The notes beneath the pieces are model-generated. The model worked only from the letters and a program-made list of their open reading frames with translations, was not told where the DNA came from and ran no database searches. Positions 1 to 64,000 of a DNA stretch of 64,000 nt are shown here, piece after piece; position 1 is the stretch's first letter; the number at the start of each line of letters is the position of its first letter. The position numbers were made by a program, and so were the translations under genes. This DNA is from Flavihumibacter cheonanensis (GTDB lineage: Bacteria > Bacteroidota > Bacteroidia > Chitinophagales > Chitinophagaceae): contig NZ_JAKRWF010000001.1 of the NCBI RefSeq assembly GCF_022352215.1, positions 1,488,001 through 1,552,000 on the forward strand, read 5' to 3'.

Positions 1-60
1 TAAACCAGCGATCAGTCCGGATGCATTTTTTATAAATGTTTTTCTACTAACCTGTTGCAT
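1..60 (-). CDS. Partial gene, N-terminus of an exported protein
   Basis: Only the first 20 codons lie in the window. Reading from the ATG at 60, the peptide begins MQQVSRKTFIKNASGLIAG: a basic segment followed by a small hydrophobic stretch, like the signal peptides of many Bacteroidota periplasmic enzymes. The SRKTFIK part resembles a Tat motif, but the twin arginine is replaced by RK. A second in-frame ATG at 66 would add two residues. A TAGTTTTG -7 element stands 20 nt upstream of the ATG. The mature protein is outside the window, so its function cannot be assigned. Confidence 0.55.
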   Translation of the reverse strand, partial: MQQVSRKTFIKNASGLIAGL

Positions 61-80
61 GCCCATATCAGAATTTGATA

Positions 81-108
81 CAAAACTACCATAGAATCGC
101 CCTTTCAA
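81..108 (-). promoter_or_regulatory. Promoter of the partial gene at the window edge
   Basis: On the minus strand a TAGTTTTG (81-88) matches the Bacteroidota -7 consensus TAnnTTTG. A TTG (106-108) lies 17 nt upstream, slightly closer than the usual 19-21. The downstream bases GTATCAAA are shared with the promoter of the dioxygenase gene near 7.4 kb. Confidence 0.5.
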
Positions 109-143
109 TATTGCAGGCTTTCGAACAAAACTTGTAATTTTTA

Positions 144-980
144 TTACTTTTTCCGGAAAGCTGCCGGGCTTAGCCCAGCTTTTAACTTGAATACATTGGA
201 GAAATAAGCAGGGTCATCAAAACCCAGCGCATAGGCTATTTCCTTAATGGACTGCTCACTAATCAACAACCGCCTTTTTGCTTCCATTATTATTCTGTTT
301 TGCAGCAACTCCTTGGCGTTTTTAGTTAAGTTGCGCTTGCAGACAATATTTAGATAATTGGCGGTAACATGTAATTTCCTTGCATAGAATTCAACTGATT
401 TTTCCTGCAAATAGTACCGTTCAATAAGTTTCAGGTATTCAGAAACAAGCACTCTATTTGTTGTCGAAAGGGTCTTCCACTCTCTGTTTTCCAAGAGCCT
501 GAAGATTAATTGAAGGAGTATAATGGATCTTGCTTGTATAACTTTCCAGCTCAATGTTGGTTGCGACAGTTCATTCCCTAATTGAAGAAATTCATACCGT
601 AAACTTGTAAACTCCTTTTGTGGTATGGTTAGAACAGGTTTCTCCTGGAACAAATACCAGCCAATCTCTATTGATTGTTGAATGGTTGAAAACATTTCCT
701 TGCTGATCATTAACTGAACGGCACGGGTAGTTTTATCAAATTTCCAATCATGCACCTGACCGGGATACAGAATATGCAACTGGTTTTTTCCGATTTTATA
801 CTTCATCCCGTCTATGCGATGATACCCTTTTCCAGTTTCAAATAACAACAAGACATAGAAATCATGTTTATGGGGACTATCAATACTTCTTTCCCCGAGA
901 ATTTCGTGATACTGAAGTTCCCGGCTAAGAGAATGCTCTTCGGGGAATGCATCCAATCCAATAACGGGTATATTATCCAT
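144..980 (-). CDS. AraC family transcriptional regulator
   Basis: DNA-binding regulator. The N-terminal half is a cupin-like sensor domain (HKHDFYVLLLFETGKG, then a proline/histidine turn YPGQVHDW), and the last ~95 residues form the double helix-turn-helix of the AraC/XylS family, with the typical EIAYALGFDDPAYFSNVFK segment and a terminal LSPAAFRKK. A GTG at 992 would add four residues; the ATG at 980 is preferred because its N-terminus MDNIPV is ordinary. It is divergent from the pirin gene, whose ATG is about 55 bases away, so control of that gene and of itself is plausible. The inducer is unknown. Confidence 0.9.
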   Translation of the reverse strand: MDNIPVIGLDAFPEEHSLSRELQYHEILGERSIDSPHKHDFYVLLLFETGKGYHRIDGMKYKIGKNQLHILYPGQVHDWKFDKTTRAVQLMISKEMFSTIQQSIEIGWYLFQEKPVLTIPQKEFTSLRYEFLQLGNELSQPTLSWKVIQARSIILLQLIFRLLENREWKTLSTTNRVLVSEYLKLIERYYLQEKSVEFYARKLHVTANYLNIVCKRNLTKNAKELLQNRIIMEAKRRLLISEQSIKEIAYALGFDDPAYFSNVFKLKAGLSPAAFRKK

Positions 981-1035
981 GCCTGGTAACACAAAATAAA
1001 CCTATACTTCTTATTTTGAGGTTAATTGTAAAATT

Positions 1036-1950
1036 ATGCTGGATATTGTAATCGATTCAAGGCAGGCTGCGATCAGTGAACACATCAATGTAAAACGCAT
1101 TCTGCCCTTTCGCCAACGCAGAATGGTAGGACCCTTTATTTTCATGGATCATGCTGGTCCGGTTACCTCCGCGCCCTCTCCCATATCTAAAATGGATGTA
1201 TTGCCACATCCGCATATCGGATTGTCTACAGTGAGTTATTTGCTGGGGGGAAAAGTGACGCATCGCGACAGTCTGGGTGTTGAACAGGTGATCATTCCTG
1301 GTGAAGTCAACTGGATGACTGCCGGCCGGGGTATTGCACATTCGGAACGCTTTGAGGACCCAGCCGTTTTACAACAAGGCCAGTTAGAACTAATCCAGAC
1401 CTGGGTAGCATTACCAGAAAAAGAGGAAGAAGCAGACCCAGCTTTTGAAAATTTCAAACCGGAGCAACTCCCGGTATTTACAGATACCGGTATCTGGATG
1501 CGATTGATCGCGGGAAATGCCTATGGATTACGCAATGAGGTGAAAACCTTATCGCCCCTCTTTTACCTGCATGTAGTGCTGGAAGCCGGAACCCGTTTTG
1601 CCCTGCCGCAGGAACACAGTGAACGGGGTGTGTATGTAGTTCGTGGCACACTGGAAACAGGCGGACAGTTGTATCGCGAGGGGCAGTTGTTGGTGTTTAC
1701 CAAAAAATCGGATCCGGTACTGCTGGCAAAAGAACACTGCACCCTGATGTTGCTGGGGGGAGAACCATTGGGCGACCGGTTTATCTGGTGGAATTTTGTA
1801 TCCTCCCGCAAAGAGCGGATTGAACAGGCAAAAGAAGACTGGAAACAGGGCCGGATCATCCTGCCACCCAACGACAACCATGAATTTATTCCCTTGCCAG
1901 AAGATAAATCAAAACCTGCCGGGGGGCCATGCCCGGAGCTTCTTTCCTGA
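1036..1950 (+). CDS. Pirin family protein
   Basis: Bicupin of the pirin family, 304 residues, the usual length. The N-terminal cupin holds the metal ligands: H58 and H60 in HPHIGL, and H102 and E104 in GIAHSE, matching the two-His plus His/Glu iron site of human pirin and of E. coli YhhW. The FIFMDHAGP segment near residue 35 is also a family signature. Bacterial relatives include quercetin 2,3-dioxygenases and redox-linked co-regulators; the substrate cannot be told from sequence. It is cytoplasmic, without signal peptide, and divergent from the AraC regulator. Confidence 0.92.
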   Translation: MLDIVIDSRQAAISEHINVKRILPFRQRRMVGPFIFMDHAGPVTSAPSPISKMDVLPHPHIGLSTVSYLLGGKVTHRDSLGVEQVIIPGEVNWMTAGRGIAHSERFEDPAVLQQGQLELIQTWVALPEKEEEADPAFENFKPEQLPVFTDTGIWMRLIAGNAYGLRNEVKTLSPLFYLHVVLEAGTRFALPQEHSERGVYVVRGTLETGGQLYREGQLLVFTKKSDPVLLAKEHCTLMLLGGEPLGDRFIWWNFVSSRKERIEQAKEDWKQGRIILPPNDNHEFIPLPEDKSKPAGGPCPELLS

Positions 1951-1973
1951 TTCCTGTTAAAAAAACCATTTCT

Positions 1974-3821
1974 TCAACTCCAGGTAGCGAAAGGAAGCAT
2001 ACCATTCATGCCCAGCAGTAAGCAGCACTGTGAAAGAAAAACAAGCACCCAAAAATCAACCTTTTTAAACGGATTACCAGGCTGCCTGCAATACCGGAAG
2101 ATGGAGAGTGCACAGGAAACCGGCAACGCTACACTGGCTGCATATAGAAGCATAGTGACCATATTCTTGTCACCCACATAGATGATTCCTTTACTTGCAG
2201 CCAGTATTCCGCCAATAACAAGCAGCCATGCAGCATAATACGCATACGAATAGGCTTGCTGTTGAACTGTAGCCGGACTTTTAATTAACTGTATGGTTCC
2301 GAGTAAAAGCAGAAGCACTAAACTAATCACTCCCATACTTATACTGATCATTGGAAGAATGAGCTGTATTCCATTTAGTTTTTTTAATGTCTGCGTACCG
2401 GTGGTCAGAAATTTTTCCCCTGCCTCATTTTCATAAAACAAGTGTGAATAGCCAACTTTACCATCCGCAATAAAAAGGCGATTGTCATTGGTCAAAAGTT
2501 GTACTGATTTTTTCTGGAAAGGTTGAAGAGAAAGAGTACCGTTATCCATTGACACATTGGTAAAGGAACTGATTCGTTCCAAAAGCTGAAAGGGTTCAAC
2601 TTTAGGGATGAGTGGAGCATAATAACCGACCCATTTTTTACTGGCTTTTCTGGGGTGGATAGATGCCATGGTTGGGAGGATCTCGGAATCCATGCTCAAT
2701 CCTGCAATCAGCATTCTATTCAATCGTTCATAGTCTGCCGACTCACTATCCATATTACATGCGATAAAAAAACCTTTACCCCGGTTTGGAAAAACATACA
2801 ACATAGCCTTATAGCCAATAATGTTTCCGGAATGTGCGATGCCAACTACACCGTGCCGGTCTCTTGAAACTGCACCCAAAGCATACCCATTTGGTAATCC
2901 ATTTACTGCCGCGATGGTTTGTGTCTGTTTGCCAATCTGGTCTATCAGATCCTTTCGTATAAATTGCTCGCCATTAACAACCCCTCTGTTTAGCAGTAAT
3001 TTCATAATGCATACCATGTCTTCACCGGTCGTGGTAAATTGGCCAGCCGGACGAAGAAAGATTGGCATCGCGGGTGCCATTTCGCCATTATCAAAATGTC
3101 CCATAGCCAGATCCGAAACTGCTTCAACACCTGTTTGTGAATAAAATTGAAAACTGCTCTGCTGCATGCCCAATGGTTTCAGCAGCACACTGTCTAAATA
3201 GCGCTCGTATCTTTCTTTGGCAATCGCTTCGATAACCATTCCAAGTAATGTATAACCCATATTAGAATAGGAGAATACACTACCTGGTTTGGAATAAATT
3301 TTTAACACCGCAGGATTACTTTGATAAAAAGATTCCAATGGCGTATCAGGATTAGATCCGGTACTAAAAAAATGCCAGAGCCTTAAATCACTTAACCCGG
3401 AAGTATGATCCAATAAATGGCGGATGGTTATGGGTTGCTCCTTTTCCCAGGGATTATCAAAAGGCAATCCAGGAAGATACTGATGCACCGGATCATCCAG
3501 CTTCAGTTTATTTTCAGTTGCCATCCGCAAAACACCCAGGGCTAGTATAGTTTTCGTAATAGAACCGACATGTACTTTTTCCTGTCCAGTCATTTTCTCC
3601 CCTGTGTGCATATTTTTAACTCCCATTCCCAATACCTGTACCGAATCGGCATTAAGAACAGAAATGACAGCTCCGCTTATTTTTTCGGCTGTAAGTATTT
3701 CCATCAGGCGATTTTCGATTGCCTTTGAAACAACCTGAGCGGAGGCTACGATGGGTTGAAAATGAAGAATCCAAACCAGTAGAATAATGATATATCTCAC
3801 TATATAAATATATAATACCAC
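1974..3821 (-). CDS. Secreted serine hydrolase, beta-lactamase/PBP4* family, with C-terminal membrane segments
   Basis: Class C beta-lactamase-like hydrolase of 615 residues. A signal peptide ends near VASAQ (residue 29). The catalytic SxxK is S87-I-T-K90, the YxN motif is Y185-S-N187, and the third motif is HSG in AHSGNIIGY. After the hydrolase domain (to about residue 380) comes a linker and three or four hydrophobic helices at the C-terminus, so the enzyme is probably anchored in the inner membrane facing the periplasm. Substrates of this family range from D-Ala peptides to esters and cannot be assigned here. It is divergent from the phospholipase gene. Confidence 0.88.
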   Translation of the reverse strand: MVLYIYIVRYIIILLVWILHFQPIVASAQVVSKAIENRLMEILTAEKISGAVISVLNADSVQVLGMGVKNMHTGEKMTGQEKVHVGSITKTILALGVLRMATENKLKLDDPVHQYLPGLPFDNPWEKEQPITIRHLLDHTSGLSDLRLWHFFSTGSNPDTPLESFYQSNPAVLKIYSKPGSVFSYSNMGYTLLGMVIEAIAKERYERYLDSVLLKPLGMQQSSFQFYSQTGVEAVSDLAMGHFDNGEMAPAMPIFLRPAGQFTTTGEDMVCIMKLLLNRGVVNGEQFIRKDLIDQIGKQTQTIAAVNGLPNGYALGAVSRDRHGVVGIAHSGNIIGYKAMLYVFPNRGKGFFIACNMDSESADYERLNRMLIAGLSMDSEILPTMASIHPRKASKKWVGYYAPLIPKVEPFQLLERISSFTNVSMDNGTLSLQPFQKKSVQLLTNDNRLFIADGKVGYSHLFYENEAGEKFLTTGTQTLKKLNGIQLILPMISISMGVISLVLLLLLGTIQLIKSPATVQQQAYSYAYYAAWLLVIGGILAASKGIIYVGDKNMVTMLLYAASVALPVSCALSIFRYCRQPGNPFKKVDFWVLVFLSQCCLLLGMNGMLPFATWS

Positions 3822-3891
3822 AGTCTTTCAAGAAATTATCCTAAGGTAAGAACTCAAAGCTGAGGTTAATAAATTATTAGCCTTCTATTAA

Positions 3892-3931
3892 TTTAGTATT
3901 ACTAAACATATTTTTAGTATTTATTACTAGA
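3892..3931. promoter_or_regulatory. Two inverted-repeat operator candidates upstream of phospholipase C
   Basis: TTTAGTATTACTAAA (3892-3906) is a perfect 7-bp-arm palindrome with one central base. Six bases later a second, looser copy appears: TTTAGTA, five bases, TACTAGA (3913-3931). The second overlaps a TAGATTTA that resembles a -7 element. Two spaced copies of one half-site between divergent genes suggest a regulator-binding region. Confidence 0.5.
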
Positions 3932-3968
3932 TTTAAGTAGTTTTTATCATCAACCCATCGCAACCAAT

Positions 3969-6476
3969 ATGGATAATCGTCGTGAATTCCTCCGTAAAGC
4001 TGCATTGCTTACAGGTACTGCAGGCATTGCAAACAGCCTTCCTGCTTCCATCCAGAAAGCCTTCGCCATTAATCCGGCTCCGGGATCAACCTACCTGGAT
4101 GCAGAGCACATCGTTTTTCTGATGCAGGAAAACCGTTCTTTTGATCATTGTTATGGAACCCTTCAGGGTGTGAGAGGATTTAATGATCCCAGGGCGATCA
4201 CGCTGCGCAATAAAAATAAAGTATGGGCTCAAACAGATGCCAGCGGAGATACCTACACGCCCTTCCGGCACGACCTGAAAGACAGCAAAATCACCTGGCT
4301 GGGCTCCCTTCCCCATGGATGGAACGATATGACAGAAGCCCGAAATGAAGGGCATCACGACAATTGGCTGGAAGCCAAAAAACCAGGCAGAAAGGAATGC
4401 CAGGGGATGCCCCTGACCATGGGCTATTTTGACCGCCGTGATATCCCGTTCTACTATGCATTGGCAGATGCATTTACGGTTTGCGATCAGCATTTCTGCT
4501 CTTCCCTGACAGGCACCACTCCCAACCGGCTGCATTTCTGGACTGGAACCATCCGCGAAAAACATGATCCGAATGTTATTGCCAATGTTTACAATTCAGA
4601 TGTGGATTACGGCAAAGAAGCATCCTGGAAAACCTTTCCGGAATACCTGGAGGATAACGGTGTATCCTGGAAAATCTATCAGAATGAAGTGAGCCTTGAA
4701 TCCGGTTTTGAGGGAGAGGAAGAAGACTGGCTCGCTAATTTTACCGACAATCCAATTGAGTGGTTCAAACAGTATCAGATTCGTTTCGCCCATGGACACC
4801 GACAATTTCTCCCGAAGGCGGTTCAGCTACTGCCTGGGAAAATAAAAGAAATGCAGGATAAGATCGCAGCAACTCCGGCAACTGATCCTGGCCTGCCTCG
4901 ATTAAAAAGACAATTGGAAGGACTGGAAAAAGGTTATGCGTATGCACAAAATGCTGTCAAAGAATATACACAGGAAAATTACGACCGGCTGAGTCAGCGG
5001 GAAAAAAACCTGCACGAAAAAGCGTTTAGTGATAACCGTAAGGACCCTGATTACAGGAGCCTGGAAACTGTAACCTATGATGATAATGGCACTAGCAGAT
5101 CCATGAAAATACCCAAGGGAGATATCCTGTATCAGTTCAGGGAAGATGTGAAAACGGGAAATCTTCCAACCGTTTCCTGGGTAGTAGCACCCTCTAACTT
5201 TTCTGATCACCCAGGTTCCCCCTGGTATGGTGCCTGGTACCTGAGTGAAGTAATGGATATTCTAACCCAGAATCCGGAAGTTTGGAAGAAAACCATTTTC
5301 ATTTTAAACTATGATGAAAATGACGGGTACTATGATCACGTTCCTCCTTTTGTACCACCGAATCCCTATCAGCCCAATAGCGGTAAGGCATCTGAGGGCA
5401 TTAACTGTGAAGAAGAATATGTTCACAAATCACAGGCCTGGATGAAAGATCCATCCAAAGCCAAACACCTGGAAGGGCCAATTGGTCTTGGCTTCAGGGT
5501 TCCATTGGTAATAGCTTCGCCCTGGTCAAGAGGCGGATGGGTGAATTCTGAAGTGTGTGATCTCACTTCTCCTATTCAATTCCTGGAACACTTCCTTTCA
5601 CATAAAACTGGAAAGAAAATCTATTCAGAAGAGGTAACTGCATTCCGCCGGACCGTATGTGGCGACCTTACTTCGGTATTCCGTCCGTATAATGGGGAAA
5701 CATTAAAAGCGCCGGAATCTGTGGACCGGATCAGCTACCTGGAAACTATTCATAAAGCTCAGTTTAAAGAAATGCCGAAAGGTTTTCATAAACTATCTGC
5801 TGCAGAACTGGCGGCACTGAATGCTGACCCAATGGCTAGTCCGCATGTACCGGTGCAGGAAAAAGGAACCCGACCAGCTACCCCCATCCCCTATCAGCTT
5901 TATGTAAATGGAAACTTGGGGAACGGACAATTAGTGCTAACATTTGAAAACAGGAAGGATCAATTTGGTAATAAAACAAGTGGCGCGCCTTTTATAGTTT
6001 ATGATGCAACAACAGATGCGCCGCCCCGGAATTATGTAGTGAAAGCAGGTGATCAATTAAAAGATGAATGGAAATCTACATCTGGTGCTGTTCATCTAAG
6101 AGTACATGGACCAAATGGTTTTTACCGTGAATTCAAAAATGGCGCTTCGAATCCGGAGCTGGAAGTATTGCTCAGCTATGAAGAGCGCAAGGGCAGTAAA
6201 CAGCTAAGCGGCAATGTGGTTGTGATGATCAAAAATTCAGCTTCACGGTCACAGGTAGTCGAAATTACAGATCCCAGTTATAAAGCCGCGCCGGTTACAA
6301 AAAGCATTCCAGCCGGAAAAGCTGCCAGCGTAGTAATTGATCTAAATAAAAATCAAAACTGGTACGACCTTATTGTGCGAATCAAAGGAAACAACAGCTT
6401 TGAACAGCGTTTTGCCGGACATGTCGAGAACGGGGAAATCAGCACAACCGATCCATTAATGGGAGGTATGGTTTGA
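3969..6476 (+). CDS. Phosphocholine-specific phospholipase C, Tat-exported
   Basis: Hydrolyses phosphocholine head groups from phospholipids in the periplasm or outside the cell. The N-terminus MDNRREFLRKAALLTG is a clear twin-arginine signal, followed by a cleavage region near FAINPAP. The phosphoesterase domain follows, with MQENRSFDHCYG near residue 52, GTTPNRLHFWTG and the metal-binding FILNYDENDGYYDHVPP. The C-terminal ~200 residues form two small beta domains typical of the bacterial PLC family. At 835 residues it has full family length. The stop TGA directly abuts the stop of the convergent dioxygenase gene. Confidence 0.95.
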   Translation: MDNRREFLRKAALLTGTAGIANSLPASIQKAFAINPAPGSTYLDAEHIVFLMQENRSFDHCYGTLQGVRGFNDPRAITLRNKNKVWAQTDASGDTYTPFRHDLKDSKITWLGSLPHGWNDMTEARNEGHHDNWLEAKKPGRKECQGMPLTMGYFDRRDIPFYYALADAFTVCDQHFCSSLTGTTPNRLHFWTGTIREKHDPNVIANVYNSDVDYGKEASWKTFPEYLEDNGVSWKIYQNEVSLESGFEGEEEDWLANFTDNPIEWFKQYQIRFAHGHRQFLPKAVQLLPGKIKEMQDKIAATPATDPGLPRLKRQLEGLEKGYAYAQNAVKEYTQENYDRLSQREKNLHEKAFSDNRKDPDYRSLETVTYDDNGTSRSMKIPKGDILYQFREDVKTGNLPTVSWVVAPSNFSDHPGSPWYGAWYLSEVMDILTQNPEVWKKTIFILNYDENDGYYDHVPPFVPPNPYQPNSGKASEGINCEEEYVHKSQAWMKDPSKAKHLEGPIGLGFRVPLVIASPWSRGGWVNSEVCDLTSPIQFLEHFLSHKTGKKIYSEEVTAFRRTVCGDLTSVFRPYNGETLKAPESVDRISYLETIHKAQFKEMPKGFHKLSAAELAALNADPMASPHVPVQEKGTRPATPIPYQLYVNGNLGNGQLVLTFENRKDQFGNKTSGAPFIVYDATTDAPPRNYVVKAGDQLKDEWKSTSGAVHLRVHGPNGFYREFKNGASNPELEVLLSYEERKGSKQLSGNVVVMIKNSASRSQVVEITDPSYKAAPVTKSIPAGKAASVVIDLNKNQNWYDLIVRIKGNNSFEQRFAGHVENGEISTTDPLMGGMV

Positions 6477-7370
6477 TCAGGATGGTAGGGAAGCAATTTT
6501 TACTGAAGTCATGGTTAGTGATCCGCCAACCAGTTGATCATTAAAAAAATCAATCGTATCGGAAGGCCCTTGTAAAGCCAGTGAATAGAGCAGTGGAAGA
6601 TAATGTTCCGGTGTAGGAATGGCAAGTTGTGCTTCTTTTCCAAGAGCGCTGTAATTCATCAACGCTTTATGATCACCGGAACTTATCAGTGATTTAAACT
6701 GTTCATTGGCGGCAATTGCCCAGTCGTACCCAAATCCGGGATCGTCCAGGCGGTTCCAGGCCACCATTCGAAGATTATGTACCATATTTCCGCTACCTAC
6801 AATCAGGACGCCTTTTTTTCGCAAGGCAACCAACTCTCTGGCCAGCTCATAATGAAACTGTCCGCCTTTGGTATAATCAATACTTAACTGTAGTACCGGA
6901 ATATTGGCATCTGGATACATATGCCGGATAATTGTCCAGGTACCATGATCCAAGCCCCAGTCGTGGTCCAGTTCTACCTGGGTAGAAGTAATCAATTCCG
7001 CTGTTTCCTTAGCAAGTTGCGGGAAACCAGGTGCAGGGTATTGAACCGCAAATAACTCATCCGGAAACCCACCAAAATCATGAATGGTACTTGGAAAGTC
7101 CATAGCTGTAATTTTGGTCCCTCTGGTAAACCAGTGAGCAGAAACTACCAATACTGCTTTGGGCGTAGGAATTTCTGTTGCCATTTTGGTCCAGCGGCGA
7201 CTGAATTCAGTATCCAGGATACCGTTCATGGGTGATCCATGTCCAATAAAAAGGACCGGCATTTGAAAATTCTGATCCGGAAGTGAGGAAGTGAAGTTTC
7301 GGAAAGCAGAAAATCCTGTTATAGTCATGATGCCAGATGTTACTGATTGAATGAATAATTTTCGGTTCAT
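6477..7370 (-). CDS. LigB-type extradiol dioxygenase, DODA/YgiD family
   Basis: Member of the 4,5-DOPA extradiol dioxygenase family, non-haem metal enzymes that cleave catechol rings. Seen in the protein: FIGHGSPMN, VSAHWFTRG, GLDHGTWT and GSGNMVHNL, which carry the conserved metal-binding histidines. The ATG at 7370 is chosen over an upstream ATG at 7412 because a good TAATTTTG promoter lies at 7385-7392, inside the longer reading frame, and because this start gives MNRKLFIQSVTSG, a signal-like or membrane-anchor N-terminus. An exported member is less usual, since E. coli YgiD is cytoplasmic. The physiological substrate is unknown. Confidence 0.88.
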   Translation of the reverse strand: MNRKLFIQSVTSGIMTITGFSAFRNFTSSLPDQNFQMPVLFIGHGSPMNGILDTEFSRRWTKMATEIPTPKAVLVVSAHWFTRGTKITAMDFPSTIHDFGGFPDELFAVQYPAPGFPQLAKETAELITSTQVELDHDWGLDHGTWTIIRHMYPDANIPVLQLSIDYTKGGQFHYELARELVALRKKGVLIVGSGNMVHNLRMVAWNRLDDPGFGYDWAIAANEQFKSLISSGDHKALMNYSALGKEAQLAIPTPEHYLPLLYSLALQGPSDTIDFFNDQLVGGSLTMTSVKIASLPS

Positions 7371-7384
7371 AGGAAACTTTGATA

Positions 7385-7416
7385 CAAAATTACCTCTGAA
7401 CTCAAGCTGCATCCAA
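7385..7416 (-). promoter_or_regulatory. Promoter of the DODA-type dioxygenase gene
   Basis: Minus-strand TTG (7414-7416), 21 nt, then TAATTTTG (7385-7392), followed by a 14-nt leader to ATG. Both elements match the Bacteroidota promoter consensus. The core GGTAATTTTGTATCAAA differs by one base from the region before the partial gene at the window start. Confidence 0.65.
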
Positions 7417-7444
7417 TGCTTATAATCAAGAAATAGAATTGATA

Positions 7445-8506
7445 TTAATCAAGAGAACGGGTAACATTGTATTCCACTTCCACCAACTCCAGCTCGCCAT
7501 ATTCAAACCTGCCATCCGGACGATCATACCACAATCCGGCCTTTGTCCCCAATCTATAGCCATTCAGGTCCTTATAATCCGAAACTGGTGTTATCCATGG
7601 ATAATTCTTGTAGGTTTTTCCATCTGTTTCAAATCTGTCGTTAGAAATAAAATTAACCAACTGCCCCTCTGACGTAAAATATAAATGTGCGCTAACAGTA
7701 AAGGGAGGATTGGTAAAACGTGCAATAACCACCGTATCATTAACATACTCCCATTGAATGCGTTTATCAATGAGGGCACCCGGGGCAATAAAACAAAAAT
7801 CGTTTAAAACCGTAACCGTTTCTGCCTGTTTGAGTTGATCACCTTTTGCATTAATGATGGGAAACCAATTCAATAACTTTACATTGAAAATTGCGCCGGT
7901 AGAATCATAACTATGAATACCAGACACCGGCATTCCGGCTTTGGTTGCCGTAAACCGAAAAAAGCGCGATGGTTCATCTACGAAATTGTATTGAATGGTT
8001 TTCATTGGCATATAAGGATCACCCGGATTAGAACGCATGCCTCCTTTGAAAACGGCCCTGAAATTGAACACTTTTGGCATCCCAATTGAATTCGTATAGC
8101 TCAGGTATTTTTTTACAATTATCGGCAAATGATGCAAGTCTGCCTCTGTAATAAGCTGGGTACTACTTGTTGAATTGTTTTGTAGCCTTGATACTATCAG
8201 TGTGTCGAAATGTTTCAGCATCCGAAAAGCTCCGAATTCCACCAAAACTAAAATAAGTATCACCAGGTTTAGGATGGTACCATAGCGGGCCTCTTTCCAG
8301 TTTGATAAGATAAGCCATTGAGAAATCAATAATGCTATAGCACCCGGCAACCAGGCATAGTTGGTTTCACGAAAATAGAGATAAGCAAAAATCAGCAGTA
8401 AGATCCCGGTTAGCACCCAGAGCCAACCAAGTTGAGGCGACTTGCGTAAACCCAGGAAATGAATTCCGGCATGAAGCAGTATCAACACCAGGAATAAAAT
8501 TTTCAT
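7445..8506 (-). CDS. Membrane protein with DUF6544-like C-terminal domain
   Basis: Of unknown function. Four hydrophobic helices fill residues 1-95. The remaining ~250 residues are soluble and beta-rich, with segments such as RFFRFTATKAGMPVSG and the ending YRLGTKAGLWYDRPDGRFEYGE, which I associate with the DUF6544 family. This recognition is from memory of the family pattern. It is the third gene in the same direction after the Crp-like regulator and the NAD(P)H oxidoreductase, 28 bases behind the latter, so it may be transcribed with them. Confidence 0.72.
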   Translation of the reverse strand: MKILFLVLILLHAGIHFLGLRKSPQLGWLWVLTGILLLIFAYLYFRETNYAWLPGAIALLISQWLILSNWKEARYGTILNLVILILVLVEFGAFRMLKHFDTLIVSRLQNNSTSSTQLITEADLHHLPIIVKKYLSYTNSIGMPKVFNFRAVFKGGMRSNPGDPYMPMKTIQYNFVDEPSRFFRFTATKAGMPVSGIHSYDSTGAIFNVKLLNWFPIINAKGDQLKQAETVTVLNDFCFIAPGALIDKRIQWEYVNDTVVIARFTNPPFTVSAHLYFTSEGQLVNFISNDRFETDGKTYKNYPWITPVSDYKDLNGYRLGTKAGLWYDRPDGRFEYGELELVEVEYNVTRSLD

Positions 8507-8534
8507 ACTGGAATTTACTACATTCCTTTAATAA

Positions 8535-9113
8535 TTATCTTAATGCGCGCCCCAAACCAATCGCTTTAGCAATCCATTTTTTTCTCAACTCCGGGGACGA
8601 TGTTTTAATGATTCCAATATAGGTAAGTTGTACAGGTTGAATTCCACAAAATTTCAGAATAGAATTTTTCAGCTGGTTTACACTGGGTCTTCCGAATACC
8701 AGCCAATAATACCAGCCTGGTTGATCAAGTGTAGTAATGATGTGGGCAGATTTTCCTTTCAACAACTTATCCCACCAAACAGAATTGGGGCGATACCGAA
8801 AAGCCAGTCCCGGTAAAAAAAGACGATCAATAAAGCCTTTGGTAATGGCAGGTAACCCTCCCCACCAAACAGGATGCACCCACACCAGGTGTTCTGCCCA
8901 TTGGATCAGCTTCCAAGCTTCCAGCAAATCCGGCTCCAATTCCATTCGCTTTTGGTAGCCATAAGCCAGATTCGGATTGAAGTTTAATTCTCCAATATTA
9001 ATTCTTTTGATTTCTGCTCCAGCTTGAGTAGCCCCTGCAACATATCCATCTGCCAGGGCATGATTGAAAGATTCTTTATTTGGATGCCCATTTATAACCA
9101 GGATTCGTTTCAT
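8535..9113 (-). CDS. NAD(P)H-dependent oxidoreductase, flavodoxin-like fold
   Basis: Quinone- or nitro-reductase-like flavoprotein of the Flavodoxin_2 family (relatives: KefF, MdaB, human NQO1). The N-terminus MKRILVINGHPNKESFNHAL gives the phosphate-binding loop for FMN/FAD, and VHPVWWGGLPAITKGFIDRLFLPG is the family's signature around residue 80. The ATG at 9113 is preferred to one at 9158 because it begins exactly at the first beta strand and a TAGTTTTG -7 element sits just before it. The Crp-like gene ends 49 bases upstream. Cytoplasmic; likely part of a redox or stress response. Confidence 0.9.
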   Translation of the reverse strand: MKRILVINGHPNKESFNHALADGYVAGATQAGAEIKRINIGELNFNPNLAYGYQKRMELEPDLLEAWKLIQWAEHLVWVHPVWWGGLPAITKGFIDRLFLPGLAFRYRPNSVWWDKLLKGKSAHIITTLDQPGWYYWLVFGRPSVNQLKNSILKFCGIQPVQLTYIGIIKTSSPELRKKWIAKAIGLGRALR

Positions 9114-9121
9114 CTTTTTCC

Positions 9122-9129
9122 CAAAACTA
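9122..9129 (-). promoter_or_regulatory. -7 element of the NAD(P)H oxidoreductase gene
   Basis: TAGTTTTG on the minus strand, 8 nt before the ATG at 9113. No TTG at normal spacing, so the gene may have a weak promoter of its own besides read-through from the Crp-like gene. Confidence 0.45.
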
Positions 9130-9162
9130 GACGCTCTCCGAATTATAAAAAAGGACAAATGT

Positions 9163-9735
9163 CTATAAAACCAACTCTTTTCGAATCCTGCTTAAATGGC
9201 GTTGTGTAATGCCAAGATAGGAAGCGAGGTATTGTAATGGAATCTTTTGAACATATTCCGGATGGTGTAGTAACAGATCCTCATACCGTTGTAAGGCAGT
9301 AGTTTTTTGCAACTGAAAAATGCGTTTTTCCAATTCAATATATTGAAGCTCTGCTATTTCTTTTAGAAACTTAACCCAGCTCAAACTATCGTTGGCCAGC
9401 TTCTCTAATTCCTGTTTGGAAAACACCAATAGTTCAACATCAGCAATTGCCTGCAAATTTTCTTCTGTTTTGTTTCCGGTAATAAAAGACGAATAGGCAG
9501 CAATCAGGTCATTCGGAAACCTGAAGCAATAAGTAATTTCTTCCCCTGAGTTAGTTGTATAATAGGAGCGTATAAGTCCCGATACTAAAAACCCAACCTC
9601 CGTACTAACCTGTCCCTCACTTATAAATAATTCTCCCTTTTTCAATTTTCGGGAGTGCACAAACGCAAGCAAAGACTGAATATCATCTTCTCTCAAATGA
9701 CCAACCATTTCTAAATATTGCCGCAAAGGATTCAT
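9163..9735 (-). CDS. Crp/Fnr family transcriptional regulator
   Basis: Regulator of 190 residues. Residues ~15-115 form a cyclic-nucleotide-binding-type beta barrel (KKGELFISEGQVSTEVGFLVSGLIRSY). The C-terminus has a winged helix ending in LQYLASYLGITQRHLSRIRKEL, where ITQRHLSRIRK is the recognition helix. It lacks the cysteines of Fnr and the full cAMP-binding signature, as is usual for the small Bacteroidota members. A TATATTTA -7-like element stands four bases before ATG, which predicts an almost leaderless transcript. It probably controls the oxidoreductase and DUF6544-like genes behind it. Confidence 0.9.
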   Translation of the reverse strand: MNPLRQYLEMVGHLREDDIQSLLAFVHSRKLKKGELFISEGQVSTEVGFLVSGLIRSYYTTNSGEEITYCFRFPNDLIAAYSSFITGNKTEENLQAIADVELLVFSKQELEKLANDSLSWVKFLKEIAELQYIELEKRIFQLQKTTALQRYEDLLLHHPEYVQKIPLQYLASYLGITQRHLSRIRKELVL

Positions 9736-9739
9736 TAGA

Positions 9740-9747
9740 TAAATATA
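9740..9747 (-). promoter_or_regulatory. -7-like element of the Crp/Fnr gene, 4 nt from ATG
   Basis: Minus-strand TATATTTA, one base off TAnnTTTG, followed by four bases and the ATG. This spacing would place the transcription start on or next to the start codon. Confidence 0.4.
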
Positions 9748-9775
9748 CTAAGCTTATAAACCGAAAATCCGTTCT

Positions 9776-10621
9776 TTAATTGGTTTCCTGCAACTCATTG
9801 AGTAAATTTTTCCAAATTGAAGCTGCAAATTGCTCACGGAAAATACCAAAATGTCCGATTGAGGAAACCTGCAAATCTTTTGGATCTAAATGAACCTTAC
9901 GCACAACTGCATTGCTGTATTTTTCAATCAACCAATCTACAGAATCTGATGGAGCATAAAAATCATTTTCAATACTGATAGATAACATGCTCACTGAGAT
10001 TTTATGAAAATGTTGTTGTTCGGCAGGAATATCATCAAAGAGATAATTCTTTTTTCTACCCCAATTACTCCATTGTCTGGCTACATTTTTAGGCAAATTT
10101 TCCATCCCGCTAATCTTTTTGCTTGGCATATAACCAAACAAATTAGTAAGAACAGGAAAAAGCAAATGCCAGTTCAACCACATTTTTATTCTATTTGTTC
10201 CCTTCCACCATTTCCAATAACCACTTTGTGCGGCCACTAATATCATTTTATGAATGGAAGTGGAAGATTTTGCAAGTCCGATAAGTTGCCCGCCAATACT
10301 ATGCCCCAGCACACTAAGCTTAGCATCCTGAAAATTTTCTCTTGCAAATTGCAGAACAGCCTCCAGATCATTTCTTCCCCAGTCTGCTGCAGAGGTATTT
10401 ACAGTTTGGATTGGTTGTTTCAAAGATTGTCCAATACCGGTATAATCAAACGTAATTACAGTAATACCATTAGCTGAAATGTATTCAGCAAATTTTCTAT
10501 AAAACTGCTGCTTTACTCCGGTAGCAGAAGCGATGATGAGCAAGTGATTACTACTAGTTGAATTGTATAAAGTAGCAGCTAATTTGTAACCAAGACGAGT
10601 ATATATCTCTATCTCAACCAT
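9776..10621 (-). CDS. Alpha/beta hydrolase
   Basis: Serine hydrolase of 281 residues. The nucleophile elbow is GHSIGG near residue 108 (LSVLGHSIGGQLIGLAKS). A late aspartate candidate is in SIENDFYAPSDSVDWL, and the histidine is probably that of SSIGHFGIFRE near the C-terminus. The N-terminus has no signal peptide, so it is cytoplasmic. It resembles the COG4757 group of uncharacterised hydrolases. Substrate unknown. It is divergent from a second, unrelated alpha/beta hydrolase across a 69-base AT-rich gap. Confidence 0.85.
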   Translation of the reverse strand: MVEIEIYTRLGYKLAATLYNSTSSNHLLIIASATGVKQQFYRKFAEYISANGITVITFDYTGIGQSLKQPIQTVNTSAADWGRNDLEAVLQFARENFQDAKLSVLGHSIGGQLIGLAKSSTSIHKMILVAAQSGYWKWWKGTNRIKMWLNWHLLFPVLTNLFGYMPSKKISGMENLPKNVARQWSNWGRKKNYLFDDIPAEQQHFHKISVSMLSISIENDFYAPSDSVDWLIEKYSNAVVRKVHLDPKDLQVSSIGHFGIFREQFAASIWKNLLNELQETN

Positions 10622-10690
10622 AGATTCTTCTTTAAATCAATTATAATCATTAATTTAAAAAAAAGCTTCATTCATTTACTTAAAGTAATC

Positions 10691-11728
10691 ATGAACTTAT
10701 ATTCAGGTAATAAAACTCATAACAGTAAAAAGCGCATTATCAAAATTGCCACCATTCTCTTGATTTTACTAGTAGCAGGTTTTCTCTCATTTAAATTAAG
10801 TCCCTGGCCATCTACCCTTTTGATTCGATATGCCTTTAATAAAGAGGCCGTTAAAGTGAATGCTGAATTGGAAAAGCATGTACCACCTGGCATCAAGGAA
10901 GTAAAAAATATTCCGTACGATTCTTCCAGCCAATCGGTTAAGTTGGATCTGTATTTTCCGGCTAACACCAAAGTGGATTCATCGCTGCTTCCCTTAGTTG
11001 TCTGGTTTCATGGAGGAGGATTAATTTCAGGTAATAAGGAACAGGTTGGAAATTATTGTAAAATATTGGCAGCAAAAGGCTTTGCTGTAGCATCGGTAGA
11101 TTATACCATCGCTCCGGAAGCCAGGTATCCAATTCCCATCCGGCAGGCGAATGCAGCACTTGCCTACCTGAGCAGCAGGGCCGCTGACTATTCAATAAAC
11201 AACACTAAAATCTTTCTTGCCGGAGACTCGGGAGGCTCCATGATTGCCGCCCAATTAGCCAACCTGATATCCGATCAAGGCTATGCAGATTCCCTGGCCA
11301 TACAACCTTCCATTGATCGAACTGCGTTAGCAGGCATGCTTTTGTATTGCGGCATTTACGATATCAGTAACCTGAATCTTTCCGGAAGTTTTGGTCAGTT
11401 TCTTCGAACTGTGCTATGGGCCTATGGAGGCAGAAAAGATTTTGAAAATCATACTTCCCTGCATACCGCTTCTGTCTTCAATTACATTACCGGTGCCTTC
11501 CCTCCCAGTTTCATTTCTGCTGGCAATAATGACCCCTTGTTACCTCAATCAATCAGCCTGGCCAGAAAACTGGCATCCTTTCAGGTACTCGTTGATACGG
11601 TGTTTTATCCCGCCAATTTTCAACCAGCCCTGCCGCATGAATATCAATTCAACCTTGATATAACTCCGGGCCAACAGGTACTGGATCGATCCGTACTTTT
11701 TATGCAGCATGTAATAAAACAGAACTGA
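10691..11728 (+). CDS. Membrane-anchored alpha/beta hydrolase, HSL/esterase family
   Basis: Esterase of the hormone-sensitive-lipase-like type. A single hydrophobic helix (residues ~17-37) anchors it, with the catalytic domain on the periplasmic side. WFHGGGLISG holds the HGGG oxyanion motif, LAGDSGGSMIA the nucleophile GDSGG, SAGNNDPLLP the acid region, and PHEYQFN the histidine near the C-terminus. Length 345 residues is normal. It converges on the LytT-like regulator with only five bases between stops. Confidence 0.87.
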   Translation: MNLYSGNKTHNSKKRIIKIATILLILLVAGFLSFKLSPWPSTLLIRYAFNKEAVKVNAELEKHVPPGIKEVKNIPYDSSSQSVKLDLYFPANTKVDSSLLPLVVWFHGGGLISGNKEQVGNYCKILAAKGFAVASVDYTIAPEARYPIPIRQANAALAYLSSRAADYSINNTKIFLAGDSGGSMIAAQLANLISDQGYADSLAIQPSIDRTALAGMLLYCGIYDISNLNLSGSFGQFLRTVLWAYGGRKDFENHTSLHTASVFNYITGAFPPSFISAGNNDPLLPQSISLARKLASFQVLVDTVFYPANFQPALPHEYQFNLDITPGQQVLDRSVLFMQHVIKQN

Positions 11729-11733
11729 AAAAT

Positions 11734-12474
11734 CTAGTACATCAGCTTCCTTATATTTTCTGCATATCCCCGACTCACCTTCAGGGATAAATCATTCTTC
11801 ATAACCAGGTAGGTTTCACTCTTTGCCCGATAGAGTTCCCGGATGTGATGAATGTTCACAATAAAAGATCGATGGATCCTGAAAAAAATCGACGGATTCA
11901 ATCTTTGTTGAAGCACGCCTATTCCAAAATTGCTCAGATAGAATCCTTCGCCTGTATAGACCCTGGTATAATCCTTTTCCGCTTCCAGGTACATTATTTC
12001 ATCGATTGCGAGACTAATCATTTTCTGTCCCGCTTCCAGGAATATGCGTTCATAAAATGCAGGCGCAGCCTCCCCGGCACATTCAGCTAAAGCAGTAATG
12101 CGGGCCCGGCTGTAACCATTTTGAAGCATCGCTTTATCCACCGCCCGCCTGAAACGCTCGCGGGTATAGGGCTTTAGTAAATAATCAACCGCATTGGTAT
12201 CAAATGCCTTCAATGCATATTGGTCGTATGCTGTAGTAAACACAATCTGGGGAATGTGAACCAGTTGTCGAATCACCTGGAAACCACTCAAACAGGGCAT
12301 CTGAATATCCAGGAATACCAGATCCGGCTCCATCCGGTTGATGGCAGCCACTGCCTCCAGCCCGTCCCGGCACTCACCAATAACCTCCAGTTCCGGATAG
12401 GCTTTCAGGTATTGGCGGATAAGGACCCTTGCTGCATCTTCATCATCAATAATCAATACTGTTCCTGGATGCAT
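11734..12474 (-). CDS. LytTR-family response regulator
   Basis: Receiver domain with the acidic pair D10-D11, phosphoacceptor D56 in DLVFLDIQMP and K102-region KPYTRERF, followed by a LytTR DNA-binding domain (residues ~145-246; YLEAEKDYTRVY, FFRIHRSFIVNI). This is the LytT/AlgR/AgrA type that binds DNA through beta strands. It overlaps the upstream histidine kinase gene by 29 bases, so the two are translated together and form a two-component system. The target genes are not evident. Confidence 0.93.
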   Translation of the reverse strand: MHPGTVLIIDDEDAARVLIRQYLKAYPELEVIGECRDGLEAVAAINRMEPDLVFLDIQMPCLSGFQVIRQLVHIPQIVFTTAYDQYALKAFDTNAVDYLLKPYTRERFRRAVDKAMLQNGYSRARITALAECAGEAAPAFYERIFLEAGQKMISLAIDEIMYLEAEKDYTRVYTGEGFYLSNFGIGVLQQRLNPSIFFRIHRSFIVNIHHIRELYRAKSETYLVMKNDLSLKVSRGYAENIRKLMY

Positions 12475-13558
12475 AATATTGAATGGGAATTTTAAAAGAA
12501 AAAATCAAGCCGGATGGAATATGCCTGCTGATTTGAATTTTCTCGTTATACAATTTCTCCAGACGCAACATGGTATTGCGCAATCCGATTCCTCCTGATT
12601 TAGTCATCGTGCTGAGATCACCATCGTATCCTAACCCTGAATCACAGACATGAATTGCTACATAACCGTTGTCTTCCCTGCAGGTTATTTTGATCTTGCC
12701 TCCCGTTTTTGAGGGACCAATTCCATGTTTAATGGCATTTTCTACCAACGGCTGCAACAGCATAGGAGGAATCGCTGCATCCGTAATGGTTTCATCTGCC
12801 AGTATCTCCACACGAAGGCGGTGCGTGAATCGCTCCTTTTCCAAAGCCAGGTAGTTTTCAATAAATTCCAATTCCACCGCCAAGGGTACAAGATCTTCTG
12901 TAGTGGATCGTAAAGCATATCGAAAAGTATCCGCCAGCTTGGCAATTAAGATACGGGTCGCCTCCTGCTCTGGAAGAACGGTTGCACTAATGCTGTTGAG
13001 CGTATTAAATAGGAAATGAGGCTGAATCTGGGCCTTTAATGCACCAACCTCAGCCTGGTAGGCAAGTGATATCAGCTCCTTTTCCTTTTTTAATTGTTGT
13101 TGCGAACGACGCCAGAAAAAATAGGCATAGAACCCCGAGAACTGGATTACATAAAAAATATAAGGAAGTGCGATATCCATCCAGAGCATGGAACGACCTT
13201 TTTTCATCTCCATCCCTCCAGCTTCCAGCAGCTTGTAGGGAAGTATCCCGCCCAATACCAGATAGATGCTAACTGTTAAAAGATGTAACCAGATCGTAGC
13301 TGAAACAGAGCGATCTTTTAGCTTTCGGAAATAAAACCACCACAAAAAAGCAATGATCCCAATTCTCATGAGATAACTCACTATTAACTCTATACCAACA
13401 GCAGTAATAAAATGAGCTGTATCGGCTGTTTTTCCGGAAGCATTGTAGGTTAGAATGATGAAATAAAACAACAGGAATAGCGAACAGAATCCGCTCCAGA
13501 CAAGTAGTTCACCCAATGATATTTGCCAGAACAACTTTTTGCTGAATCTACTTTGCAT
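12446..13558 (-). CDS. Sensor histidine kinase, LytS/YehU type
   Basis: Partner of the LytTR regulator. Four hydrophobic helices lie in residues ~12-150, followed by a short coiled coil and the His_kinase domain with the phosphoacceptor H181 in KAQIQPHFLFNTLN. A HATPase domain follows, with LVENAIKHGI as the N box and SGGIGLRN as the G box. There is no separate periplasmic sensor domain, so the signal is probably sensed in or at the membrane. Length 370 residues is typical. Confidence 0.93.
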   Translation of the reverse strand: MQSRFSKKLFWQISLGELLVWSGFCSLFLLFYFIILTYNASGKTADTAHFITAVGIELIVSYLMRIGIIAFLWWFYFRKLKDRSVSATIWLHLLTVSIYLVLGGILPYKLLEAGGMEMKKGRSMLWMDIALPYIFYVIQFSGFYAYFFWRRSQQQLKKEKELISLAYQAEVGALKAQIQPHFLFNTLNSISATVLPEQEATRILIAKLADTFRYALRSTTEDLVPLAVELEFIENYLALEKERFTHRLRVEILADETITDAAIPPMLLQPLVENAIKHGIGPSKTGGKIKITCREDNGYVAIHVCDSGLGYDGDLSTMTKSGGIGLRNTMLRLEKLYNEKIQISRHIPSGLIFSFKIPIQYYASRNSIDY

Positions 13559-13661
13559 ACATTTTGTTACAGATCTAATGTAGACAAAGCCTGCGGAGCT
13601 TCATTGTAATGTGAGATGAACGGTACAATCCACCCATTAATGGCGTCCGCAATTCCTGAAA

Positions 13662-14957
13662 TTATCTAGCTTTCACCCTGAAAACTCCCCGGATCGGCAA
13701 GGAAAAATCATCGTCACAATCGCGGTTCCTGAATACTTTTCCATCAAATTCACCCTGGATATAAGTTACACCATCTTCTTCAATTACTTCAGCTGCCACA
13801 GCACCTGGTGATACCACATCGTCGCAAGCATGTGTAGAGATATATCCATCAGTTAAAGTAAGTACATATCCCATTACAGCAGTACCGTCAGTAATATCCT
13901 GGTTCCAGGGATACACTCTGCTTTTGAGTTCTTGCCCCACACCCATCATAAGAGATATACTTGGGGTACCGCTAGTGGTTTTGTGGGCGCCCACCACGCT
14001 CAAAATACCATCCTGATAGAAATAATAATGAGCAGGAAAATTAATTTCATCATTGCCGGCTTTGGCAATAAAATAAGTCTCCTGGTAAAATCGCACTCTC
14101 TTGTATATGTGTAATTGTTGAGAAAGCCGGATTCTTGGAAGTGTATCTTCCGGTATAACCCTGTTCAAATCGACTGAAATGGTCACATTGGCGGCACCAT
14201 CAACCTGTGTTGGTGATTTGAATGTAGCACCTGATTGATCCTCTCTTACGGCAAGGCTTCCTTGTCCGGTCAACTTCCAGTTGGATAATTTATTTTTATC
14301 ATTGAATGTTCTACTCTTACCAATAGCCCGTTCTTTGTGTTCGGGTGCCAACAGGTAAGTATCTGTTATTTCAATGCTTAGTTTTGATTCTGCGCCTGCT
14401 TTTACTGCATCCGGATCAGCAGTTAACCAAAACAATGAAAAGGGTGCCCAGTCCGAAAATCGGTTTGTCGTAACCGTTAGTTTCCGATTGGTAGCATCCA
14501 GGCTGGTTTCAGTCATAAATGACCATACCCCATCATTTTTCTGATAGGCAAGGAAAAGCGCATCTTCTGAAGTTCCGGCAATATCCTCTTCGGAATAGGT
14601 ATAGATCAGTTCAACGGGTTTAAGTAACGATAGCCCTTCAGGCAACAATCGGTAAGCGGACAACCGGCCACCGGGCAGGGTATTTTCAATGGGTTGGATA
14701 CTAATGACGGTACCGTTCACAATAGCGCCTGCTGGAAATTTCACCAGGAGTTTACCATCACCAGATTTTAATTCACCACCGGAAGCAGGGATGGTAGCGC
14801 TGACCGGATTGCCAACAGCAGTTCCACGGGGTCTTACTTCGGGATTGGGCTGGATGGCACCGGGACCTTCATTTTCCCGATTACAGGATGCATATGTAAA
14901 TAGGAGTAAAAGGGCTGAATTGATCAGCAGGAAAAAGAGCCGGGATGTTGTTTTCAT
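13662..14957 (-). CDS. Lipoprotein with ZU5-like domain
   Basis: Exported lipoprotein: the N-terminus has a hydrophobic stretch ending in FTYASC, then the acidic linker NRENEGPG. The segment after it (IPASGGELKSGDGKLLVKFPAGAI and EGLSLLKPVELIYTY) looks like a ZU5-type beta domain, often found in surface proteins. The C-terminal half is unrecognised. The ATG at 14957 starts one base after the stop of the preceding lipoprotein gene, so translation is probably coupled; an upstream ATG at 14972 would overlap that gene. Likely cell-surface or outer-membrane attached. Function unknown. Confidence 0.8.
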   Translation of the reverse strand: MKTTSRLFFLLINSALLLLFTYASCNRENEGPGAIQPNPEVRPRGTAVGNPVSATIPASGGELKSGDGKLLVKFPAGAIVNGTVISIQPIENTLPGGRLSAYRLLPEGLSLLKPVELIYTYSEEDIAGTSEDALFLAYQKNDGVWSFMTETSLDATNRKLTVTTNRFSDWAPFSLFWLTADPDAVKAGAESKLSIEITDTYLLAPEHKERAIGKSRTFNDKNKLSNWKLTGQGSLAVREDQSGATFKSPTQVDGAANVTISVDLNRVIPEDTLPRIRLSQQLHIYKRVRFYQETYFIAKAGNDEINFPAHYYFYQDGILSVVGAHKTTSGTPSISLMMGVGQELKSRVYPWNQDITDGTAVMGYVLTLTDGYISTHACDDVVSPGAVAAEVIEEDGVTYIQGEFDGKVFRNRDCDDDFSLPIRGVFRVKAR

Positions 14958-14958
14958 A

Positions 14959-15960
14959 TCAGGGCATTTCAATTTTTACATCAATGGATCTCCAGTTGCC
15001 GGTATAGGCGGCAGTGCTGCTTGCCTGAGCACCATCCGGATTAAACCAAATGGTAGTGGACCCCACTGCCTGCTTGGGCGACAAACCAAAACTGGAGCTG
15101 GCATAGGGCCCAATCTCTTTGAGCCGAAGGTCTACACCACCAACAAGACGTGCAGAAATTTTATAGCGTCCAACAGGAATATTAACGATCGTAAAATTGA
15201 GATTCCCTGTTTTCTTTCTGATTACAATTGTTTTTCGTTCTGCAGCATGAAACAGCCATTCTTCGGGTTCAAGCCGGAGTTCAAATTCAGATCCTTCCAG
15301 CAGTGCACCGGCAGGGGCCCAGATATCACCAGGTTCTTTGGTATCATAACTGATGAATACGCTTCCACCAAAATAATTCCGTCCAAACCAGGGCTTTTCA
15401 CTCACGGCATCTGATTTACCTCTGCCATAGGGAAGTAGCACGAAGTTTTTTACAACTCCTGCTTCAGAAGCAAAGGAATTCAGCGTTGAATCAGCAGGGA
15501 ATAGACCCATGGCTGCTCTGCCTGTGCCGTAATCAATGGTATACGCAGCAGAGAAAAATTCTGCAGTACCGAAGGGTATGGTGAATTCATAATACCCTTT
15601 CTCATTGGTAACACCAGTACCACTTGAATAAACACCACCTACAACCGAAGAGCGAATACCAATATGCGCTCCGACAACTGGTCTGCCATAACTATCCTTT
15701 ACATATCCGAGTGCTTTACCTGGTTTAACTGAAAGCGATTTGAATGCAGGCAAAGGTTTGCGCTGGTTGCCCATCACATTTATATGATCTGCATTTTCAG
15801 AAAGATTAAAATTGGCTGTTGTTTGCGGCAATGCGCTGAAGGCGAGTTCCTCAAGAATCCTATCAGCAGGATCGGAATCAGGACCTTCGTTTTCTTTTTC
15901 TGTGGTACAGGCATATAGGGTAATTACACCCAGAAGTACCAGGGGGATAAGGTGTTTCAT
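14959..15960 (-). CDS. Lipoprotein with carboxypeptidase-regulatory-like domain
   Basis: Signal peptide with lipobox ending in TLYAC, followed by TTEKENEGPDSDP. Residues ~85-150 match a carboxypeptidase-regulatory-like beta sandwich (GYVKDSYGRPVVGAHIGI, then NEKGYYEFTIPFG). The C-terminal half is unrecognised. The ATG at 15960 is chosen over one at 16029 because it begins directly at the signal peptide. It is the first of a two-gene unit with the ZU5-like lipoprotein, with which it shares the sequence ENEGP right after the lipid-modified cysteine. Function unknown. Confidence 0.8.
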   Translation of the reverse strand: MKHLIPLVLLGVITLYACTTEKENEGPDSDPADRILEELAFSALPQTTANFNLSENADHINVMGNQRKPLPAFKSLSVKPGKALGYVKDSYGRPVVGAHIGIRSSVVGGVYSSGTGVTNEKGYYEFTIPFGTAEFFSAAYTIDYGTGRAAMGLFPADSTLNSFASEAGVVKNFVLLPYGRGKSDAVSEKPWFGRNYFGGSVFISYDTKEPGDIWAPAGALLEGSEFELRLEPEEWLFHAAERKTIVIRKKTGNLNFTIVNIPVGRYKISARLVGGVDLRLKEIGPYASSSFGLSPKQAVGSTTIWFNPDGAQASSTAAYTGNWRSIDVKIEMP

Positions 15961-16083
15961 GTAAGCAAATTGCAACTGGCAAAACTTCTCTCCATTTAAA
16001 ATCCGACGAGTTGCAAATAGATTCGACAAGTAGCGCAGACATCCATAAATTCAGTACATTAAGGATTCAAATTCTCAAAGAAA

Positions 16084-16785
16084 ATGATTACCATAGACAA
16101 CTACCTGGATAGCCACTTTATTCATCGCAGTAACTGGCTCAGAGCTGCGGTACTAGGTGCAAACGATGGAATTATTTCTATTTCAAGTCTGGCTATTGGT
16201 GTTGCAACCGCCAGTACTGAACGGGATCCAATTTTGCTGGCAACCATTGCCGGACTTGTAGCTGGCGCACTATCGATGGCAGCAGGGGAATATGTTTCAG
16301 TAAGTTCACAAACCGATATTGAAAAATCAGATATTGAAAGGGAAAAACTGGAGTTGGAGCAAATGCCCGAAACCGAATTATCAATACTGGCCCAGATTTA
16401 TGAAAAGCGCGGGTTAAAAAAAGAAACCGCCTTGCAAGTAGCGAAAGAGTTGACTGAAGCGGATGCGCTGGGGGCACATATCCGGGATGAGTTAGGCATC
16501 AATGAAATTAGCCAGGCGAAGCCCATCCAGGCAGCATTGGCATCTGGCGCAGCATTTACGGCCGGAGGTATCCTGCCGCTATTAGTAACAGTCTTTGCAC
16601 CGGTCACTAACATGGAGTATTTCCTTTATGGATTTACGATGCTCTCATTGATTATCCTCGGAGCTGTTTCCGCCAAAACAGGAGGATCAAGCATCAGCAA
16701 AGCGATTATTCGAATTGTTATTTGGGGAACTATTGCAATGGTATTATCAGCTGCTGTTGGTTATATGTTTGGTGTGAAGTTGTGA
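16084..16785 (+). CDS. VIT family iron/manganese transporter
   Basis: Membrane protein of the VIT1/CCC1 family, which moves Fe2+ or Mn2+ out of the cytosol. The family opening is present (HRSNWLRAAVLGANDGIIS), followed by AGLVAGALSMAAGEYVSVSSQTDIE, a cytosolic loop of ~70 residues rich in glutamate (the metal-binding region) and three C-terminal helices. At 233 residues it has family length. It stands alone between divergent and same-strand genes. Which metal it carries cannot be read from sequence. Confidence 0.92.
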   Translation: MITIDNYLDSHFIHRSNWLRAAVLGANDGIISISSLAIGVATASTERDPILLATIAGLVAGALSMAAGEYVSVSSQTDIEKSDIEREKLELEQMPETELSILAQIYEKRGLKKETALQVAKELTEADALGAHIRDELGINEISQAKPIQAALASGAAFTAGGILPLLVTVFAPVTNMEYFLYGFTMLSLIILGAVSAKTGGSSISKAIIRIVIWGTIAMVLSAAVGYMFGVKL

Positions 16786-16833
16786 AACAACATACCCACG
16801 TTAATTGCGTTTATTTGAATGAAATCTTATCCA

Positions 16834-17583
16834 ATGCGTAAAAAGATATGTTGCCCTGTTATTCTATCAATTCTATTCATCCTCCAGGGTTGCCAGAAAC
16901 AAACATCAATAAATAAAGAAGAAACCTGCTACCATACACAAGAAAATGTAATTTCAGACAGTTCCGTTTATGAACTTACCTATCACTATGATCAATTGAA
17001 CCGATTGATTTTTGTTGACCGTCCTATGGGAAGAGATGATAGCATTTCTTACCAACCGGATAAAATAACTGTTTCCTATACTCCCGGCACAAACGAATGG
17101 TACGTGGTATACTACATCAACAATGAAGCATTGGCAGCTTCCTGCGAAATTTATCTGGATGGAACCCTCAATACCAAAAGATATTTCACTTATACACCAG
17201 ATAAGTATCTCGCAACAATGAGAGATTCTTCCAAATCGGGAATTGCGGATTATTCACTCTCCTACACCAATGGGAATTTAACCGAATTTGAAATGCGGTT
17301 AGATACAAGTGTTGCCATCACCCGACTGGAATATTATCCCAACGAAGTGAAATTCTGGACCTATCTGCACAATTATTATTTTGTTGGAAACGCCGTTTAT
17401 TATCCCTGGCTGGGCAAGCACAGCAAAAGTCTGCCCAAATCCATCCGTTTTGAAAAAGGCAATGGTTTCGATACCCGTTATACCTACGAGTTGGATGAAA
17501 AAGGTTATATCAAAAAACGCACACGCATACTGGAAAGTTTTAATGCCAGTTCGGATGCAATTATGGAATATGAGTGCAGGTAA
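16834..17583 (+). CDS. Lipoprotein of unknown function
   Basis: Signal peptide MRKKICCPVILSILFILQGC with a lipobox ending in LQGC. The mature part contains YHYDQLNRLIFVD and repeated tyrosine-rich strands (YTPDKYLATMRDSS, YTNGNLTEFEMRLD) reminiscent of YD/RHS-like or DUF4595-type beta repeats, but I cannot assign it firmly. An in-frame ATG at 16819 adds five residues (MKSYP); either start gives a working signal peptide. A strong terminator follows directly. Probably surface or periplasmic. Confidence 0.7.
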   Translation: MRKKICCPVILSILFILQGCQKQTSINKEETCYHTQENVISDSSVYELTYHYDQLNRLIFVDRPMGRDDSISYQPDKITVSYTPGTNEWYVVYYINNEALAASCEIYLDGTLNTKRYFTYTPDKYLATMRDSSKSGIADYSLSYTNGNLTEFEMRLDTSVAITRLEYYPNEVKFWTYLHNYYFVGNAVYYPWLGKHSKSLPKSIRFEKGNGFDTRYTYELDEKGYIKKRTRILESFNASSDAIMEYECR

Positions 17584-17590
17584 TGAAAAA

Positions 17591-17622
17591 AAACCCCTGA
17601 AAGCCAGTGCTATCAGGGGTTT
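17591..17622. terminator. Bidirectional terminator between lipoprotein gene and tRNA-Leu
   Basis: Perfect 10-bp stem AAACCCCTGA / TCAGGGGTTT with a 12-base loop, flanked by an A run on the left and a T run (TTCCCTTTTT) on the right. It can stop transcription of the lipoprotein gene from the left and of the tRNA gene from the right. Confidence 0.85.
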
Positions 17623-17636
17623 CCCTTTTTATTCCG

Positions 17637-17718
17637 TGCCCAGGACTGGATTCGAACCAGCACACCTCGCGGCGCCGCCACCTGAAGACGGTGCGTCTAC
17701 CAATTTCGCCACCTGGGC
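17637..17718 (-). tRNA. tRNA-Leu, anticodon CAG
   Basis: Cloverleaf read from the minus strand: a 7-bp acceptor stem GCCCAGG / CCTGGGC with discriminator A; D arm with ATTGGTAGA; anticodon stem CCGTC / GGCGG (one G-U pair) closing the loop TTCAGGT with anticodon CAG; a variable arm of class II size (GCGCCGCGAGGTGT region); and T arm with GGTTCGAATCC. No CCA is encoded, which is common in Bacteroidota. It decodes CUG. Confidence 0.96.
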
Positions 17719-17742
17719 ATCCGTTTGATGATTAACGGGGTG

Positions 17743-17772
17743 CAAATATAGGAAATCAGGGATTCCTTCCAA
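17743..17772 (-). promoter_or_regulatory. Promoter of tRNA-Leu
   Basis: Minus-strand TTG (17770-17772), exactly 19 nt, then TATATTTG (17743-17750). This is a full match to the Bacteroidota sigma promoter (-33 TTG, -7 TAnnTTTG). The tRNA 5' end lies about 20 nt beyond the predicted start point. Confidence 0.8.
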
Positions 17773-17800
17773 AAAATCAGTTCCGGTTTCAAAACTTTTT

Positions 17801-17845
17801 TTCACCCGTCCGGTGCCACCCGTCCGGTGGCACCGGACGGGTGAA
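17801..17845. repeat. GC-rich palindromic intergenic repeat, copy 1
   Basis: Three copies of the 13-mer CACCCGTCCGGTG: direct at 17803 and 17817, inverted at 17831. The outer arms form a 17-bp perfect inverted repeat (17801-17817 with 17829-17845) around 11 bases. It lies between the EamA gene 3' end and the tRNA-Leu promoter. A second copy in the opposite orientation is at 45227. Confidence 0.9.
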
Positions 17846-17846
17846 G

Positions 17847-18761
17847 CTAGTTGGACTTCCAGCCAATCATCGTTACACCCAGCACAACCAGGACAGTTCC
17901 CAGTATCTGGGGCGCATGCACCGGTTCGCCAAGAAAAAAATATGCCTGGGCAATGGTGGAAACCGGGCCAATGGAGGAAATGATCGCAGCATTGTTACTG
18001 CCAATCCGTTTCATACCGGCAGTCAGAAAAAAAGAAGGTAAAACCGTGGCAAAAATCGCCAACAATAATCCGAATTGAACCTTTTCTCCCGTCCAGTCAA
18101 ATCCACCAATTCCCTTTTCAAGCAGGTAATGTACAAAGATGCCACCTGATGCAGCTAACATGGCATAGGCATTAAATCGCGTTGCACCTACTTTGGGTAT
18201 CATACGTCCACTTCCAGCCAGATAACCGGCATAGGTAATTGCACATATAAAAATCATCAGGGAGCCCAAAAAGAAACCATCCTTTCCATAGTCAATCTGC
18301 AATTCACCATAATAAGCAATGCCAATTCCAATGTAGGTAATTAGTAATGCCCAGCCCTGCCGCTTGCTTAGCTTCTGACGAAATAAAAAATAATTGATAA
18401 ATGCCGTAAAACTGGGATATAAAAACAAGATCAGGCGCTCCAACGCAGCTGAAATAAATTGCAGCCCGATAAAATCAAACCAACTGCTGGCATAATAACC
18501 CAGCAATCCGCATACAATCACCCAAAGCCAATCGCGACGCGATACGGCCGTTCCTCCCTCCTGCCGGCTGTTCCACCAGGCCACCGCAACAAAAAAGGGC
18601 ACCGAAAACAACATACGCAACATCAGCAAGCTGATCGCATCAATCTGTACTTCGCGATACGCCAGCTTCACCATTACTGCCTTGGTCGAAAACAAAACTG
18701 CACCGGCAAAGGTTAAAACAAACCCCCACCAGTGCAGTTGCTTATGTGTTCCCGTTCCCAC
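17847..18761 (-). CDS. EamA/DMT-family transporter
   Basis: Drug/metabolite-superfamily permease with about ten hydrophobic helices in two EamA halves (residues ~10-140 and ~155-300). Typical pieces are LSTKAVMVKLAYR-like loops in the first half and GSNNAAIISSIGPVSTIAQAYFFLGEP in the second. The start codon is a GTG directly abutting the TAA of dapD, so translation is very likely coupled. The co-transcribed dapD suggests a link to lysine/diaminopimelate metabolism, but the substrate is unknown. Confidence 0.9.
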   Translation of the reverse strand: MGTGTHKQLHWWGFVLTFAGAVLFSTKAVMVKLAYREVQIDAISLLMLRMLFSVPFFVAVAWWNSRQEGGTAVSRRDWLWVIVCGLLGYYASSWFDFIGLQFISAALERLILFLYPSFTAFINYFLFRQKLSKRQGWALLITYIGIGIAYYGELQIDYGKDGFFLGSLMIFICAITYAGYLAGSGRMIPKVGATRFNAYAMLAASGGIFVHYLLEKGIGGFDWTGEKVQFGLLLAIFATVLPSFFLTAGMKRIGSNNAAIISSIGPVSTIAQAYFFLGEPVHAPQILGTVLVVLGVTMIGWKSN

Positions 18762-19574
18762 TTACACGCTCACGTTGAAATCACGCAGCGCATCGTTCAG
18801 GCTGGTTTTTAAATCGGTACTAGGTTTGCGCTGTCCGATAATCAATGCACAGCTCACCTGGTATTCTCCTGCTGCAAATTTCTTGGTATAAGAACCCGGA
18901 ATCACAACACTGCGGGCAGGTACCCTTCCTTTGTATTCGACAGGCTCCGGACCACTTACATCGATGATCTTGGTACTCTGTGTCAATACTACATTGGCGC
19001 CCAGTACAGCTTCTTTCTCTACAATTACACCTTCCACTACAATACAACGGGACCCTATAAAACACCCATCTTCAATAATTACCGGCGCAGCCTGAAGTGG
19101 CTCAAGTACTCCTCCAATTCCTACACCACCACTCAGGTGTACACCTTTTCCAATTTGCGCACAACTACCTACCGTTGCCCAGGTATCCACCATCGTGCCT
19201 TCATCTACATAGGCTCCGATATTTACATAACTTGGCATCATCACAACATTGCGTCCCAGAAAGGCACCATAACGGGCTATGGCATGCGGTACGGCACGAA
19301 CTCCCAGTGATGCATAGTTTTTCTTCAGCAACATCTTATCGTAAAACTCGAAGGGACCAAGTTCGTAGGTCTGCATCTGCTGAATGCCGAAGTACATAAG
19401 GATGGCCTGTTTCACCCACTCATTTACTACCCATCCGTTTTCACCCGGACTCGCCACTCGAAGACGGCCTTTATCCACTTCTTCGATCACAGCGCGAACC
19501 GCATCTGCATAATCTGCTTCTTTGAGCAGGTCCCGGTTGCCCCAGGCTTCCTGTATCATTGCTTGTAAAGACAT
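18762..19574 (-). CDS. dapD: 2,3,4,5-tetrahydropyridine-2,6-dicarboxylate N-succinyltransferase
   Basis: Acyl-CoA-dependent acylation step in the succinylase branch of diaminopimelate and lysine synthesis. The N-terminal helical domain (MSLQAMIQEAWGNR) is followed by the left-handed beta-helix of hexapeptide repeats (VVMMPSYVNIGAYVDEGTMVDTWATVGSCAQIGKGVHLSGG), the hallmark of DapD. The ATG at 19574 gives 270 residues, the normal length, and is preferred to one at 19619. A TATGTTTG -7 element sits 18 nt upstream. dapB of the same pathway lies at 25.7 kb. Confidence 0.96.
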   Translation of the reverse strand: MSLQAMIQEAWGNRDLLKEADYADAVRAVIEEVDKGRLRVASPGENGWVVNEWVKQAILMYFGIQQMQTYELGPFEFYDKMLLKKNYASLGVRAVPHAIARYGAFLGRNVVMMPSYVNIGAYVDEGTMVDTWATVGSCAQIGKGVHLSGGVGIGGVLEPLQAAPVIIEDGCFIGSRCIVVEGVIVEKEAVLGANVVLTQSTKIIDVSGPEPVEYKGRVPARSVVIPGSYTKKFAAGEYQVSCALIIGQRKPSTDLKTSLNDALRDFNVSV

Positions 19575-19592
19575 CGGTAAAGAAAATTTTTG

Positions 19593-19600
19593 CAAACATA
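19593..19600 (-). promoter_or_regulatory. -7 element of dapD
   Basis: TATGTTTG on the minus strand matches TAnnTTTG, with an 18-nt leader to the ATG. No TTG at standard spacing is seen. Confidence 0.45.
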
Positions 19601-19626
19601 GCGTAAATGAACGTTGCACGACCAGC

Positions 19627-20220
19627 TTACAAGATTCTTATCCCGACTCCCACCTGGAATCCTTTATTCTTCCAGGCCTCATTTACATCACCGGAGTTGA
19701 TGTCATTAATATTGGTAAAGTATCTGCCGGTAATATGAAAGCCGCCAAAATTCAGCTGGGCTCCACCTACCAGGGATACCACTCCGGCATTAAAAGCATC
19801 ACGGCCGTTCTGCAACAGATTTTTATCCTGGTTGAGCAACACGCCGAATTGAGGTCCCGCGTGCAGGGAGAACCAATCCAGCAACCGATAGTTCAGCGTA
19901 ATTGGAATAGCCAGGTAATTCAATTTCACTTCCTGCCGGTTGGAACCATTTGCCGGAAAATTAATGATGTCTTCAAAATCATCGGCAGTACGTGTTCTGT
20001 ATTCGGTCCACATTACTTCCGGCTGAATGAACCATTTTTTTCCTAATCCCACTTCCGCAAATCCGCCAAGCTGATAGCCATAATTGAATTCATCCGTCAT
20101 GGCTTTTCCATCCACCTTGGTTAGATTAGCACCACCTTTAATTCCGAAATGGAGTCCCTGCGCCTGTGTTAGGGATACGGCCAGCAAGGCCAGTACGAGC
20201 AAACTGAGTTTGGATTTCAT
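19627..20220 (-). CDS. Outer-membrane beta-barrel protein, PorT-like
   Basis: Small barrel protein with a signal peptide (MKSKLSLLVLALLAVSLTQAQG) and alternating hydrophobic strands (LHFGIKGGANLTKVDG, YQLGGFAEVGLGKKWFIQPEVMW, VSLVGGAQLNFGGFHITGRYF). The ending GVGIRIL is typical for Bacteroidota OMP_b-brl_2/PorT-like proteins of about 200 residues. The ATG at 20220 is chosen over one at 20250 because it starts at the signal peptide. Specific role unknown. Confidence 0.87.
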   Translation of the reverse strand: MKSKLSLLVLALLAVSLTQAQGLHFGIKGGANLTKVDGKAMTDEFNYGYQLGGFAEVGLGKKWFIQPEVMWTEYRTRTADDFEDIINFPANGSNRQEVKLNYLAIPITLNYRLLDWFSLHAGPQFGVLLNQDKNLLQNGRDAFNAGVVSLVGGAQLNFGGFHITGRYFTNINDINSGDVNEAWKNKGFQVGVGIRIL

Positions 20221-20327
20221 AACGTTGGTTTTGTGGAAAATTAGCGCCAATTATATGCCAACGGCTATGCATGCCTGTTAAATAAAATGCAAACAAAACA
20301 GGATTAAACCTTTCACATTTGACTTGG

Positions 20328-21575
20328 TCAAACGAGCTCCAAAATCGTGATCTCCGGTAAAATACCTACCCTACCCGGATAACCAATGAAGCCGAAGCCC
20401 CGGTTTACATAGAGTTTTTGTCGCTCGGTTTCATAGAGTCCGGCCCATTGCTTGTAAACATATTGCACCGGGCTCCATTTGAAACCGGGTAATTCCACCC
20501 CGAATTGCATCCCGTGTGTATGGCCGCTAAGAGTCAAATCAATATCAGGATAGGTTTCCAGCACTTCCGCATCCCAATGGCTGGGATCGTGACTCATCAG
20601 TATTTTAAAAGGATATTGTTCTGCTCCTTTATAAGCGTTGGAAAGATTTCCGTATTTCGGAAAATTGGCCTTCGCTCCCCAGTTTTCAATTCCCAGCAAG
20701 GCTATTTTTTCGCCTTCCCGCTCCAGTACTACATGTTCATTCATCAATAACCGCCAGCCCATATCTGCATGCAGCTGGATAAGATCAGCAAGATTCTGCT
20801 CTTTAGCGGCTCTTGATTCCCATTGATAATAATCGCCATAATCATGGTTTCCCAATACGGAATACACCCCAAGCGGGGCCTTCAGTTGTGAAAAGATCTC
20901 TTTATAGGGCTCCATTTCTACTGCACGATCATTCACCAAATCACCAGTGAATAAAATGATATCAGGATTCAATTGCTGAATGCGATCCACTCCTTTCTGC
21001 ACTGCAATGGGATCCGTAAAACTTCCGCTATGGATATCGCTGATCTGTAAAATCCGTAAGCCTTTGAATGCGGATGGCAGGTTACCATATGACAAACGGT
21101 GACGCTTAACCGAATAATTGTATTTATTCGTGAAGCCATACATAAATGTTCCAAAAAGCGTAGATCCGGCAGCCAATCCCAGCCAGCTGAGAAAAGCAGA
21201 GCGACTGATCCCCTCCTCTTTTTCTTCAGATGCAGCCCTTGCTTTGGGTATAACCTTACTCGCTGTGAATTGTACACCTCTGCGGACATCATCTACCAGG
21301 AAAAATACACTCGCTATTAACTTTGAGAAAAAGAGTCCGACAATGGTTGCAAATACATAAGAACGTACCGCCTTCGGCCAGTTATCCGCCCCGAGTTGTG
21401 GCATAAAAACAAATACAACAGCCACTCCGATGGATACCACCCAGTATCCTATCAGCAAGGCCTGCCGGGATCGTACTGACCAGCCCTGCGTAACATGGCG
21501 TATAACCTGGAATATGTAAAAATCAAGGAGCAGCAGGAATACCAGGATCACCCATATCATGCCGGAACTTCTCAT
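20328..21575 (-). CDS. Membrane-anchored metallophosphoesterase
   Basis: YaeI/YkuE-like calcineurin-type phosphoesterase. Four to five hydrophobic helices cover residues 1-~150, followed by the catalytic domain with all metal motifs: ISDIHSGSF, FTGDLVNDR, LGNHDYGDYY, MSHDPSHW and LSGHTHGMQ. Relatives act on UDP-diacylglucosamine or other lipid-linked phosphates, but the substrate here is not determinable. It starts nine bases after the stop of the FMN reductase gene, so the two are likely co-transcribed. Confidence 0.9.
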   Translation of the reverse strand: MRSSGMIWVILVFLLLLDFYIFQVIRHVTQGWSVRSRQALLIGYWVVSIGVAVVFVFMPQLGADNWPKAVRSYVFATIVGLFFSKLIASVFFLVDDVRRGVQFTASKVIPKARAASEEKEEGISRSAFLSWLGLAAGSTLFGTFMYGFTNKYNYSVKRHRLSYGNLPSAFKGLRILQISDIHSGSFTDPIAVQKGVDRIQQLNPDIILFTGDLVNDRAVEMEPYKEIFSQLKAPLGVYSVLGNHDYGDYYQWESRAAKEQNLADLIQLHADMGWRLLMNEHVVLEREGEKIALLGIENWGAKANFPKYGNLSNAYKGAEQYPFKILMSHDPSHWDAEVLETYPDIDLTLSGHTHGMQFGVELPGFKWSPVQYVYKQWAGLYETERQKLYVNRGFGFIGYPGRVGILPEITILELV

Positions 21576-21584
21576 ATAATCAGT

Positions 21585-22094
21585 TTAAAAAGCAATGAAT
21601 TCATCGAGTTGCTGGTGGATGGCTTTCAGGGTAGGCTCATCCTTGATACTGCCATCCAGGTTCAGCAACACATTCACTACTGAAATTGGTAATTTATTGT
21701 GGTGCACCATCATTTTTAGGTAGTGCAGAATTCCTGTCAGGTGTTCCATACCCCTTAGGTTGCCGGCCCTTCCGGTTGATACTCCAACCAGCAAGGCTTT
21801 TTTCCCCCACCAGCAGGACTGGATATCACTGCTGTCAAACAGCGATTTCAACACACCGGGAATACTTCCATTATATTCAGGTGAGATGAATATGAATTTG
21901 TTGGTCGGGTTCAGGAGGCTTGTTTCCAGGTCGCGGATCTGTGCGTTACGGGTACTGACATCCAAATTTTCCAGGCTCAGTAAATTGGCCTCAATACCTT
22001 TCTGAGCCAGGAGGTCTTTGTATTGCTGGGCAATTTTCAGCGTATTACTTCCGGTACGGTTGGTTCCTGATACAATGGTGTAGTTCGAATTCAT
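21585..22094 (-). CDS. NADPH-dependent FMN reductase family protein
   Basis: Flavodoxin-like reductase of the FMN_red family. Visible are the FMN phosphate loop SGTNRTGSNTLKIAQ near the N-terminus and FISPEYNGSIPGVLKSLFD, the family signature, near residue 70. The ATG at 22094 starts MNSNYTIVSG at the first strand and gives 169 residues; a start at 22130 adds 12 unlikely residues. A GATTTTTG close to the -7 consensus lies just upstream. It is the first gene of a pair with the metallophosphoesterase. Confidence 0.88.
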   Translation of the reverse strand: MNSNYTIVSGTNRTGSNTLKIAQQYKDLLAQKGIEANLLSLENLDVSTRNAQIRDLETSLLNPTNKFIFISPEYNGSIPGVLKSLFDSSDIQSCWWGKKALLVGVSTGRAGNLRGMEHLTGILHYLKMMVHHNKLPISVVNVLLNLDGSIKDEPTLKAIHQQLDEFIAF

Positions 22095-22167
22095 GGTATG
22101 CTGCAAAAATCTGCCATTGATAACAAGCACCGCGGTGGTTTGTTCCGGTTATTTTAAGCCGAAACGT

Positions 22168-22175
22168 TATTTTTG
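22168..22175 (+). promoter_or_regulatory. -7 element upstream of the MBL-fold hydrolase gene
   Basis: TATTTTTG, a full match to TAnnTTTG, 29 nt before the ATG at 22205. No TTG at normal spacing. Confidence 0.45.
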
Positions 22176-22204
22176 CTGTCCCTGGTCAAAAAAAAGTGCA
22201 GATT

Positions 22205-22885
22205 ATGCAATATACATATTATGGTCATTCCTGTTTTTCGGTAGTGATCAACGGCAAACATTTATTATTTGATCCATTTATCACTTATAATGAATTGGCT
22301 AAGGATATCAATATAAATACTATCAAGGCTGATTTTATACTGGTTTCTCACGGTCATTCCGACCATATTGCTGATTGTATAGCGATTGCCAAACGTACCG
22401 GTGCCAAAGTGATCACTAACTATGAGATTCACGAATGGCTGAACAAAAATGGGGTCGCCAATACGCACCCCATGAACACAGGAGGTTCCTGGGATTTTGG
22501 CGATTTCAGGGTGAAATGTACCGTTGCCCAGCACTCCAGCGGACTGCCGGATGGTTCTTATGGCGGTAATCCAATGGGGTTCATCGTATACTCTGATGCC
22601 GGTAATTTTTATTATGCCGGTGATACAGCCTTAACCCTTGATATGCAATTAATTCCGCGATGGGCAAAACTTAATTTTGCGGTCTTGCCAATTGGCGACA
22701 ATTTTACCATGAACGCTACCGATGCCCTGGCCTGCGCTGAAATGATCCAGTGCCAGCAGGTTATTGGAGTGCATTACGATACTTTCGGATTTATCAAAAT
22801 CGATCACCAGGCTGCCCAGGATATATTTTCCCGAGGCGGCAAAAAGTTGCACCTGGTTGCCATTGGTGAAAGTATTACGATTTAA
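22205..22885 (+). CDS. Metal-dependent hydrolase, MBL fold, UPF0173/YtkL family
   Basis: Metallo-beta-lactamase-fold hydrolase of about 226 residues. The family opening MQYTYYGHSCF is followed by the metal motif HGHSDH near residue 51, then TAQHSSG-like VAQHSSGLPDG, YYAGDTALT and GVHYDTFGFIKID. This fits the UPF0173 group, whose substrate is unknown. The ATG is chosen over a GTG at 22196 because the conserved N-terminus starts there. It precedes parA by 36 bases on the same strand. Confidence 0.92.
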   Translation: MQYTYYGHSCFSVVINGKHLLFDPFITYNELAKDININTIKADFILVSHGHSDHIADCIAIAKRTGAKVITNYEIHEWLNKNGVANTHPMNTGGSWDFGDFRVKCTVAQHSSGLPDGSYGGNPMGFIVYSDAGNFYYAGDTALTLDMQLIPRWAKLNFAVLPIGDNFTMNATDALACAEMIQCQQVIGVHYDTFGFIKIDHQAAQDIFSRGGKKLHLVAIGESITI

Positions 22886-22921
22886 TCCCTTACCCGAAAA
22901 CGAAGAACGAGGAACTGAATT

Positions 22922-23749
22922 ATGGCAAGAATCATAGGCGTAGCGAATCAAAAAGGTGGTGTAGGCAAAACCACCACTGCCATTAACCTGGCAGCGAGTT
23001 TTGCCGTACTGGAATTTCGTACCCTGTTGGTGGATGCTGATCCCCAGGCGAACAGTACTACCGGAACCGGGTTCGATCTGCACAATATCACTCAGAGCCT
23101 GTACGACTGTATGGTAAATGGTACGCCGATCCGGGACGTAATCCTCAAATCGGATATTCCTCACCTCGATGTGGTACCATCACATATCGACCTGGTAGGT
23201 GCAGAGATCGAAATGATCAATTACCCGAACCGGGAGAATGTGTTAAAAGGTATCCTGGCGCCGGTTTTGGATGACTATGATTTTATTGTAATTGACTGTT
23301 CCCCTTCGTTGGGACTTATTACAGTAAATGCATTAACTGCCGCCGATTCGGTGATCGTGCCCGTCCAAACTGAGTTTTTTGCCCTGGAAGGATTGGGCAA
23401 ATTGCTGAATACCATCAAAATTGTACAGAACCGGCTCAATCCGGAACTGGAAATTGAAGGGATCCTGATGACCATGTACGATGGTCGTCTGCGTTTATGC
23501 AACCAGGTAGTAAGTGAAGTTCGGCGCCATTTTGATGAACTGGTATTTAATACCATCGTACACCGGAATACCCGGATCAGTGAAGCACCTTCCGTAGGAA
23601 AACCGGTTATCCTCTATGACGCTTACAGTAAAGGATCCGTAAACTATCTGAATCTCGCAAAAGAAATCCTCCAGAAAAACAATATGACACGTATCAGCCA
23701 GGAAGATCGTGTGATGGAAGAAGAAACCGAAGAGGAAGGAGAAGAATAG
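22922..23749 (+). CDS. parA: Chromosome-partitioning ATPase ParA (Soj)
   Basis: Deviant Walker-A ATPase that drives segregation of ParB-bound origins. The N-terminus reads MARIIGVANQKGGVGKTTTAINLA, with KGGVGKTT as the P-loop; DADPQANST and VIDCSPSLG follow. The C-terminus is strongly acidic (EEETEEEGEE). At 275 residues it has normal length. parB follows after 67 bases filled with a heptamer array, so the pair is likely one operon, probably near the replication origin, although no origin is visible in this window. Confidence 0.96.
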   Translation: MARIIGVANQKGGVGKTTTAINLAASFAVLEFRTLLVDADPQANSTTGTGFDLHNITQSLYDCMVNGTPIRDVILKSDIPHLDVVPSHIDLVGAEIEMINYPNRENVLKGILAPVLDDYDFIVIDCSPSLGLITVNALTAADSVIVPVQTEFFALEGLGKLLNTIKIVQNRLNPELEIEGILMTMYDGRLRLCNQVVSEVRRHFDELVFNTIVHRNTRISEAPSVGKPVILYDAYSKGSVNYLNLAKEILQKNNMTRISQEDRVMEEETEEEGEE

Positions 23750-23753
23750 CATT

Positions 23754-23809
23754 TTTCACGTTTCACATCTCACGTTTCACGTTTCACTTTTCACTTTTCA
23801 CTTTTCACT
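23754..23809 (+). repeat. Heptamer array (TYTCACR type), eight units, between parA and parB
   Basis: Eight consecutive 7-base units fill the parA-parB gap: tttcacg, tttcaca, tctcacg, tttcacg and four times tttcact. The parB ATG follows seven bases later. The same unit recurs at 25.5, 34.9-35.0 and 41.6 kb. Confidence 0.9.
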
Positions 23810-23816
23810 TCTTATC

Positions 23817-24734
23817 ATGACCAACCCAAATAAAAAAGACGCGCTCGGAAAAGGAATTCGTTCCTTATTGCAGAATATTGATGCCGATTTAAAAAACACT
23901 TCGGGGCAATTGAAACCCCAGGTGGTGGAACAGGCAACTTCCATGTCGCGTATCCCGATTACCCAGATCGAAACCAACCCCAAGCAACCGCGACGTGATT
24001 TTGACGAACAGGCACTGAATGAACTGGCTGCCTCCATCAAAATACATGATATTATTCAGCCAATCACAGTTTCCAAACTTCCTTCGGGGAAATACCGGCT
24101 GATATCCGGAGAGCGACGTTTTCGCGCATCCAAAATTGCTGGATTAAAAGATTTACCTGCTTATATACGCCAGGCTGATGACCAACAGTTACTTGAGCTG
24201 GCATTGCTGGAAAACCTGCAGCGGGAAGACCTGAATGCCATTGAAGTGAGCCTGAGTTACAAGCGCATGATGGATGAGCTGAACTACACGCAGGAACAGG
24301 TGGCTGAACGCATGGGTAAGGAAAGAAGTACGGTGGCGAATTATATTCGTCTGCTGCGACTCCCACCCGATATCCAGGTAGCTGTTCGGAACGGCGATAT
24401 CAGTATGGGACATGCACGCGCATTGATTAATGTGGATCATGTAGATAAGCAACTCTATATATTTAACGAAATCAAGAACAAGGGATTATCTGTTCGCCAG
24501 ACAGAAGAACTGGTCCGGAAAATGTATAAAGAGGAGAGTCCCGCTGTTAAAACTGCTCCAAAAACCAGCCTTCCGCCTGTATACAAGAAAATAGAGGATA
24601 ATTTAGCATCCCATTTCAGCACAAAAGTGAAGCTGAACCATAACAAAAAAGGTCATGGCAGCATTACCCTGGAATATTATTCAATCCAGGAACTGAACAA
24701 GCTGCTGGAAGCAATGGGTGTAACGGTGAATTAA
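23817..24734 (+). CDS. parB: Chromosome-partitioning protein ParB
   Basis: Centromere-binding CTPase partner of ParA. Domains in order: a basic start (KKDALGKGIRSLL), the ParB/Srx domain with NPKQPRRDFDEQALNELAASI and LISGERRFRASK (the CTP-binding GERRFRA box), LLENLQREDLNAIE, then the HTH for parS binding (YTQEQVAERMGKERSTVANYIRLL), and a C-terminal dimerisation region. Length 305 residues. The next gene begins three bases after its stop. Confidence 0.96.
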   Translation: MTNPNKKDALGKGIRSLLQNIDADLKNTSGQLKPQVVEQATSMSRIPITQIETNPKQPRRDFDEQALNELAASIKIHDIIQPITVSKLPSGKYRLISGERRFRASKIAGLKDLPAYIRQADDQQLLELALLENLQREDLNAIEVSLSYKRMMDELNYTQEQVAERMGKERSTVANYIRLLRLPPDIQVAVRNGDISMGHARALINVDHVDKQLYIFNEIKNKGLSVRQTEELVRKMYKEESPAVKTAPKTSLPPVYKKIEDNLASHFSTKVKLNHNKKGHGSITLEYYSIQELNKLLEAMGVTVN

Positions 24735-24737
24735 TTC

Positions 24738-25544
24738 ATGAGCAGACTCCGACTGGCATTATTGCTGATGTTTTTTTCCGGATTCTTCTGGAGCAGGGAA
24801 GCCATTGCCTATACAGCCCCCCTGCCTTTTTTTGATTGGCGCATGTGCTTTACTGTTAGCGATGCTTCTCTTCCAACCCGCGATACCATACCTGCTAAAT
24901 CTGATTCGCTGGCTCGTTCTGCCGATAGCCTTATGCAGGCTCCTAAAAACCTCCTGGCGGTTGTTGACAGCTCAGGGAAAGTAGCAGCTTCAGGAAAAGA
25001 CACGGCGAAAGCTGCCAAAAAAGTGAAAGCGCCACATGATCCCCGGAAAGCCACCATTCGTTCTGCAATTATTCCCGGATGGGGACAGGTGTATAACAGG
25101 AAATACTGGAAAGTACCTATTGTATATGCAGCACTGGGAATTACCGGGTATGTGTTTTTTGACAATATCAAAACCTACCGGGAAGTTCGGTATGCTTACC
25201 AGGTAACTGTAACAAAGGATACAGCCAACTACGATAAAGTAGCTCCCTACCTGAGAGTTTTTGTTGAAAACAATGCAGCCTCCTCTCTCGATAACTACCG
25301 CCGGGAATTTCGACGTAACATTGATTATTCAGTATTGGTTTTTCTTCTTTTCTGGGGTCTCAATGTGGTGGATGCAACCGTAGATGCACACCTGAAAGAG
25401 TTTGATGTGAGTCCGGAATTGAGCATGAAACTCAAGCCCCTCCTGCCCAACAATACCTACCAGTTAGGCGTAGGTAATACTGCAGGATTATCGCTGGTGT
25501 TTGATATTCACAAAGCGAAGCCTGGCAGACTTTGGGTGAAATAA
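24738..25544 (+). CDS. DUF5683 domain protein
   Basis: Exported or membrane protein often found next to parB in Bacteroidota. A signal-like hydrophobic N-terminus is followed by a low-complexity linker rich in Ser, Ala and Lys (residues ~45-105) and the DUF5683 core: RKATIRSAIIPGWGQVYNRKYWKVPIVYAALGI, a second hydrophobic helix near residue 205 (VLVFLLFWGLNVVDATVDAHL) and a beta-like tail. Function is not known. It sits three bases behind parB and belongs to the same transcription unit. Confidence 0.85.
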   Translation: MSRLRLALLLMFFSGFFWSREAIAYTAPLPFFDWRMCFTVSDASLPTRDTIPAKSDSLARSADSLMQAPKNLLAVVDSSGKVAASGKDTAKAAKKVKAPHDPRKATIRSAIIPGWGQVYNRKYWKVPIVYAALGITGYVFFDNIKTYREVRYAYQVTVTKDTANYDKVAPYLRVFVENNAASSLDNYRREFRRNIDYSVLVFLLFWGLNVVDATVDAHLKEFDVSPELSMKLKPLLPNNTYQLGVGNTAGLSLVFDIHKAKPGRLWVK

Positions 25545-25545
25545 A

Positions 25546-25566
25546 AGTGAAATGTGAGACGTGAGA
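25546..25566 (-). repeat. Heptamer array, three units (inverse orientation)
   Basis: agtgaaa, tgtgaga and cgtgaga follow immediately after the DUF5683 stop; on the minus strand these are TYTCACR units. A purine-rich and then CT-rich stretch follows up to the dapB upstream region. Confidence 0.75.
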
Positions 25567-25680
25567 AGGGAGGCGGGAATATGCTATCTTCCATTGCCCC
25601 TCTTCCATTCCTCCTTATCTTTACGTTAAAAGTTGCCAACTGCGCAGCCAATCATAACTTCTAACTTTCAATCTTTTACT

Positions 25681-26397
25681 TTGCAAATCGCACTCATAGG
25701 ATACGGGAAAATGGGCCAGGCCATTGAAAAAATCGCACTTGAAAGAGGCCATACAATCGGACTTAAAATTGACGTGGACAATAGGCATGAACTCAACGCA
25801 GAAAAGTTGACAGGAATTGATGTGGCCATCGAATTTACCAGTCCGCATAGTGCATTTGACAATATCATGGATCTTTTGAAATTCAACGTTCCTGTTGTAT
25901 GTGGTTCTACCGGTTGGCTTGATAAGAAAGAAGCGGTTGATGAATACTGTTTGCAACAGCAGGGAGCATTTCTGTATGCCAGCAACTTTTCTGTGGGAGT
26001 AAATATCTTTTTTGAACTCAATAAAAAACTGGCGGAACTGATGGCCCATCAGACAGAATACCGCGCTTCCATGGAGGAAATCCACCATACTCAGAAAAAA
26101 GACGCTCCTTCTGGCACAGCTGTGACCCTGGCGGAACAAATCCTGCACTCCATTCCCTTATACAAAAACTGGGTCAATCATGCTTCAGGAAAAGTGGATG
26201 AATTATCCATCATCAGTGAACGTATCGATCCGGCACCCGGTACCCATAAGGTAAAATATGCTTCTGCCATTGACGATATTGAAATCATTCATACAGCGCA
26301 TAGCAGAACAGGTTTTGCAACCGGTGCAGTGATGGCTGCAGAATTCCTCCACGGGAAAAAAGGCATTTATGGTATGAAGGATGTACTCGGCTTATGA
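25681..26397 (+). CDS. dapB: 4-hydroxy-tetrahydrodipicolinate reductase
   Basis: Second enzyme of the diaminopimelate/lysine branch, reducing HTPA with NAD(P)H. The N-terminal Rossmann loop IALIGYGKMGQAIEK and the active-site block HHTQKKDAPSGTA are clear. There is no in-frame ATG before the conserved start; the frame has only TTG codons, at 25633 and 25681. The TTG at 25681 gives LQIALIGYG and 238 residues, the length common in Bacteroidota, and is preferred. The stop overlaps the ATG of the Rrf2 gene (ATGA). Confidence 0.93.
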   Translation: MQIALIGYGKMGQAIEKIALERGHTIGLKIDVDNRHELNAEKLTGIDVAIEFTSPHSAFDNIMDLLKFNVPVVCGSTGWLDKKEAVDEYCLQQQGAFLYASNFSVGVNIFFELNKKLAELMAHQTEYRASMEEIHHTQKKDAPSGTAVTLAEQILHSIPLYKNWVNHASGKVDELSIISERIDPAPGTHKVKYASAIDDIEIIHTAHSRTGFATGAVMAAEFLHGKKGIYGMKDVLGL

Positions 26398-26804
26398 TTT
26401 CAAAGAAAACCCAATATGGCTTGAAAGCGCTGAGTTATATGGCACAGCGGGAAAACCAGGGCCCCATTCTTATCGCTGATATTTCCGTGGATCAGAAAAT
26501 TCCTATTAAATTTCTGGAAGCCATCCTGCTGGACCTGAAAAAAGCAGGACTCCTTGATAGTAAAAAAGGAAAAGGCGGTGGCTATTATTTTGCCCTGCCT
26601 CCCGGCAAGATAAAAGTAGCTACTGTTATCCGTTTGCTCGACGGTCCTATTGCCATGTTACCCTGTGCCAGTCTCAACTTTTATAAGAGATGCGAGGACT
26701 GCGATGAACTTACCTGCGGATTGAATCATCTCATGAAAGAAGTGCGTGATGCAAGCCTTGCCATACTGGAAAACAGAACGGTGGCCGATCTCGCATTCCT
26801 CTAA
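26394..26804 (+). CDS. Rrf2 family transcriptional regulator
   Basis: Winged-helix regulator of 136 residues. MISKKTQYGLKALSYMAQ is the typical Rrf2 opening, and IPIKFLEAILLDLKKAGLLDSKKGKGGGYYFA the recognition helix and wing. Four cysteines (C91, C100, C103, C108) lie where IscR-type members bind an Fe-S cluster, although their spacing differs from IscR. It overlaps dapB by four bases, so it is translationally coupled. The regulated genes are unknown; sulfur, cysteine or redox control is typical for the family. Confidence 0.92.
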   Translation: MISKKTQYGLKALSYMAQRENQGPILIADISVDQKIPIKFLEAILLDLKKAGLLDSKKGKGGGYYFALPPGKIKVATVIRLLDGPIAMLPCASLNFYKRCEDCDELTCGLNHLMKEVRDASLAILENRTVADLAFL

Positions 26805-26812
26805 GTCACCTT

Positions 26813-28039
26813 TTATTCTCCCAATAAGCTGTTCACTGTTTCTTCAAACTCCTTCACATACTTCGTGTGTTCTTCTCCGGTAGCCGGACCAAAAAATCCA
26901 CTGTGCACTTTTTTGATGGAGCCATCTTTGCCAACAAAGATCGTTGTTGGGAAGACTTTTATTGGCGTTAACTGGGGCAATGTCTTTTCGGTACGAAGTG
27001 TATCCGAACTGGTAACACCGGTAATTAACATGGGATATCCCACATTGAACCGATCTTTAAACTTACGAAGGCTTGCACGTGAACGATTCATATCGGTACT
27101 ATATTCATAAGCCAGGGAAACGACTTCAAGCCCCCGCCCTTTATGTTGCTCATAATACCTGCTTAAAAATCGGGTCTCATCCATACAATTCGGACACCAG
27201 GAACCCATGATCTGAATCACTACCACTTTATTCTGAAAGCGGGGATCTCGTATACTCACAGTCTTTCCTTCCAGATCAGTAAAACTGAATTGCAAAGGCG
27301 GTGCATCCGGGCGAACATGTACCTGGATGCCATCAACCGGAAGACTGGCTGCTTCATTCCGGATGGCAGAAAATGCTTCCACATGTTTTGGTCCGGAGTA
27401 AAAATAGCCGCCATCCAGCTGATTTTCAGAACGGATATGTGCTGAAAAAACATAGGCATGGCTGCCATCAAAAGTGCTTAGGAACATACTATCGCCGCGA
27501 ACAATACCTTCCAGGTAGCGGTAATCGCCCGAAGGTGCCAGGATGGTTCCGGTGAGATAGGAACCTTTTTGTTCAAGCTGCGCAACTGCCGGACGTGGAC
27601 TCCCATCCGGACGAATGATGGTCATTTCCCATTTCCCTGAAAGAGTACCTATTGGTGCAGCTCCAGGCTGAAAGCGATCTTTTATACCCGGCCTGGCAAT
27701 CATTGGCATTACTGATAAAACAGTACTCGTACCCTTTTTCCACTCTCCCTTCAATGAACCATCCTTTTGAATTTGAAGGAAAAAAGCAGACTCAAAAAAA
27801 GGCAAATCAATTAAAACGGAATCCCCTTTGCGCTGAATATTGCGGACCTCCAGTCGCTCTGTTGCATTGAGAATTGTCATTACCGCTTTCCCCTTTTCAT
27901 ACCTCCATTCAAAATTGAAAACAATAGGCAAACCTGCTTCACGCAACAATTCTGCCTTCCAGGTACCCGCTTTTATGGTTTGTGCCCGCCCGATGAATCC
28001 AGTCAAACTAATGAGTACTATTCCAATAAGTTTTCGCAT
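26813..28039 (-). CDS. TlpA-like thioredoxin-fold protein with N-terminal beta domain
   Basis: Exported protein with a signal peptide (MRKLIGIVLISLTGFIGRAQ). Residues ~25-240 are a beta-rich region without a name that I can give, and the last ~150 residues form a TlpA/AhpC-type thioredoxin domain with the redox motif WCPNC in IMGSWCPNCMDETRFL and the cis-proline region PTTIFVGKDG. It probably reduces disulfides in the periplasm. The ATG at 28039 is preferred to one at 28099 because it begins the signal peptide. It lies two bases behind the threonine-dehydrogenase-like gene. Confidence 0.88.
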   Translation of the reverse strand: MRKLIGIVLISLTGFIGRAQTIKAGTWKAELLREAGLPIVFNFEWRYEKGKAVMTILNATERLEVRNIQRKGDSVLIDLPFFESAFFLQIQKDGSLKGEWKKGTSTVLSVMPMIARPGIKDRFQPGAAPIGTLSGKWEMTIIRPDGSPRPAVAQLEQKGSYLTGTILAPSGDYRYLEGIVRGDSMFLSTFDGSHAYVFSAHIRSENQLDGGYFYSGPKHVEAFSAIRNEAASLPVDGIQVHVRPDAPPLQFSFTDLEGKTVSIRDPRFQNKVVVIQIMGSWCPNCMDETRFLSRYYEQHKGRGLEVVSLAYEYSTDMNRSRASLRKFKDRFNVGYPMLITGVTSSDTLRTEKTLPQLTPIKVFPTTIFVGKDGSIKKVHSGFFGPATGEEHTKYVKEFEETVNSLLGE

Positions 28040-28101
28040 AGTGCTGTATTCTAACCGGCAATTTACGCCAGTCAGCTGGTTTACCTTCGATTTTAACAAG
28101 C

Positions 28102-29049
28102 CTACTCAGCTTTCAGATTGGTCAGCATATCAGCGGTCATACGCTTGAGATCGAAATCCTGTTGCCAGCCCCAATCTCTTCTTGCAATGTAATCATCAAT
28201 GCTCTGTGGCCAGGAATCGGCTATTGCTTGCCGGTAGTCAGGTTCATATCGCATGCCAAAATGCGGGATATGTTCCTGGATCGCTGCAGCAATTTCCCGG
28301 GGAGAAAAACTCATGGCGGAAACATTATACGATGTACGTACGGTGATTTTTTCTGCCGGCGCCTCCATGAGTTCAATGGTTGCCTTGATAGCATCTGGCA
28401 TATACATCATAGGCAGATAGGTATCTTCCTTGAGGAAGGAGGTATAGTTCCCCTCTTCCAGGGCTTCGTGAAAAATTTCAACCGCGTAGTCGGTAGTACC
28501 TCCACCTGGGGCGGATTTATAGCTGATCAGTCCGGGGTAACGCAAACTTCTCACATCTACTCCCCAGCGCTGGTGGTAATAATTACACCAGAACTCACCG
28601 GCATATTTGGAGATGCCATATACGGTTGTAGGTTCAATAATGGTATACTGCGGGCAATTCTGTTTGGGGGAAGTTGGCCCGAATACCGCAATGGATGAAG
28701 GCCAGTAAACTTTCGTCAGCTTTTCTTCCCGCGCGATATCCAGCACATTTAACAAACTTTGCATATTCAGATGCCAGGCCAGGTTGGGATTCTTTTCGCC
28801 CGTTGCCGAAAGGATCGCGGCAAGCAGATAAATCTGGGTAATATTCTGGCGGATCACCAGCACATGTAACATCTCTTTGTTCAGGGCATCAATTGATACA
28901 TAGGGACCAGTCCCCTTCAGCAATTCATTTTCTTCCCGAAGGTCTGAGGCCAGTACATTATTGTTTCCGTAAATTTTTCTCAGCGCCAGGGTTAGTTCCA
29001 CACCGATCTGTCCACAGGCACCAATTACCAATATTTTTTCTTTCGTCAT
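28102..29049 (-). CDS. NAD-dependent L-threonine 3-dehydrogenase, SDR type
   Basis: Short-chain (extended SDR/epimerase-fold) enzyme, NAD-binding GACGQIG at the N-terminus and catalytic YGISK (YxxxK). The block RSLRYPGLISYKSAPGGGTTDYAVEIF is characteristic of the SDR-type L-threonine dehydrogenases known from psychrophilic Flavobacterium, which oxidise threonine to 2-amino-3-ketobutyrate. The ATG at 29049 starts MTKEKILVIGACG. The promoter upstream is TTG, 22 nt, TAGGTTTG. At 315 residues it is full length. Confidence 0.9.
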   Translation of the reverse strand: MTKEKILVIGACGQIGVELTLALRKIYGNNNVLASDLREENELLKGTGPYVSIDALNKEMLHVLVIRQNITQIYLLAAILSATGEKNPNLAWHLNMQSLLNVLDIAREEKLTKVYWPSSIAVFGPTSPKQNCPQYTIIEPTTVYGISKYAGEFWCNYYHQRWGVDVRSLRYPGLISYKSAPGGGTTDYAVEIFHEALEEGNYTSFLKEDTYLPMMYMPDAIKATIELMEAPAEKITVRTSYNVSAMSFSPREIAAAIQEHIPHFGMRYEPDYRQAIADSWPQSIDDYIARRDWGWQQDFDLKRMTADMLTNLKAE

Positions 29050-29069
29050 AGCAAGCAAAATTTCGGTTG

Positions 29070-29102
29070 CAAACCTACATACAAATCGCTTTGCTTTATC
29101 AA
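29070..29102 (-). promoter_or_regulatory. Promoter of the threonine-dehydrogenase-like gene
   Basis: Minus-strand TTG (29100-29102), 22 nt, TAGGTTTG (29070-29077), then a 20-nt leader to ATG. Confidence 0.55.
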
Positions 29103-29117
29103 CCAGCGCAATCGTTT

Positions 29118-29145
29118 CCCGTCCGGTGCCATCCGCCGCGGCGGA
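29118..29145. repeat. Decayed third copy of the GC-rich palindromic repeat
   Basis: CCCGTCCGGTGCCA (29118-29131) matches the repeat at 17801 and 45227. It is followed by a different perfect palindrome, TCCGCCGCGGCGGA (29132-29145), and then AAGGGTGAAAGGA, which resembles the right flank of copy 2. It lies between the divergent threonine dehydrogenase and kdsA genes. Confidence 0.65.
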
Positions 29146-29167
29146 GTGGAAGGGTGAAAGGAACCCT

Positions 29168-29175
29168 TATCTTTG
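29168..29175 (+). promoter_or_regulatory. -7 element of kdsA, 4 nt from ATG
   Basis: TATCTTTG, a full match to TAnnTTTG, followed by CAGG and the ATG at 29180. The transcription start is expected at or next to the start codon. Confidence 0.6.
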
Positions 29176-29179
29176 CAGG

Positions 29180-29998
29180 ATGGAAAAATTTCTGCAAGAC
29201 CTGTTCAAGGGACAATCCTACGACGAAAAAAACTTTTTTCTGATTGCCGGCCCATGTGTTATTGAAAGCGAAGAACTGCTCAGCGAAGTAGCAGAAAAAG
29301 TAAAAGCCATCTGTACAAACCTCGGCATCCCCTATATTTTCAAATCATCGTACCGAAAGGCGAACCGAACAAGTGCCAGTTCCTTCACCGGACTGGGAGA
29401 CGAACTCGGATTAGATTTGCTACATAAAACAGGTCAACGTTTCCAACTGCCTACCACCACCGATATCCATGCCCACGATGAAGCTGCCCCTGCAGCCAAA
29501 TTCGCGGATGTACTCCAGATACCTGCCTTCCTTTGCCGGCAAACCGACCTGTTAATCAGCGCTGCCGAAACGGGTAAAATCATCAATGTGAAAAAAGGTC
29601 AGTTCCTGAGCGGTCCGGCTATGAAGTTTGCAGTGGAAAAAATCAGGCAGGCCGGAAACGATAAAATCATCCTGACGGAAAGAGGCACCACCTTCGGCTA
29701 CCAGGACCTGGTGGTGGATTACCGCAATATTCCCTGGATGAAGGAACACGGTGTACCAGTGGTAATGGATTGCACCCATAGCCTACAGCAACCCAACCAG
29801 ACTTCCGGTGTAACGGGGGGAAATCCTCAATTGATTGGCACCATCGCCAAAGCCGCTCTGGCAGCCGGGGCAGATGGTCTTTTCATCGAAACACATCCAA
29901 ATCCGGCAGTTGCCAAAAGCGATGGAGCCAATATGTTGAAACTGGACCTGCTGGAAAATTTGCTGACCACCCTGGTAAAGCTACGAAAGGCCCTCTAA
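29180..29998 (+). CDS. kdsA: 3-deoxy-8-phosphooctulonate synthase
   Basis: Condenses arabinose 5-phosphate with PEP to Kdo 8-phosphate for lipopolysaccharide. Diagnostic segments are FLIAGPCVIESEELL, YIFKSSYRKANRTSASSFTGLGDELGL, VDYRNIPWMKEHGVPVVMDCTHSLQQPN and DGLFIETHPNPA. The ATG at 29180 gives 273 residues; a longer frame beginning in the repeat at 29126 is rejected because the promoter's -7 element lies within it. The mRNA is predicted to be leaderless or nearly so. Confidence 0.97.
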   Translation: MEKFLQDLFKGQSYDEKNFFLIAGPCVIESEELLSEVAEKVKAICTNLGIPYIFKSSYRKANRTSASSFTGLGDELGLDLLHKTGQRFQLPTTTDIHAHDEAAPAAKFADVLQIPAFLCRQTDLLISAAETGKIINVKKGQFLSGPAMKFAVEKIRQAGNDKIILTERGTTFGYQDLVVDYRNIPWMKEHGVPVVMDCTHSLQQPNQTSGVTGGNPQLIGTIAKAALAAGADGLFIETHPNPAVAKSDGANMLKLDLLENLLTTLVKLRKAL

Positions 29999-30142
29999 GC
30001 CCTTTCAACAGATGATAAGACCAGGTTAAGAATTAAACCTCGTCCCGGGTATACCAGTCTCATCCAGTAATTTCGTTCAATGGTCACATTCTTCTGAGAA
30101 GGATGCCGTTGAATAGTTAATTTTACAGATAATACCCAATTC

Positions 30143-33100
30143 CTGAAACGAGTATTCAAAATAACCGGTTATCTAATCCTGTCGCTTCTGCTATTGGTGG
30201 TGCTGGTGTATTTTCTCCTGCAGGTATCTTTCGTCCAGAATTATATTGCCAGGCACGCAGCCAACCGGTTGTCGCGGGCACTTAAAACCGAGGTTAAAGT
30301 GGATCATATCGACCTCGAATTTTTCAACACCCTTTCGCTGAACGGCACCCTGGTAAGGGATCAGCAGAAAGATACGCTGCTGTATGCCGGCGCCCTCAAG
30401 GTAAATATTACCGACTGGTTTTTTGTGAAAGACAAGGTGGAACTCACGTATATCGGGCTGGAAAACACCCTGATCGATCTGCACCGGGTGGATTCGGTAT
30501 GGAATTACCAATTTCTAGCTGATTATTTTGCTGCTCCCCCCAGTCAGAAAAAACAAAACCCAATCCAGTTATCGGTACAGGAAGTATCGTTGAAAAACAT
30601 AAGATTGCTGCAGCGGGATGAATGGCGGGGAGAAAACCTGGGACTATCGCTTCAATCGCTCGATCTCCAGGCTGAAGTGTTTGACCTGATCAATAAAAAC
30701 ATCCAGGTAAAAAACCTGTCCATCGTTCAGCCCATTTTTTCCATTTACAACTACGATGGAAACCGGCCACCCAGGCCTCGTATGGCTAGCCCCCCTCTTC
30801 CTCCGAACGATCCCGAAAACCTGAGATGGAACCCGGGAAAATGGTCGCTGGGCATCCGCAACCTGACCATCCGGAATGGTACCCTTAAGAACGATATTGA
30901 AACCGAACGAGCTCCCTACTACTATTTTGACGGCGCACATTTCCAGTTCAGCCAGATCAACAGCCAGATCAGTGATATCAAACTCGTAAACGACACTTTC
31001 AGCGGCAATGTTCAAATTGCAACCAAAGAGAGATCCGGCTTTGAAGTAAAAAAATTAAAAGCCCTTATGCGCTTCCACCCGGAGGCGATGGAGTTCCGTC
31101 AACTGGACATACGCACGCCTAAAAGTTATCTGAGGAATTATTATGCCATGCGCTATGATACGTTTGACGACATGAGTGCATTTATAGACAGTATCCGGCT
31201 GGAGGGCAATTTCACAGATGCCATTATTCACAGCGATGATATCGCCTACTTTGCCCCTGAACTGGCAAACTGGAATACCCGGATCAACCTGAGTGGAAAG
31301 GCATCGGGTACCATCAGTCATCTGGAAGGCAAAAAAGTAATCGCAAAAGCAGGTAATAATACCTACCTGAACGGAGACTTTGTATTGAAAGGCCTGCCCG
31401 ACATTAAAAAATCATATCTCGATGTAACAGTTCGGGATTTTAATGCCAGCTATACAGATGTAGCACAATTCTTTCCAATTATCAAAACGATCAACGAACC
31501 CCGGCTGGATCGGCTTGGCTTTTTAAAATTCAAAGGCAGCTTCACCGGATTCCTGACTGATTTTGTAACCTATGGCACCATCGAAACCGCATTGGGCACC
31601 CTTGCCACCGATGTAAATATGAAATTCCCTGATAAAGGTGCACCCATGTATGAAGGGACCATACAAACAGAAGAATTTAATCTTGGGCAATTTATAGGGA
31701 ACAACATGCTGGGTTCTTTTGGTGTTGAAGGTGACATTAAGGGAAGAGGATTTACACTACAAACACTGGACGCAGGATTGAAAGGCTACATTCCCTTTAT
31801 TGTGTACAATGGGTATGAGTACCGGGATATCGAAATAGACGGAAAATTCGCCAAGCGGCTGTTTAATGGAAATGTAGCGGTAAACGATGAACACCTGGAA
31901 GCAAAACTAAAGGGACTGGTTGACTTGTCAGGCGAAATACCCCGTTTCGATTTTAGTGCCCTGGTAGTGAATGCGAATCTGCGCAGGATGAAATTTTCGA
32001 AAGAAGAACTGGATTTCAATGGCACTTTCAACGTGAATTTTTCAGGTAGCAATATTGACAATTTCCTGGGATCGGCCCGAATTTCCGATGCTTCCGTATA
32101 TAACAATGGACAACGAATTTCCTTTGACAGCCTCTATGTTGAAAGCAGTTTGCAGGAAAGCGGAAATAAAACCATCAGCGTGCGTTCCAACGAATTTGAA
32201 GGCATACTTGCCGGAAAATTCAATATCTCTTCCTTACCTGATGCCTTTCAGACCTTTCTCAACCGCTATTATCCCAGTTATATTGCAGCTTCGAAAACAA
32301 CAGTGGACAATAACTTCAGCTTTTTTATCACTACGCGCAAAGTGGATGATTACCTGAGTTTGCTGGATAAACGACTCAAAGGATTTAATAACTCAACCAT
32401 CAACGGGCAGCTCAATACCAAAGAAAACATCTTTGATGTAGACGCCGAAATCCCGGAATTCGGGTATAATAAACTTAGCTTTTACGATGTAAAATTCAAA
32501 GGCCGGGGAAATTTTGATTCGCTTGCAGTAAATACCACCGTTGGAGATATCCAGGTAAATGACAGCCTGCATTTCCCGGGATCGGTTGTGAATATCAGTG
32601 CCAGCAATGATCTTTCCAAAGTTTCTATTCAAACCAGTGCCAACCAGACGCTGAACCGTGCTTCGATTGCCGGTGAAGTGCAAACATTAAAAAATGGTAT
32701 TCGGGTGCAGTTTTATCCATCCAGTTTTGAAATCAACGAGAAACCCTGGATCATTGATGATGGAGGTGAAATCATCCTGAGTAAGGAACTTGTTACAACG
32801 GAAGGTGTTCGGATTTATAGTGAAGACCAGGAAATCCTGTTAAGCTCTGCTCCTTCCTCTATTGGTAAGGGTAATGATCTGAAAGTGGAATTGAAGAAAA
32901 TCAATATTGGCGATTTCGCGCCCTTCTTTGTAAAATCAAACCGGTTGGAAGGATTGCTTACCGGGGAGATTGAACTTATTGATCCGTTCAGCAACCTGCA
33001 GGTGGATGCCGTAGCGAAAGCAGAACAATTTCGCCTTGATAATGATTCCATAGGTGTGCTGGATCTGAGCAGTACCTATTCCAGCAAGTCGGGCAAGGTT

Positions 33101-34963
33101 ACTTTTAAAACCATTTCGCTGAACGAGAATTACAATTTTGATGTAGCCGGACTGGTAAACACAACAGACAGCTTATCAGACCAGGTTGATATAACGGCAA
33201 AGCTTAGTCGAACCAAGATCAGCTTGTTGCAACAATACCTGACAGGCATATTTGAAAAGCTGGATGGCCATGCAACCGGTCAATTAAGAATTGTTGGTAA
33301 AGGAAACAATCTAAAATACCTGGGGGATGTAAGTTTAAATGAAGCAGGATTACTGGTCGATTATACAAAAGTCTACTATAAAATTCCTGCAGCACAGATC
33401 AAGTTTACAGATGGACAAATAGATTTTGGCAAGTTTGTATTGCAGGATACTTTAGGAAACAAAGGAGAACTGACTGAAGGAAAACTCTATCATAATAATT
33501 TCAATGACCTCGCATTTGATTTTTCGGTAAAGACCAATAAGCTGCTGTTACTGAATACCACTTCTGCCGACAACAGTCTTTTTTACGGTAATGTTATTGG
33601 TCGCGCCAACATGAAATTCAGCGGTCCGATGTACGATATGCAGATGGAGATTAGCGGAGAGCCGACAGACAGCAGCAATTTATACATCGCAACGGAATCG
33701 AGCCGTCAGAATGCAGAAGCGGATTTCATAGTATGGAAAGAATATGGTAAGGAAATGACACCTTACAAACCCTATGACCGCGAATCCAATTTTACTGTTT
33801 CACTTGATATCAGGGCAAATAATTTGGCGGTTGTAAACATGATTATTGATGAAGCAACCGGTGATATTATTACAGCAAGGGGGAATGGTAATTTAAAAAT
33901 GCGGGTGGGTTCCAAGGAGAACCTTACTATGACAGGCAGGTATGATATCGAAAGTGGTTTTTACAATTTCAATTTCCAGGCCTGGAAGAAAAACTTTATT
34001 CTGTTGCCGGAGCGGAATAATTATATAAGCTGGAATGGTGACCCTTACGAAGCAACTTTAAAGATTGATGCCTTGTATTCGGCAAACAATGTGAAGTTCA
34101 GCGACCTCCTTAGCAGTGGGGGATTTGGTATCAATGACCCGAACGTAACCCAGTATCGTGGTACAGTTAACATCATTGCCAACATCACCGAAAAATTATC
34201 ACAACCCAAAATCCGCTTCCGGATTGAGTTGCCGGCGAATAGTCCGTTGCGGAACAATTACCAGGCAAGTACGCTTTTCAAGATCATCCAGGAAGATGAG
34301 AACGAATTGAATAAACAGGTATCCTACCTGATTTTGTTTAATAATTTTGGTCCGCTGACTGCCGTTGGCAGCCTGCAGAACAACAGTGCATCTTTCGCCA
34401 ATACCGCGTTTGAAAGCCTGGTAGTGAGCAGCATATCCGGCTTTTTATCCAGTGTTTTATCGAACGAATTCTCCAAAATTCTGCAGAATGTATTCAACGA
34501 TAAAAGTCTGAAGCTGAACATGAATGCCGCCTTATACAGCGGAACCAATCTTACCGGGCAATCGAATACACAGATCTTGTTACCAGACCGGACCAATATT
34601 AATCTTAGCCTGGCAAAAAGTTACCTGAATGAACGACTCACGTTTATGGTGGGTAGTGCGATCGATTTCGGTATCAATTCAAGGCAATCGGCCACTTTCC
34701 AATTCCTGCCGGATGTATCTGCGGAATACAAACTGACCCCGGACGGCAAATTCCGGATCACGTTTTTCTATCGTAACAACTGGAGTTATGCTTACCAAAG
34801 TGCGCTACAGCGTTCCGGCGTCGGACTTTCTTACCGTAAAGAATTTGATCGTATCTGGGAACTATTCCGCAGAAAGAAGAAAAAGAAAACGGAAGAACTT
34901 CCCGAAGAAGACAGCATGGAAGAGGTGAAACGTCAGACGTCAGAAGTGAGACGAGAAAATTGA
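30143..34963 (+). CDS. TamB-like translocation/assembly protein (DUF490)
   Basis: Very large (about 1,600 residues) inner-membrane-anchored protein that spans the periplasm and, by homology to TamB/AsmA-like proteins, helps lipid or barrel-protein transport to the outer membrane. One N-terminal helix (YLILSLLLLVVLVYFLLQ) is followed by long beta-repeat sequence and a C-terminal DUF490 region (ITARGNGNLKMRVGSKENLTMTGRYDIESGFYNF). No in-frame ATG or GTG precedes the helix. TTG at 30194 would remove the basic flank; the CTG at 30143 (LKRVFKITGY) restores it and is used here. The last ~12 codons lie in a heptamer array. Confidence 0.85.
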   Translation: MKRVFKITGYLILSLLLLVVLVYFLLQVSFVQNYIARHAANRLSRALKTEVKVDHIDLEFFNTLSLNGTLVRDQQKDTLLYAGALKVNITDWFFVKDKVELTYIGLENTLIDLHRVDSVWNYQFLADYFAAPPSQKKQNPIQLSVQEVSLKNIRLLQRDEWRGENLGLSLQSLDLQAEVFDLINKNIQVKNLSIVQPIFSIYNYDGNRPPRPRMASPPLPPNDPENLRWNPGKWSLGIRNLTIRNGTLKNDIETERAPYYYFDGAHFQFSQINSQISDIKLVNDTFSGNVQIATKERSGFEVKKLKALMRFHPEAMEFRQLDIRTPKSYLRNYYAMRYDTFDDMSAFIDSIRLEGNFTDAIIHSDDIAYFAPELANWNTRINLSGKASGTISHLEGKKVIAKAGNNTYLNGDFVLKGLPDIKKSYLDVTVRDFNASYTDVAQFFPIIKTINEPRLDRLGFLKFKGSFTGFLTDFVTYGTIETALGTLATDVNMKFPDKGAPMYEGTIQTEEFNLGQFIGNNMLGSFGVEGDIKGRGFTLQTLDAGLKGYIPFIVYNGYEYRDIEIDGKFAKRLFNGNVAVNDEHLEAKLKGLVDLSGEIPRFDFSALVVNANLRRMKFSKEELDFNGTFNVNFSGSNIDNFLGSARISDASVYNNGQRISFDSLYVESSLQESGNKTISVRSNEFEGILAGKFNISSLPDAFQTFLNRYYPSYIAASKTTVDNNFSFFITTRKVDDYLSLLDKRLKGFNNSTINGQLNTKENIFDVDAEIPEFGYNKLSFYDVKFKGRGNFDSLAVNTTVGDIQVNDSLHFPGSVVNISASNDLSKVSIQTSANQTLNRASIAGEVQTLKNGIRVQFYPSSFEINEKPWIIDDGGEIILSKELVTTEGVRIYSEDQEILLSSAPSSIGKGNDLKVELKKINIGDFAPFFVKSNRLEGLLTGEIELIDPFSNLQVDAVAKAEQFRLDNDSIGVLDLSSTYSSKSGKVTFKTISLNENYNFDVAGLVNTTDSLSDQVDITAKLSRTKISLLQQYLTGIFEKLDGHATGQLRIVGKGNNLKYLGDVSLNEAGLLVDYTKVYYKIPAAQIKFTDGQIDFGKFVLQDTLGNKGELTEGKLYHNNFNDLAFDFSVKTNKLLLLNTTSADNSLFYGNVIGRANMKFSGPMYDMQMEISGEPTDSSNLYIATESSRQNAEADFIVWKEYGKEMTPYKPYDRESNFTVSLDIRANNLAVVNMIIDEATGDIITARGNGNLKMRVGSKENLTMTGRYDIESGFYNFNFQAWKKNFILLPERNNYISWNGDPYEATLKIDALYSANNVKFSDLLSSGGFGINDPNVTQYRGTVNIIANITEKLSQPKIRFRIELPANSPLRNNYQASTLFKIIQEDENELNKQVSYLILFNNFGPLTAVGSLQNNSASFANTAFESLVVSSISGFLSSVLSNEFSKILQNVFNDKSLKLNMNAALYSGTNLTGQSNTQILLPDRTNINLSLAKSYLNERLTFMVGSAIDFGINSRQSATFQFLPDVSAEYKLTPDGKFRITFFYRNNWSYAYQSALQRSGVGLSYRKEFDRIWELFRRKKKKKTEELPEEDSMEEVKRQTSEVRREN

Positions 34964-35026
34964 GACTTGAAATCGATCCTACCTCCTCCTTTATCCTTTC
35001 TCACGTCTCACATCTCACGTTTCACA
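34924..35026. repeat. Inverted heptamer arrays between the TamB-like gene and ribBA
   Basis: Left arm: purine-type units ggtgaaa, cgtcaga, cgtcaga, agtgaga and degenerate followers to about 34972. Right arm: pyrimidine-type units tctcacg, tctcaca, tctcacg, tttcaca (34999-35026), ending exactly at the ribBA stop codon. The two arms can pair imperfectly, so the region may serve as the terminator for both convergent genes. Confidence 0.75.
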
Positions 35027-36220
35027 TCACAGTTTGTGTCCCAGCTTATCCCGCTTGGTTTGCAAATACCGTTCGTTGTGCGGGTTGGGATTTACACGAA
35101 TGGGAACCGTATCGACAATTTCAATACCATAGCCCATTAATCCGGCTCTCTTCTTGGGATTATTACTGATCAGCTTCAATTTGGAGATTTGCAGGTGACG
35201 AAGTATCTGGGCTCCTACACCGTAATCGCGTTTGTCCATCGGGAAGCCAAGATGGAGATTGGCCTCCACGGTATCCATGCCTTCTTCCTGTAGTTTGTAG
35301 GCCCGGAGTTTGTTCATCAGGCCAATACCCCTTCCCTCCTGGTTCATGTATAATACAACCCCTTTGCCTTCAGTTTCCACCAGTTGAAGCGCCTTGTGCA
35401 ACTGCTCGCCACAATCGCAGCGCAGGGAACCGAGAATATCACCGGTAAAACAACTGGAATGTACCCGAACCAGAACCGGCTCATCCTTTTCCCATTCACC
35501 CTTGATCAATGCTATGTGTTCGTTATTGGTATGCTTCTCACGGAAGGCTACCATGGTAAAATGCCCGTATTTGGTAGGCATATCCACCCGAACCACTTCT
35601 TCAATTAAGGTATCACGCTTCAGGCGGTATTCAATCAGGTCTTTTATTGAAATAATCTTGATACCAAACTTTTTGGAGATCCCGAGCAGTTGAGGCAGAC
35701 GGGCCATGGTACCATCTTCGTTCAGGATTTCCACCAGTACACCGGCGGGTTCGCATCCGGCCAAGCGGGCCAGGTCGATGGTAGCTTCCGTATGGCCGGC
35801 GCGGCGCAACACACCTCCTTTTTTAGCTTTAAGGGGGAAAATATGACCCGGACGACCCAGTTCTTCGGGGCGTGTTTCCGGATTGATAAGCGCCTGGATC
35901 GTTTTGGCCCGATCGTGCGCGGAAATACCGGTAGTACAGCCATATCCGAGAAGGTCCACCGATACAGTGAAAGCAGTTTCATGCAAAGCGGTATTGCTGC
36001 TGACCATCATATCGAGTTTGAGCTCTTCACAGCGATCTTCTACCAGGGGGGCGCATATCAGTCCCCGGCCTTCTTTGCTCATAAAATTGATCACTTCCGG
36101 GGTCACGTGGCGGGCGGCGATTACAAAATCACCCTCATTTTCACGGTCTTCGTCGTCCACCACAATCAGCATCTTACCTTCCCTGAAATCTTCAATGGCA
36201 CTTTCGATACTATCCAGCAT
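35027..36220 (-). CDS. ribBA: Bifunctional DHBP synthase / GTP cyclohydrolase II
   Basis: Two entry enzymes of riboflavin synthesis fused. Residues 1-~200 are 3,4-dihydroxy-2-butanone 4-phosphate synthase ([16 protein letters not shown], the acidic metal-binding loop; [22 protein letters not shown]). Residues ~205-397 are GTP cyclohydrolase II, with the zinc cysteines in [18 protein letters not shown], and NQEGRGIGL. Length 397 is normal. A TAGCTTTG -7 element lies 14 nt upstream of ATG; I see no FMN riboswitch in the short leader. Confidence 0.96.
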
Positions 36221-36234
36221 ATACCAAATTTTGG

Positions 36235-36242
36235 CAAAGCTA
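36235..36242 (-). promoter_or_regulatory. -7 element of ribBA
   Basis: TAGCTTTG on the minus strand, 14 nt before ATG. No TTG at standard spacing. Confidence 0.45.
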
Positions 36243-36386
36243 CGGTAAAGACATCATAAGGTTATTATTAGAGAATATATGCAACTTATCAAGGTAAACC
36301 GGTAGGTTACAATTTGTTAACATTATCTAAATAACATAATAGAATTATTCAGTTTCTTTGCAGCAAAATTGTAAAACACACACATT

Positions 36387-39300
36387 ATGCTTTTGAAGAG
36401 AATTGTACGACTGGTATGCCTTTTAGTGGCATTCACGGTCAGCGCAACGGCTCAGGTTACAACCAGTAGCATGAGCGGCTCCGTAAAAACGGCAACAGGT
36501 GAACCTCTGGTGGGTGCTTCCGTAACTATCACACACGTTCCAACCGGAACCGTGTATACGGCAGTAACCAGAACAGGTGGCCGCTATGACTTAGCTAACA
36601 TCAATACAGGCGGACCCTACAAAATCCAGGTTTCTTTTGTTGGATTTCAGTCGGCAACCCGTGAAGACGTATTTGTGAATCTGGGTGAAACTGAAACCCA
36701 GAACTTTACCCTTTCTGATACGCAGCAGCAACTTACAGAAGTAGTAGTTGCCGCCCGTGCAAGGGCTCGTGAAACTGGGAAAGGTGGCGCAGAAACCTCT
36801 ATCGGTCGCGATAAAATGGCCAACCTTCCAACTGTAGGCCGTAATATTTCCGACTTTCTTCGTTTTATTCCTCAGGCAAAAGTTACCGGTGATGGTGGTA
36901 TTGCAATTGCTGGTCAGAACAATCGTTACAACTCCTTTTATATCGACGGAGCTGTGAATAACGATGTTTTTGGTCTGTCTGCAAGTGGTACCAACGGTGG
37001 CCAAACCGGAGCTCCTCCCATTTCAATTGACGCGATTGACCAGTTCCAGGTTGTTGTTAGCCCTTATGATGCGAGCCTTGGTAACTTCACCGGTGGTGGT
37101 ATCAATGCGATTACCCGTAGCGGTACCAACGAAACAACCGGAAGTATCTATTATTTCTTCCGTAATCAAAGCCTGAGTGGAAAAACTCCGGGTGGTGCAA
37201 AAGAAGACGCAACCAGACTGAGCGACTTCTCCAACAAAACTTATGGTTTCCGTATTGGTGGTCCAATCATTAAAAACAAACTCTTTTACTTCCTGAATGC
37301 TGAAATGCAGCGTGATGAACGTCCGCAGCCTTTTTCTTTCAGTGATTACCAGGGTTCGTTGACAGAAAACGATCTTGCTACACTCACTACCTTCCTGCGT
37401 AACAACTACAACTACGATCCGGGAGGTTACCTGAACAACCCTGAAAAAGTAACCGCTGATCGTATTACAGCTAAGGTAGACTGGAATATGAATGCTAAAA
37501 ACAAACTGAGTGTCAGCTACCGGTACAACAACGCTGAGCGTTACAACACCAGCCGTAGTGCTAACCAGTCGATCAACTTCTACAACAACGGTTACATATT
37601 CCCGAGCAAAACGAATTCATTGTCTTTAGAATTGAACAGCCGTTTCAAAAGAAGCAGCAACAATCGATTGTTGATCACCTATACTGGTGTAAAAGACGAC
37701 CGTGGTCCTCTTGGTGGCGCATTCCCAAGAGTGCGAATCCGGGATGGTGCATCCAGCCTGTTCTTTGGAACGGAAGAGTTTTCCACTGGTAACCTCTTAA
37801 CCCAGGACAACGTAGCAATTTTTGATGTATTCAAAATGTACAAAGGTAGGCATACGATTTCCATTGGAACTGACAACGAATACAGCAAATCGTATAACGT
37901 ATTCATCCGCCAGAACTATGGTTCTTATGATTTCCCGAACCTACAAACTTTCCTCGATGGTGGTAATGCAACTACCTATAACCGTTCCTATTCCCTGGTT
38001 GACCCAGGCGTAACCGGTGATAAAAGTGAAAACGCTGCTGCGGTATTTGCCACCTTACGTTTAGGTTTCTTCATCAACGATGAAATCAAGGTTACAGACA
38101 ATTTCACACTGAACCTGGGTCTCCGTGCTGATAACACCATCTTCCTGGATGATCCCCGTACGGATAATTTCTTCAATGATACAGCTGCTGCTGCTATCAG
38201 CCAGCACTATGATCTGAGAGGTGCCCGTAGTGGAAAGATTTCTAATCCAAAATGGTCGCTCAACCCAAGAATCGGATTTATTGGTAAACTTCCGGATGAA
38301 GGAGTTACCATTCGTGGTGGTGTAGGTCTGTTTACTGGCCGTGTTCCCCTGGTATGGCCTGGTGGCGTTTACAACCAGAACGGTGTTAGTATCGCTGGTT
38401 TGAACGGATCTAATCTGGCATTCCGTCCGGATCCATTTGATCAATACACCCTTTCTGATCTGGGACTGAGTGCCCGTCTGCCATCAGGTGAAGTGAACCT
38501 GATTGCTGAAGATTTCAGAATGAATAAGGTTGTACGTGCCTCCTTAGCTGTTGACAAAGAACTCGGCAAAGGCTGGAAATTCACAGTTGAAGGCATTTAC
38601 ACTAAGAATATCAACGAAATCGCCTATCAGAATGTAAACATCCTTCCTCCTTCAGCACAGTCTGCTGGTGCAGATTCACGTAATGTATATGCATTGAGTG
38701 GTTCTTTCCCAGCTCCCATACCAATGCGTTCAAATGGATCAAATCCATATACAGGAGTTTATCTTTTGTATAACAACGACGGACCCAAAGGATATTCTTA
38801 CAACTTCACAGCTACTATTGATAAAGCATGGAGAAATGGTTTTGCTTTCAATGCGAGCTATGTATATGGAAACTCCATCGTACTGAATGAAGGAACCAGT
38901 TCCCAAAACAGTTCTCAGTGGAGATTCATGGAAACAGTAAATGGCCGTAACAACATGGTTAGAAGTATCAGTGATTTTGACATTGCTCACCGTATCTACG
39001 CATATGCTGCGAAAAAAATCACTTATGCGAAAAAGCACCTGGCCACTACTTTTACTCTGGCATACAACGGTCAGAGCGGATCTCCGTTCAGTTATGTAAT
39101 GAGCCGTGGTATGGTTCGTGATTTTGACAACAACGAAGATAATGACCTGATCTATGTTCCCCGTAACAGCAGTGAAATCGTATTCGTTCAGAATGGCAAC
39201 CAGACTCCGGATCAACAGTGGGCTGCATTCAACGATTATATTGAAAATGACAGTTACCTGAAAAGCCGTCGTGGTCAGTATGCAGAAAGAAATGCTGCTC

Positions 39301-39620
39301 GTCTGCCTTTCACCCATGTGATCGACCTGAAAATCCAGCAGGATTTCAACATCCGTATTTCAAAGAAAACCTACCAGATTCAGGTTACTTACGATGTATT
39401 CAACTTCACCAACATGCTGAACCGTGAATGGGGTCGTACCTGGTTTGCATCTAACGACAACTATCGTTTGCTCGATTTTGCCGGTTACAGAAGCGCTACC
39501 GACCTTACTCCGACTTTCCGTTATACTGCTCCCAGAGACGGAAAACCATATACCATCAGCGATGGCGTATTTAACAGCAGCAGATGGAGCAGCCAGTTGG
39601 GTGTTCGTCTGAACTTCTAA
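36387..39620 (+). CDS. TonB-dependent receptor with carboxypeptidase-regulatory domain, Oar-like
   Basis: Outer-membrane transporter of 1,077 residues. Signal peptide to TATAQ (~22), carboxypeptidase-regulatory beta domain (SMSGSVKTATGEPLVGASVTI, to ~110), plug (NRYNSFYIDGAVNNDVFG; GGGINAITRSGTN) and a long barrel ending in LGVRLNF with terminal phenylalanine. It has no SusD partner and resembles Oar-type receptors. Arginine is mostly CGT, and AAC and GGT are frequent, unlike its neighbours, which suggests strong expression. The leader carries TTTCTTTG (36353-36360), near the -7 consensus, and a strong terminator follows the gene. The ligand is unknown. Confidence 0.93.
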   Translation: MLLKRIVRLVCLLVAFTVSATAQVTTSSMSGSVKTATGEPLVGASVTITHVPTGTVYTAVTRTGGRYDLANINTGGPYKIQVSFVGFQSATREDVFVNLGETETQNFTLSDTQQQLTEVVVAARARARETGKGGAETSIGRDKMANLPTVGRNISDFLRFIPQAKVTGDGGIAIAGQNNRYNSFYIDGAVNNDVFGLSASGTNGGQTGAPPISIDAIDQFQVVVSPYDASLGNFTGGGINAITRSGTNETTGSIYYFFRNQSLSGKTPGGAKEDATRLSDFSNKTYGFRIGGPIIKNKLFYFLNAEMQRDERPQPFSFSDYQGSLTENDLATLTTFLRNNYNYDPGGYLNNPEKVTADRITAKVDWNMNAKNKLSVSYRYNNAERYNTSRSANQSINFYNNGYIFPSKTNSLSLELNSRFKRSSNNRLLITYTGVKDDRGPLGGAFPRVRIRDGASSLFFGTEEFSTGNLLTQDNVAIFDVFKMYKGRHTISIGTDNEYSKSYNVFIRQNYGSYDFPNLQTFLDGGNATTYNRSYSLVDPGVTGDKSENAAAVFATLRLGFFINDEIKVTDNFTLNLGLRADNTIFLDDPRTDNFFNDTAAAAISQHYDLRGARSGKISNPKWSLNPRIGFIGKLPDEGVTIRGGVGLFTGRVPLVWPGGVYNQNGVSIAGLNGSNLAFRPDPFDQYTLSDLGLSARLPSGEVNLIAEDFRMNKVVRASLAVDKELGKGWKFTVEGIYTKNINEIAYQNVNILPPSAQSAGADSRNVYALSGSFPAPIPMRSNGSNPYTGVYLLYNNDGPKGYSYNFTATIDKAWRNGFAFNASYVYGNSIVLNEGTSSQNSSQWRFMETVNGRNNMVRSISDFDIAHRIYAYAAKKITYAKKHLATTFTLAYNGQSGSPFSYVMSRGMVRDFDNNEDNDLIYVPRNSSEIVFVQNGNQTPDQQWAAFNDYIENDSYLKSRRGQYAERNAARLPFTHVIDLKIQQDFNIRISKKTYQIQVTYDVFNFTNMLNREWGRTWFASNDNYRLLDFAGYRSATDLTPTFRYTAPRDGKPYTISDGVFNSSRWSSQLGVRLNF

Positions 39621-39644
39621 CAGCTTAGTAATTTTACAACATAT

Positions 39645-39679
39645 AAAAGGCTGTCTCACAAAATGTGGGACAGCCTTTT
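39645..39679. terminator. Terminator between the TonB receptor and esterase genes
   Basis: A 16-base stem AAAAGGCTGTCTCACA / TGTGGGACAGCCTTTT (one G-U pair) with a three-base loop, followed by TTTCTTTTT; A-rich on the other side, so it can act in both directions between these convergent genes. Confidence 0.9.
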
Positions 39680-39703
39680 TCTTTTTAGAAAAATTCCTTT
39701 TGC

Positions 39704-40531
39704 TCAGCCTGCAAAGGCCCAGTCCAGAAATACGGGCATTGCTTTACCCCAGGTAGCCACATCGTGACGTCCATCGGGTAATTCCAGGTAATACATATCG
39801 GAAGCGCGGTTATATCCTTTTCTTTCCAGTTCTGTCATCAATCCGAGTGTATCATCAATAGAATCAATGATACCATTCCCGTTGCGATCATTGGTTTCAT
39901 CAAGAGTACCCGTGCAAAAGAAAAACTTCAGCCAGGGAGCATAGTTACCTTTTCTTACCAGGTCATGCATAATGCGATGTTTATCATCATCGTATTCAGG
40001 CTCCGTCTGATCAAGCATTCTCCACCAGAGTGAACCTGAAAAAACACCCACTTTGGTAAATTCATGGGGATGCGCCCAAACAATATCCAGTGCTGATAAA
40101 CCACCCAGGCTAAATCCGGCAAATACTTTTTCACTGAATTCAGGATATCCCAGTTCCAGCCGGATGGTTGGCAATAATTCTTCGAAAACAAATTTCGTGT
40201 AAGCAGCTGCTTTAGCACCCCTGCCCAGGTAATCCGGAACAGCGGCCGTACCGTACTCCATTTTACGATCAGTACCCGCATGCATAGCAACCGCAATAAG
40301 CGGAATGCTTCCCTTACGTTGAAGGAACTCCCTAAACACTTCGATCCAGTTCATGGTAGCCATGTCCTGACCATCATTAATTAACAGCAAGGCAGGGCGC
40401 TGGTGTTTTTCCAGGAATCCGGGAACATACGCGTCTACTTTTACTGTTCGATCAAGGTGTTCCGATTCAATTTCAGTAGCGATGATATCAATTGTTAAAC
40501 TGGTTTTCTCCGGGGGCATCAGGTCACTCAT
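39704..40531 (-). CDS. Putative esterase, enterochelin-esterase-like alpha/beta hydrolase
   Basis: Esterase_D/PF00756-type hydrolase of 275 residues. Nucleophile elbow GFSLGGLSALDIVWAHP near residue 146; the early segment ALLLINDGQDMATMNWIEVF and the late HDVATWGKAMP (catalytic His) fit the family. No signal peptide, so it is cytoplasmic. Family members hydrolyse siderophore or short acyl esters; the substrate is not assignable. It converges on the TonB receptor and is divergent from the amidoligase cluster. Confidence 0.86.
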   Translation of the reverse strand: MSDLMPPEKTSLTIDIIATEIESEHLDRTVKVDAYVPGFLEKHQRPALLLINDGQDMATMNWIEVFREFLQRKGSIPLIAVAMHAGTDRKMEYGTAAVPDYLGRGAKAAAYTKFVFEELLPTIRLELGYPEFSEKVFAGFSLGGLSALDIVWAHPHEFTKVGVFSGSLWWRMLDQTEPEYDDDKHRIMHDLVRKGNYAPWLKFFFCTGTLDETNDRNGNGIIDSIDDTLGLMTELERKGYNRASDMYYLELPDGRHDVATWGKAMPVFLDWAFAG

Positions 40532-40635
40532 AGCTGTTCACAATAAAATAATACAGGGCGTTGAAAATACAGGAAATTGGTGAAAAAAAAACTATATTCA
40601 GGTTCGATCTTTACCATTAACCAATTCAAATACAG

Positions 40636-41598
40636 ATGAAGAAAATTGGCATTTTGTTTGGCCAGGAACGCAGCTTTCCCATGGCCTTCATAGAGCGTAT
40701 AAATAGTAAAAACATAGACGGCATTCTTGCCGAACCCGTACGCATCGATAAAGTGATGCAGGGAGAAGCCACCGACTATGCAGTAATCATTGACCGGATT
40801 TCCCAGGATGTACCTTTTTACCGGGCTTTTCTAAAGAATGCGGCCCTCTGCGGAACAGCCGTGATAAACAACCCCTTCTGGTGGAGTGCCGATGAAAAAT
40901 TCTTCAATAACTGTCTGGCAACCAAAATTGGAGTTCCGGTACCCAAAACGGTTATACTTCCTTCCAGGGATCTTCCGGCAGACACTACCGATCAATCATT
41001 CAGCAACCTGGCTTATCCGCTTGACTGGGAGGGTATTTTCAAGTATGTCGGATTTCCCGCCTATATGAAACCCTTTGCGGGGGGTGGTTGGAAAAACGTG
41101 TACAAGCTGGTGAGCATGGAAGACTTTTTTGAGAAACATGGTGAAACCGGCGAGTTGGTAATGCTCTTACAGGAGGAGATTATATTTGAAGAATACTACC
41201 GCTGTTATTGCATTGGGGGTAAATATGTGCGCATTATGCCTTATGAACCCCGCAACCCGCACCATCTCCGTTACCAGGCAGGCTTCTCTCCCAGTCCGGA
41301 ACGACTCAAACAAATGGAAGAAATTGTTTTAAAAATCAATCATTATCTTGGCTATGACTTCAACACAGTGGAACTGGCAGTAAGAGATGGCATCCCATAT
41401 GCGATCGATTTCTGTAATCCCGCTCCCGACGCGGAAATCAAAAGTGTAGGTGAAGACAACTTTGCCTGGGTAGTTGAAACAGCTGCCAATTACGCCATTG
41501 AAAAAGCGATGGTGCAACAGCCGGGAAAAGACAACCTGACCTGGGGCGAATACATCAAGCGCAGCGCTGCCAAAACCCCCTTAACTTCCGGATTATAA
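40636..41598 (+). CDS. RimK-like ATP-grasp ligase
   Basis: ATP-dependent carboxylate-amine/thiol ligase of 320 residues. The pre-ATP-grasp domain (residues 1-~100) is followed by the ATP-binding lysine K145 in AYMKPFAGGGWKNVY with its glycine loop, a second ATP-binding strand LLQEEIIFEEYYRCY, and the metal ligands D258 and N261 in AIDFCNPAPD. The last part points to a RimK/glutathione-synthetase-like enzyme joining an amino acid or peptide to a carboxylate via an acyl phosphate. First gene of a same-strand cluster with a GCS2-type ligase 45 bases downstream. Substrates unknown. Confidence 0.85.
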   Translation: MKKIGILFGQERSFPMAFIERINSKNIDGILAEPVRIDKVMQGEATDYAVIIDRISQDVPFYRAFLKNAALCGTAVINNPFWWSADEKFFNNCLATKIGVPVPKTVILPSRDLPADTTDQSFSNLAYPLDWEGIFKYVGFPAYMKPFAGGGWKNVYKLVSMEDFFEKHGETGELVMLLQEEIIFEEYYRCYCIGGKYVRIMPYEPRNPHHLRYQAGFSPSPERLKQMEEIVLKINHYLGYDFNTVELAVRDGIPYAIDFCNPAPDAEIKSVGEDNFAWVVETAANYAIEKAMVQQPGKDNLTWGEYIKRSAAKTPLTSGL

Positions 41599-41607
41599 GC
41601 AATTTTT

Positions 41608-41635
41608 TTTCACGTCTCACGTCTCACATCTCACT
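41608..41635 (+). repeat. Heptamer array, four units, before the GCS2-type ligase
   Basis: tttcacg, tctcacg, tctcaca, tctcact in the 45-base gap after the ATP-grasp gene; the ligase ATG follows eight bases later. Same unit and orientation as between parA and parB. Confidence 0.85.
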
Positions 41636-41643
41636 TAATTCTT

Positions 41644-42756
41644 ATGTCTCCAATCAACTATAGCCAATTCACACTGGGTATTGAAGAAGAATACATGGTC
41701 CTTGACCCACAGTCGCGCGAGCTGAAAAGCCATGAACAAAAGATCGTACTGGAGGGACAAAAAATCATCAAGGACAAAGTAAAAGCAGAAATGCACCAGG
41801 CAGTGGTGGAAGTGGGTACAGATATATGTAAGGACATTGACGAAGCCTTAAAAGATGTGGCTACACTTCGCAATACCATTGCGAGAGTTGCCGGCGACCT
41901 GGGCTTTTCAATGGGAGCCGCCGGTACACATCCTTTCAGCCATTGGGAAAGCCAGCTCATCACAGATCATGTCCGTTACAGTGAAATCGTTAACGAATTA
42001 CAGGAAGCCGCCCGAAGTAACCTGATTTTTGGCCTGCATGTGCATGTAGGAATGGAAAGCAGGGAGATGGCCAATCATATTGCCAACAGCACCCGGTATT
42101 TCCTGCCACATATTTATGCGCTAAGTACCAATTCCCCTTTTTGGGAAGGACGGTTGACAGGTTATAAATCTTTCCGTACCAAGGTATTTGACAAATTCCC
42201 ACGGACAGGCATACCCGAATATTTCGATACCATTGAAGATTATGATCACTATGTCAAAATGCTGGTGAAAACTAATTGCATCGACAATGCTAAAAAAATC
42301 TGGTGGGATCTGAGGGTGCACCCATTTTTTAATACGGTAGAATTCAGAATCTGCGATGTACCACTAACCACCCATGAAACCATTATCATTGCTGCACTCT
42401 TTCAGGCAATCTGTGCGAAAATTTACAAGTTGCGGACCAACAACCTGAATTTCATTCAGTACTCACGGGCACTCATAAACGAAAACAAATGGAGAGCCAG
42501 TCGCTATGGAATCGATGGCAGGCTGATTGATTTCGGTAAAGAAGAAGAAGTTAATACCCGTGTATTGATTTATGAATTGCTTGATTTTGTAGACGATGTT
42601 GTCGATCAGCTCGGAAGCCGTCATATCCTTTCACTGGTTCCTAACCTGCTGGAAACAGGTACCGGCGCTGATCGTCAAATGAAGGTTTACCAGGAGACCA
42701 ACAGTATGATATCAGTGGTGGATTATATCAAAGATCAATTTCTGTATGGCATTTAG
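41644..42756 (+). CDS. Carboxylate-amine ligase, YbdK/GCS2 family
   Basis: Glutamine-synthetase-fold ligase related to glutamate-cysteine ligase type 2. The opening FTLGIEEEYMVLDPQSREL holds the E-x-E metal-binding pattern, and GLHVHVGM near residue 125 holds the second metal/ATP site. WWDLRVHPFFNTVEFRICDVP is the conserved block seen in E. coli YbdK. Length 370 is normal. YbdK shows weak glutamate-cysteine ligase activity; the true substrate here is unknown, but the flanking ATP-grasp gene suggests consecutive amide-bond formation. Its end overlaps the next gene by 11 bases. Confidence 0.92.
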   Translation: MSPINYSQFTLGIEEEYMVLDPQSRELKSHEQKIVLEGQKIIKDKVKAEMHQAVVEVGTDICKDIDEALKDVATLRNTIARVAGDLGFSMGAAGTHPFSHWESQLITDHVRYSEIVNELQEAARSNLIFGLHVHVGMESREMANHIANSTRYFLPHIYALSTNSPFWEGRLTGYKSFRTKVFDKFPRTGIPEYFDTIEDYDHYVKMLVKTNCIDNAKKIWWDLRVHPFFNTVEFRICDVPLTTHETIIIAALFQAICAKIYKLRTNNLNFIQYSRALINENKWRASRYGIDGRLIDFGKEEEVNTRVLIYELLDFVDDVVDQLGSRHILSLVPNLLETGTGADRQMKVYQETNSMISVVDYIKDQFLYGI

Positions 42757-43219
42757 TATAATAACGCCTTTGTATAAACGCAGTTGGAAGACGCTATTAT
42801 TGATAGTAATCCTGAGCAGCGCCTGTTTAATTCAGAGTTCCTGTGTTACTACAGCCCCCTATGATCTGTATGTATACAAGGAATCCACCAGCCTTAAAGT
42901 GGATGCACTGAAACTGATGGACAAGGCAGAGAAACCTTATAATACACAGGAAAAAGAAATAGAGAAATTAACTGATCAGCTGGATAAACTCTACGAATAC
43001 GAAGTACATCGAAAGAAAAATCAGTTGCGGATTCAAATGTGGGATTTGCTCCGAAATCCGGAAAAAAACCTGCTGGGTGGTTTTCTATCACGCTGGAAAA
43101 ATGAAGGTCAGTTAAGTCCGGGTTTTATTACTGAAGTAAAAATCATTGTTGGCAAAGCATTTGACCAATTAGCAGAACTGGAAAGCGGTAAACTTACTCC
43201 AAAAGAACTTCAACAATAA
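42746..43219 (+). CDS. Small exported or lipid-anchored protein of unknown function
   Basis: 157 residues. A basic N-terminus and hydrophobic helix (residues ~15-31) end in SSAC27 and SSC33; either could be a loose lipobox, otherwise it is a membrane anchor. The rest is helical and charged, with coiled-coil character (KEIEKLTDQLDKLYEYEVHRKKN). I recognise no family. It starts inside the 3' end of the YbdK-like gene and is followed 20 bases later by another small unknown gene, so it is part of the cluster. Confidence 0.65.
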   Translation: MAFSIITPLYKRSWKTLLLIVILSSACLIQSSCVTTAPYDLYVYKESTSLKVDALKLMDKAEKPYNTQEKEIEKLTDQLDKLYEYEVHRKKNQLRIQMWDLLRNPEKNLLGGFLSRWKNEGQLSPGFITEVKIIVGKAFDQLAELESGKLTPKELQQ

Positions 43220-43239
43220 TCACAACCTAAGCTGTTATT

Positions 43240-43575
43240 ATGGCTGAAATGGTACCATTTGACGATATTTTCAAAACCCTCAAAAAACAGGTGGAAGAGC
43301 TGGCCAGGCTCTTTGTAAAGAACTACACCAAAGCTGCCATAAAGGATGGCAGAAAATTTCTGGATGATACTAAAGAAAGCCTGAAACGCTGGACCCTGCT
43401 GCTGGCGGAAGGAAAATTAACCACGCAGGATTTCGAGTGGCTGGTACTCGGTCAAAAAGACCTGGCTCAGATGATTGCACTGAAGCAGGCGGGCTTGTCT
43501 GTTATCCGGATTGAACAATTCCGCAACAGTTTATTGTCGTTGGTTGTTGATACCATCTTTGGTATCGTTTTATAA
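43240..43575 (+). CDS. Small helical protein of unknown function
   Basis: 111 residues, no signal peptide. Predicted mostly helical and amphipathic (FKTLKKQVEELARLFVKNYTKAAIKDGRKFLDDTKESLKRW is split over several helices), ending in a hydrophobic tail LLSLVVDTIFGIVL that could dip into a membrane. The motif GKLTTQDFEWL echoes SGKLTPKEL in the preceding protein, so the two may be functionally paired. No family recognised. The amidohydrolase gene follows after 15 bases. Confidence 0.65.
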   Translation: MAEMVPFDDIFKTLKKQVEELARLFVKNYTKAAIKDGRKFLDDTKESLKRWTLLLAEGKLTTQDFEWLVLGQKDLAQMIALKQAGLSVIRIEQFRNSLLSLVVDTIFGIVL

Positions 43576-43590
43576 TTAAAATCTCAGTAC

Positions 43591-45222
43591 TTGAAAAAAC
43601 TACAACTATTTATCGGCGCCCTTTTGATTATGGGTACCTGGGGCTGCAGCAACAAGAGCGAAGCAGATTTGCTTATCCGCAATGCCGTTATTTATTCGGT
43701 TGACAGCCAGTTCAACAAACAAACAGGCATGGTTATCCGGGATGGAAAAATCCTGGAACTTGGTATGGATGCACAATTGATGGAAAAGTACCAGGCCAAA
43801 GAAGTATTGGATGCAGCCGGACAGTTCATTTACCCGGGCTTTATTGATGCTCACTGTCATTTTTACCGCTATGGTTTGGGATTGCAAACGGCCGACCTGG
43901 TAGGCACTACCAGCTGGCAATCCATACTGGATACACTGGAGAAATTTTCCACCATTGTTCCGGAAGGATGGTTGATAGGCAGGGGCTGGGATCAGAACGA
44001 CTGGCCTACACAAATTTTTCCTACTAATGAAGACCTGAATCGGATGTTCCCCGATCGGCCGGTTTTATTGAGCCGGATTGATGGGCATGCGGCAATCGCC
44101 AATAAAAAGGCCCTTGAACTGGCGGGTATCAAAGCGGGTGACCGCTTAACAGGTGGTAGCATCGAAGTAAAAAACGGAAAGCTGACAGGTATCCTGGTTG
44201 ATAACGCAATTGACCTGGTAAGCTCCAGGATACCCGCTCCATCTGCAAACCAAATGAAGGAAGCGCTGCTGGGTGCACAACGGAACTGTTTTGCAATGGG
44301 ACTTACCACCGTTGACGATTGTGGACTTGATTATACAGAAGTGGAATTCATCGACAGTCTGCATAAATCCGGCGATCTGAAAATGCGGGTCTATGCCATG
44401 TTAAGCGATGCCAAACGCAATTATGATTATATCCTTCCAAAAGGAATTATCAAAACGCCCTTTCTCAATGTTCGATCGTTTAAAGTTTATGCAGATGGGG
44501 CATTAGGTTCAAGAGGAGCCTGCCTGTTGCACGATTATGCTGATGATCCCGGTAATAAAGGATTTCTGTTAAGCAATCCCGAACATTTTGATTCCGTGGC
44601 CGCTTTGCTCGCCAACTCTCCTTTCCAAATGAATACCCATGCTATCGGAGACAGTGGCAATCGAACGATCCTGAAGATTTATGCAAAGTATCTCGAGGGG
44701 CAATCAGACCGGCGCTGGAGAATTGAGCATGCGCAGGTGGTGAATCCGGATGATTTTGTGCTTTTTGGTGCCTATGGGATTATTCCATCCGTGCAGCCCA
44801 CACATGCTACTTCCGATATGTACTGGGCTGGAAAACGATTGGGTGCGGAAAGAGAAAAAGGTGCTTATGCTTTCAAACAACTGATGGATCAAAATGGCTG
44901 GATTCCACTGGGAACTGATTTTCCCGTAGAGGATATTTCCCCATTTAAAACCTTTTTTGCCGCGGTTGCCCGACAGGATGCCAATGGCTATCCTGAGGGT
45001 GGTTACCAGCCAGAAAACGCATTATCCCGGGAACAGGCACTTCGGGGTATGACCATCTGGGCCGCAAAAAGCAATTTCGAAGAATCTGAAAAAGGCAGCC
45101 TGGAACCCGGTAAACTAGCTGATTTCGTACTGCTTGACCGGGATCTGCTGACGGCACCGAAAGACTCCCTGCTCTCTACCCGGGTCCTCGGCACCTGGGT
45201 GGGAGGCCAAAAAGTGTTTTAA
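43591..45222 (+). CDS. Lipoprotein amidohydrolase, YtcJ-like
   Basis: TIM-barrel metal-dependent hydrolase of the Amidohydro_3 family, 543 residues. The start codon is TTG, giving MKKLQLFIGALLIMGTWGC, a signal peptide with lipobox ending in GC19. Metal-binding H88-C-H90 stands in DAHCHFYRYG, further histidines in MNTHAIGDSG and WRIEHAQVV, and the aspartate in PLGTDFPVEDISP. It should act in the periplasm or at the surface on an amide or imide substrate. It lies in the middle of the ligase cluster and may process or salvage its product. Confidence 0.9.
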   Translation: MKKLQLFIGALLIMGTWGCSNKSEADLLIRNAVIYSVDSQFNKQTGMVIRDGKILELGMDAQLMEKYQAKEVLDAAGQFIYPGFIDAHCHFYRYGLGLQTADLVGTTSWQSILDTLEKFSTIVPEGWLIGRGWDQNDWPTQIFPTNEDLNRMFPDRPVLLSRIDGHAAIANKKALELAGIKAGDRLTGGSIEVKNGKLTGILVDNAIDLVSSRIPAPSANQMKEALLGAQRNCFAMGLTTVDDCGLDYTEVEFIDSLHKSGDLKMRVYAMLSDAKRNYDYILPKGIIKTPFLNVRSFKVYADGALGSRGACLLHDYADDPGNKGFLLSNPEHFDSVAALLANSPFQMNTHAIGDSGNRTILKIYAKYLEGQSDRRWRIEHAQVVNPDDFVLFGAYGIIPSVQPTHATSDMYWAGKRLGAEREKGAYAFKQLMDQNGWIPLGTDFPVEDISPFKTFFAAVARQDANGYPEGGYQPENALSREQALRGMTIWAAKSNFEESEKGSLEPGKLADFVLLDRDLLTAPKDSLLSTRVLGTWVGGQKVF

Positions 45223-45226
45223 CCCT

Positions 45227-45267
45227 CACCCGTCCGGTGCCACCGGACGGGTGGCACCGGACGGGTA
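45227..45267. repeat. GC-rich palindromic intergenic repeat, copy 2 (inverted relative to copy 1)
   Basis: CACCCGTCCGGTG (45227-45239), then CACCGGACGGGTG (45241-45253) and CACCGGACGGGTA (45255-45267). The 41 bases are the exact reverse complement of 17803-17843 except for the last base. It sits just upstream of the -7 element of the glutamine amidotransferase gene. Confidence 0.9.
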
Positions 45268-45280
45268 AAGGAGAAATCTT

Positions 45281-45288
45281 TATTTTTG
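45281..45288 (+). promoter_or_regulatory. -7 element of the glutamine amidotransferase gene, 5 nt from ATG
   Basis: TATTTTTG followed by CAGCT and the ATG at 45294. A separate promoter inside the cluster, predicted to give a leaderless or nearly leaderless mRNA. Confidence 0.55.
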
Positions 45289-45293
45289 CAGCT

Positions 45294-46139
45294 ATGGCAA
45301 TGGATTTGGGAAAGATTAAGGTAGCCATTCTGGATCTCTATGAGGGGCTGGAAAACCAGGGAATGCGTTGTATTCGAGAAATTTTGAACCTGTATGCAGA
45401 TCAGCACCAGTTGGATCTGGAATGGGATGAATTTGAAGTACGCCTGAAGCAGCAGACACCCGATCTAAGCTATGATATTTATATATCAAGCGGAGGCCCC
45501 GGATCTCCACTCGAAAGTGAAGGATCAGCCTGGGAAGCAGCCTATTTTGACTGGCTGCGATCCGTAGAAAATTTCAATACCAATCCTTTACATCCCCGTA
45601 AGAAACAAGTATTCTTCATTTGCCATTCCTATCAGCTTGCCTGCCGGCATTATGGTGTTGGAGAAGTGACAGCCCGGAAATCTACCGCATTTGGTGTTTT
45701 CCCTGTTCACATGCTGCCAGGTGCAGAGAAAGAACCCGTTTTTCAGAATCTTAAAGATCCCTTTTATGCGGTAGACAGTCGCGATTACCAGGTGATCCGT
45801 CCCAACTATAACCGCATCCGCCAGATGGGCGGAAAAATTCTGGCAATCGAAAAGGAAAGACCACATGTGCCGCTTGAACGTGCCATGATGGCCTTCCGTT
45901 TTAACGAATATATGGTGGGCACACAATTCCATCCGGAAGCGGACGCCATTGGTATGAGTATGTACCTGCAGCGGGATGACAAAAAGGAAACAGTGATCAA
46001 AAGTCATGGATTTGAGAAATGGCAAAGTATGATCGAACACCTGAATGATCCGGATAAAATCCTGTTCACCTATTCCCAGGTGCTTCCCAATTTTCTAAAT
46101 CATGCAATCGGACAATTAGCCTTCGAAGAAGCCGGATAA
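45294..46139 (+). CDS. Class I glutamine amidotransferase domain protein
   Basis: Stand-alone GATase1 of 281 residues that would release ammonia from glutamine or a related amide. The catalytic triad is visible: C110 in FFICHSYQLAC, and H213 and E215 in GTQFHPEAD. SSGGPGSPLE is the oxyanion strand. The nucleophile elbow reads CHSYQ instead of the usual CxGxQ. It lacks a synthetase domain, so it must serve a partner, perhaps one of the ligases nearby. ATG at 45294 is preferred to a frame starting in the repeat, and to ATG at 45300, because of the promoter spacing. Confidence 0.87.
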   Translation: MAMDLGKIKVAILDLYEGLENQGMRCIREILNLYADQHQLDLEWDEFEVRLKQQTPDLSYDIYISSGGPGSPLESEGSAWEAAYFDWLRSVENFNTNPLHPRKKQVFFICHSYQLACRHYGVGEVTARKSTAFGVFPVHMLPGAEKEPVFQNLKDPFYAVDSRDYQVIRPNYNRIRQMGGKILAIEKERPHVPLERAMMAFRFNEYMVGTQFHPEADAIGMSMYLQRDDKKETVIKSHGFEKWQSMIEHLNDPDKILFTYSQVLPNFLNHAIGQLAFEEAG

Positions 46140-46178
46140 AAGCGGCAATTCTGTATCTTCAGACAAAGGCAAAATTTT

Positions 46179-47372
46179 ATGGTTTCATCCTGGAGAACTT
46201 CTTTTAACCAGCAATTCACCAAAGAACGATACGAAGCATTTTTATATGACCTGAACAATGCCTATCCTGGTGCGATCGAATTCCGTGTGGCAGAAACCCC
46301 TATACTGGCTGATAAGGCTTTCAAGCAGAAAGTATTGGATGCCTGCGAAAGCATTGTAGACCGAATACTTGAGCCGGATTTCAAAACGATCACCGAACGC
46401 AGCATCCCTCCGGCAGAAAGGGTACCACATGAAACACCGTTCGCACACATGATTGCATTTGATTTCGGCATTTGCGAAAATGAACAAAAAGAACTGGAAC
46501 CGCAACTGATAGAAATGCAGGGGTTCCCTACCCTATTCGGATTCCAAGTATATTACCCGGAAGTACTGCGACGTCATTTTGAAATACCGGAAAATTATTC
46601 TCAATTTCTAGGAGGATATACCAAAGAAACCTACCTGGAAGAATTGCAGTCCATTGTACTTGGAACGCATCAGCCGGAAGAAGTAATTCTCCTGGAAATC
46701 AAACCACAGGAACAAAAAACCCGGATCGATTTTTATTGTACCCAAACCTATCTGGGTATCCAACCGGTATGCATAACCGAACTGGAACAGGAAGGCAAGG
46801 CGCTTTATTATACAAAAGATGATAAAAGAATACGCATAAAGCGCATATACAACCGCGTTATATTTGATGACCTGAACGCTCAGAAAGATCAGTTGGGATC
46901 CTATATTGATATCACCCAGGATCTCGATGTGGAATGGGTTCCGCATCCCAACTGGTTTTACCGGATCAGCAAGTTCACCATGCCTTTAATCAAACATCCT
47001 TATATACCTCCTACTTATTTCCTGAATGAGTTGGAAAGTCTGCCTGCTGATTTAAGTCAGTATGTACTAAAACCACTCTTCTCCTTTGCCGGACAGGGAG
47101 TGGTTATTGATATCAGTCCGGATGATATCAGTGACATTAAAGATCCTCAAAACTGGATCCTGCAGAAAAAAGTACACTATGCGGATGTAATCCCAACACC
47201 AGATATACCTGCCAAAGCTGAAATCCGCATCATGTATCTCTGGAAGGAAGGATGGGAACGCCCCAAACCCGCTATTAACCTGGCGCGCCTCAGCAAAGGA
47301 AAGATGATCGGTGTCCGCTACAACAAAGACAAAGAATGGGTGGGGGGATCTGTCTGTTTTTTTGAACAATAA
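46179..47372 (+). CDS. Diverged ATP-grasp-like protein, function unknown
   Basis: 397 residues, not assignable to a named family by eye, but with ATP-grasp features: K298 and the glycine loop in YVLKPLFSFAGQGVV, a following strand WILQKKVHYADVIPT (K330/K331 region), and a possible metal-binding end INLARLSKGKMIGVRYN. QLIEMQGFPTLFGFQ near residue 110 is another conserved-looking block. No signal peptide. It lies 39 bases behind the glutamine amidotransferase gene and 11 before a cupin gene. I infer an ATP-dependent ligase working with the amidotransferase; this needs a profile search. Confidence 0.7.
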   Translation: MVSSWRTSFNQQFTKERYEAFLYDLNNAYPGAIEFRVAETPILADKAFKQKVLDACESIVDRILEPDFKTITERSIPPAERVPHETPFAHMIAFDFGICENEQKELEPQLIEMQGFPTLFGFQVYYPEVLRRHFEIPENYSQFLGGYTKETYLEELQSIVLGTHQPEEVILLEIKPQEQKTRIDFYCTQTYLGIQPVCITELEQEGKALYYTKDDKRIRIKRIYNRVIFDDLNAQKDQLGSYIDITQDLDVEWVPHPNWFYRISKFTMPLIKHPYIPPTYFLNELESLPADLSQYVLKPLFSFAGQGVVIDISPDDISDIKDPQNWILQKKVHYADVIPTPDIPAKAEIRIMYLWKEGWERPKPAINLARLSKGKMIGVRYNKDKEWVGGSVCFFEQ

Positions 47373-47383
47373 AGAATTCCAAT

Positions 47384-47698
47384 ATGCAACACCTGGATAA
47401 CATTCCTGTAAAAGAAGTACTGCCCGGATTATTCGGAAAATTTCTGCATGGAGAAAAATCCTCTCTGGCTGTTTGGGAGATCCGTAAAGGAGCTGTACTC
47501 CCCCTTCATGCACACGAAAACGAACAAATTACCTATATACTGGAAGGCGAACTACAAATGACGATCGGAGAAAATACAACCGTTTTCAAGGCTGGAAATG
47601 TAGAGGTAATCCCTGCCAATATACCTCACAGTGCTATCGCATTGACAGACTGTAAGGTTATTGACAGCTGGGCTCCGGTTCGGGAAGCCTATCGTTAA
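47384..47698 (+). CDS. Small cupin-domain protein
   Basis: Single cupin barrel of 104 residues. Motif 1 is LPLHAHENEQITYILEGEL, giving two histidines and a glutamate; motif 2 is GNVEVIPANIPHSAIAL with the third histidine. It could bind a metal and act as isomerase, dioxygenase or sensor; the sequence does not decide. Last gene of the ligase cluster, ending two bases before the convergent RND adaptor gene. Confidence 0.9.
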   Translation: MQHLDNIPVKEVLPGLFGKFLHGEKSSLAVWEIRKGAVLPLHAHENEQITYILEGELQMTIGENTTVFKAGNVEVIPANIPHSAIALTDCKVIDSWAPVREAYR

Positions 47699-48832
47699 TT
47701 ATTCCTCTTCCGCGGAATTCTTAAGTTTCCCCAATACTGAATAAGCATTGGCGAGGACAAGTTCCTCATTTTCCAGGTTCATAGCAATACTGCTAATCGC
47801 AAGCAATCCCTTACCAGCCGATTCTGTTTCCACTTGTACCATTTCAAAGGTCAGTGGTTTCACCTGCCGGAAAACGAATTGATTGTTACCAAACCGTACA
47901 ACTGCTTCTTCAGGTACAGTAAGTGCTTTTCGTTTATCAAGAAACACAGTGGCATTCAGAAACATTCCCGGCATAAGATGATCCGGCATTTTCTCAAAAT
48001 GGCAATGTACGGTACCACTCCGGTTTTCATCTACATTGCGGGTAAAAATTAAAATTTCACCCGGATATTCGATTTCCGGCTCATCCACAAACTGCATACT
48101 AACGCGCTGGCCTACCCGAAGTTTTGCCATATCCTTTTCAAAAACTGTCAATGCGCCGTGCATATCATCCGGGTTAATCAGTTCAAACAAAACATCGGTA
48201 GGATTCACATATTTACCAATGTTCACATTCACTTTGGAAACATATCCATTAATGGGTGATCGAAGTGCCACCGATCGGGATAAATTTTCAGAGGTGAGTT
48301 GTTCAGGCTGAAGCCCAACCAGCCGCAGTTTTTCACCATACCCTTTGAGCAATACCTGCTGGCTTTCCACTTCTGTGCTCACCTGTTGCAGCACCTTATC
48401 CGCATTCACTTTGTTCTCATTGAGAATCCGCTGACGCTCCAGGTCCTGCTTGAGATAATCCAGTTTGCTTAGGGTAACCAGGTAGTCCTGCTGCAATTGC
48501 ACCAGGGCCTGATCTTCAATGGTACCGATCACCTCCCCTTTTCGAACACGCATGCCCGGTAGTAAGCGGGTTGACTTCAAATAACCTCCCAAAGGAAAAC
48601 TCACTGATACAATATTCTGCGGGGGCACATCCACCACTCCGTTTACGGTCAGTGTACTACTGATGTCTTTTGTTTCCGCTTTACCGGTTACAATTCCTGC
48701 CATTCGAAGCTGACTGCTATCCAGTTCAACCTGGTTAGTAGCTAATTCTAATGCTGTTGTTTCGGATTTGGGTGCCGCTGTATTACAAGCCGCAAATACC
48801 AATACCGAATATATAATAGATAGCTTTTTCAT
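47699..48832 (-). CDS. RND efflux periplasmic adaptor, CusB/CzcB-like
   Basis: Membrane-fusion protein joining an inner-membrane pump to an outer-membrane channel. The N-terminus is a lipoprotein signal (MKKLSIIYSVLVFAAC16). The biotinyl-lipoyl halves and the coiled-coil hairpin are visible (GGYLKSTRLLPGMRVRKGEVIGTIEDQALVQLQQDY, then RSPINGYVSKVNVNIGKYVNP), followed by the beta-barrel and membrane-proximal domains. Length 377 is normal. The gene starts five bases after the stop of the fused pump gene, so they are one operon. Heavy-metal efflux is inferred from the partner. Confidence 0.92.
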   Translation of the reverse strand: MKKLSIIYSVLVFAACNTAAPKSETTALELATNQVELDSSQLRMAGIVTGKAETKDISSTLTVNGVVDVPPQNIVSVSFPLGGYLKSTRLLPGMRVRKGEVIGTIEDQALVQLQQDYLVTLSKLDYLKQDLERQRILNENKVNADKVLQQVSTEVESQQVLLKGYGEKLRLVGLQPEQLTSENLSRSVALRSPINGYVSKVNVNIGKYVNPTDVLFELINPDDMHGALTVFEKDMAKLRVGQRVSMQFVDEPEIEYPGEILIFTRNVDENRSGTVHCHFEKMPDHLMPGMFLNATVFLDKRKALTVPEEAVVRFGNNQFVFRQVKPLTFEMVQVETESAGKGLLAISSIAMNLENEELVLANAYSVLGKLKNSAEEE

Positions 48833-48837
48833 TGTTC

Positions 48838-51800
48838 TTAATTTCCATTTACAAAGTTCATTTCAACCAATTGCATATTGTAGGATTTCACTGCATCCAG
48901 GTAATTCAGCCGGATATTAATGCTCTGATTCATTAACATGGTCCATTGCAGATAATCAATCTCTCCGTTTTCATAAGCAGCCCGTGCCTGTAACTGCAGG
49001 GCGTCTGCCTGCTTTTTTCCGGATTGTCTGAAATAATTTATCTGATCGCGTGACCTTTTCATTTCCTCTTCCAGTTGGAGTTGCCGGTACTGAAGCGACT
49101 GCCTCAAAGCGGAAGCCTGCGTAGAAGCCTGCTCTGCCTGCATTTCGGCGGCTTTTATCCGGGTGCGGGTCGCTTTCATGAACAAGGGAAGCCCCATTGT
49201 AAAATTGACAGAATGAAAGCGGTAACCCGGCCCAAAATACAGATCATCAACTCCATTTCTGGTTTGGTAACCAACAATTGACATATTGGTATATCCTACT
49301 GTAAACTCAGGAAGCATTTGCGCCTTTTCCGTTTTACCTGAAGCCCTTGCGACTTCTCCCAATTGCTCCAAATAGCGGAGTCCGGGTGAACCGGTGAACC
49401 CGGCAGCTTGTATAGGTTCCAGTAAAGGCTCCTGGTAAACAGGCTGATAATAATCAGTTGTATTTGTAAGCGCCATCAATCGTTGCTGAATCGCCCGACG
49501 GTCCAGCACCAATTGACGTAATTGCAACTGCAATTGTTCCAGCATCGCATCCGCTGTTGTTTTTTCCAACTGGTTAGATTCTCCCGTTTCTAAACGCAAG
49601 GCTGCTGCTTTTCCAAACCGACTGTAAACCGTATCGAGTGATTGCAAAACCAACTCCCGCTCCCGGATGTCGATCAATTGCAGATACAAGATCCGGATTT
49701 CTCTTTTGAGTTCATTCACCTGAATACCGGTAGCCGCTTCCTGCAATCGCTCCTGCTGAGCATACAGGTTCTTTTGAGACTTATATACTGCAGGCAATTG
49801 CAATCCCTGGTTCAGAAACAGACGATTGTCATTGAATACGGAATTAAACCGGCCATATTCAATACCCAATGCGGTTTTTGGCAACTCAAACGTTCCCGAT
49901 TGCAGCACTTTAAAATAATCCTCCTGCTGCCTGGCCGCCTTTAAACCCAGGTTTTGCCGCTCTGCCAGTACCAGCAATGAATCAAGAAGAACAGGATATT
50001 CATTTATCACTTGTGCTTGTACGTTAGCTGAACCCAAACCAGCAAGTACGATTAATACTATGGCTGGAGCCTTTTTACTTACACCCCATTTCTTTTCTAT
50101 CCACACATACAAAACAGGAAGGAGAAAGAGTGTTAGAATAGTAGCCGTTAACAAGCCGCCAATAACAACTGTTGCAAGCGGGCGTTGTACTTCAGCACCC
50201 GGACCGTGACTAAGCGCCATCGGCAAAAAGCCCAGGGAAGCAACAGATGCTGTCATTAATACCGGACGCAATCTCAAACTGGTTCCTTCCATAACAATAT
50301 CCTTTAGTGAATGATTGGCTTCTTTTTTAAGGCGATTGAATTCTGCAATCAGTACAATGCCGTTTAAAACTGCCACTCCAAATAGCGCAATAAACCCGAT
50401 GCCGGCTGAAATGCTGAAAGGCATATCACGGAGGTAGAGCGCAATGACTCCACCAATAGCTGATAATGGAATTGCTGAAAATATTAGCAGCCCGTATTTG
50501 ATGGATCCAAAAGAAAAATATAGCAGAAAAAAAATAAGCAACAATGCAACAGGTACAGCAATCATCAAACGTGCTTTCGCTTGTTGCAGGTTTTCAAACT
50601 GTCCGCCATAATGCACATAATATCCTGCTGCAAATTTAAGACTGCGATTTACTTCATTACTTAATTCACCTACTACTGATTCCACATCTCTGCCCCGAAC
50701 ATTGAAACCCACCACTATCCGGCGTTTGGCATCTTCCCGTTGAATCTGATTGGGTCCTTCCTTGATCTGAATATCTGCAACCTGGTAAAGGGGTACTTGC
50801 AAACCGGTAGGAGTAGGTACCAGCAACTGCTCAATCTGGCTGATATCCTGCCGGCCTTTTTCACTCAATCGAACCACCAGGTCAAAGCGTCTTTCATTTT
50901 CATAGATCAAACCAGCCGACTCTCCAGCAAATGCAGCGCGAATCAGGTTATTAATATCGGCAATTTGCAATTGGTAGCGGGAGATCGCAGCCCTGTTATA
51001 GGTAACCACTATTTGTGGGAGCCCTGTAACCGTTTCAACATATACATCTGCAGCCCCTTCCAGTTTACGAACTACCCCGGCCAGGTGATGCGCATAGGCT
51101 GACAATGAATCCAAATTCTCCCCAAAAATCTTACACACCACGTCCTGTCTTGCACCAGAGATCAGTTCATTGAAACGCATCTGTACCGGGAACTGGAAAC
51201 CGGCTGTAAGTCCGGGTATAGTTGCCAGTTCCTGGCTCATTTTATCCGCCAGTTCATCATAGGTTTTAGCGCTGGTCCACTCCTCTTTGGGCTTCATCTG
51301 GATGATCATATCACTCATTTCGATGGGCATGGGATCGGTTGGTATTTCCGCTGCTCCAATGCGTGTTACGATTTTTTCTATCTCTGGAAATTTGCGCAGC
51401 AGCAATCCCGCTCCCTGCTGGGATGACTCAATAGAAGTGGTCAATGAACTGCCAACCAAAACTCTTGTATCAACTGCAAAATCTCCCTCCTCCAATTCAG
51501 GAATAAACTCACCACCCAATCGCGACATCAGGAAAATGGCAAACAGGAAAAAGACCAAAGCTCCACCAACCAGCCAGGCTGGTATGGTCAACGCTTTTTG
51601 AAGCAGCGGGCGATACCAATTCACCAGTTTATCCATCAACCGATCGGAAATGGTAGGCTTATGATTGAGTTTCTTACTTAATGCCAGCGCGCTCATCATA
51701 GGAACATAAGTAACCGAAAGCAGGAAGGCACCAATGAGGGCGAAGCTAACGGTCATGGCCATGGGCCGGAACATCTTGCCTTCGATTCCAACCAGCGACA

Positions 51801-53199
51801 ATATTGGCAGGTAAACAATCAGGATGATGATCTGGCCGAATACGGCCGCATTCATCATTTTACCGGATGCATGTTCTACTTCCGTGTTCATCTCGTCCTG
51901 GCTAATATGCCGCGCTTTTTCATAGGTTTTACTATGGTAGAGCCGATGCATCACGGCCTCCACAATGATTACGGCACCATCCACAATTAGTCCGAAGTCA
52001 AGCGCACCCAAACTCATCAGGTTACCGGATACCCCAAAAATATTCATCATGATTACCGCAAAGAGCATGGCCAGCGGAATTACGGAGGCAACGATGAGTC
52101 CGGCTCTAAGATTCCCCAGGAATAAGACCAGGATAAAAACCACAATCAGGGCGCCTTCTATCAGGTTTTTTTTAACTGTAGAAATGGCATTGTCTACCAT
52201 TTTCGTACGATCGTAAAAGACTTCCAATTGCACTCCCTCTGGTAATGATTGCTCAATAATGGCAATCCGTTTTTTTACATCATTCACCACCTGGGAGGCA
52301 TTGGCACCTTTTAGCATCAATACTACTGCACCGGCAACTTCTCCTTTATCTGCGTCTACAAGCGCACCGTACCGAACCGCATGGCCGATTTTTACTTCTG
52401 CGATATCGCGCAGGTAAACCGGCAATCCGTTACTGGTATTCTTTATGTAAATGGAACGGATATCATCCAGTGAAGTTGCCAGTCCCTCTGTGCGGATAAA
52501 GAGCGCGGCTTTATTACGTTCAATATATGCGCCACCGGAATTCTGGTTATTTTTTTCCAATGCGGAAAAAACATCCGCAATGGTGAGGTTCATACTTTTC
52601 AAACGGTCAGGCATAACCGCTACTTCGTATTGCTTGAGTTTACCTCCAAAACTGCTTACATCTGCCACACCGGGAATGCCCAGTAATTGGCGACGAACAA
52701 TCCAGTCCTGGATGGAACGCAATTCAGTAAGGTCAATTTTGCTTTCGTAACCCGGCGCGGGTTTTAGTATATATTGAAACACTTCTCCCAAACCGGTTGT
52801 AGGTGGCGCTATTTCAGGAGTTCCGGCCATCTGTGGTATTTGTTCCCGGATCAGGGTAATCCGTTCTGCCACCTGCTGGCGGGCCCAGTATAAATCGATG
52901 TCATCATTAAAAACAATGGTAACCACTGACAATCCAAAGCGCGAGATAGATCGCATCTCGTGAATGCCAGGTATGTTGGCCGTGGCCTGTTCAACGGTAA
53001 AACTAATCAGGCGCTCCACTTCCGGAGCTGCCAGGGTGGGGGTAACGGTAATCACCTGTACCTGGTTACTGGTAATATCGGGCAGTGCATCAATCGGTAA
53101 CCTGGAAACCGAATAGACTCCGTATCCGATCAAACCTGCTATAAATAAACCGATAATCAGCTTGTTCCGTACGGAAAAGCGGATAATTGCATTCAACAT
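48838..53199 (-). CDS. CusA/CzcA heavy-metal RND pump fused to a TolC-like outer-membrane factor
   Basis: 1,453 residues. Residues 1-~1045 are a full heavy-metal RND pump (RLPIDALPDITSNQVQV; proton-relay acids in DFGLIVDGAVIIVEA; PVQMRFNELISGARQDV). It ends in a transmembrane helix and basic residues (LPVLYVWIEKKWG). Then comes a second hydrophobic stretch IVLIVLAGLGSANVQA with a signal-peptidase-like site before Q1063, and ~390 residues of outer-membrane efflux protein with paired coiled coils. No in-frame internal ATG marks a separate start. Cu/Ag versus Co/Zn/Cd specificity is not resolved. Such fusions occur in other Bacteroidota. Confidence 0.93.
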   Translation of the reverse strand: MLNAIIRFSVRNKLIIGLFIAGLIGYGVYSVSRLPIDALPDITSNQVQVITVTPTLAAPEVERLISFTVEQATANIPGIHEMRSISRFGLSVVTIVFNDDIDLYWARQQVAERITLIREQIPQMAGTPEIAPPTTGLGEVFQYILKPAPGYESKIDLTELRSIQDWIVRRQLLGIPGVADVSSFGGKLKQYEVAVMPDRLKSMNLTIADVFSALEKNNQNSGGAYIERNKAALFIRTEGLATSLDDIRSIYIKNTSNGLPVYLRDIAEVKIGHAVRYGALVDADKGEVAGAVVLMLKGANASQVVNDVKKRIAIIEQSLPEGVQLEVFYDRTKMVDNAISTVKKNLIEGALIVVFILVLFLGNLRAGLIVASVIPLAMLFAVIMMNIFGVSGNLMSLGALDFGLIVDGAVIIVEAVMHRLYHSKTYEKARHISQDEMNTEVEHASGKMMNAAVFGQIIILIVYLPILSLVGIEGKMFRPMAMTVSFALIGAFLLSVTYVPMMSALALSKKLNHKPTISDRLMDKLVNWYRPLLQKALTIPAWLVGGALVFFLFAIFLMSRLGGEFIPELEEGDFAVDTRVLVGSSLTTSIESSQQGAGLLLRKFPEIEKIVTRIGAAEIPTDPMPIEMSDMIIQMKPKEEWTSAKTYDELADKMSQELATIPGLTAGFQFPVQMRFNELISGARQDVVCKIFGENLDSLSAYAHHLAGVVRKLEGAADVYVETVTGLPQIVVTYNRAAISRYQLQIADINNLIRAAFAGESAGLIYENERRFDLVVRLSEKGRQDISQIEQLLVPTPTGLQVPLYQVADIQIKEGPNQIQREDAKRRIVVGFNVRGRDVESVVGELSNEVNRSLKFAAGYYVHYGGQFENLQQAKARLMIAVPVALLLIFFLLYFSFGSIKYGLLIFSAIPLSAIGGVIALYLRDMPFSISAGIGFIALFGVAVLNGIVLIAEFNRLKKEANHSLKDIVMEGTSLRLRPVLMTASVASLGFLPMALSHGPGAEVQRPLATVVIGGLLTATILTLFLLPVLYVWIEKKWGVSKKAPAIVLIVLAGLGSANVQAQVINEYPVLLDSLLVLAERQNLGLKAARQQEDYFKVLQSGTFELPKTALGIEYGRFNSVFNDNRLFLNQGLQLPAVYKSQKNLYAQQERLQEAATGIQVNELKREIRILYLQLIDIRERELVLQSLDTVYSRFGKAAALRLETGESNQLEKTTADAMLEQLQLQLRQLVLDRRAIQQRLMALTNTTDYYQPVYQEPLLEPIQAAGFTGSPGLRYLEQLGEVARASGKTEKAQMLPEFTVGYTNMSIVGYQTRNGVDDLYFGPGYRFHSVNFTMGLPLFMKATRTRIKAAEMQAEQASTQASALRQSLQYRQLQLEEEMKRSRDQINYFRQSGKKQADALQLQARAAYENGEIDYLQWTMLMNQSINIRLNYLDAVKSYNMQLVEMNFVNGN

Positions 53200-53210
53200 T
53201 TAAGTATGAT

Positions 53211-53248
53211 TTTACATGATCAATAAAAAACCGAAATGATCATGTAAA
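53211..53248. promoter_or_regulatory. 12-bp perfect inverted repeat in front of the pump gene
   Basis: TTTACATGATCA (53211-53222), 14 bases, TGATCATGTAAA (53237-53248). The right arm overlaps the stop codon of the small secreted protein gene; the pump ATG is 12 bases beyond the left arm. In RNA this forms a 12-bp hairpin with a U-rich loop; as DNA it is two TGATCA-centred half-sites. Confidence 0.65.
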
Positions 53249-53620
53249 CCTGGGAGGCTGGAAAACATGGTGGAGCGCACCGGCTCTTGGGAAGTCGGGC
53301 TGGTGAATATTAAATTCCCTTTCTATGCTTGCCTCCCTTGGGCGCAGGTCCAACTGAACCGGTTCGGAAAGCGCAACGATGGTAGTGTTAACGCAATGGG
53401 TTGTTTTGAAAGGAAGCTGACTGTCACGCTGATCGTCGTTATCCAGAATTATCTGATCTACATAATGATCAATAAAAAAATCCAACAGGGAGATGTCCTT
53501 GTTTAATGCACGATGCTCCTGAAAATGCACAATAAGAACCGGCAGTTTCAGCACCTGATGCAATTCGGTTTGTGTCAGCACCAGCAAAACCATGAAGAAA
53601 AGAGTGATTCTTGGTTTCAC
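53240..53620 (-). CDS. Small secreted protein of the metal-efflux locus
   Basis: 126 residues starting with GTG. Signal peptide MKPRITLFFMVLLVLTQTE, then LPVLIVHFQEHRALNKDISLLDFFIDHY, a block I have seen in short proteins next to Bacteroidota CusA-type pumps, and a histidine-containing tail (FNIHQPDF, HHVFQ). The function is unknown; metal binding in the periplasm is a guess from the histidines and the position directly before the pump gene. Confidence 0.75.
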   Translation of the reverse strand: MKPRITLFFMVLLVLTQTELHQVLKLPVLIVHFQEHRALNKDISLLDFFIDHYVDQIILDNDDQRDSQLPFKTTHCVNTTIVALSEPVQLDLRPREASIEREFNIHQPDFPRAGALHHVFQPPRFT

Positions 53621-53633
53621 AGGGTAAAGATAG

Positions 53634-53713
53634 GGAAGAAAGGAGGAATGGAAGAGGGAAGAATGGAAGATGGGCCATCCTTTCCTCCCTCCTCCTTTCC
53701 TCCCTCCTCCGTG
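53634..53713. repeat. Purine-rich / pyrimidine-rich inverted tract
   Basis: About 36 bases rich in GGAAGA-type units are followed by about 37 bases of CCTTTCCTCCC-type units. The halves can pair imperfectly around GATGGGCCATC. It lies between the TonB receptor gene and the small secreted protein gene and may attenuate transcription. Confidence 0.5.
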
Positions 53714-56005
53714 CTACTTACTGATCCGTACACCCAGAAATACCCGGCGGCCCTGGTTGGGGGCGTACATATAGGTGGGATCAAAGCTGAGTGCGTAAGG
53801 ATTTTCGGGAGTGGCTATTACCTGCCCGCCTGCATCGCGAACTACCTGTTTATCAAACGGGTCATGAGCACGGGCAATCAGGAAAGGATTGCCCCTGTTG
53901 GGCGTGAAATCCAGCAGATTTTTGACACCCCCAAAAAATTCAATACCTGATTTCCATTTTTTGCTGACTTGCAGGTGCTGGAGTGTCCATACCGGCGACA
54001 CTGGTTTACGGGGATCCAGGTCAGAAACCAGTGGCAACAACATAGGACCATAGACAGAGCCCGTATAATCAGCCGACCAGCCGGCATTTCTAAATCGGTA
54101 AGATAGCGTCCAGGTGCCCGACCACTGCTCGGTCAGGAGCTGCCGGCTTCGTTGCAGTTTTCCCTGTTCATCCCGGTTTGAAATTCGTACATCCTGCACC
54201 GTTAGTCCGGTTGTAAAACGCAATCTGCTGCCGAGTTGTCCTTCCAGATTCAGGCTAGCACCTAGTGACTCCGCATACCCATCGAGGTTAGCGTAAATGA
54301 TTTTGTCAGCATTAGTGGTATAATCCGGAATGATCCGGTTGGAAAAATAAGTATACCATCCGGCAGCTTCCAGGTTCATGAAACCGTTACCAACCACCAA
54401 CTTCCGACTGTAATTGAGGCTGGCATTGTAACTCCTTTCAGGTTTCAGGTCACCCACAATTTCCACTTCCCTGGCGCCTGTAAGGGCTGCATGGTCTTCA
54501 GTAAACAGATTCACCACCCGGAAACCGGTACCCATATTCAGCCGTATATAGTCCTTATCGGAAAGTTTCCATTTGTAAGCCAGCCTTGGAGTAAAAATTG
54601 ATCCATGCCGGCGGTCAAAATCGTACCGCATTCCGGCCAGCAACTGGTGCTGTGTATGCAATGAAATGTCATCCTGTACAAAAACACCGGGAATCAATAC
54701 TTTATCGGGACGGTTGGTTTTTCCATCCACTGCCAGGGTTGCAGGTGTGTTATCATCATAAAAGGTATAACGGGAAACAATACCCGAAAGCAGCTGATGT
54801 TTGCCCGCCTTTTTTTCCCAGGTAAGCTGACCAAAACCAATGTACTGATCTGCATCATAAATGGTAGTACCATATGCAGACCGCTGCTGGTGGGCATTGG
54901 CAGAAAAAGAAAACAGTAGTTTTTCGGTTGTGGGTAATTGGTAGTTACCGATCCATTCCAACCTATTGGTACTAATCTGTTCTCCATATCGCTCCTCTCC
55001 TCCCCTGAAAGCGCGGGTCCACTGCATTTCACCTCCCCATCGGTCTTCCGTAATAAAACGTACTGCCATACCGGCCTGGCGCCCATGCTTACGGTCCCAT
55101 TGGATTTTGCTGAATAACGACAATCGATTCTGCAAAGTTACATCCGTGAAATTGTCTTTGTTTTTATCAATGCGATGTGTGTAATTAAAATAATTGACAC
55201 CTACCAATGCCTGGCTTTTGGAACCGGTTCTGATTTTGAAACCAGCGTCCAGGTTGTGTTCCCGCCAGCTGGTTCCTGTATATTCTATTGAATAGTGAGG
55301 AGCTTTTGTCGGATTTTTGGTTATTACGTTGATAAGTCCACCCATCGCTTCAGATCCATATAAGGAGGAAGCAGGCCCCTTAACCACTTCGATCCGTTCC
55401 ACCAGTGAACTGGGGATTCCCTGTAAACCATAAACGGTTGCCAAACTGCTGACTATCGGCATACCATCAATCAAAACCATGGTATAGGGCCCTTCCAGTC
55501 CATTGATATGAATATCTCCGGTATTACAAACATTACAATTCAATTGCGGACGAACACCATTCACCAGTTGCAAGGCATCAAATAAACTCGGAGTTGGATT
55601 TTTTCGAAAGAATTGAGCGGAATATACTTCCACCGGAACCGGGCTGGCAGAACGTACAACAGCCCGCATGGTTCCGCTTACCACAACCGCATCCATTTCT
55701 TTTGAAGTTGAAACCAATTTAATTTCCTGTTCTCCTTTTTTCCAGTTCCATTCACGGGTTTCATATCCCACCGCTGAAACCAGCAGCATGGCCCGGTCCT
55801 TCCCCAGATCAATCAGGTCATTGAGGGAAAAATTCCCCAGGCTATCCGCCAAAACGGATTTTCCGCTGGCTTTCAGCTTTATCGTTGCAAAAGCTACCGG
55901 TACTCCTGTCCCCTCTTCCACCACCTTCACCGAAAGAGTTGAAACCTGCGCCTGGCCTGAAATAGAGAGCAACAGTAAAACATATCCCACAATCCAGTAT
56001 TTCAT
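53714..56005 (-). CDS. TonB-dependent receptor of the metal-efflux locus
   Basis: Outer-membrane receptor of 763 residues. Signal peptide to GQAQ (~20), a carboxypeptidase-regulatory domain (~25-105), a plug with LNCNVCNTGDIHINGLEGPYTMVLIDGMP and VKGPASSLYGSEAMGGLINVITK, and a barrel ending in FLGVRISK. The two close cysteines in CNVCN are conserved in many Bacteroidota receptors of this CirA/FepA-like type. It heads a minus-strand series with the secreted protein, pump and adaptor, so a metal or metallophore is the likely ligand, by inference only. Confidence 0.92.
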   Translation of the reverse strand: MKYWIVGYVLLLLSISGQAQVSTLSVKVVEEGTGVPVAFATIKLKASGKSVLADSLGNFSLNDLIDLGKDRAMLLVSAVGYETREWNWKKGEQEIKLVSTSKEMDAVVVSGTMRAVVRSASPVPVEVYSAQFFRKNPTPSLFDALQLVNGVRPQLNCNVCNTGDIHINGLEGPYTMVLIDGMPIVSSLATVYGLQGIPSSLVERIEVVKGPASSLYGSEAMGGLINVITKNPTKAPHYSIEYTGTSWREHNLDAGFKIRTGSKSQALVGVNYFNYTHRIDKNKDNFTDVTLQNRLSLFSKIQWDRKHGRQAGMAVRFITEDRWGGEMQWTRAFRGGEERYGEQISTNRLEWIGNYQLPTTEKLLFSFSANAHQQRSAYGTTIYDADQYIGFGQLTWEKKAGKHQLLSGIVSRYTFYDDNTPATLAVDGKTNRPDKVLIPGVFVQDDISLHTQHQLLAGMRYDFDRRHGSIFTPRLAYKWKLSDKDYIRLNMGTGFRVVNLFTEDHAALTGAREVEIVGDLKPERSYNASLNYSRKLVVGNGFMNLEAAGWYTYFSNRIIPDYTTNADKIIYANLDGYAESLGASLNLEGQLGSRLRFTTGLTVQDVRISNRDEQGKLQRSRQLLTEQWSGTWTLSYRFRNAGWSADYTGSVYGPMLLPLVSDLDPRKPVSPVWTLQHLQVSKKWKSGIEFFGGVKNLLDFTPNRGNPFLIARAHDPFDKQVVRDAGGQVIATPENPYALSFDPTYMYAPNQGRRVFLGVRISK

Positions 56006-56023
56006 ATTTAGTCCTGTCTAAAT
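56006..56023. promoter_or_regulatory. Operator candidate directly before the TonB receptor start
   Basis: ATTTAGTCCTGTCTAAAT: perfect 6-bp arms ATTTAG / CTAAAT, with a further C-G pair inside. It fills the space between the predicted transcription start (about 56030) and the ATG at 56005, a position where a repressor could block transcription or ribosome access. The layout resembles DtxR/MntR-type boxes, but that is only a guess. Confidence 0.55.
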
Positions 56024-56034
56024 TTATTTTTAGC

Positions 56035-56067
56035 CAAATATAGACACATTTTTTATTTATACCACAA
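56035..56067 (-). promoter_or_regulatory. Promoter of the TonB receptor of the metal locus
   Basis: Minus-strand TTG (56065-56067), 22 nt, TATATTTG (56035-56042). The TTG lies between the arms of another inverted repeat, TTATTTAT (56053-56060) / ATAAATAA (56069-56076). Confidence 0.6.
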
Positions 56068-56142
56068 AATAAATAATGCTTTTTTCTATACGATTTTGAC
56101 GAATGGCACGTTATCTGCATAGAAGGCTCTAAAATTTCTATC

Positions 56143-56235
56143 ATGCACTCAAGGAACGCCGACAAATTATTTATCGCAGCCATCTTTACCTCCCTGGTAT
56201 TGTTTTACGGGCTGTTTGCACTGATTCTGGGTTAA
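56143..56235 (+). CDS. Possible 30-residue membrane peptide
   Basis: ATG to TAA, 30 residues: a charged start (MHSRNADK) and one hydrophobic helix (LFIAAIFTSLVLFYGLFALILG) running to the end. It fills the gap between the TonB receptor upstream region and the GNAT gene, whose -7 element begins six bases after its stop. The composition is that of a genuine small membrane protein, but without comparison it could be a chance frame. Confidence 0.4.
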   Translation: MHSRNADKLFIAAIFTSLVLFYGLFALILG

Positions 56236-56240
56236 GGACC

Positions 56241-56248
56241 TAGATTTG
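56241..56248 (+). promoter_or_regulatory. -7 element of the GNAT gene, 4 nt from ATG
   Basis: TAGATTTG, full match to TAnnTTTG, then CGGT and the ATG at 56253. A TTG (56216-56218) lies 22 nt upstream, within the possible small ORF. Confidence 0.55.
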
Positions 56249-56252
56249 CGGT

Positions 56253-56735
56253 ATGGAATGGAAAATCCGGCCGATACAGCCAGGGGACAACCCGGAACTG
56301 GCCCTCATCATTCGAACCGCTTTAACAGAATTTGGTGCCAACAAACCAGGCACTGTCTATTACGACGAATCCACCGATCATTTATTTGAATTGTTCCAGA
56401 CTCCGGGCAGTTGTTATTTTATTGCAGAAGAAAACAATCAACTCTTGGGAGGTGCGGGACTCTTTCCTACTCCCGGTTTGCCGGAGGGTTGGGGCGAACT
56501 GGTAAAAATGTACCTGAGAAAAGAAGCAAGAGGCTTGGGATTAGGAAGAAAACTAATAGCTCATTGCCTCGAAGAGGCAAAACGCAGTGGTTATCACACG
56601 GTGTACCTGGAAACCATGCCGGAATTGCGCAAAGCGGTAGCAGTATATGAGCAATTCGGGTTTGAATACCTTGGTGGTCCCGTTGGCAATTCAGGCCATT
56701 TCGGTTGTGATGTGTGGATGAAAAAGACGCTCTAG
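56253..56735 (+). CDS. GNAT family N-acetyltransferase
   Basis: 160 residues with the Gcn5-related fold. The acetyl-CoA loop is RKEARGLGLGRKLIAHCLEEAK (motif A, RGLGLGRKL). Motif B follows with GYHTVYLETMPELRKAVAVYEQFGFEYLGG. No substrate can be assigned. The mRNA is predicted to start at or very near the ATG. Its TAG stop overlaps the stop of the convergent barrel gene within CTAG. Confidence 0.92.
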   Translation: MEWKIRPIQPGDNPELALIIRTALTEFGANKPGTVYYDESTDHLFELFQTPGSCYFIAEENNQLLGGAGLFPTPGLPEGWGELVKMYLRKEARGLGLGRKLIAHCLEEAKRSGYHTVYLETMPELRKAVAVYEQFGFEYLGGPVGNSGHFGCDVWMKKTL

Positions 56736-57271
56736 CGTTTACGATAGGTATCAACAATGCCCCGTGGCGATAAATAGATCTGGAAGCCTATTCGTACTAC
56801 GACACCGCCATCGCTTGGAACATCGGAAACCTTGGAATTGACATAACCCACAAGGGTCTCTATTGCTACGTGTTCATTTACAAATGCTGCGAGTCCCGGA
56901 CCAATAAAAAAATCTGCTCCATTCACAGTGGAACGAAAGCTGGGATTATCAAATTTGTTGGAGGTAAAAATATATTCAGATGCGATAAAGGGCTTGAGCT
57001 CCTTCTTTCCAAAATAATACCGTACAAATGGCCCGACACCAAATACAGTGGTTTTATTATCACCTGTTTTATTGTAAGAAAGTTGAAAAACCCCACCCGC
57101 TGCAAAGTTGTTCAAAAAGAAATAGCCGGCAGCCGGATTGAGACTCACCGTGGTATTCCGACTGGTATTCAGGGCAAAACTACCACCAACCAGCCAATCC
57201 TGTTGCTCCGTTTGGGCAGTTACTCCAAGAGCAATTACCAATCCGAATATTAGCAGTGTGATTTTTTTCAT
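56732..57271 (-). CDS. Outer-membrane beta-barrel protein
   Basis: 179 residues. Signal peptide MKKITLLIFGLVIALGVTAQ, then alternating amphipathic strands (WLVGGSFALNTSRNTTVSLNPAAGYFFLNNFAAGG, VFGVGPFVRYYFGKKELKPFIASEYIF). This fits the small OMP_b-brl family of Bacteroidota. It is the last gene of a six-gene minus-strand operon, and its ATG overlaps the TGA of the SprT-like gene (ATGA). Role unknown. Confidence 0.87.
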   Translation of the reverse strand: MKKITLLIFGLVIALGVTAQTEQQDWLVGGSFALNTSRNTTVSLNPAAGYFFLNNFAAGGVFQLSYNKTGDNKTTVFGVGPFVRYYFGKKELKPFIASEYIFTSNKFDNPSFRSTVNGADFFIGPGLAAFVNEHVAIETLVGYVNSKVSDVPSDGGVVVRIGFQIYLSPRGIVDTYRKR

Positions 57272-57891
57272 AACTGGTGGTTTAGTACTTCGTACAATCC
57301 ACTGAAAAGGTACAACTTTCCGGTTGCCAGTTCTTTACACTGATATCTTTTTCTTAATTTTTTTCCTTTTTGAAAGACCCTCCCTCCGTCAATTTCAAAA
57401 AGGGCACCTTCTGGTAATTCCTCCACCAAAACCTGCTTCTGATCGGGGTGATCATGATTTCGTAATATCCGCATCAGGTTTTCGTCTGCACAACTACTGG
57501 CAGGCAGATTATGAAGACTCTTATTCAGGGCAGCTTCCACATCACCCGGAAACAATCCTTTGCCAAGAAACTGCTCAAGCAGATGCCTGTATAACTGTTT
57601 CCATTCTTTGCCATGAGATTGAACCCGGTTGCCATATTGTTCAAAGGTTACCAGGTGAGCCAGTTCATGGATAAGGGTAATCAGGAATGCATAAGGATTC
57701 AGATTGCCATTTACACTAATCCGGTGATTGCGGTTCAGATGTGCATGACGATAATCACCAAGCAGGCTGCGCCGTTCCCGGCTTATCGTCAGGTGCACCT
57801 TATAATAATGCAGGTAGCGGGCGATCTGCTCATAAGAACCCTCTGGCAGAAAATGAGAAAGCTGGGTAAGCGGGTATTCCTTTTTGGGCAT
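57268..57891 (-). CDS. SprT-like zinc metallopeptidase domain protein
   Basis: 207 residues. The zinc-binding HELAH (H75-E76-H79) lies in FLITLIHELAHLVTFEQYG, and a third ligand is probably H93 in SHGKEWKQ. C-terminally, the SprT family's zinc-ribbon cysteines are mostly missing, leaving C-A-D-E and RYQCKE. Cytoplasmic. Bacterial SprT-like proteins have no settled function; eukaryotic SPRTN cleaves DNA-crosslinked proteins. It starts three bases behind the AtpI-like gene and overlaps the barrel gene by four bases. Confidence 0.85.
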   Translation of the reverse strand: MPKKEYPLTQLSHFLPEGSYEQIARYLHYYKVHLTISRERRSLLGDYRHAHLNRNHRISVNGNLNPYAFLITLIHELAHLVTFEQYGNRVQSHGKEWKQLYRHLLEQFLGKGLFPGDVEAALNKSLHNLPASSCADENLMRILRNHDHPDQKQVLVEELPEGALFEIDGGRVFQKGKKLRKRYQCKELATGKLYLFSGLYEVLNHQL

Positions 57892-57894
57892 GGA

Positions 57895-58296
57895 TCAACT
57901 CGACTTGCTTTGTTTTAGGACGGATCGCAATTCGATAATGGTGTACAACACATAGAGCGCCATCGCGCCAAACAAGGCCGGCTTGTTCACATTATTACGG
58001 TTGAGGTACATATAAACGAAGGCAGCCAGGGCACCACCAAAAAGCTTCAGTAGCATACCCGAATACATGTTACGCATAAAGACATGGGTGGAACTGTTTG
58101 CCATGGATCGCAAATGCAACCAGAGAGAGATAAAAAAGATTCCAAAGAGAATGAGATTTGCTACCATCAGAACGCTGGTATCGAGTCCGGCTGCAGCCAG
58201 GCGTTGCTGAAAAACAATCAACAGGCCATTTACGATAATAAAAAACAGCAAAAGGGGAAGTAGTGCCTTACGGGAATCAGTTCGTTTTTTTTCCAT
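57895..58296 (-). CDS. Four-helix membrane protein, AtpI-like
   Basis: 133 residues with a basic start and four hydrophobic helices (LLPLLLFFIIVNGLLIVF; VLMVANLILFGIFFISLWL; MLLKLFGGALAAFVYMYL; ALFGAMALYVLYTIIEL). Size, topology and the overlap of 20 bases with the AtpZ gene suggest the AtpI/ATP-synthase-assembly type seen next to atpZ. However, the F0F1 genes themselves are not in the window, so the assignment is an inference. Confidence 0.7.
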   Translation of the reverse strand: MEKKRTDSRKALLPLLLFFIIVNGLLIVFQQRLAAAGLDTSVLMVANLILFGIFFISLWLHLRSMANSSTHVFMRNMYSGMLLKLFGGALAAFVYMYLNRNNVNKPALFGAMALYVLYTIIELRSVLKQSKSS

Positions 58297-58522
58297 TCGA
58301 TTTACCTGCGGTTTCTTTTACCAATTTGAAAATGGTAACAGCAATTACCAGCAAAGGTAAGATCCAAACGGATAAGGGCATAGAAAAGCCGAGCCGCTTA
58401 TCGATCCAGATACCGGCCCAAACAGCCAGTCCCAGGGCCACCAGCAATTGGGTGCCCAGGGAAAGGTATTTCAATAAGTTGTGAGAATTATCAGGCAGCT
58501 TTTGTGTCTTTCTGCTTTTCAT
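58277..58522 (-). CDS. atpZ: AtpZ/AtpI-type F0F1-ATPase accessory protein
   Basis: 81 residues, two hydrophobic helices separated by the typical short loop (GTQLLVALGLAVWAGIWIDKRLGFSMPLSVWIL). The DKRLG segment between helices is a signature of the AtpZ (COG5336) family, implicated in magnesium uptake or assembly of the F0 sector. Its ATG lies inside the 3' end of the bactofilin gene (32-base overlap), and it overlaps the following gene by 20 bases, so all three are translated from one mRNA. Confidence 0.85.
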   Translation of the reverse strand: MKSRKTQKLPDNSHNLLKYLSLGTQLLVALGLAVWAGIWIDKRLGFSMPLSVWILPLLVIAVTIFKLVKETAGKSNGKKTN

Positions 58523-58916
58523 TCACCATAGTAGGCGCTGCTGTTTCAACCCCCATATGACAGGCCCCGTTAAAAGTGGCAGCTGGTTCAATTTGCAATT
58601 TACCTGCATGAATATTGCCATTAACCGTGCCGCTGGCTTTCAGCTGGAGCAGTTCTTTCACTTTGATGGTTCCGGTTACTTTACCCATGATATCGGCTTG
58701 CACACCATGGATATCGCCTTCTACCACTCCGTTGGCACCGATTACTACTTTGGCAGTACTGTGGATATTGCCGATCAGCTTACCGTCAATGCGGAGATCA
58801 CCATTGCTGGAGATATCACCTTTCAGGGTGGTTCCGTTGCCGATCAGGCTGGTACTGCTACTTGTGCTGCCGGATACTTCTGCGGCAGCTTCAGATTTGG
58901 ATTTTCCGTTGAACAT
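58491..58916 (-). CDS. Bactofilin
   Basis: Polymer-forming cytoskeletal protein of 141 residues. A short disordered start (serine and threonine rich) is followed by the bactofilin beta-helix: SLIGNGTTLKGDISSNGDLRIDGKLIGNIHSTAKVVIGANGVVEGDIHG, with glycine/hydrophobic periodicity, and a charged tail. Bactofilins assemble nucleotide-free filaments that organise cell-wall synthesis or shape. The preceding gene encodes a membrane/coiled-coil protein that may anchor it. Confidence 0.94.
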   Translation of the reverse strand: MFNGKSKSEAAAEVSGSTSSSTSLIGNGTTLKGDISSNGDLRIDGKLIGNIHSTAKVVIGANGVVEGDIHGVQADIMGKVTGTIKVKELLQLKASGTVNGNIHAGKLQIEPAATFNGACHMGVETAAPTMVNEKQKDTKAA

Positions 58917-58926
58917 GATCTTGGAT

Positions 58927-59322
58927 TTAATCGGTGGTTGTTTCAGTTACCGGTATATTCAGCAGGGTTGTATCCAATGCTACTGGCTCCTCCCCCTGTA
59001 ATACCCGTTTAATATTTAACAAATACTGATCTTTATAATACATCGCCTGTTCCAGCGAATCGGTACGGATCTTCAATTGTCTCAATTCTTTGGTCGCACT
59101 GGCCGATCCGTAACCCGGAATATACAACTTTAACGGTGTAAACACAATTAAAGCTACGGTCAGGCTGGTCAATAACACAAAAATGGTACTCAAACCAATG
59201 TAAACACTTAGCCGCGATAATTTGAAGGTTACCACCTCTTCGTAACTGTCGTCGTTCATCACAACCAGCCGGTACCTGTTACGTAAACGCTTAAGGGTGG
59301 TATTGGTATTGTTTTCAGGCAT
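58927..59322 (-). CDS. Single-pass membrane protein with coiled coil, bactofilin partner candidate
   Basis: 131 residues. A cytosolic part (NRYRLVVMNDDSYEEVVTFKLSRLSVYIG) is followed by one helix (LSTIFVLLTSLTVALIVFTPL) and a periplasmic segment with coiled coil (KELRQLKIRTDSLEQAMYYKDQYLLNIKRVLQG). The sequence resembles the N-terminal region of Bacteroidota M23 endopeptidases encoded beside bactofilin genes, but the peptidase domain is absent and the protein ends soon after. Either the gene is a natural short form or it has lost the enzyme domain. First gene of the operon. Confidence 0.75.
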   Translation of the reverse strand: MPENNTNTTLKRLRNRYRLVVMNDDSYEEVVTFKLSRLSVYIGLSTIFVLLTSLTVALIVFTPLKLYIPGYGSASATKELRQLKIRTDSLEQAMYYKDQYLLNIKRVLQGEEPVALDTTLLNIPVTETTTD

Positions 59323-59373
59323 TAAAATTGTTCAGTTTTTCACGTTAAGCCGCCACAACTTACATAAAATTCG

Positions 59374-59390
59374 AGCCAAATTATTTGGCT
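59374..59390. promoter_or_regulatory. 17-bp palindrome in the divergent bactofilin-operon / porW region
   Basis: AGCCAAATTATTTGGCT: perfect 8-bp arms around one base. It lies 18 bases upstream of the porW -33 TTG and about 50 bases before the start of the divergent operon, a typical site for a dimeric regulator. Confidence 0.55.
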
Positions 59391-59408
59391 AACTTTAAAA
59401 TAATTTTC

Positions 59409-59438
59409 TTGTGGGTATGTTATTATCAATTTAGTTTG
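59409..59438 (+). promoter_or_regulatory. Promoter of porW/sprE, -7 element 5 nt from ATG
   Basis: TTG (59409-59411), exactly 19 nt, TTAGTTTG (59431-59438, one base off TAnnTTTG), then CGCAG and the ATG at 59444. Good spacing with a predicted transcription start at or near the start codon. Confidence 0.6.
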
Positions 59439-59443
59439 CGCAG

Positions 59444-62407
59444 ATGATTAAAATCCAGGGCCTCCCATACCTTGTCCCCTTTATACTATTCCTTTCCTTT
59501 GGATTACCTGGAATGGGGCAGCCTACGCTTGACCCGGACCTTCAGCAGCAAAAGCCTAAAAAATACGAAAACCGGATCCTCCGGGCCGAAAAAACCGGTG
59601 AAAAAAAATTTACTGCGCCGCGCCGCTTTTTCCAGAATACCTATACACATTATAATTATGTGTTCAATGCAGAAACCAAACTGACCCAGGTACTGGAGGC
59701 TGCCAAATTGCAACATATCGATCGCTATTCCGAGTTGCTTTCCTTTTATAATTATAGCCTGGATGCTACTTCTGCACAGAAAACGGAGCTGGATTCTGTT
59801 ATTTATAAGGTAAATGCGGGGGTCTTTTTGCATGATTTGCGGAGCGACTGGATGGATAATCTCTACCTGGCCATGGGACAGGCTTATTTATTCAGGAATA
59901 CCCTGGATTCAGCCTATATGACTTTCCAGTATATGAACTACGCGTTCCATCCAAAAGATCCGGATGGGTACGACCGGGTGATCGCTTCCAATTCCACAGA
60001 AGGAGGTAATGCGCTGAAAGTGTCTACTGCAGAAAAAAGAAATTTGCTGGATAAAGCTTTCTCCAGGCCGCCCAGCCGTAACGATGCACTTATTTGGCTG
60101 ATCCGGACCCACCTTGAACGTGATGAAACCGGACAAGCAGCCACGTTGATCCAGACCCTCCGCAATGACCCCCAGTTTCCGGAACGGCTCCATCCAAAGC
60201 TGCATGAAATGCAGGCCTACTATTTTTATAATCTGAAGCAATACGACAGTGCTGCTGTTTACCTCGGCCAGGCGCTTCCGGCAGCTGATAACAAGCAGGA
60301 AGCAGCCCGTTGGGAATTTCTAATGGGTCAGTTATTTAAGAAAGCAGGATCAACAGACCAGGCGATCGATGCCTTTGAGCAGGCTTCTAACCACACCCTA
60401 AACCCCGTAATGGAAGTTGCAGCGCAATTGGAGATCGCCTTGTTATCCGGAAACAGCGAGGGCCGAAACTGGAAAACAGTGGTTCAAACACTTGAAAAGA
60501 TGGCCCGCCGCGAGAAATATGCCAGCTATCGCGATTTGATTTACTATAGTATCGGGCAACTGGAATACCAGAACCAGGCATATACGGAAGCACAGCAACA
60601 CCTGCTCAAAGGCATTCGGTACAGTGTGCAAAATCCTGAGCAAAAAGCGCGGATCTGGTTGCTGCTTGGCGATGTCGCTTTTACACAGAAACAGTACCAA
60701 CCGGCAAAAGCTTATTATGACAGCGTCGAAAATAGTCTTATTGCAGAGGCTGAACTCCCGAAGCTGGAACAACGAAAGCAGGTGTTGAGTGTGGTTGTAG
60801 CCCAGTTGGAAATTATCGACCGTCAGGACAGTCTGCAGGCCCTGGCTGCTATGCCAGAAGCCGAACGAATGGATATTCTTAAGAAAAAACTTCGTCAACT
60901 GAGAAAACAGCAGGCAGCGCTCGAAAATGCCAATGCACCTGCAGGCAATAACTTTCCGGGCTTCAATAATGCAGGAAACCAACCACCTGCTGACCTTTTT
61001 GCTTCTGGCAGTTCTACGGAATTTTATTTCTACAACAATTCGCTTAAAAGCAGGGGATTTAATGAGTTCCGCAATAAATGGGGTAATCGTCCCAATACCG
61101 ATAACTGGCGAAGAAGCAGCAGCCAGAGCAATCCTGTATTCAGCAAGGAAAAGAAAGGCAATCAGCAGGATCTCCCCGAAGAAACAGATGAAGACACCAA
61201 CCTCGATCAATTACTGGAAAACATTCCGCTGACCCCCGAAAAGCTGCAGACATCTAAAGATTCGGTTGCCCAAGCCCGTTATCTTATTGCAGTTACCCTT
61301 CAGAATAAACTCGAAGATTATGCGGGTGCTGCAACGGAATATGAGTGGTTGCTTGAAAATTATCCGGGTGGACAACTGGAAGCAGATGTGCTCTATAATC
61401 TGACTATCTGTTACAGGATGTTGGGTAAGCAGGGGGAATTATCGGTCACCACGAAACAATTGAATGAAAAATTCCCGCAATCGCGGCAAGCGCAACTGGT
61501 CAAAGATCCAATTGCAGTTCAGGCGGCTGACAGTTCACAAAGCCGGCAGGCTACCGCTACGTATGACCAGATCTACAATCAGTTTTTATCAGGACAATTT
61601 GAGCAGGCTGTTGCTGCCAAACGTACTGCGGATAGTTTATACGGTCCTCATAACTGGACACCACAGTTACTGTATATTGAATCCATCTATTATATCAAAC
61701 AGCAAAACGACAGCATCGCAATAACCGTACTGGAACAACTCAAACGCCAGTTTCCGGAACATGCACTTTCAGAGAAGGTAAATACCATGATTGATGTGTT
61801 GAGAAGGAGAAAGGAAATTGAAAGCTATCTAACCAACCTGGAAGTAGAAAGGCAGGCGGATGACTCCACCCGTTTTCAACCAATTCCAGTAGTAAAAGCA
61901 ACTGAAACGCCTGCTCCAAAAGATATCAAGGCTGCTGTACCGGTACAAAAAACGATTGTAGCGCCACCAAAAGCCGACAGTACGCGTCTTAAGAAAGAGG
62001 CACCAAAATTGCCGGAGAAACCATTGTTCAGTCGCCATGCAGAACAACCCCATTTTGTTGTAATTGTACTAACGAATGTGGATCCCGTATATGTTAATGA
62101 AACAAAAAATGCATTTGATCGCTATCACCGGGAAAAATATTATAACCAGCCAATGAATGTAGCCATTACTTCAATTGCTGATACGGTGAAGCTGGTTACT
62201 ATTCGCGGCATGGCAAATGAAGCTGCTGCACTCGATTATATTGAAAGGGCAAAAGCACTGGCTGAACGTGATATCATTCCCTGGATGAAAAAGGAAAACT
62301 ATTATTTTATGCCGGTAGCGGAAGACAATCTGAATTTATTACTTGACAGCACCAATTTGCCGGCGTACAGAAGTTTTCTGCAACAGGTATTCCCTAATTT
62401 AAAGTAA
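59444..62407 (+). CDS. porW: Type IX secretion component PorW/SprE, TPR protein
   Basis: Large exported protein with many TPR-like helical repeats (for example DSAYMTFQYMNYAFHP, QYDSAAVYLGQALPAADNKQEAARWEFLMGQLF), a glutamine/asparagine-rich linker (~residues 490-530) and a C-terminal domain (HFVVIVLTNVDPVYVNETKNAFDRYH). The opening block with KYENRILRAEKTGEKKFTAPRRFFQNTYTHYNYVFNAE matches PorW/SprE, needed for type IX secretion and gliding in relatives. Unlike lipoprotein homologues, its signal peptide has no lipobox cysteine. A class A PBP gene follows after 25 bases. Confidence 0.88.
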   Translation: MIKIQGLPYLVPFILFLSFGLPGMGQPTLDPDLQQQKPKKYENRILRAEKTGEKKFTAPRRFFQNTYTHYNYVFNAETKLTQVLEAAKLQHIDRYSELLSFYNYSLDATSAQKTELDSVIYKVNAGVFLHDLRSDWMDNLYLAMGQAYLFRNTLDSAYMTFQYMNYAFHPKDPDGYDRVIASNSTEGGNALKVSTAEKRNLLDKAFSRPPSRNDALIWLIRTHLERDETGQAATLIQTLRNDPQFPERLHPKLHEMQAYYFYNLKQYDSAAVYLGQALPAADNKQEAARWEFLMGQLFKKAGSTDQAIDAFEQASNHTLNPVMEVAAQLEIALLSGNSEGRNWKTVVQTLEKMARREKYASYRDLIYYSIGQLEYQNQAYTEAQQHLLKGIRYSVQNPEQKARIWLLLGDVAFTQKQYQPAKAYYDSVENSLIAEAELPKLEQRKQVLSVVVAQLEIIDRQDSLQALAAMPEAERMDILKKKLRQLRKQQAALENANAPAGNNFPGFNNAGNQPPADLFASGSSTEFYFYNNSLKSRGFNEFRNKWGNRPNTDNWRRSSSQSNPVFSKEKKGNQQDLPEETDEDTNLDQLLENIPLTPEKLQTSKDSVAQARYLIAVTLQNKLEDYAGAATEYEWLLENYPGGQLEADVLYNLTICYRMLGKQGELSVTTKQLNEKFPQSRQAQLVKDPIAVQAADSSQSRQATATYDQIYNQFLSGQFEQAVAAKRTADSLYGPHNWTPQLLYIESIYYIKQQNDSIAITVLEQLKRQFPEHALSEKVNTMIDVLRRRKEIESYLTNLEVERQADDSTRFQPIPVVKATETPAPKDIKAAVPVQKTIVAPPKADSTRLKKEAPKLPEKPLFSRHAEQPHFVVIVLTNVDPVYVNETKNAFDRYHREKYYNQPMNVAITSIADTVKLVTIRGMANEAAALDYIERAKALAERDIIPWMKKENYYFMPVAEDNLNLLLDSTNLPAYRSFLQQVFPNLK

Positions 62408-62432
62408 ACAGCTCCGTTCGAAAAACAACAAT

Positions 62433-64000
62433 ATGAAACAGGTAACACGCGTATTTTGGAAAATTTTCTTCATTGGCTTTGGACTCTTCCTGGTGTTGAT
62501 CTTATCCATCAATCTCGGAGTGTTTGGCAAACTACCTTCTCTCAGTGAATTGGAGAACCCGTCTATACTCCAGGCAACAGAAGTGTATGCTGCAGATGGA
62601 ACACTAATGGGAAAATATTTTCGGGATCGGGGCAACAGAAGTAATGTGGAGTATCGGGATATCAGCAAACATGCAGTAAATGCCCTGATAGCAACGGAAG
62701 ATGAACGTTTTTTTGATCATTCAGGAATTGATGGAAAATCGGTTTTGCGTGCCATTATATTCCTTGGACGGGAGGGAGGTGGCTCTACCATTACACAGCA
62801 GTTGGCGCTCAACATGTTTGCTGAGCGCTCCAAAAATCCAATCCTTCGCGTTGTGCAGAAGCTGAAGGAATGGGTTATCGCCATTAAGCTGGAAAGAAAT
62901 TTTACTAAACAGGAAATATTAACGCTTTATCTCAATACAGTTCCGTTTGGAGAGAATGTTTATGGTATCCGCAATGCATCGCTGACATTTTTTCAAAAAG
63001 AGCCCGACCGTCTGGCACCTGAGGAAGCAGCTGTATTGATTGGACTATTAAAGGGGAATACCCTTTACAATCCAAGAAGAAACCCGAAGGCGGCTGTTAG
63101 TCGCCGTAATGTAGTACTGGACCAGATGACCAAAAACGGGTACCTCACAGAAGAAGAAGGAGCTAAACTGAAGAAAAAGCCGATAGCACTCAATTACCGG
63201 AAGCAGGATGAAACTGCCGGATTAGCACCCTATTTCCGTGAAGTACTCAGAGAAGATATAAAGAAATGGTGTAAGGAAACCACCAACCCTGCTACCGGTG
63301 AACCTTATGATATTTACAAAGATGGATTGCGAATTTATACAACCATCAATCCACGCATGCAGATCTATGCGGAAGAAGCAGTTGCCAAACACATGCCGGT
63401 ATTACAGAAAGCCATGGATGCCCAGTCTTCCATAAAAAAAGGAACGGTTTGGGAAGGGCGGAACAGTGTACTGGAAGCAGCCATGAAAGCAAGCGACCGT
63501 TGGAAAAATGGCAAAGAAGATGGAATGACAGAAGAAGAATTACGGAAAAGTTTTAAAACCAAAACACCGATGAAAGTTTTTGCGTGGAATTCACGCAGGG
63601 AAAAGGATACGGTGATGACTCCGCTGGATTCCATTAAATACCATCGCCAAATGCTGCAAACTTCCTTTATGGTAATGGATCCGATTACAGGTGAAGTTAA
63701 AGCATGGGTAGGTGGAATTGATTTTAAAACCTATAAGTTTGATCACGCTAATATTAATACCAAACGTCAGGTAGGTTCCAGCATCAAACCATTTTTATAT
63801 TGTCAGGCAATAGAAGAAGCAGGTTTTACACCGGAAACTCCGGTTGAAAATGTAGCACAGGATTTTCCAGGATTCGGATTGGTACCAGCAAAGGGTGTGT
63901 GTAAAGGAAATACAGTATCAATGGCAACAGCCCTCACTTATTCCTACAACTGTGCAACTGCCTATATTATGAAGCAGATAGGGCCCAAACGTTTTGTTGA
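62433..64000 (+). CDS. Class A penicillin-binding protein (PBP1A-like), 3' end outside the window
   Basis: Peptidoglycan glycosyltransferase/transpeptidase. One N-terminal helix (IFFIGFGLFLVLILSINLGVF), then the GT51 domain with catalytic E89 in TEDERFFDHSGID, GGSTITQQLALNMF and ERNFTKQEILTLYLNTVPFGENVYG. The transpeptidase domain has S449-x-x-K452 in VGSSIKPF and S504-Y-N506; the KTG motif would lie beyond the window. 522 codons are visible without a stop. It follows porW in the same direction, so both cell-envelope genes may be co-transcribed. Confidence 0.96.
   Translation, partial: MKQVTRVFWKIFFIGFGLFLVLILSINLGVFGKLPSLSELENPSILQATEVYAADGTLMGKYFRDRGNRSNVEYRDISKHAVNALIATEDERFFDHSGIDGKSVLRAIIFLGREGGGSTITQQLALNMFAERSKNPILRVVQKLKEWVIAIKLERNFTKQEILTLYLNTVPFGENVYGIRNASLTFFQKEPDRLAPEEAAVLIGLLKGNTLYNPRRNPKAAVSRRNVVLDQMTKNGYLTEEEGAKLKKKPIALNYRKQDETAGLAPYFREVLREDIKKWCKETTNPATGEPYDIYKDGLRIYTTINPRMQIYAEEAVAKHMPVLQKAMDAQSSIKKGTVWEGRNSVLEAAMKASDRWKNGKEDGMTEEELRKSFKTKTPMKVFAWNSRREKDTVMTPLDSIKYHRQMLQTSFMVMDPITGEVKAWVGGIDFKTYKFDHANINTKRQVGSSIKPFLYCQAIEEAGFTPETPVENVAQDFPGFGLVPAKGVCKGNTVSMATALTYSYNCATAYIMKQIGPKRFV

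Follow-up and report, generated by a model that had tools for sequence, protein, structure and literature searches.

We describe a conserved set of five genes in Bacteroidota, encoding an esterase, two predicted ATP-grasp ligases (RMK and AG397), a YbdK-type ligase (YBD) and a lone glutamine amidotransferase (GATase), which in our judgement has an even chance of being an old, mainly vertically inherited and NRPS-independent pathway to one small peptide-like metabolite. The set was found in a 64,000-nucleotide stretch of Flavihumibacter cheonanensis DNA, hereafter the window. Eight plus-strand open reading frames at 40636-47698, with intergenic gaps of -11 to +71 bases (Table 1), agree with the first-pass annotation of eight closely spaced same-strand genes. 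That annotation had left out the divergent esterase at 39704-40531, which belongs to the locus and adjoins RMK in 79 of the best 80 named loci of 585 confirmed. At the remaining locus (L185), the contig ends just upstream of RMK. The start of GATase is uncertain: the open reading frame list gives a GTG at 45237, the ATG at 45294 yields the gap of 71 bases, and matches beyond the own genus mostly set in between residues 13 and 27 of the longer version. Scanning for consensus promoters told us little, with 13 sites observed against 15.1 expected.

Table 1. Features of the locus, with positions in the window.
Feature	Description	Position	Strand	Remark
Esterase	alpha/beta esterase (PF00756)	39704..40531	-	Pfam 75 bits; divergent from RMK; conserved-locus member
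RMK	predicted ATP-grasp amidoligase	40636..41598	+	RimK/LysX/ArgX/Ddl-like predicted fold
YBD	YbdK/GCS2-type carboxylate-amine ligase	41644..42756	+	PRK13515, GCS2, PDB profile 1r8g
S157	small protein	42746..43219	+	first half of independent two-gene cassette; signal-like N-terminus (by reading)
S111	small protein	43240..43575	+	second half of S157/S111 cassette
AMH	Amidohydro_3 hydrolase; N-terminus reads as that of a probable lipoprotein	43591..45222	+	Pfam 300 bits; TTG start
GATase	lone class-I glutamine amidotransferase	45294..46139	+	PF00117; triad intact
AG397	397 aa, predicted glutathione-synthetase-fold ATP-grasp ligase	46179..47372	+	predicted fold
Cupin	Cupin_2	47384..47698	+	Pfam 53 bits; lineage-specific

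AG397 is predicted to represent an unnamed family with the fold of eukaryote-type glutathione synthetase, that is, a circularly permuted ATP-grasp ligase. This assignment is made because of the predicted fold and not a family score, as the window protein reached no Pfam or NCBIfam cut-off (only DUF2971 appeared, at 15.3 bits against a cut-off of 22) and a distant member (L104) scored 17 bits against CP_ATPgrasp_1, for which the cut-off is 23.1. Its AlphaFold model (mean pLDDT 92.7) matched 3n6x (1.6e-14), yeast glutathione synthase (4.1e-14) and YgiC (6.3e-12) in Foldseek, with 2io7 also among the nearest structures. Comparison with 3n6x, 1m0w, 7uk8 and 2hgs gave E values of 3.3e-11 or better and TM-scores by query of 0.58-0.64; over all structural matches, however, TM-scores by query span 0.44-0.65 and rmsd 6-11, so that the resemblance is distant. 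YgiC was also the best match in a PDB sequence-profile search (E 0.013). Cp1B, another ligase of this fold, catalyses amide-bond formation on the way to E-64 and has the active-site residues R-x-D ... E-x-N (PMC12568646). In AG397, residues D95, E112, Q114, K298, E348 and R350 are invariant (34 of 34), and equivalence by motif and spacing suggests that the aspartate and an E-x-Q are kept and the arginine is absent. The protein has the predicted fold and, judged by motif and spacing, apparently the D ... E-x-(N/Q) layout in common with eukaryote-type glutathione synthetase, glutathionylspermidine synthetase, YgiC/YjfC and Cp1B, but differs from this group in scoring below the family cut-offs, in its other partners and in carrying Gln for Asn with no Arg preceding the catalytic Asp, so that its activity could differ. 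Sixteen genomes keep RMK and GATase without AG397, and at all 14 of these loci that were read, another circularly permuted ATP-grasp protein, the type-B ligase, follows RMK. The type-B ligase, like Cp1B, has the Arg ahead of the catalytic Asp that AG397 lacks. When the AG397 and type-B profiles were aligned directly, hhalign gave a probability of 5.5 (E 0.007), and the two are tied together by 3n6x, the nearest structure of both.

RMK is likewise predicted to have the ATP-grasp fold of the RimK/LysX group. Its AlphaFold model (mean pLDDT 90.9) had ArgX as the top Foldseek match (6.8e-14), followed by Ddl, PsnB, LysX and RimK, and the ArgX, LysX and RimK entries gave E values of 4.4e-12 or better with TM-scores by query of 0.62-0.67. 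RMK differs from the RimK family (TIGR00768), however, in a score far below the cut-off (25.5 bits against 143.4) and, in some members, in a lysine-rich tail. YBD belongs to the YbdK-family carboxylate-amine ligases, with 508 bits for NCBIfam PRK13515 (cut-off 371), 193 bits for Pfam GCS2 (cut-off 21) and 6.2e-66 for the PDB profile of E. coli YbdK (1r8g); its gamma-glutamyl ligase activity is putative, and it is set apart from other YbdK/GCS2 ligases by its steady partnership with RMK and AG397. Of the two ligase types named in the first-pass annotation, the YbdK call is borne out by family scores, whereas RMK is RimK-like without reaching the family cut-off. RMK and YBD each have one match in the own genome. 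GATase, at 30.3 bits for PF00117 (cut-off 22.8) and with the triad C110/H213/E215 invariant in 25 of 25 sequences, is by its sequence a class-I glutamine amidotransferase with an intact triad and would putatively deliver ammonia to a synthetase.

AG397 was found in 114 of 395 Bacteroidota genomes surveyed and was missing from 281. The AG397-positive genomes contained RMK in 110 of 114 cases and YBD in 109, with both present, linked or not, in 105; no GATase was detected in 45 of these 114, and four of the five genomes without YBD have RMK and GATase. Solitary occurrences in the 395 genomes were seen for YBD (10), RMK (8) and GATase (4). The Fisher p-values for co-occurrence ignore shared ancestry and are not taken as proof. 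Neighbourhoods of AG397 were read at 113 loci, with RMK on the same strand and within 8 kb at 60 (40 genera, 14 families), YBD at 62 and GATase at 48; all four genes cluster at 35 loci from 19 genera, frequently with an esterase gene ahead of them, and RMK, YBD and AG397 form a linked trio in 13 families. Adjacent core genes are separated by median gaps of 17-41 bases (n=37 to 55, the window counted). No linkage to RMK, YBD or GATase was seen at 42 of the 113 loci, and gene order is scattered in clades such as f23, f25, f28, f29 and f48. In distant clades with scattered RMK genes, the surroundings of RMK in L161-L163 and in six further regions, each some 10 kb long, gave no general neighbour pattern. 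The association of ligases and amidotransferase exceeds chance. The proposed partnership of ligases with a lone amidotransferase is conserved in that at least one of RMK, YBD and GATase is linked to AG397 in 16 of 26 AG397-bearing families; the opposite picture, of genes scattered with no conserved pairing, fails in these 16, and the genes are unlinked in the other 10. The AG397 tree tracks taxonomic families, with 27 family-label changes against a minimum of 25 and a shuffled mean of 90.9, which points to old and mainly vertical inheritance. A mobile or viral origin was rejected, as no relative of AG397, RMK or S111 was present in the plasmid collection and none of AG397 in viral_contigs, the two collections that the AG397 search covered beyond Bacteroidota.

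The eight genes do not hold together as the single unit that had been proposed. S157, which has a signal-like N-terminus by reading, and S111 are an independent cassette inserted at the locus and no part of the pathway. S111 occurs in 10 of 148 genomes, own included; in eight of the nine others, its homologue is immediately preceded by an S157 homologue, with no core genes in the 3.3 kb read there. Neither gene occurs in any of the best 80 named loci of 585 confirmed or in the Flavihumibacter petaseus locus, and L164 lacks an S157 homologue. AMH and the cupin are lineage-specific neighbours. AMH, which passes Pfam Amidohydro_3, is flanked by YBD and GATase at 6 of those best 80 loci; of 14 genomes searched, 3 (G072, G226 and G013) carry close homologues (45-56%) well away from the core. 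In f25 and f28, a 31-39% relative beside AG397 has an N-terminus that reads as non-exported, so an exported hydrolase would not be a general feature, and the suggestion of a lipoprotein amidohydrolase as part of the module is not upheld. The cupin was near AG397 at 3 of 113 loci, all in the own family, and in 4 of the best 80 named loci of 585 confirmed. Other neighbours recur elsewhere: a third ATP-grasp protein of the Ddl/L-amino-acid-ligase kind stands beside the core at nine type-A loci (f2, f4, f5) and three type-B loci (f19), with PRK02186 and Ddl as best NCBIfam matches below cut-off in the 4 of 12 searched; eight loci have an M17 aminopeptidase (Pfam run on one), and at seven an M29 peptidase gene separates YBD from AG397 (Pfam run on two). 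At most loci no linked transporter or regulator was seen.

From the gene content, conservation, predicted folds and retained catalytic residues, we infer substrates, a step order and a product as follows. The metabolite would be built by successive ATP-dependent amide bonds. YBD would activate a Glu-type side-chain carboxylate and join it to an amine, as do the gamma-glutamylcysteine ligases of its superfamily, and RMK would add an amino acid to a carboxylate in the manner of LysX, ArgX and RimK. AG397 may activate a peptide carboxylate and cap it with another amine, amino acid or polyamine, in the way of the glutathione, glutathionylspermidine and YgiC/YjfC ligases, and GATase could provide ammonia for a terminal amide or cleave a gamma-glutamyl bond. 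Trimming or recycling of the product would fall to esterases and, in some lineages, to M17 and M29 aminopeptidases and an amidohydrolase. The product is perhaps a gamma-glutamyl-type small peptide or amide. The N-acetylglutaminylglutamine amide pathway also combines an ATP-grasp ligase with an amidotransferase to make an amidated dipeptide, but the GATase here is of class I and no window gene run matched the synthetase of that pathway. A survey of amidoligase neighbourhoods by Iyer and colleagues from 2009 is said to contain a similar kind of gene combination; at the title and abstract level, a literature search found no description of this gene set. The pathway reading is supported by co-occurrence, short gaps, the predicted folds of AG397 and RMK, the YBD family, the GATase triad, the other circularly permuted ATP-grasp after RMK where AG397 is missing, the third ATP-grasp, the M17 and M29 peptidases, the AG397 tree and the Cp1B precedent (PMC12568646). 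It is weakened by the 281 genomes that lack AG397, the absent Arg and the Gln for Asn of AG397, the lack of a linked transporter or regulator at most loci, the unlinked AG397 loci, the dispensability of YBD, the frequent lack of GATase, the distant folds and the solitary genes.

Other explanations have to be weighed against this pathway. RimK and LysX/ArgX act on proteins, and structures with RpsF and LysW are among the Foldseek matches of RMK. RMK could tag a protein with amino-acid residues, which the other ligases would lengthen or cap and GATase, esterases and peptidases would take off again. A Lys/Ala/Pro-rich tail of at least 25 residues, present in 20 of 60 RMK proteins (19 of these with at least 20% Lys; families f2, f3, f5, f8, f9 and f47) and matched by no comparable tail in AG397 (0 of 114), YBD (0 of 62) or GATase (0 of 50), would in some lineages bind a polyanion or the ribosome. 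However, 40 of the 60, the window RMK included, are untailed, a Pfam search of 20 recurrent neighbour clusters showed no carrier protein, and the recurrent aminopeptidases and L-amino-acid-ligase-like enzyme point to small peptides, so we consider such tagging unlikely. It is quite unlikely that the genes form a gamma-glutamyl or polyamine cycle, in which YBD or RMK would glutamylate an amine, AG397 make a peptide-polyamine and GATase act as a PuuD-like hydrolase. The class-I GATase fold does take in gamma-glutamyl hydrolases, but GATase matches PF00117 and gave no match to Peptidase_C26, the PuuD family, up to E 0.1. Glutathionylspermidine synthetase (2io7) and YgiC/YjfC, the latter termed peptidylpolyamine synthetases in PMC12568646, are among the nearest AG397 folds. 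Against this, none of the window cluster genes run through Pfam and NCBIfam came out as a polyamine oxidase, an aminotransferase or a transporter.

The superfamily of YBD and the predicted eukaryotic glutathione synthetase fold of AG397 would also suit a glutathione-like low-molecular-weight thiol, with YBD making a gamma-glutamyl-thiol precursor and AG397 completing the tripeptide, and a thioredoxin/redoxin-domain protein lies near AG397 on the opposite strand at eight f25 loci (Pfam run on one). This is very unlikely, as the own genome has a BshC match above cut-off, so that bacillithiol is likely made and the reading of a missing thiol cofactor is weakened; moreover, YBD is absent from some modules, and no glutaredoxin or glutathione transferase was among the 20 neighbour clusters run. 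We give the slimmest chance to coincidence, that is, to unrelated genes held together by slow rearrangement. The scattered order in the five clades named above and vertical inheritance are compatible with it, but joint presence or absence persists where the genes are unlinked (in Fisher tests that ignore shared ancestry), and the linked trio extends over 13 families.

Beyond the pathway outlined above, we suggest only tentatively that these genes constitute an undescribed phylum-level core pathway for an old Bacteroidota peptide resembling a cofactor or a tag. Three and in some lineages four free-standing amidoligases from different families would make it; AG397 would found an unnamed ligase family with the glutathione synthetase fold, and RMK would in some lineages be tethered to a polyanion by its histone-H1-like tail. 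If this is true, an unnamed metabolite or tag would be common to much of a large phylum of environmental bacteria, and its makers would be enzymes to which standard family libraries give either no name or that of carboxylate-amine ligase. New free-standing makers of amide bonds would then include AG397, RMK and the type-B ligase.

The first-pass annotation had described eight same-strand, tightly spaced genes, and the open reading frames confirm this, with intergenic gaps of -11 to +71. These genes and the neighboring features are collected in the table, which defines the abbreviations used here. RMK, YBD, GATase and AG397 each have a single match in the genome of the window and, together with the esterase, are referred to as the core.

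Features of the window in and around the eight-gene run
Feature	Position	Strand	Assignment
Receptor-like ORF	36387-39620		presumably a TonB-dependent receptor; convergent with the esterase gene
Hairpin	39645-39679		16 pairs and a T tail, between the convergent receptor-like and esterase genes
Esterase	39704-40531		275 aa, PF00756; divergent to the eight-gene run
Eight-gene run	40636-47698	+	eight ORFs, including the seven entries that follow
RMK		+	RimK-like, predicted ATP-grasp; score far under the RimK cut-off
YBD		+	YbdK/GCS2 ligase; above the PRK13515 cut-off
S157/S111	42746-43575	+	two small-protein genes between YBD and AMH
AMH		+	Amidohydro_3 hydrolase
GATase		+	lone class-I glutamine amidotransferase
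AG397		+	397 aa; no family cut-off reached in family profile searches
Last gene		+	cupin
Minus-strand pair	47699-53199	-	membrane fusion protein (HlyD_D23) adjoining a 1453-aa ORF, seemingly an RND pump with a TolC-like part fused to it

An AlphaFold model of AG397, built from a 34-sequence alignment, reached a mean pLDDT of 92.7, and all 20 Foldseek matches at E <0.001 belonged to the glutathione-synthetase superfamily (TM-score by query 0.44-0.65). They included 3n6x (a putative glutathionylspermidine synthase), yeast and human glutathione synthetases, homoglutathione synthetase, glutathione-synthetase-like nematode proteins, YgiC, YjfC, E. coli glutathionylspermidine synthetase and Cp1B. 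AG397 is accordingly modeled as a predicted glutathione-synthetase-fold ligase. D95, E112 and Q114 are invariant in the alignment. By motif and spacing, these three positions appear to correspond to the Asp and E-x-N named for Cp1B (PMC12568646). Compared with Cp1B, AG397 lacks the Arg preceding the Asp and carries Gln in place of Asn (PMC12568646).

AG397 was found in 114 of the 395 phylum genomes searched, the window's own included, and RMK, YBD and GATase in 135, 129 and 90. Among the 114, RMK occurs in 110, YBD in 109, both in 105 and GATase in 69; across the 395, YBD stood alone in 10, RMK in eight and GATase in four. Neighborhoods were read in the 113 other positive genomes, with linkage taken as the same strand within 8 kb. 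RMK was linked to AG397 in 60 loci, YBD in 62, GATase in 48, and RMK and YBD together in 57 (38 genera, 13 families). The conserved pairing of ligases with an amidotransferase proposed earlier is supported: all four genes were linked in 35 of the 113 loci (19 genera, 7 families); none of the other three lay near AG397 in 42. Most often the genes run esterase, RMK, YBD, GATase, AG397, separated by median gaps of 38, 27, 41 and 17 bases. GATase lies outside the cluster, elsewhere in the genome, in loci of family f17 (e.g. genomes G224, G070 and G124), and in the window's own family the gene set is often split, with RMK within 8 kb of AG397 in two of the 11 other AG397-positive genomes.

A single RMK scan, which confirmed 585 loci, supplied the named relatives, its 80 best loci being kept; the names identify the phylum as Bacteroidota. 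Within these 80, Flavihumibacter petaseus is the nearest named species (RMK 91%). The divergent esterase was present in 79 of them and YBD in 78; all three exceptions fall at contig ends. AG397 lay downstream of RMK on the same strand in 13 of the 62 with at least 5 kb downstream. The receptor-like ORF has a same-strand match in 45 of these 80 loci, reaching at least 45% identity in 12. In one f23 locus (L289:3723-5766), RMK is flanked by what we take to be ribosomal protein L21/L27-like ORFs and a dUTPase-like ORF, and ORFs of ~500 aa near RMK in f25 (L161:7726-9231, L285:6601-8142, L286:6009-7541) are presumably histidine ammonia-lyases.

The inclusion of the two small proteins in the set was not supported. 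S111 homologues occur in nine other genomes among 148, immediately preceded by an S157 homologue in eight, and no core genes were found within the 3.3 kb read around them in eight genomes. Neither gene was found in the 80 best named loci. DNA similarity between the window and the F. petaseus locus (L164) ends at the YBD stop codon, and YBD there overlaps AMH by 11 bases, the same overlap as between YBD and S157 in the window. Because of these borders, the core-free homologue loci and the absence from named loci, the two genes appear to be a cassette that was inserted within the genus of the window, both of whose sampled AG397-holding genomes (the window's and that of L115) carry it. The cassette is scattered across the phylum, and in L281 an ORF that reads as patatin-like follows it.

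RMK and GATase without AG397 were found in 16 of the 395 genomes, 14 of which were fetched (G104 and G123 were left out). In 14 of 14 loci of this second form, an ORF of 451-507 aa follows RMK, and GATase comes after it in 13. Three of these proteins were run: two resembled CP_ATPgrasp_2, scoring slightly under its cut-off, and one had no match; a profile of all 14 matches 3n6x (E 4.6e-9), and R-x-D and E-x-N are kept in every one. On this pattern, RMK may always need a circularly permuted ATP-grasp next to it, drawn from different families. Compared directly, the profiles of AG397 and this second family gave an hhalign probability of 5.5 (E 0.007). Ten of the 14 loci have an esterase of ~237 aa upstream of RMK, and seven have another one after GATase. 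RMK matches at E 1e-80 or better occur in 128 genomes: 110 with AG397, 14 of the second form, two unfetched and two others. G160 and G381 have a strong RMK match but lack AG397, and the second form was not seen within the stretch read in G160. GlgA-like and GlgC-like ORFs lie near RMK or within ~10 kb of GATase in second-form genomes of f43 and f51 (L154, L156, L158).

Besides the core and an M29 peptidase, 20 recurrent neighbor clusters were annotated by Pfam. A third ATP-grasp adjoins the core in nine AG397-bearing and three second-form loci; the four of 12 run best matched PRK02186, Ddl and other amino-acid ligases, all below NCBIfam cut-offs. An M17 aminopeptidase lies beside the core in eight loci (Pfam on one), and seven loci have the M29 peptidase separating YBD from AG397 (Pfam on two). 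In f25 and f28 an amidohydrolase, whose N-terminus reads as lacking signal-like character, immediately precedes AG397; over 12 such pairs the gap has a median of -4. These partners fit synthesis and recycling of a small peptide. A small ORF that reads as ferredoxin-like lies upstream of the amidohydrolase-AG397 pair in L096, L101, L108, L109, L111, L112 and L114 (f25, f28).

The best-supported reading is that the enzymes would extend small molecules through a succession of ATP-dependent amide bonds and that GATase would supply an amide or cut a gamma-glutamyl bond; its substrates, step order and product we infer. The chief support for tagging instead is a C-terminal, histone-H1-like, Lys/Ala/Pro-rich tail of up to 121 residues in 20 of 60 RMK proteins from six families (e.g. 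L032:12005-13303, L051:10900-12273, L061:5487-6629); no such tail was found on AG397, YBD or GATase. A thiol cofactor as product, mildly favored by a thioredoxin-like neighbor in eight f25 loci, is weakened by BshC being encoded in the window's genome. A mobile natural-product cluster is disfavored by an AG397 tree that follows families and by the absence of AG397 relatives from the plasmid collection and viral contigs searched.

The individual enzyme types are all known already. No characterized pathway with this combination was found in the literature searched, which did not extend to the 2009 amidoligase survey, the likeliest place for it. The AG397 tree (FastTree) needs 27 family-label changes over 26 families, against a minimum possible of 25 and a shuffled mean of 90.9, and linked arrangements are found on either side of its midpoint root. 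This near-minimal count and the linked loci on both sides indicate that the pathway is old and mostly inherited vertically, having been lost and rearranged many times.
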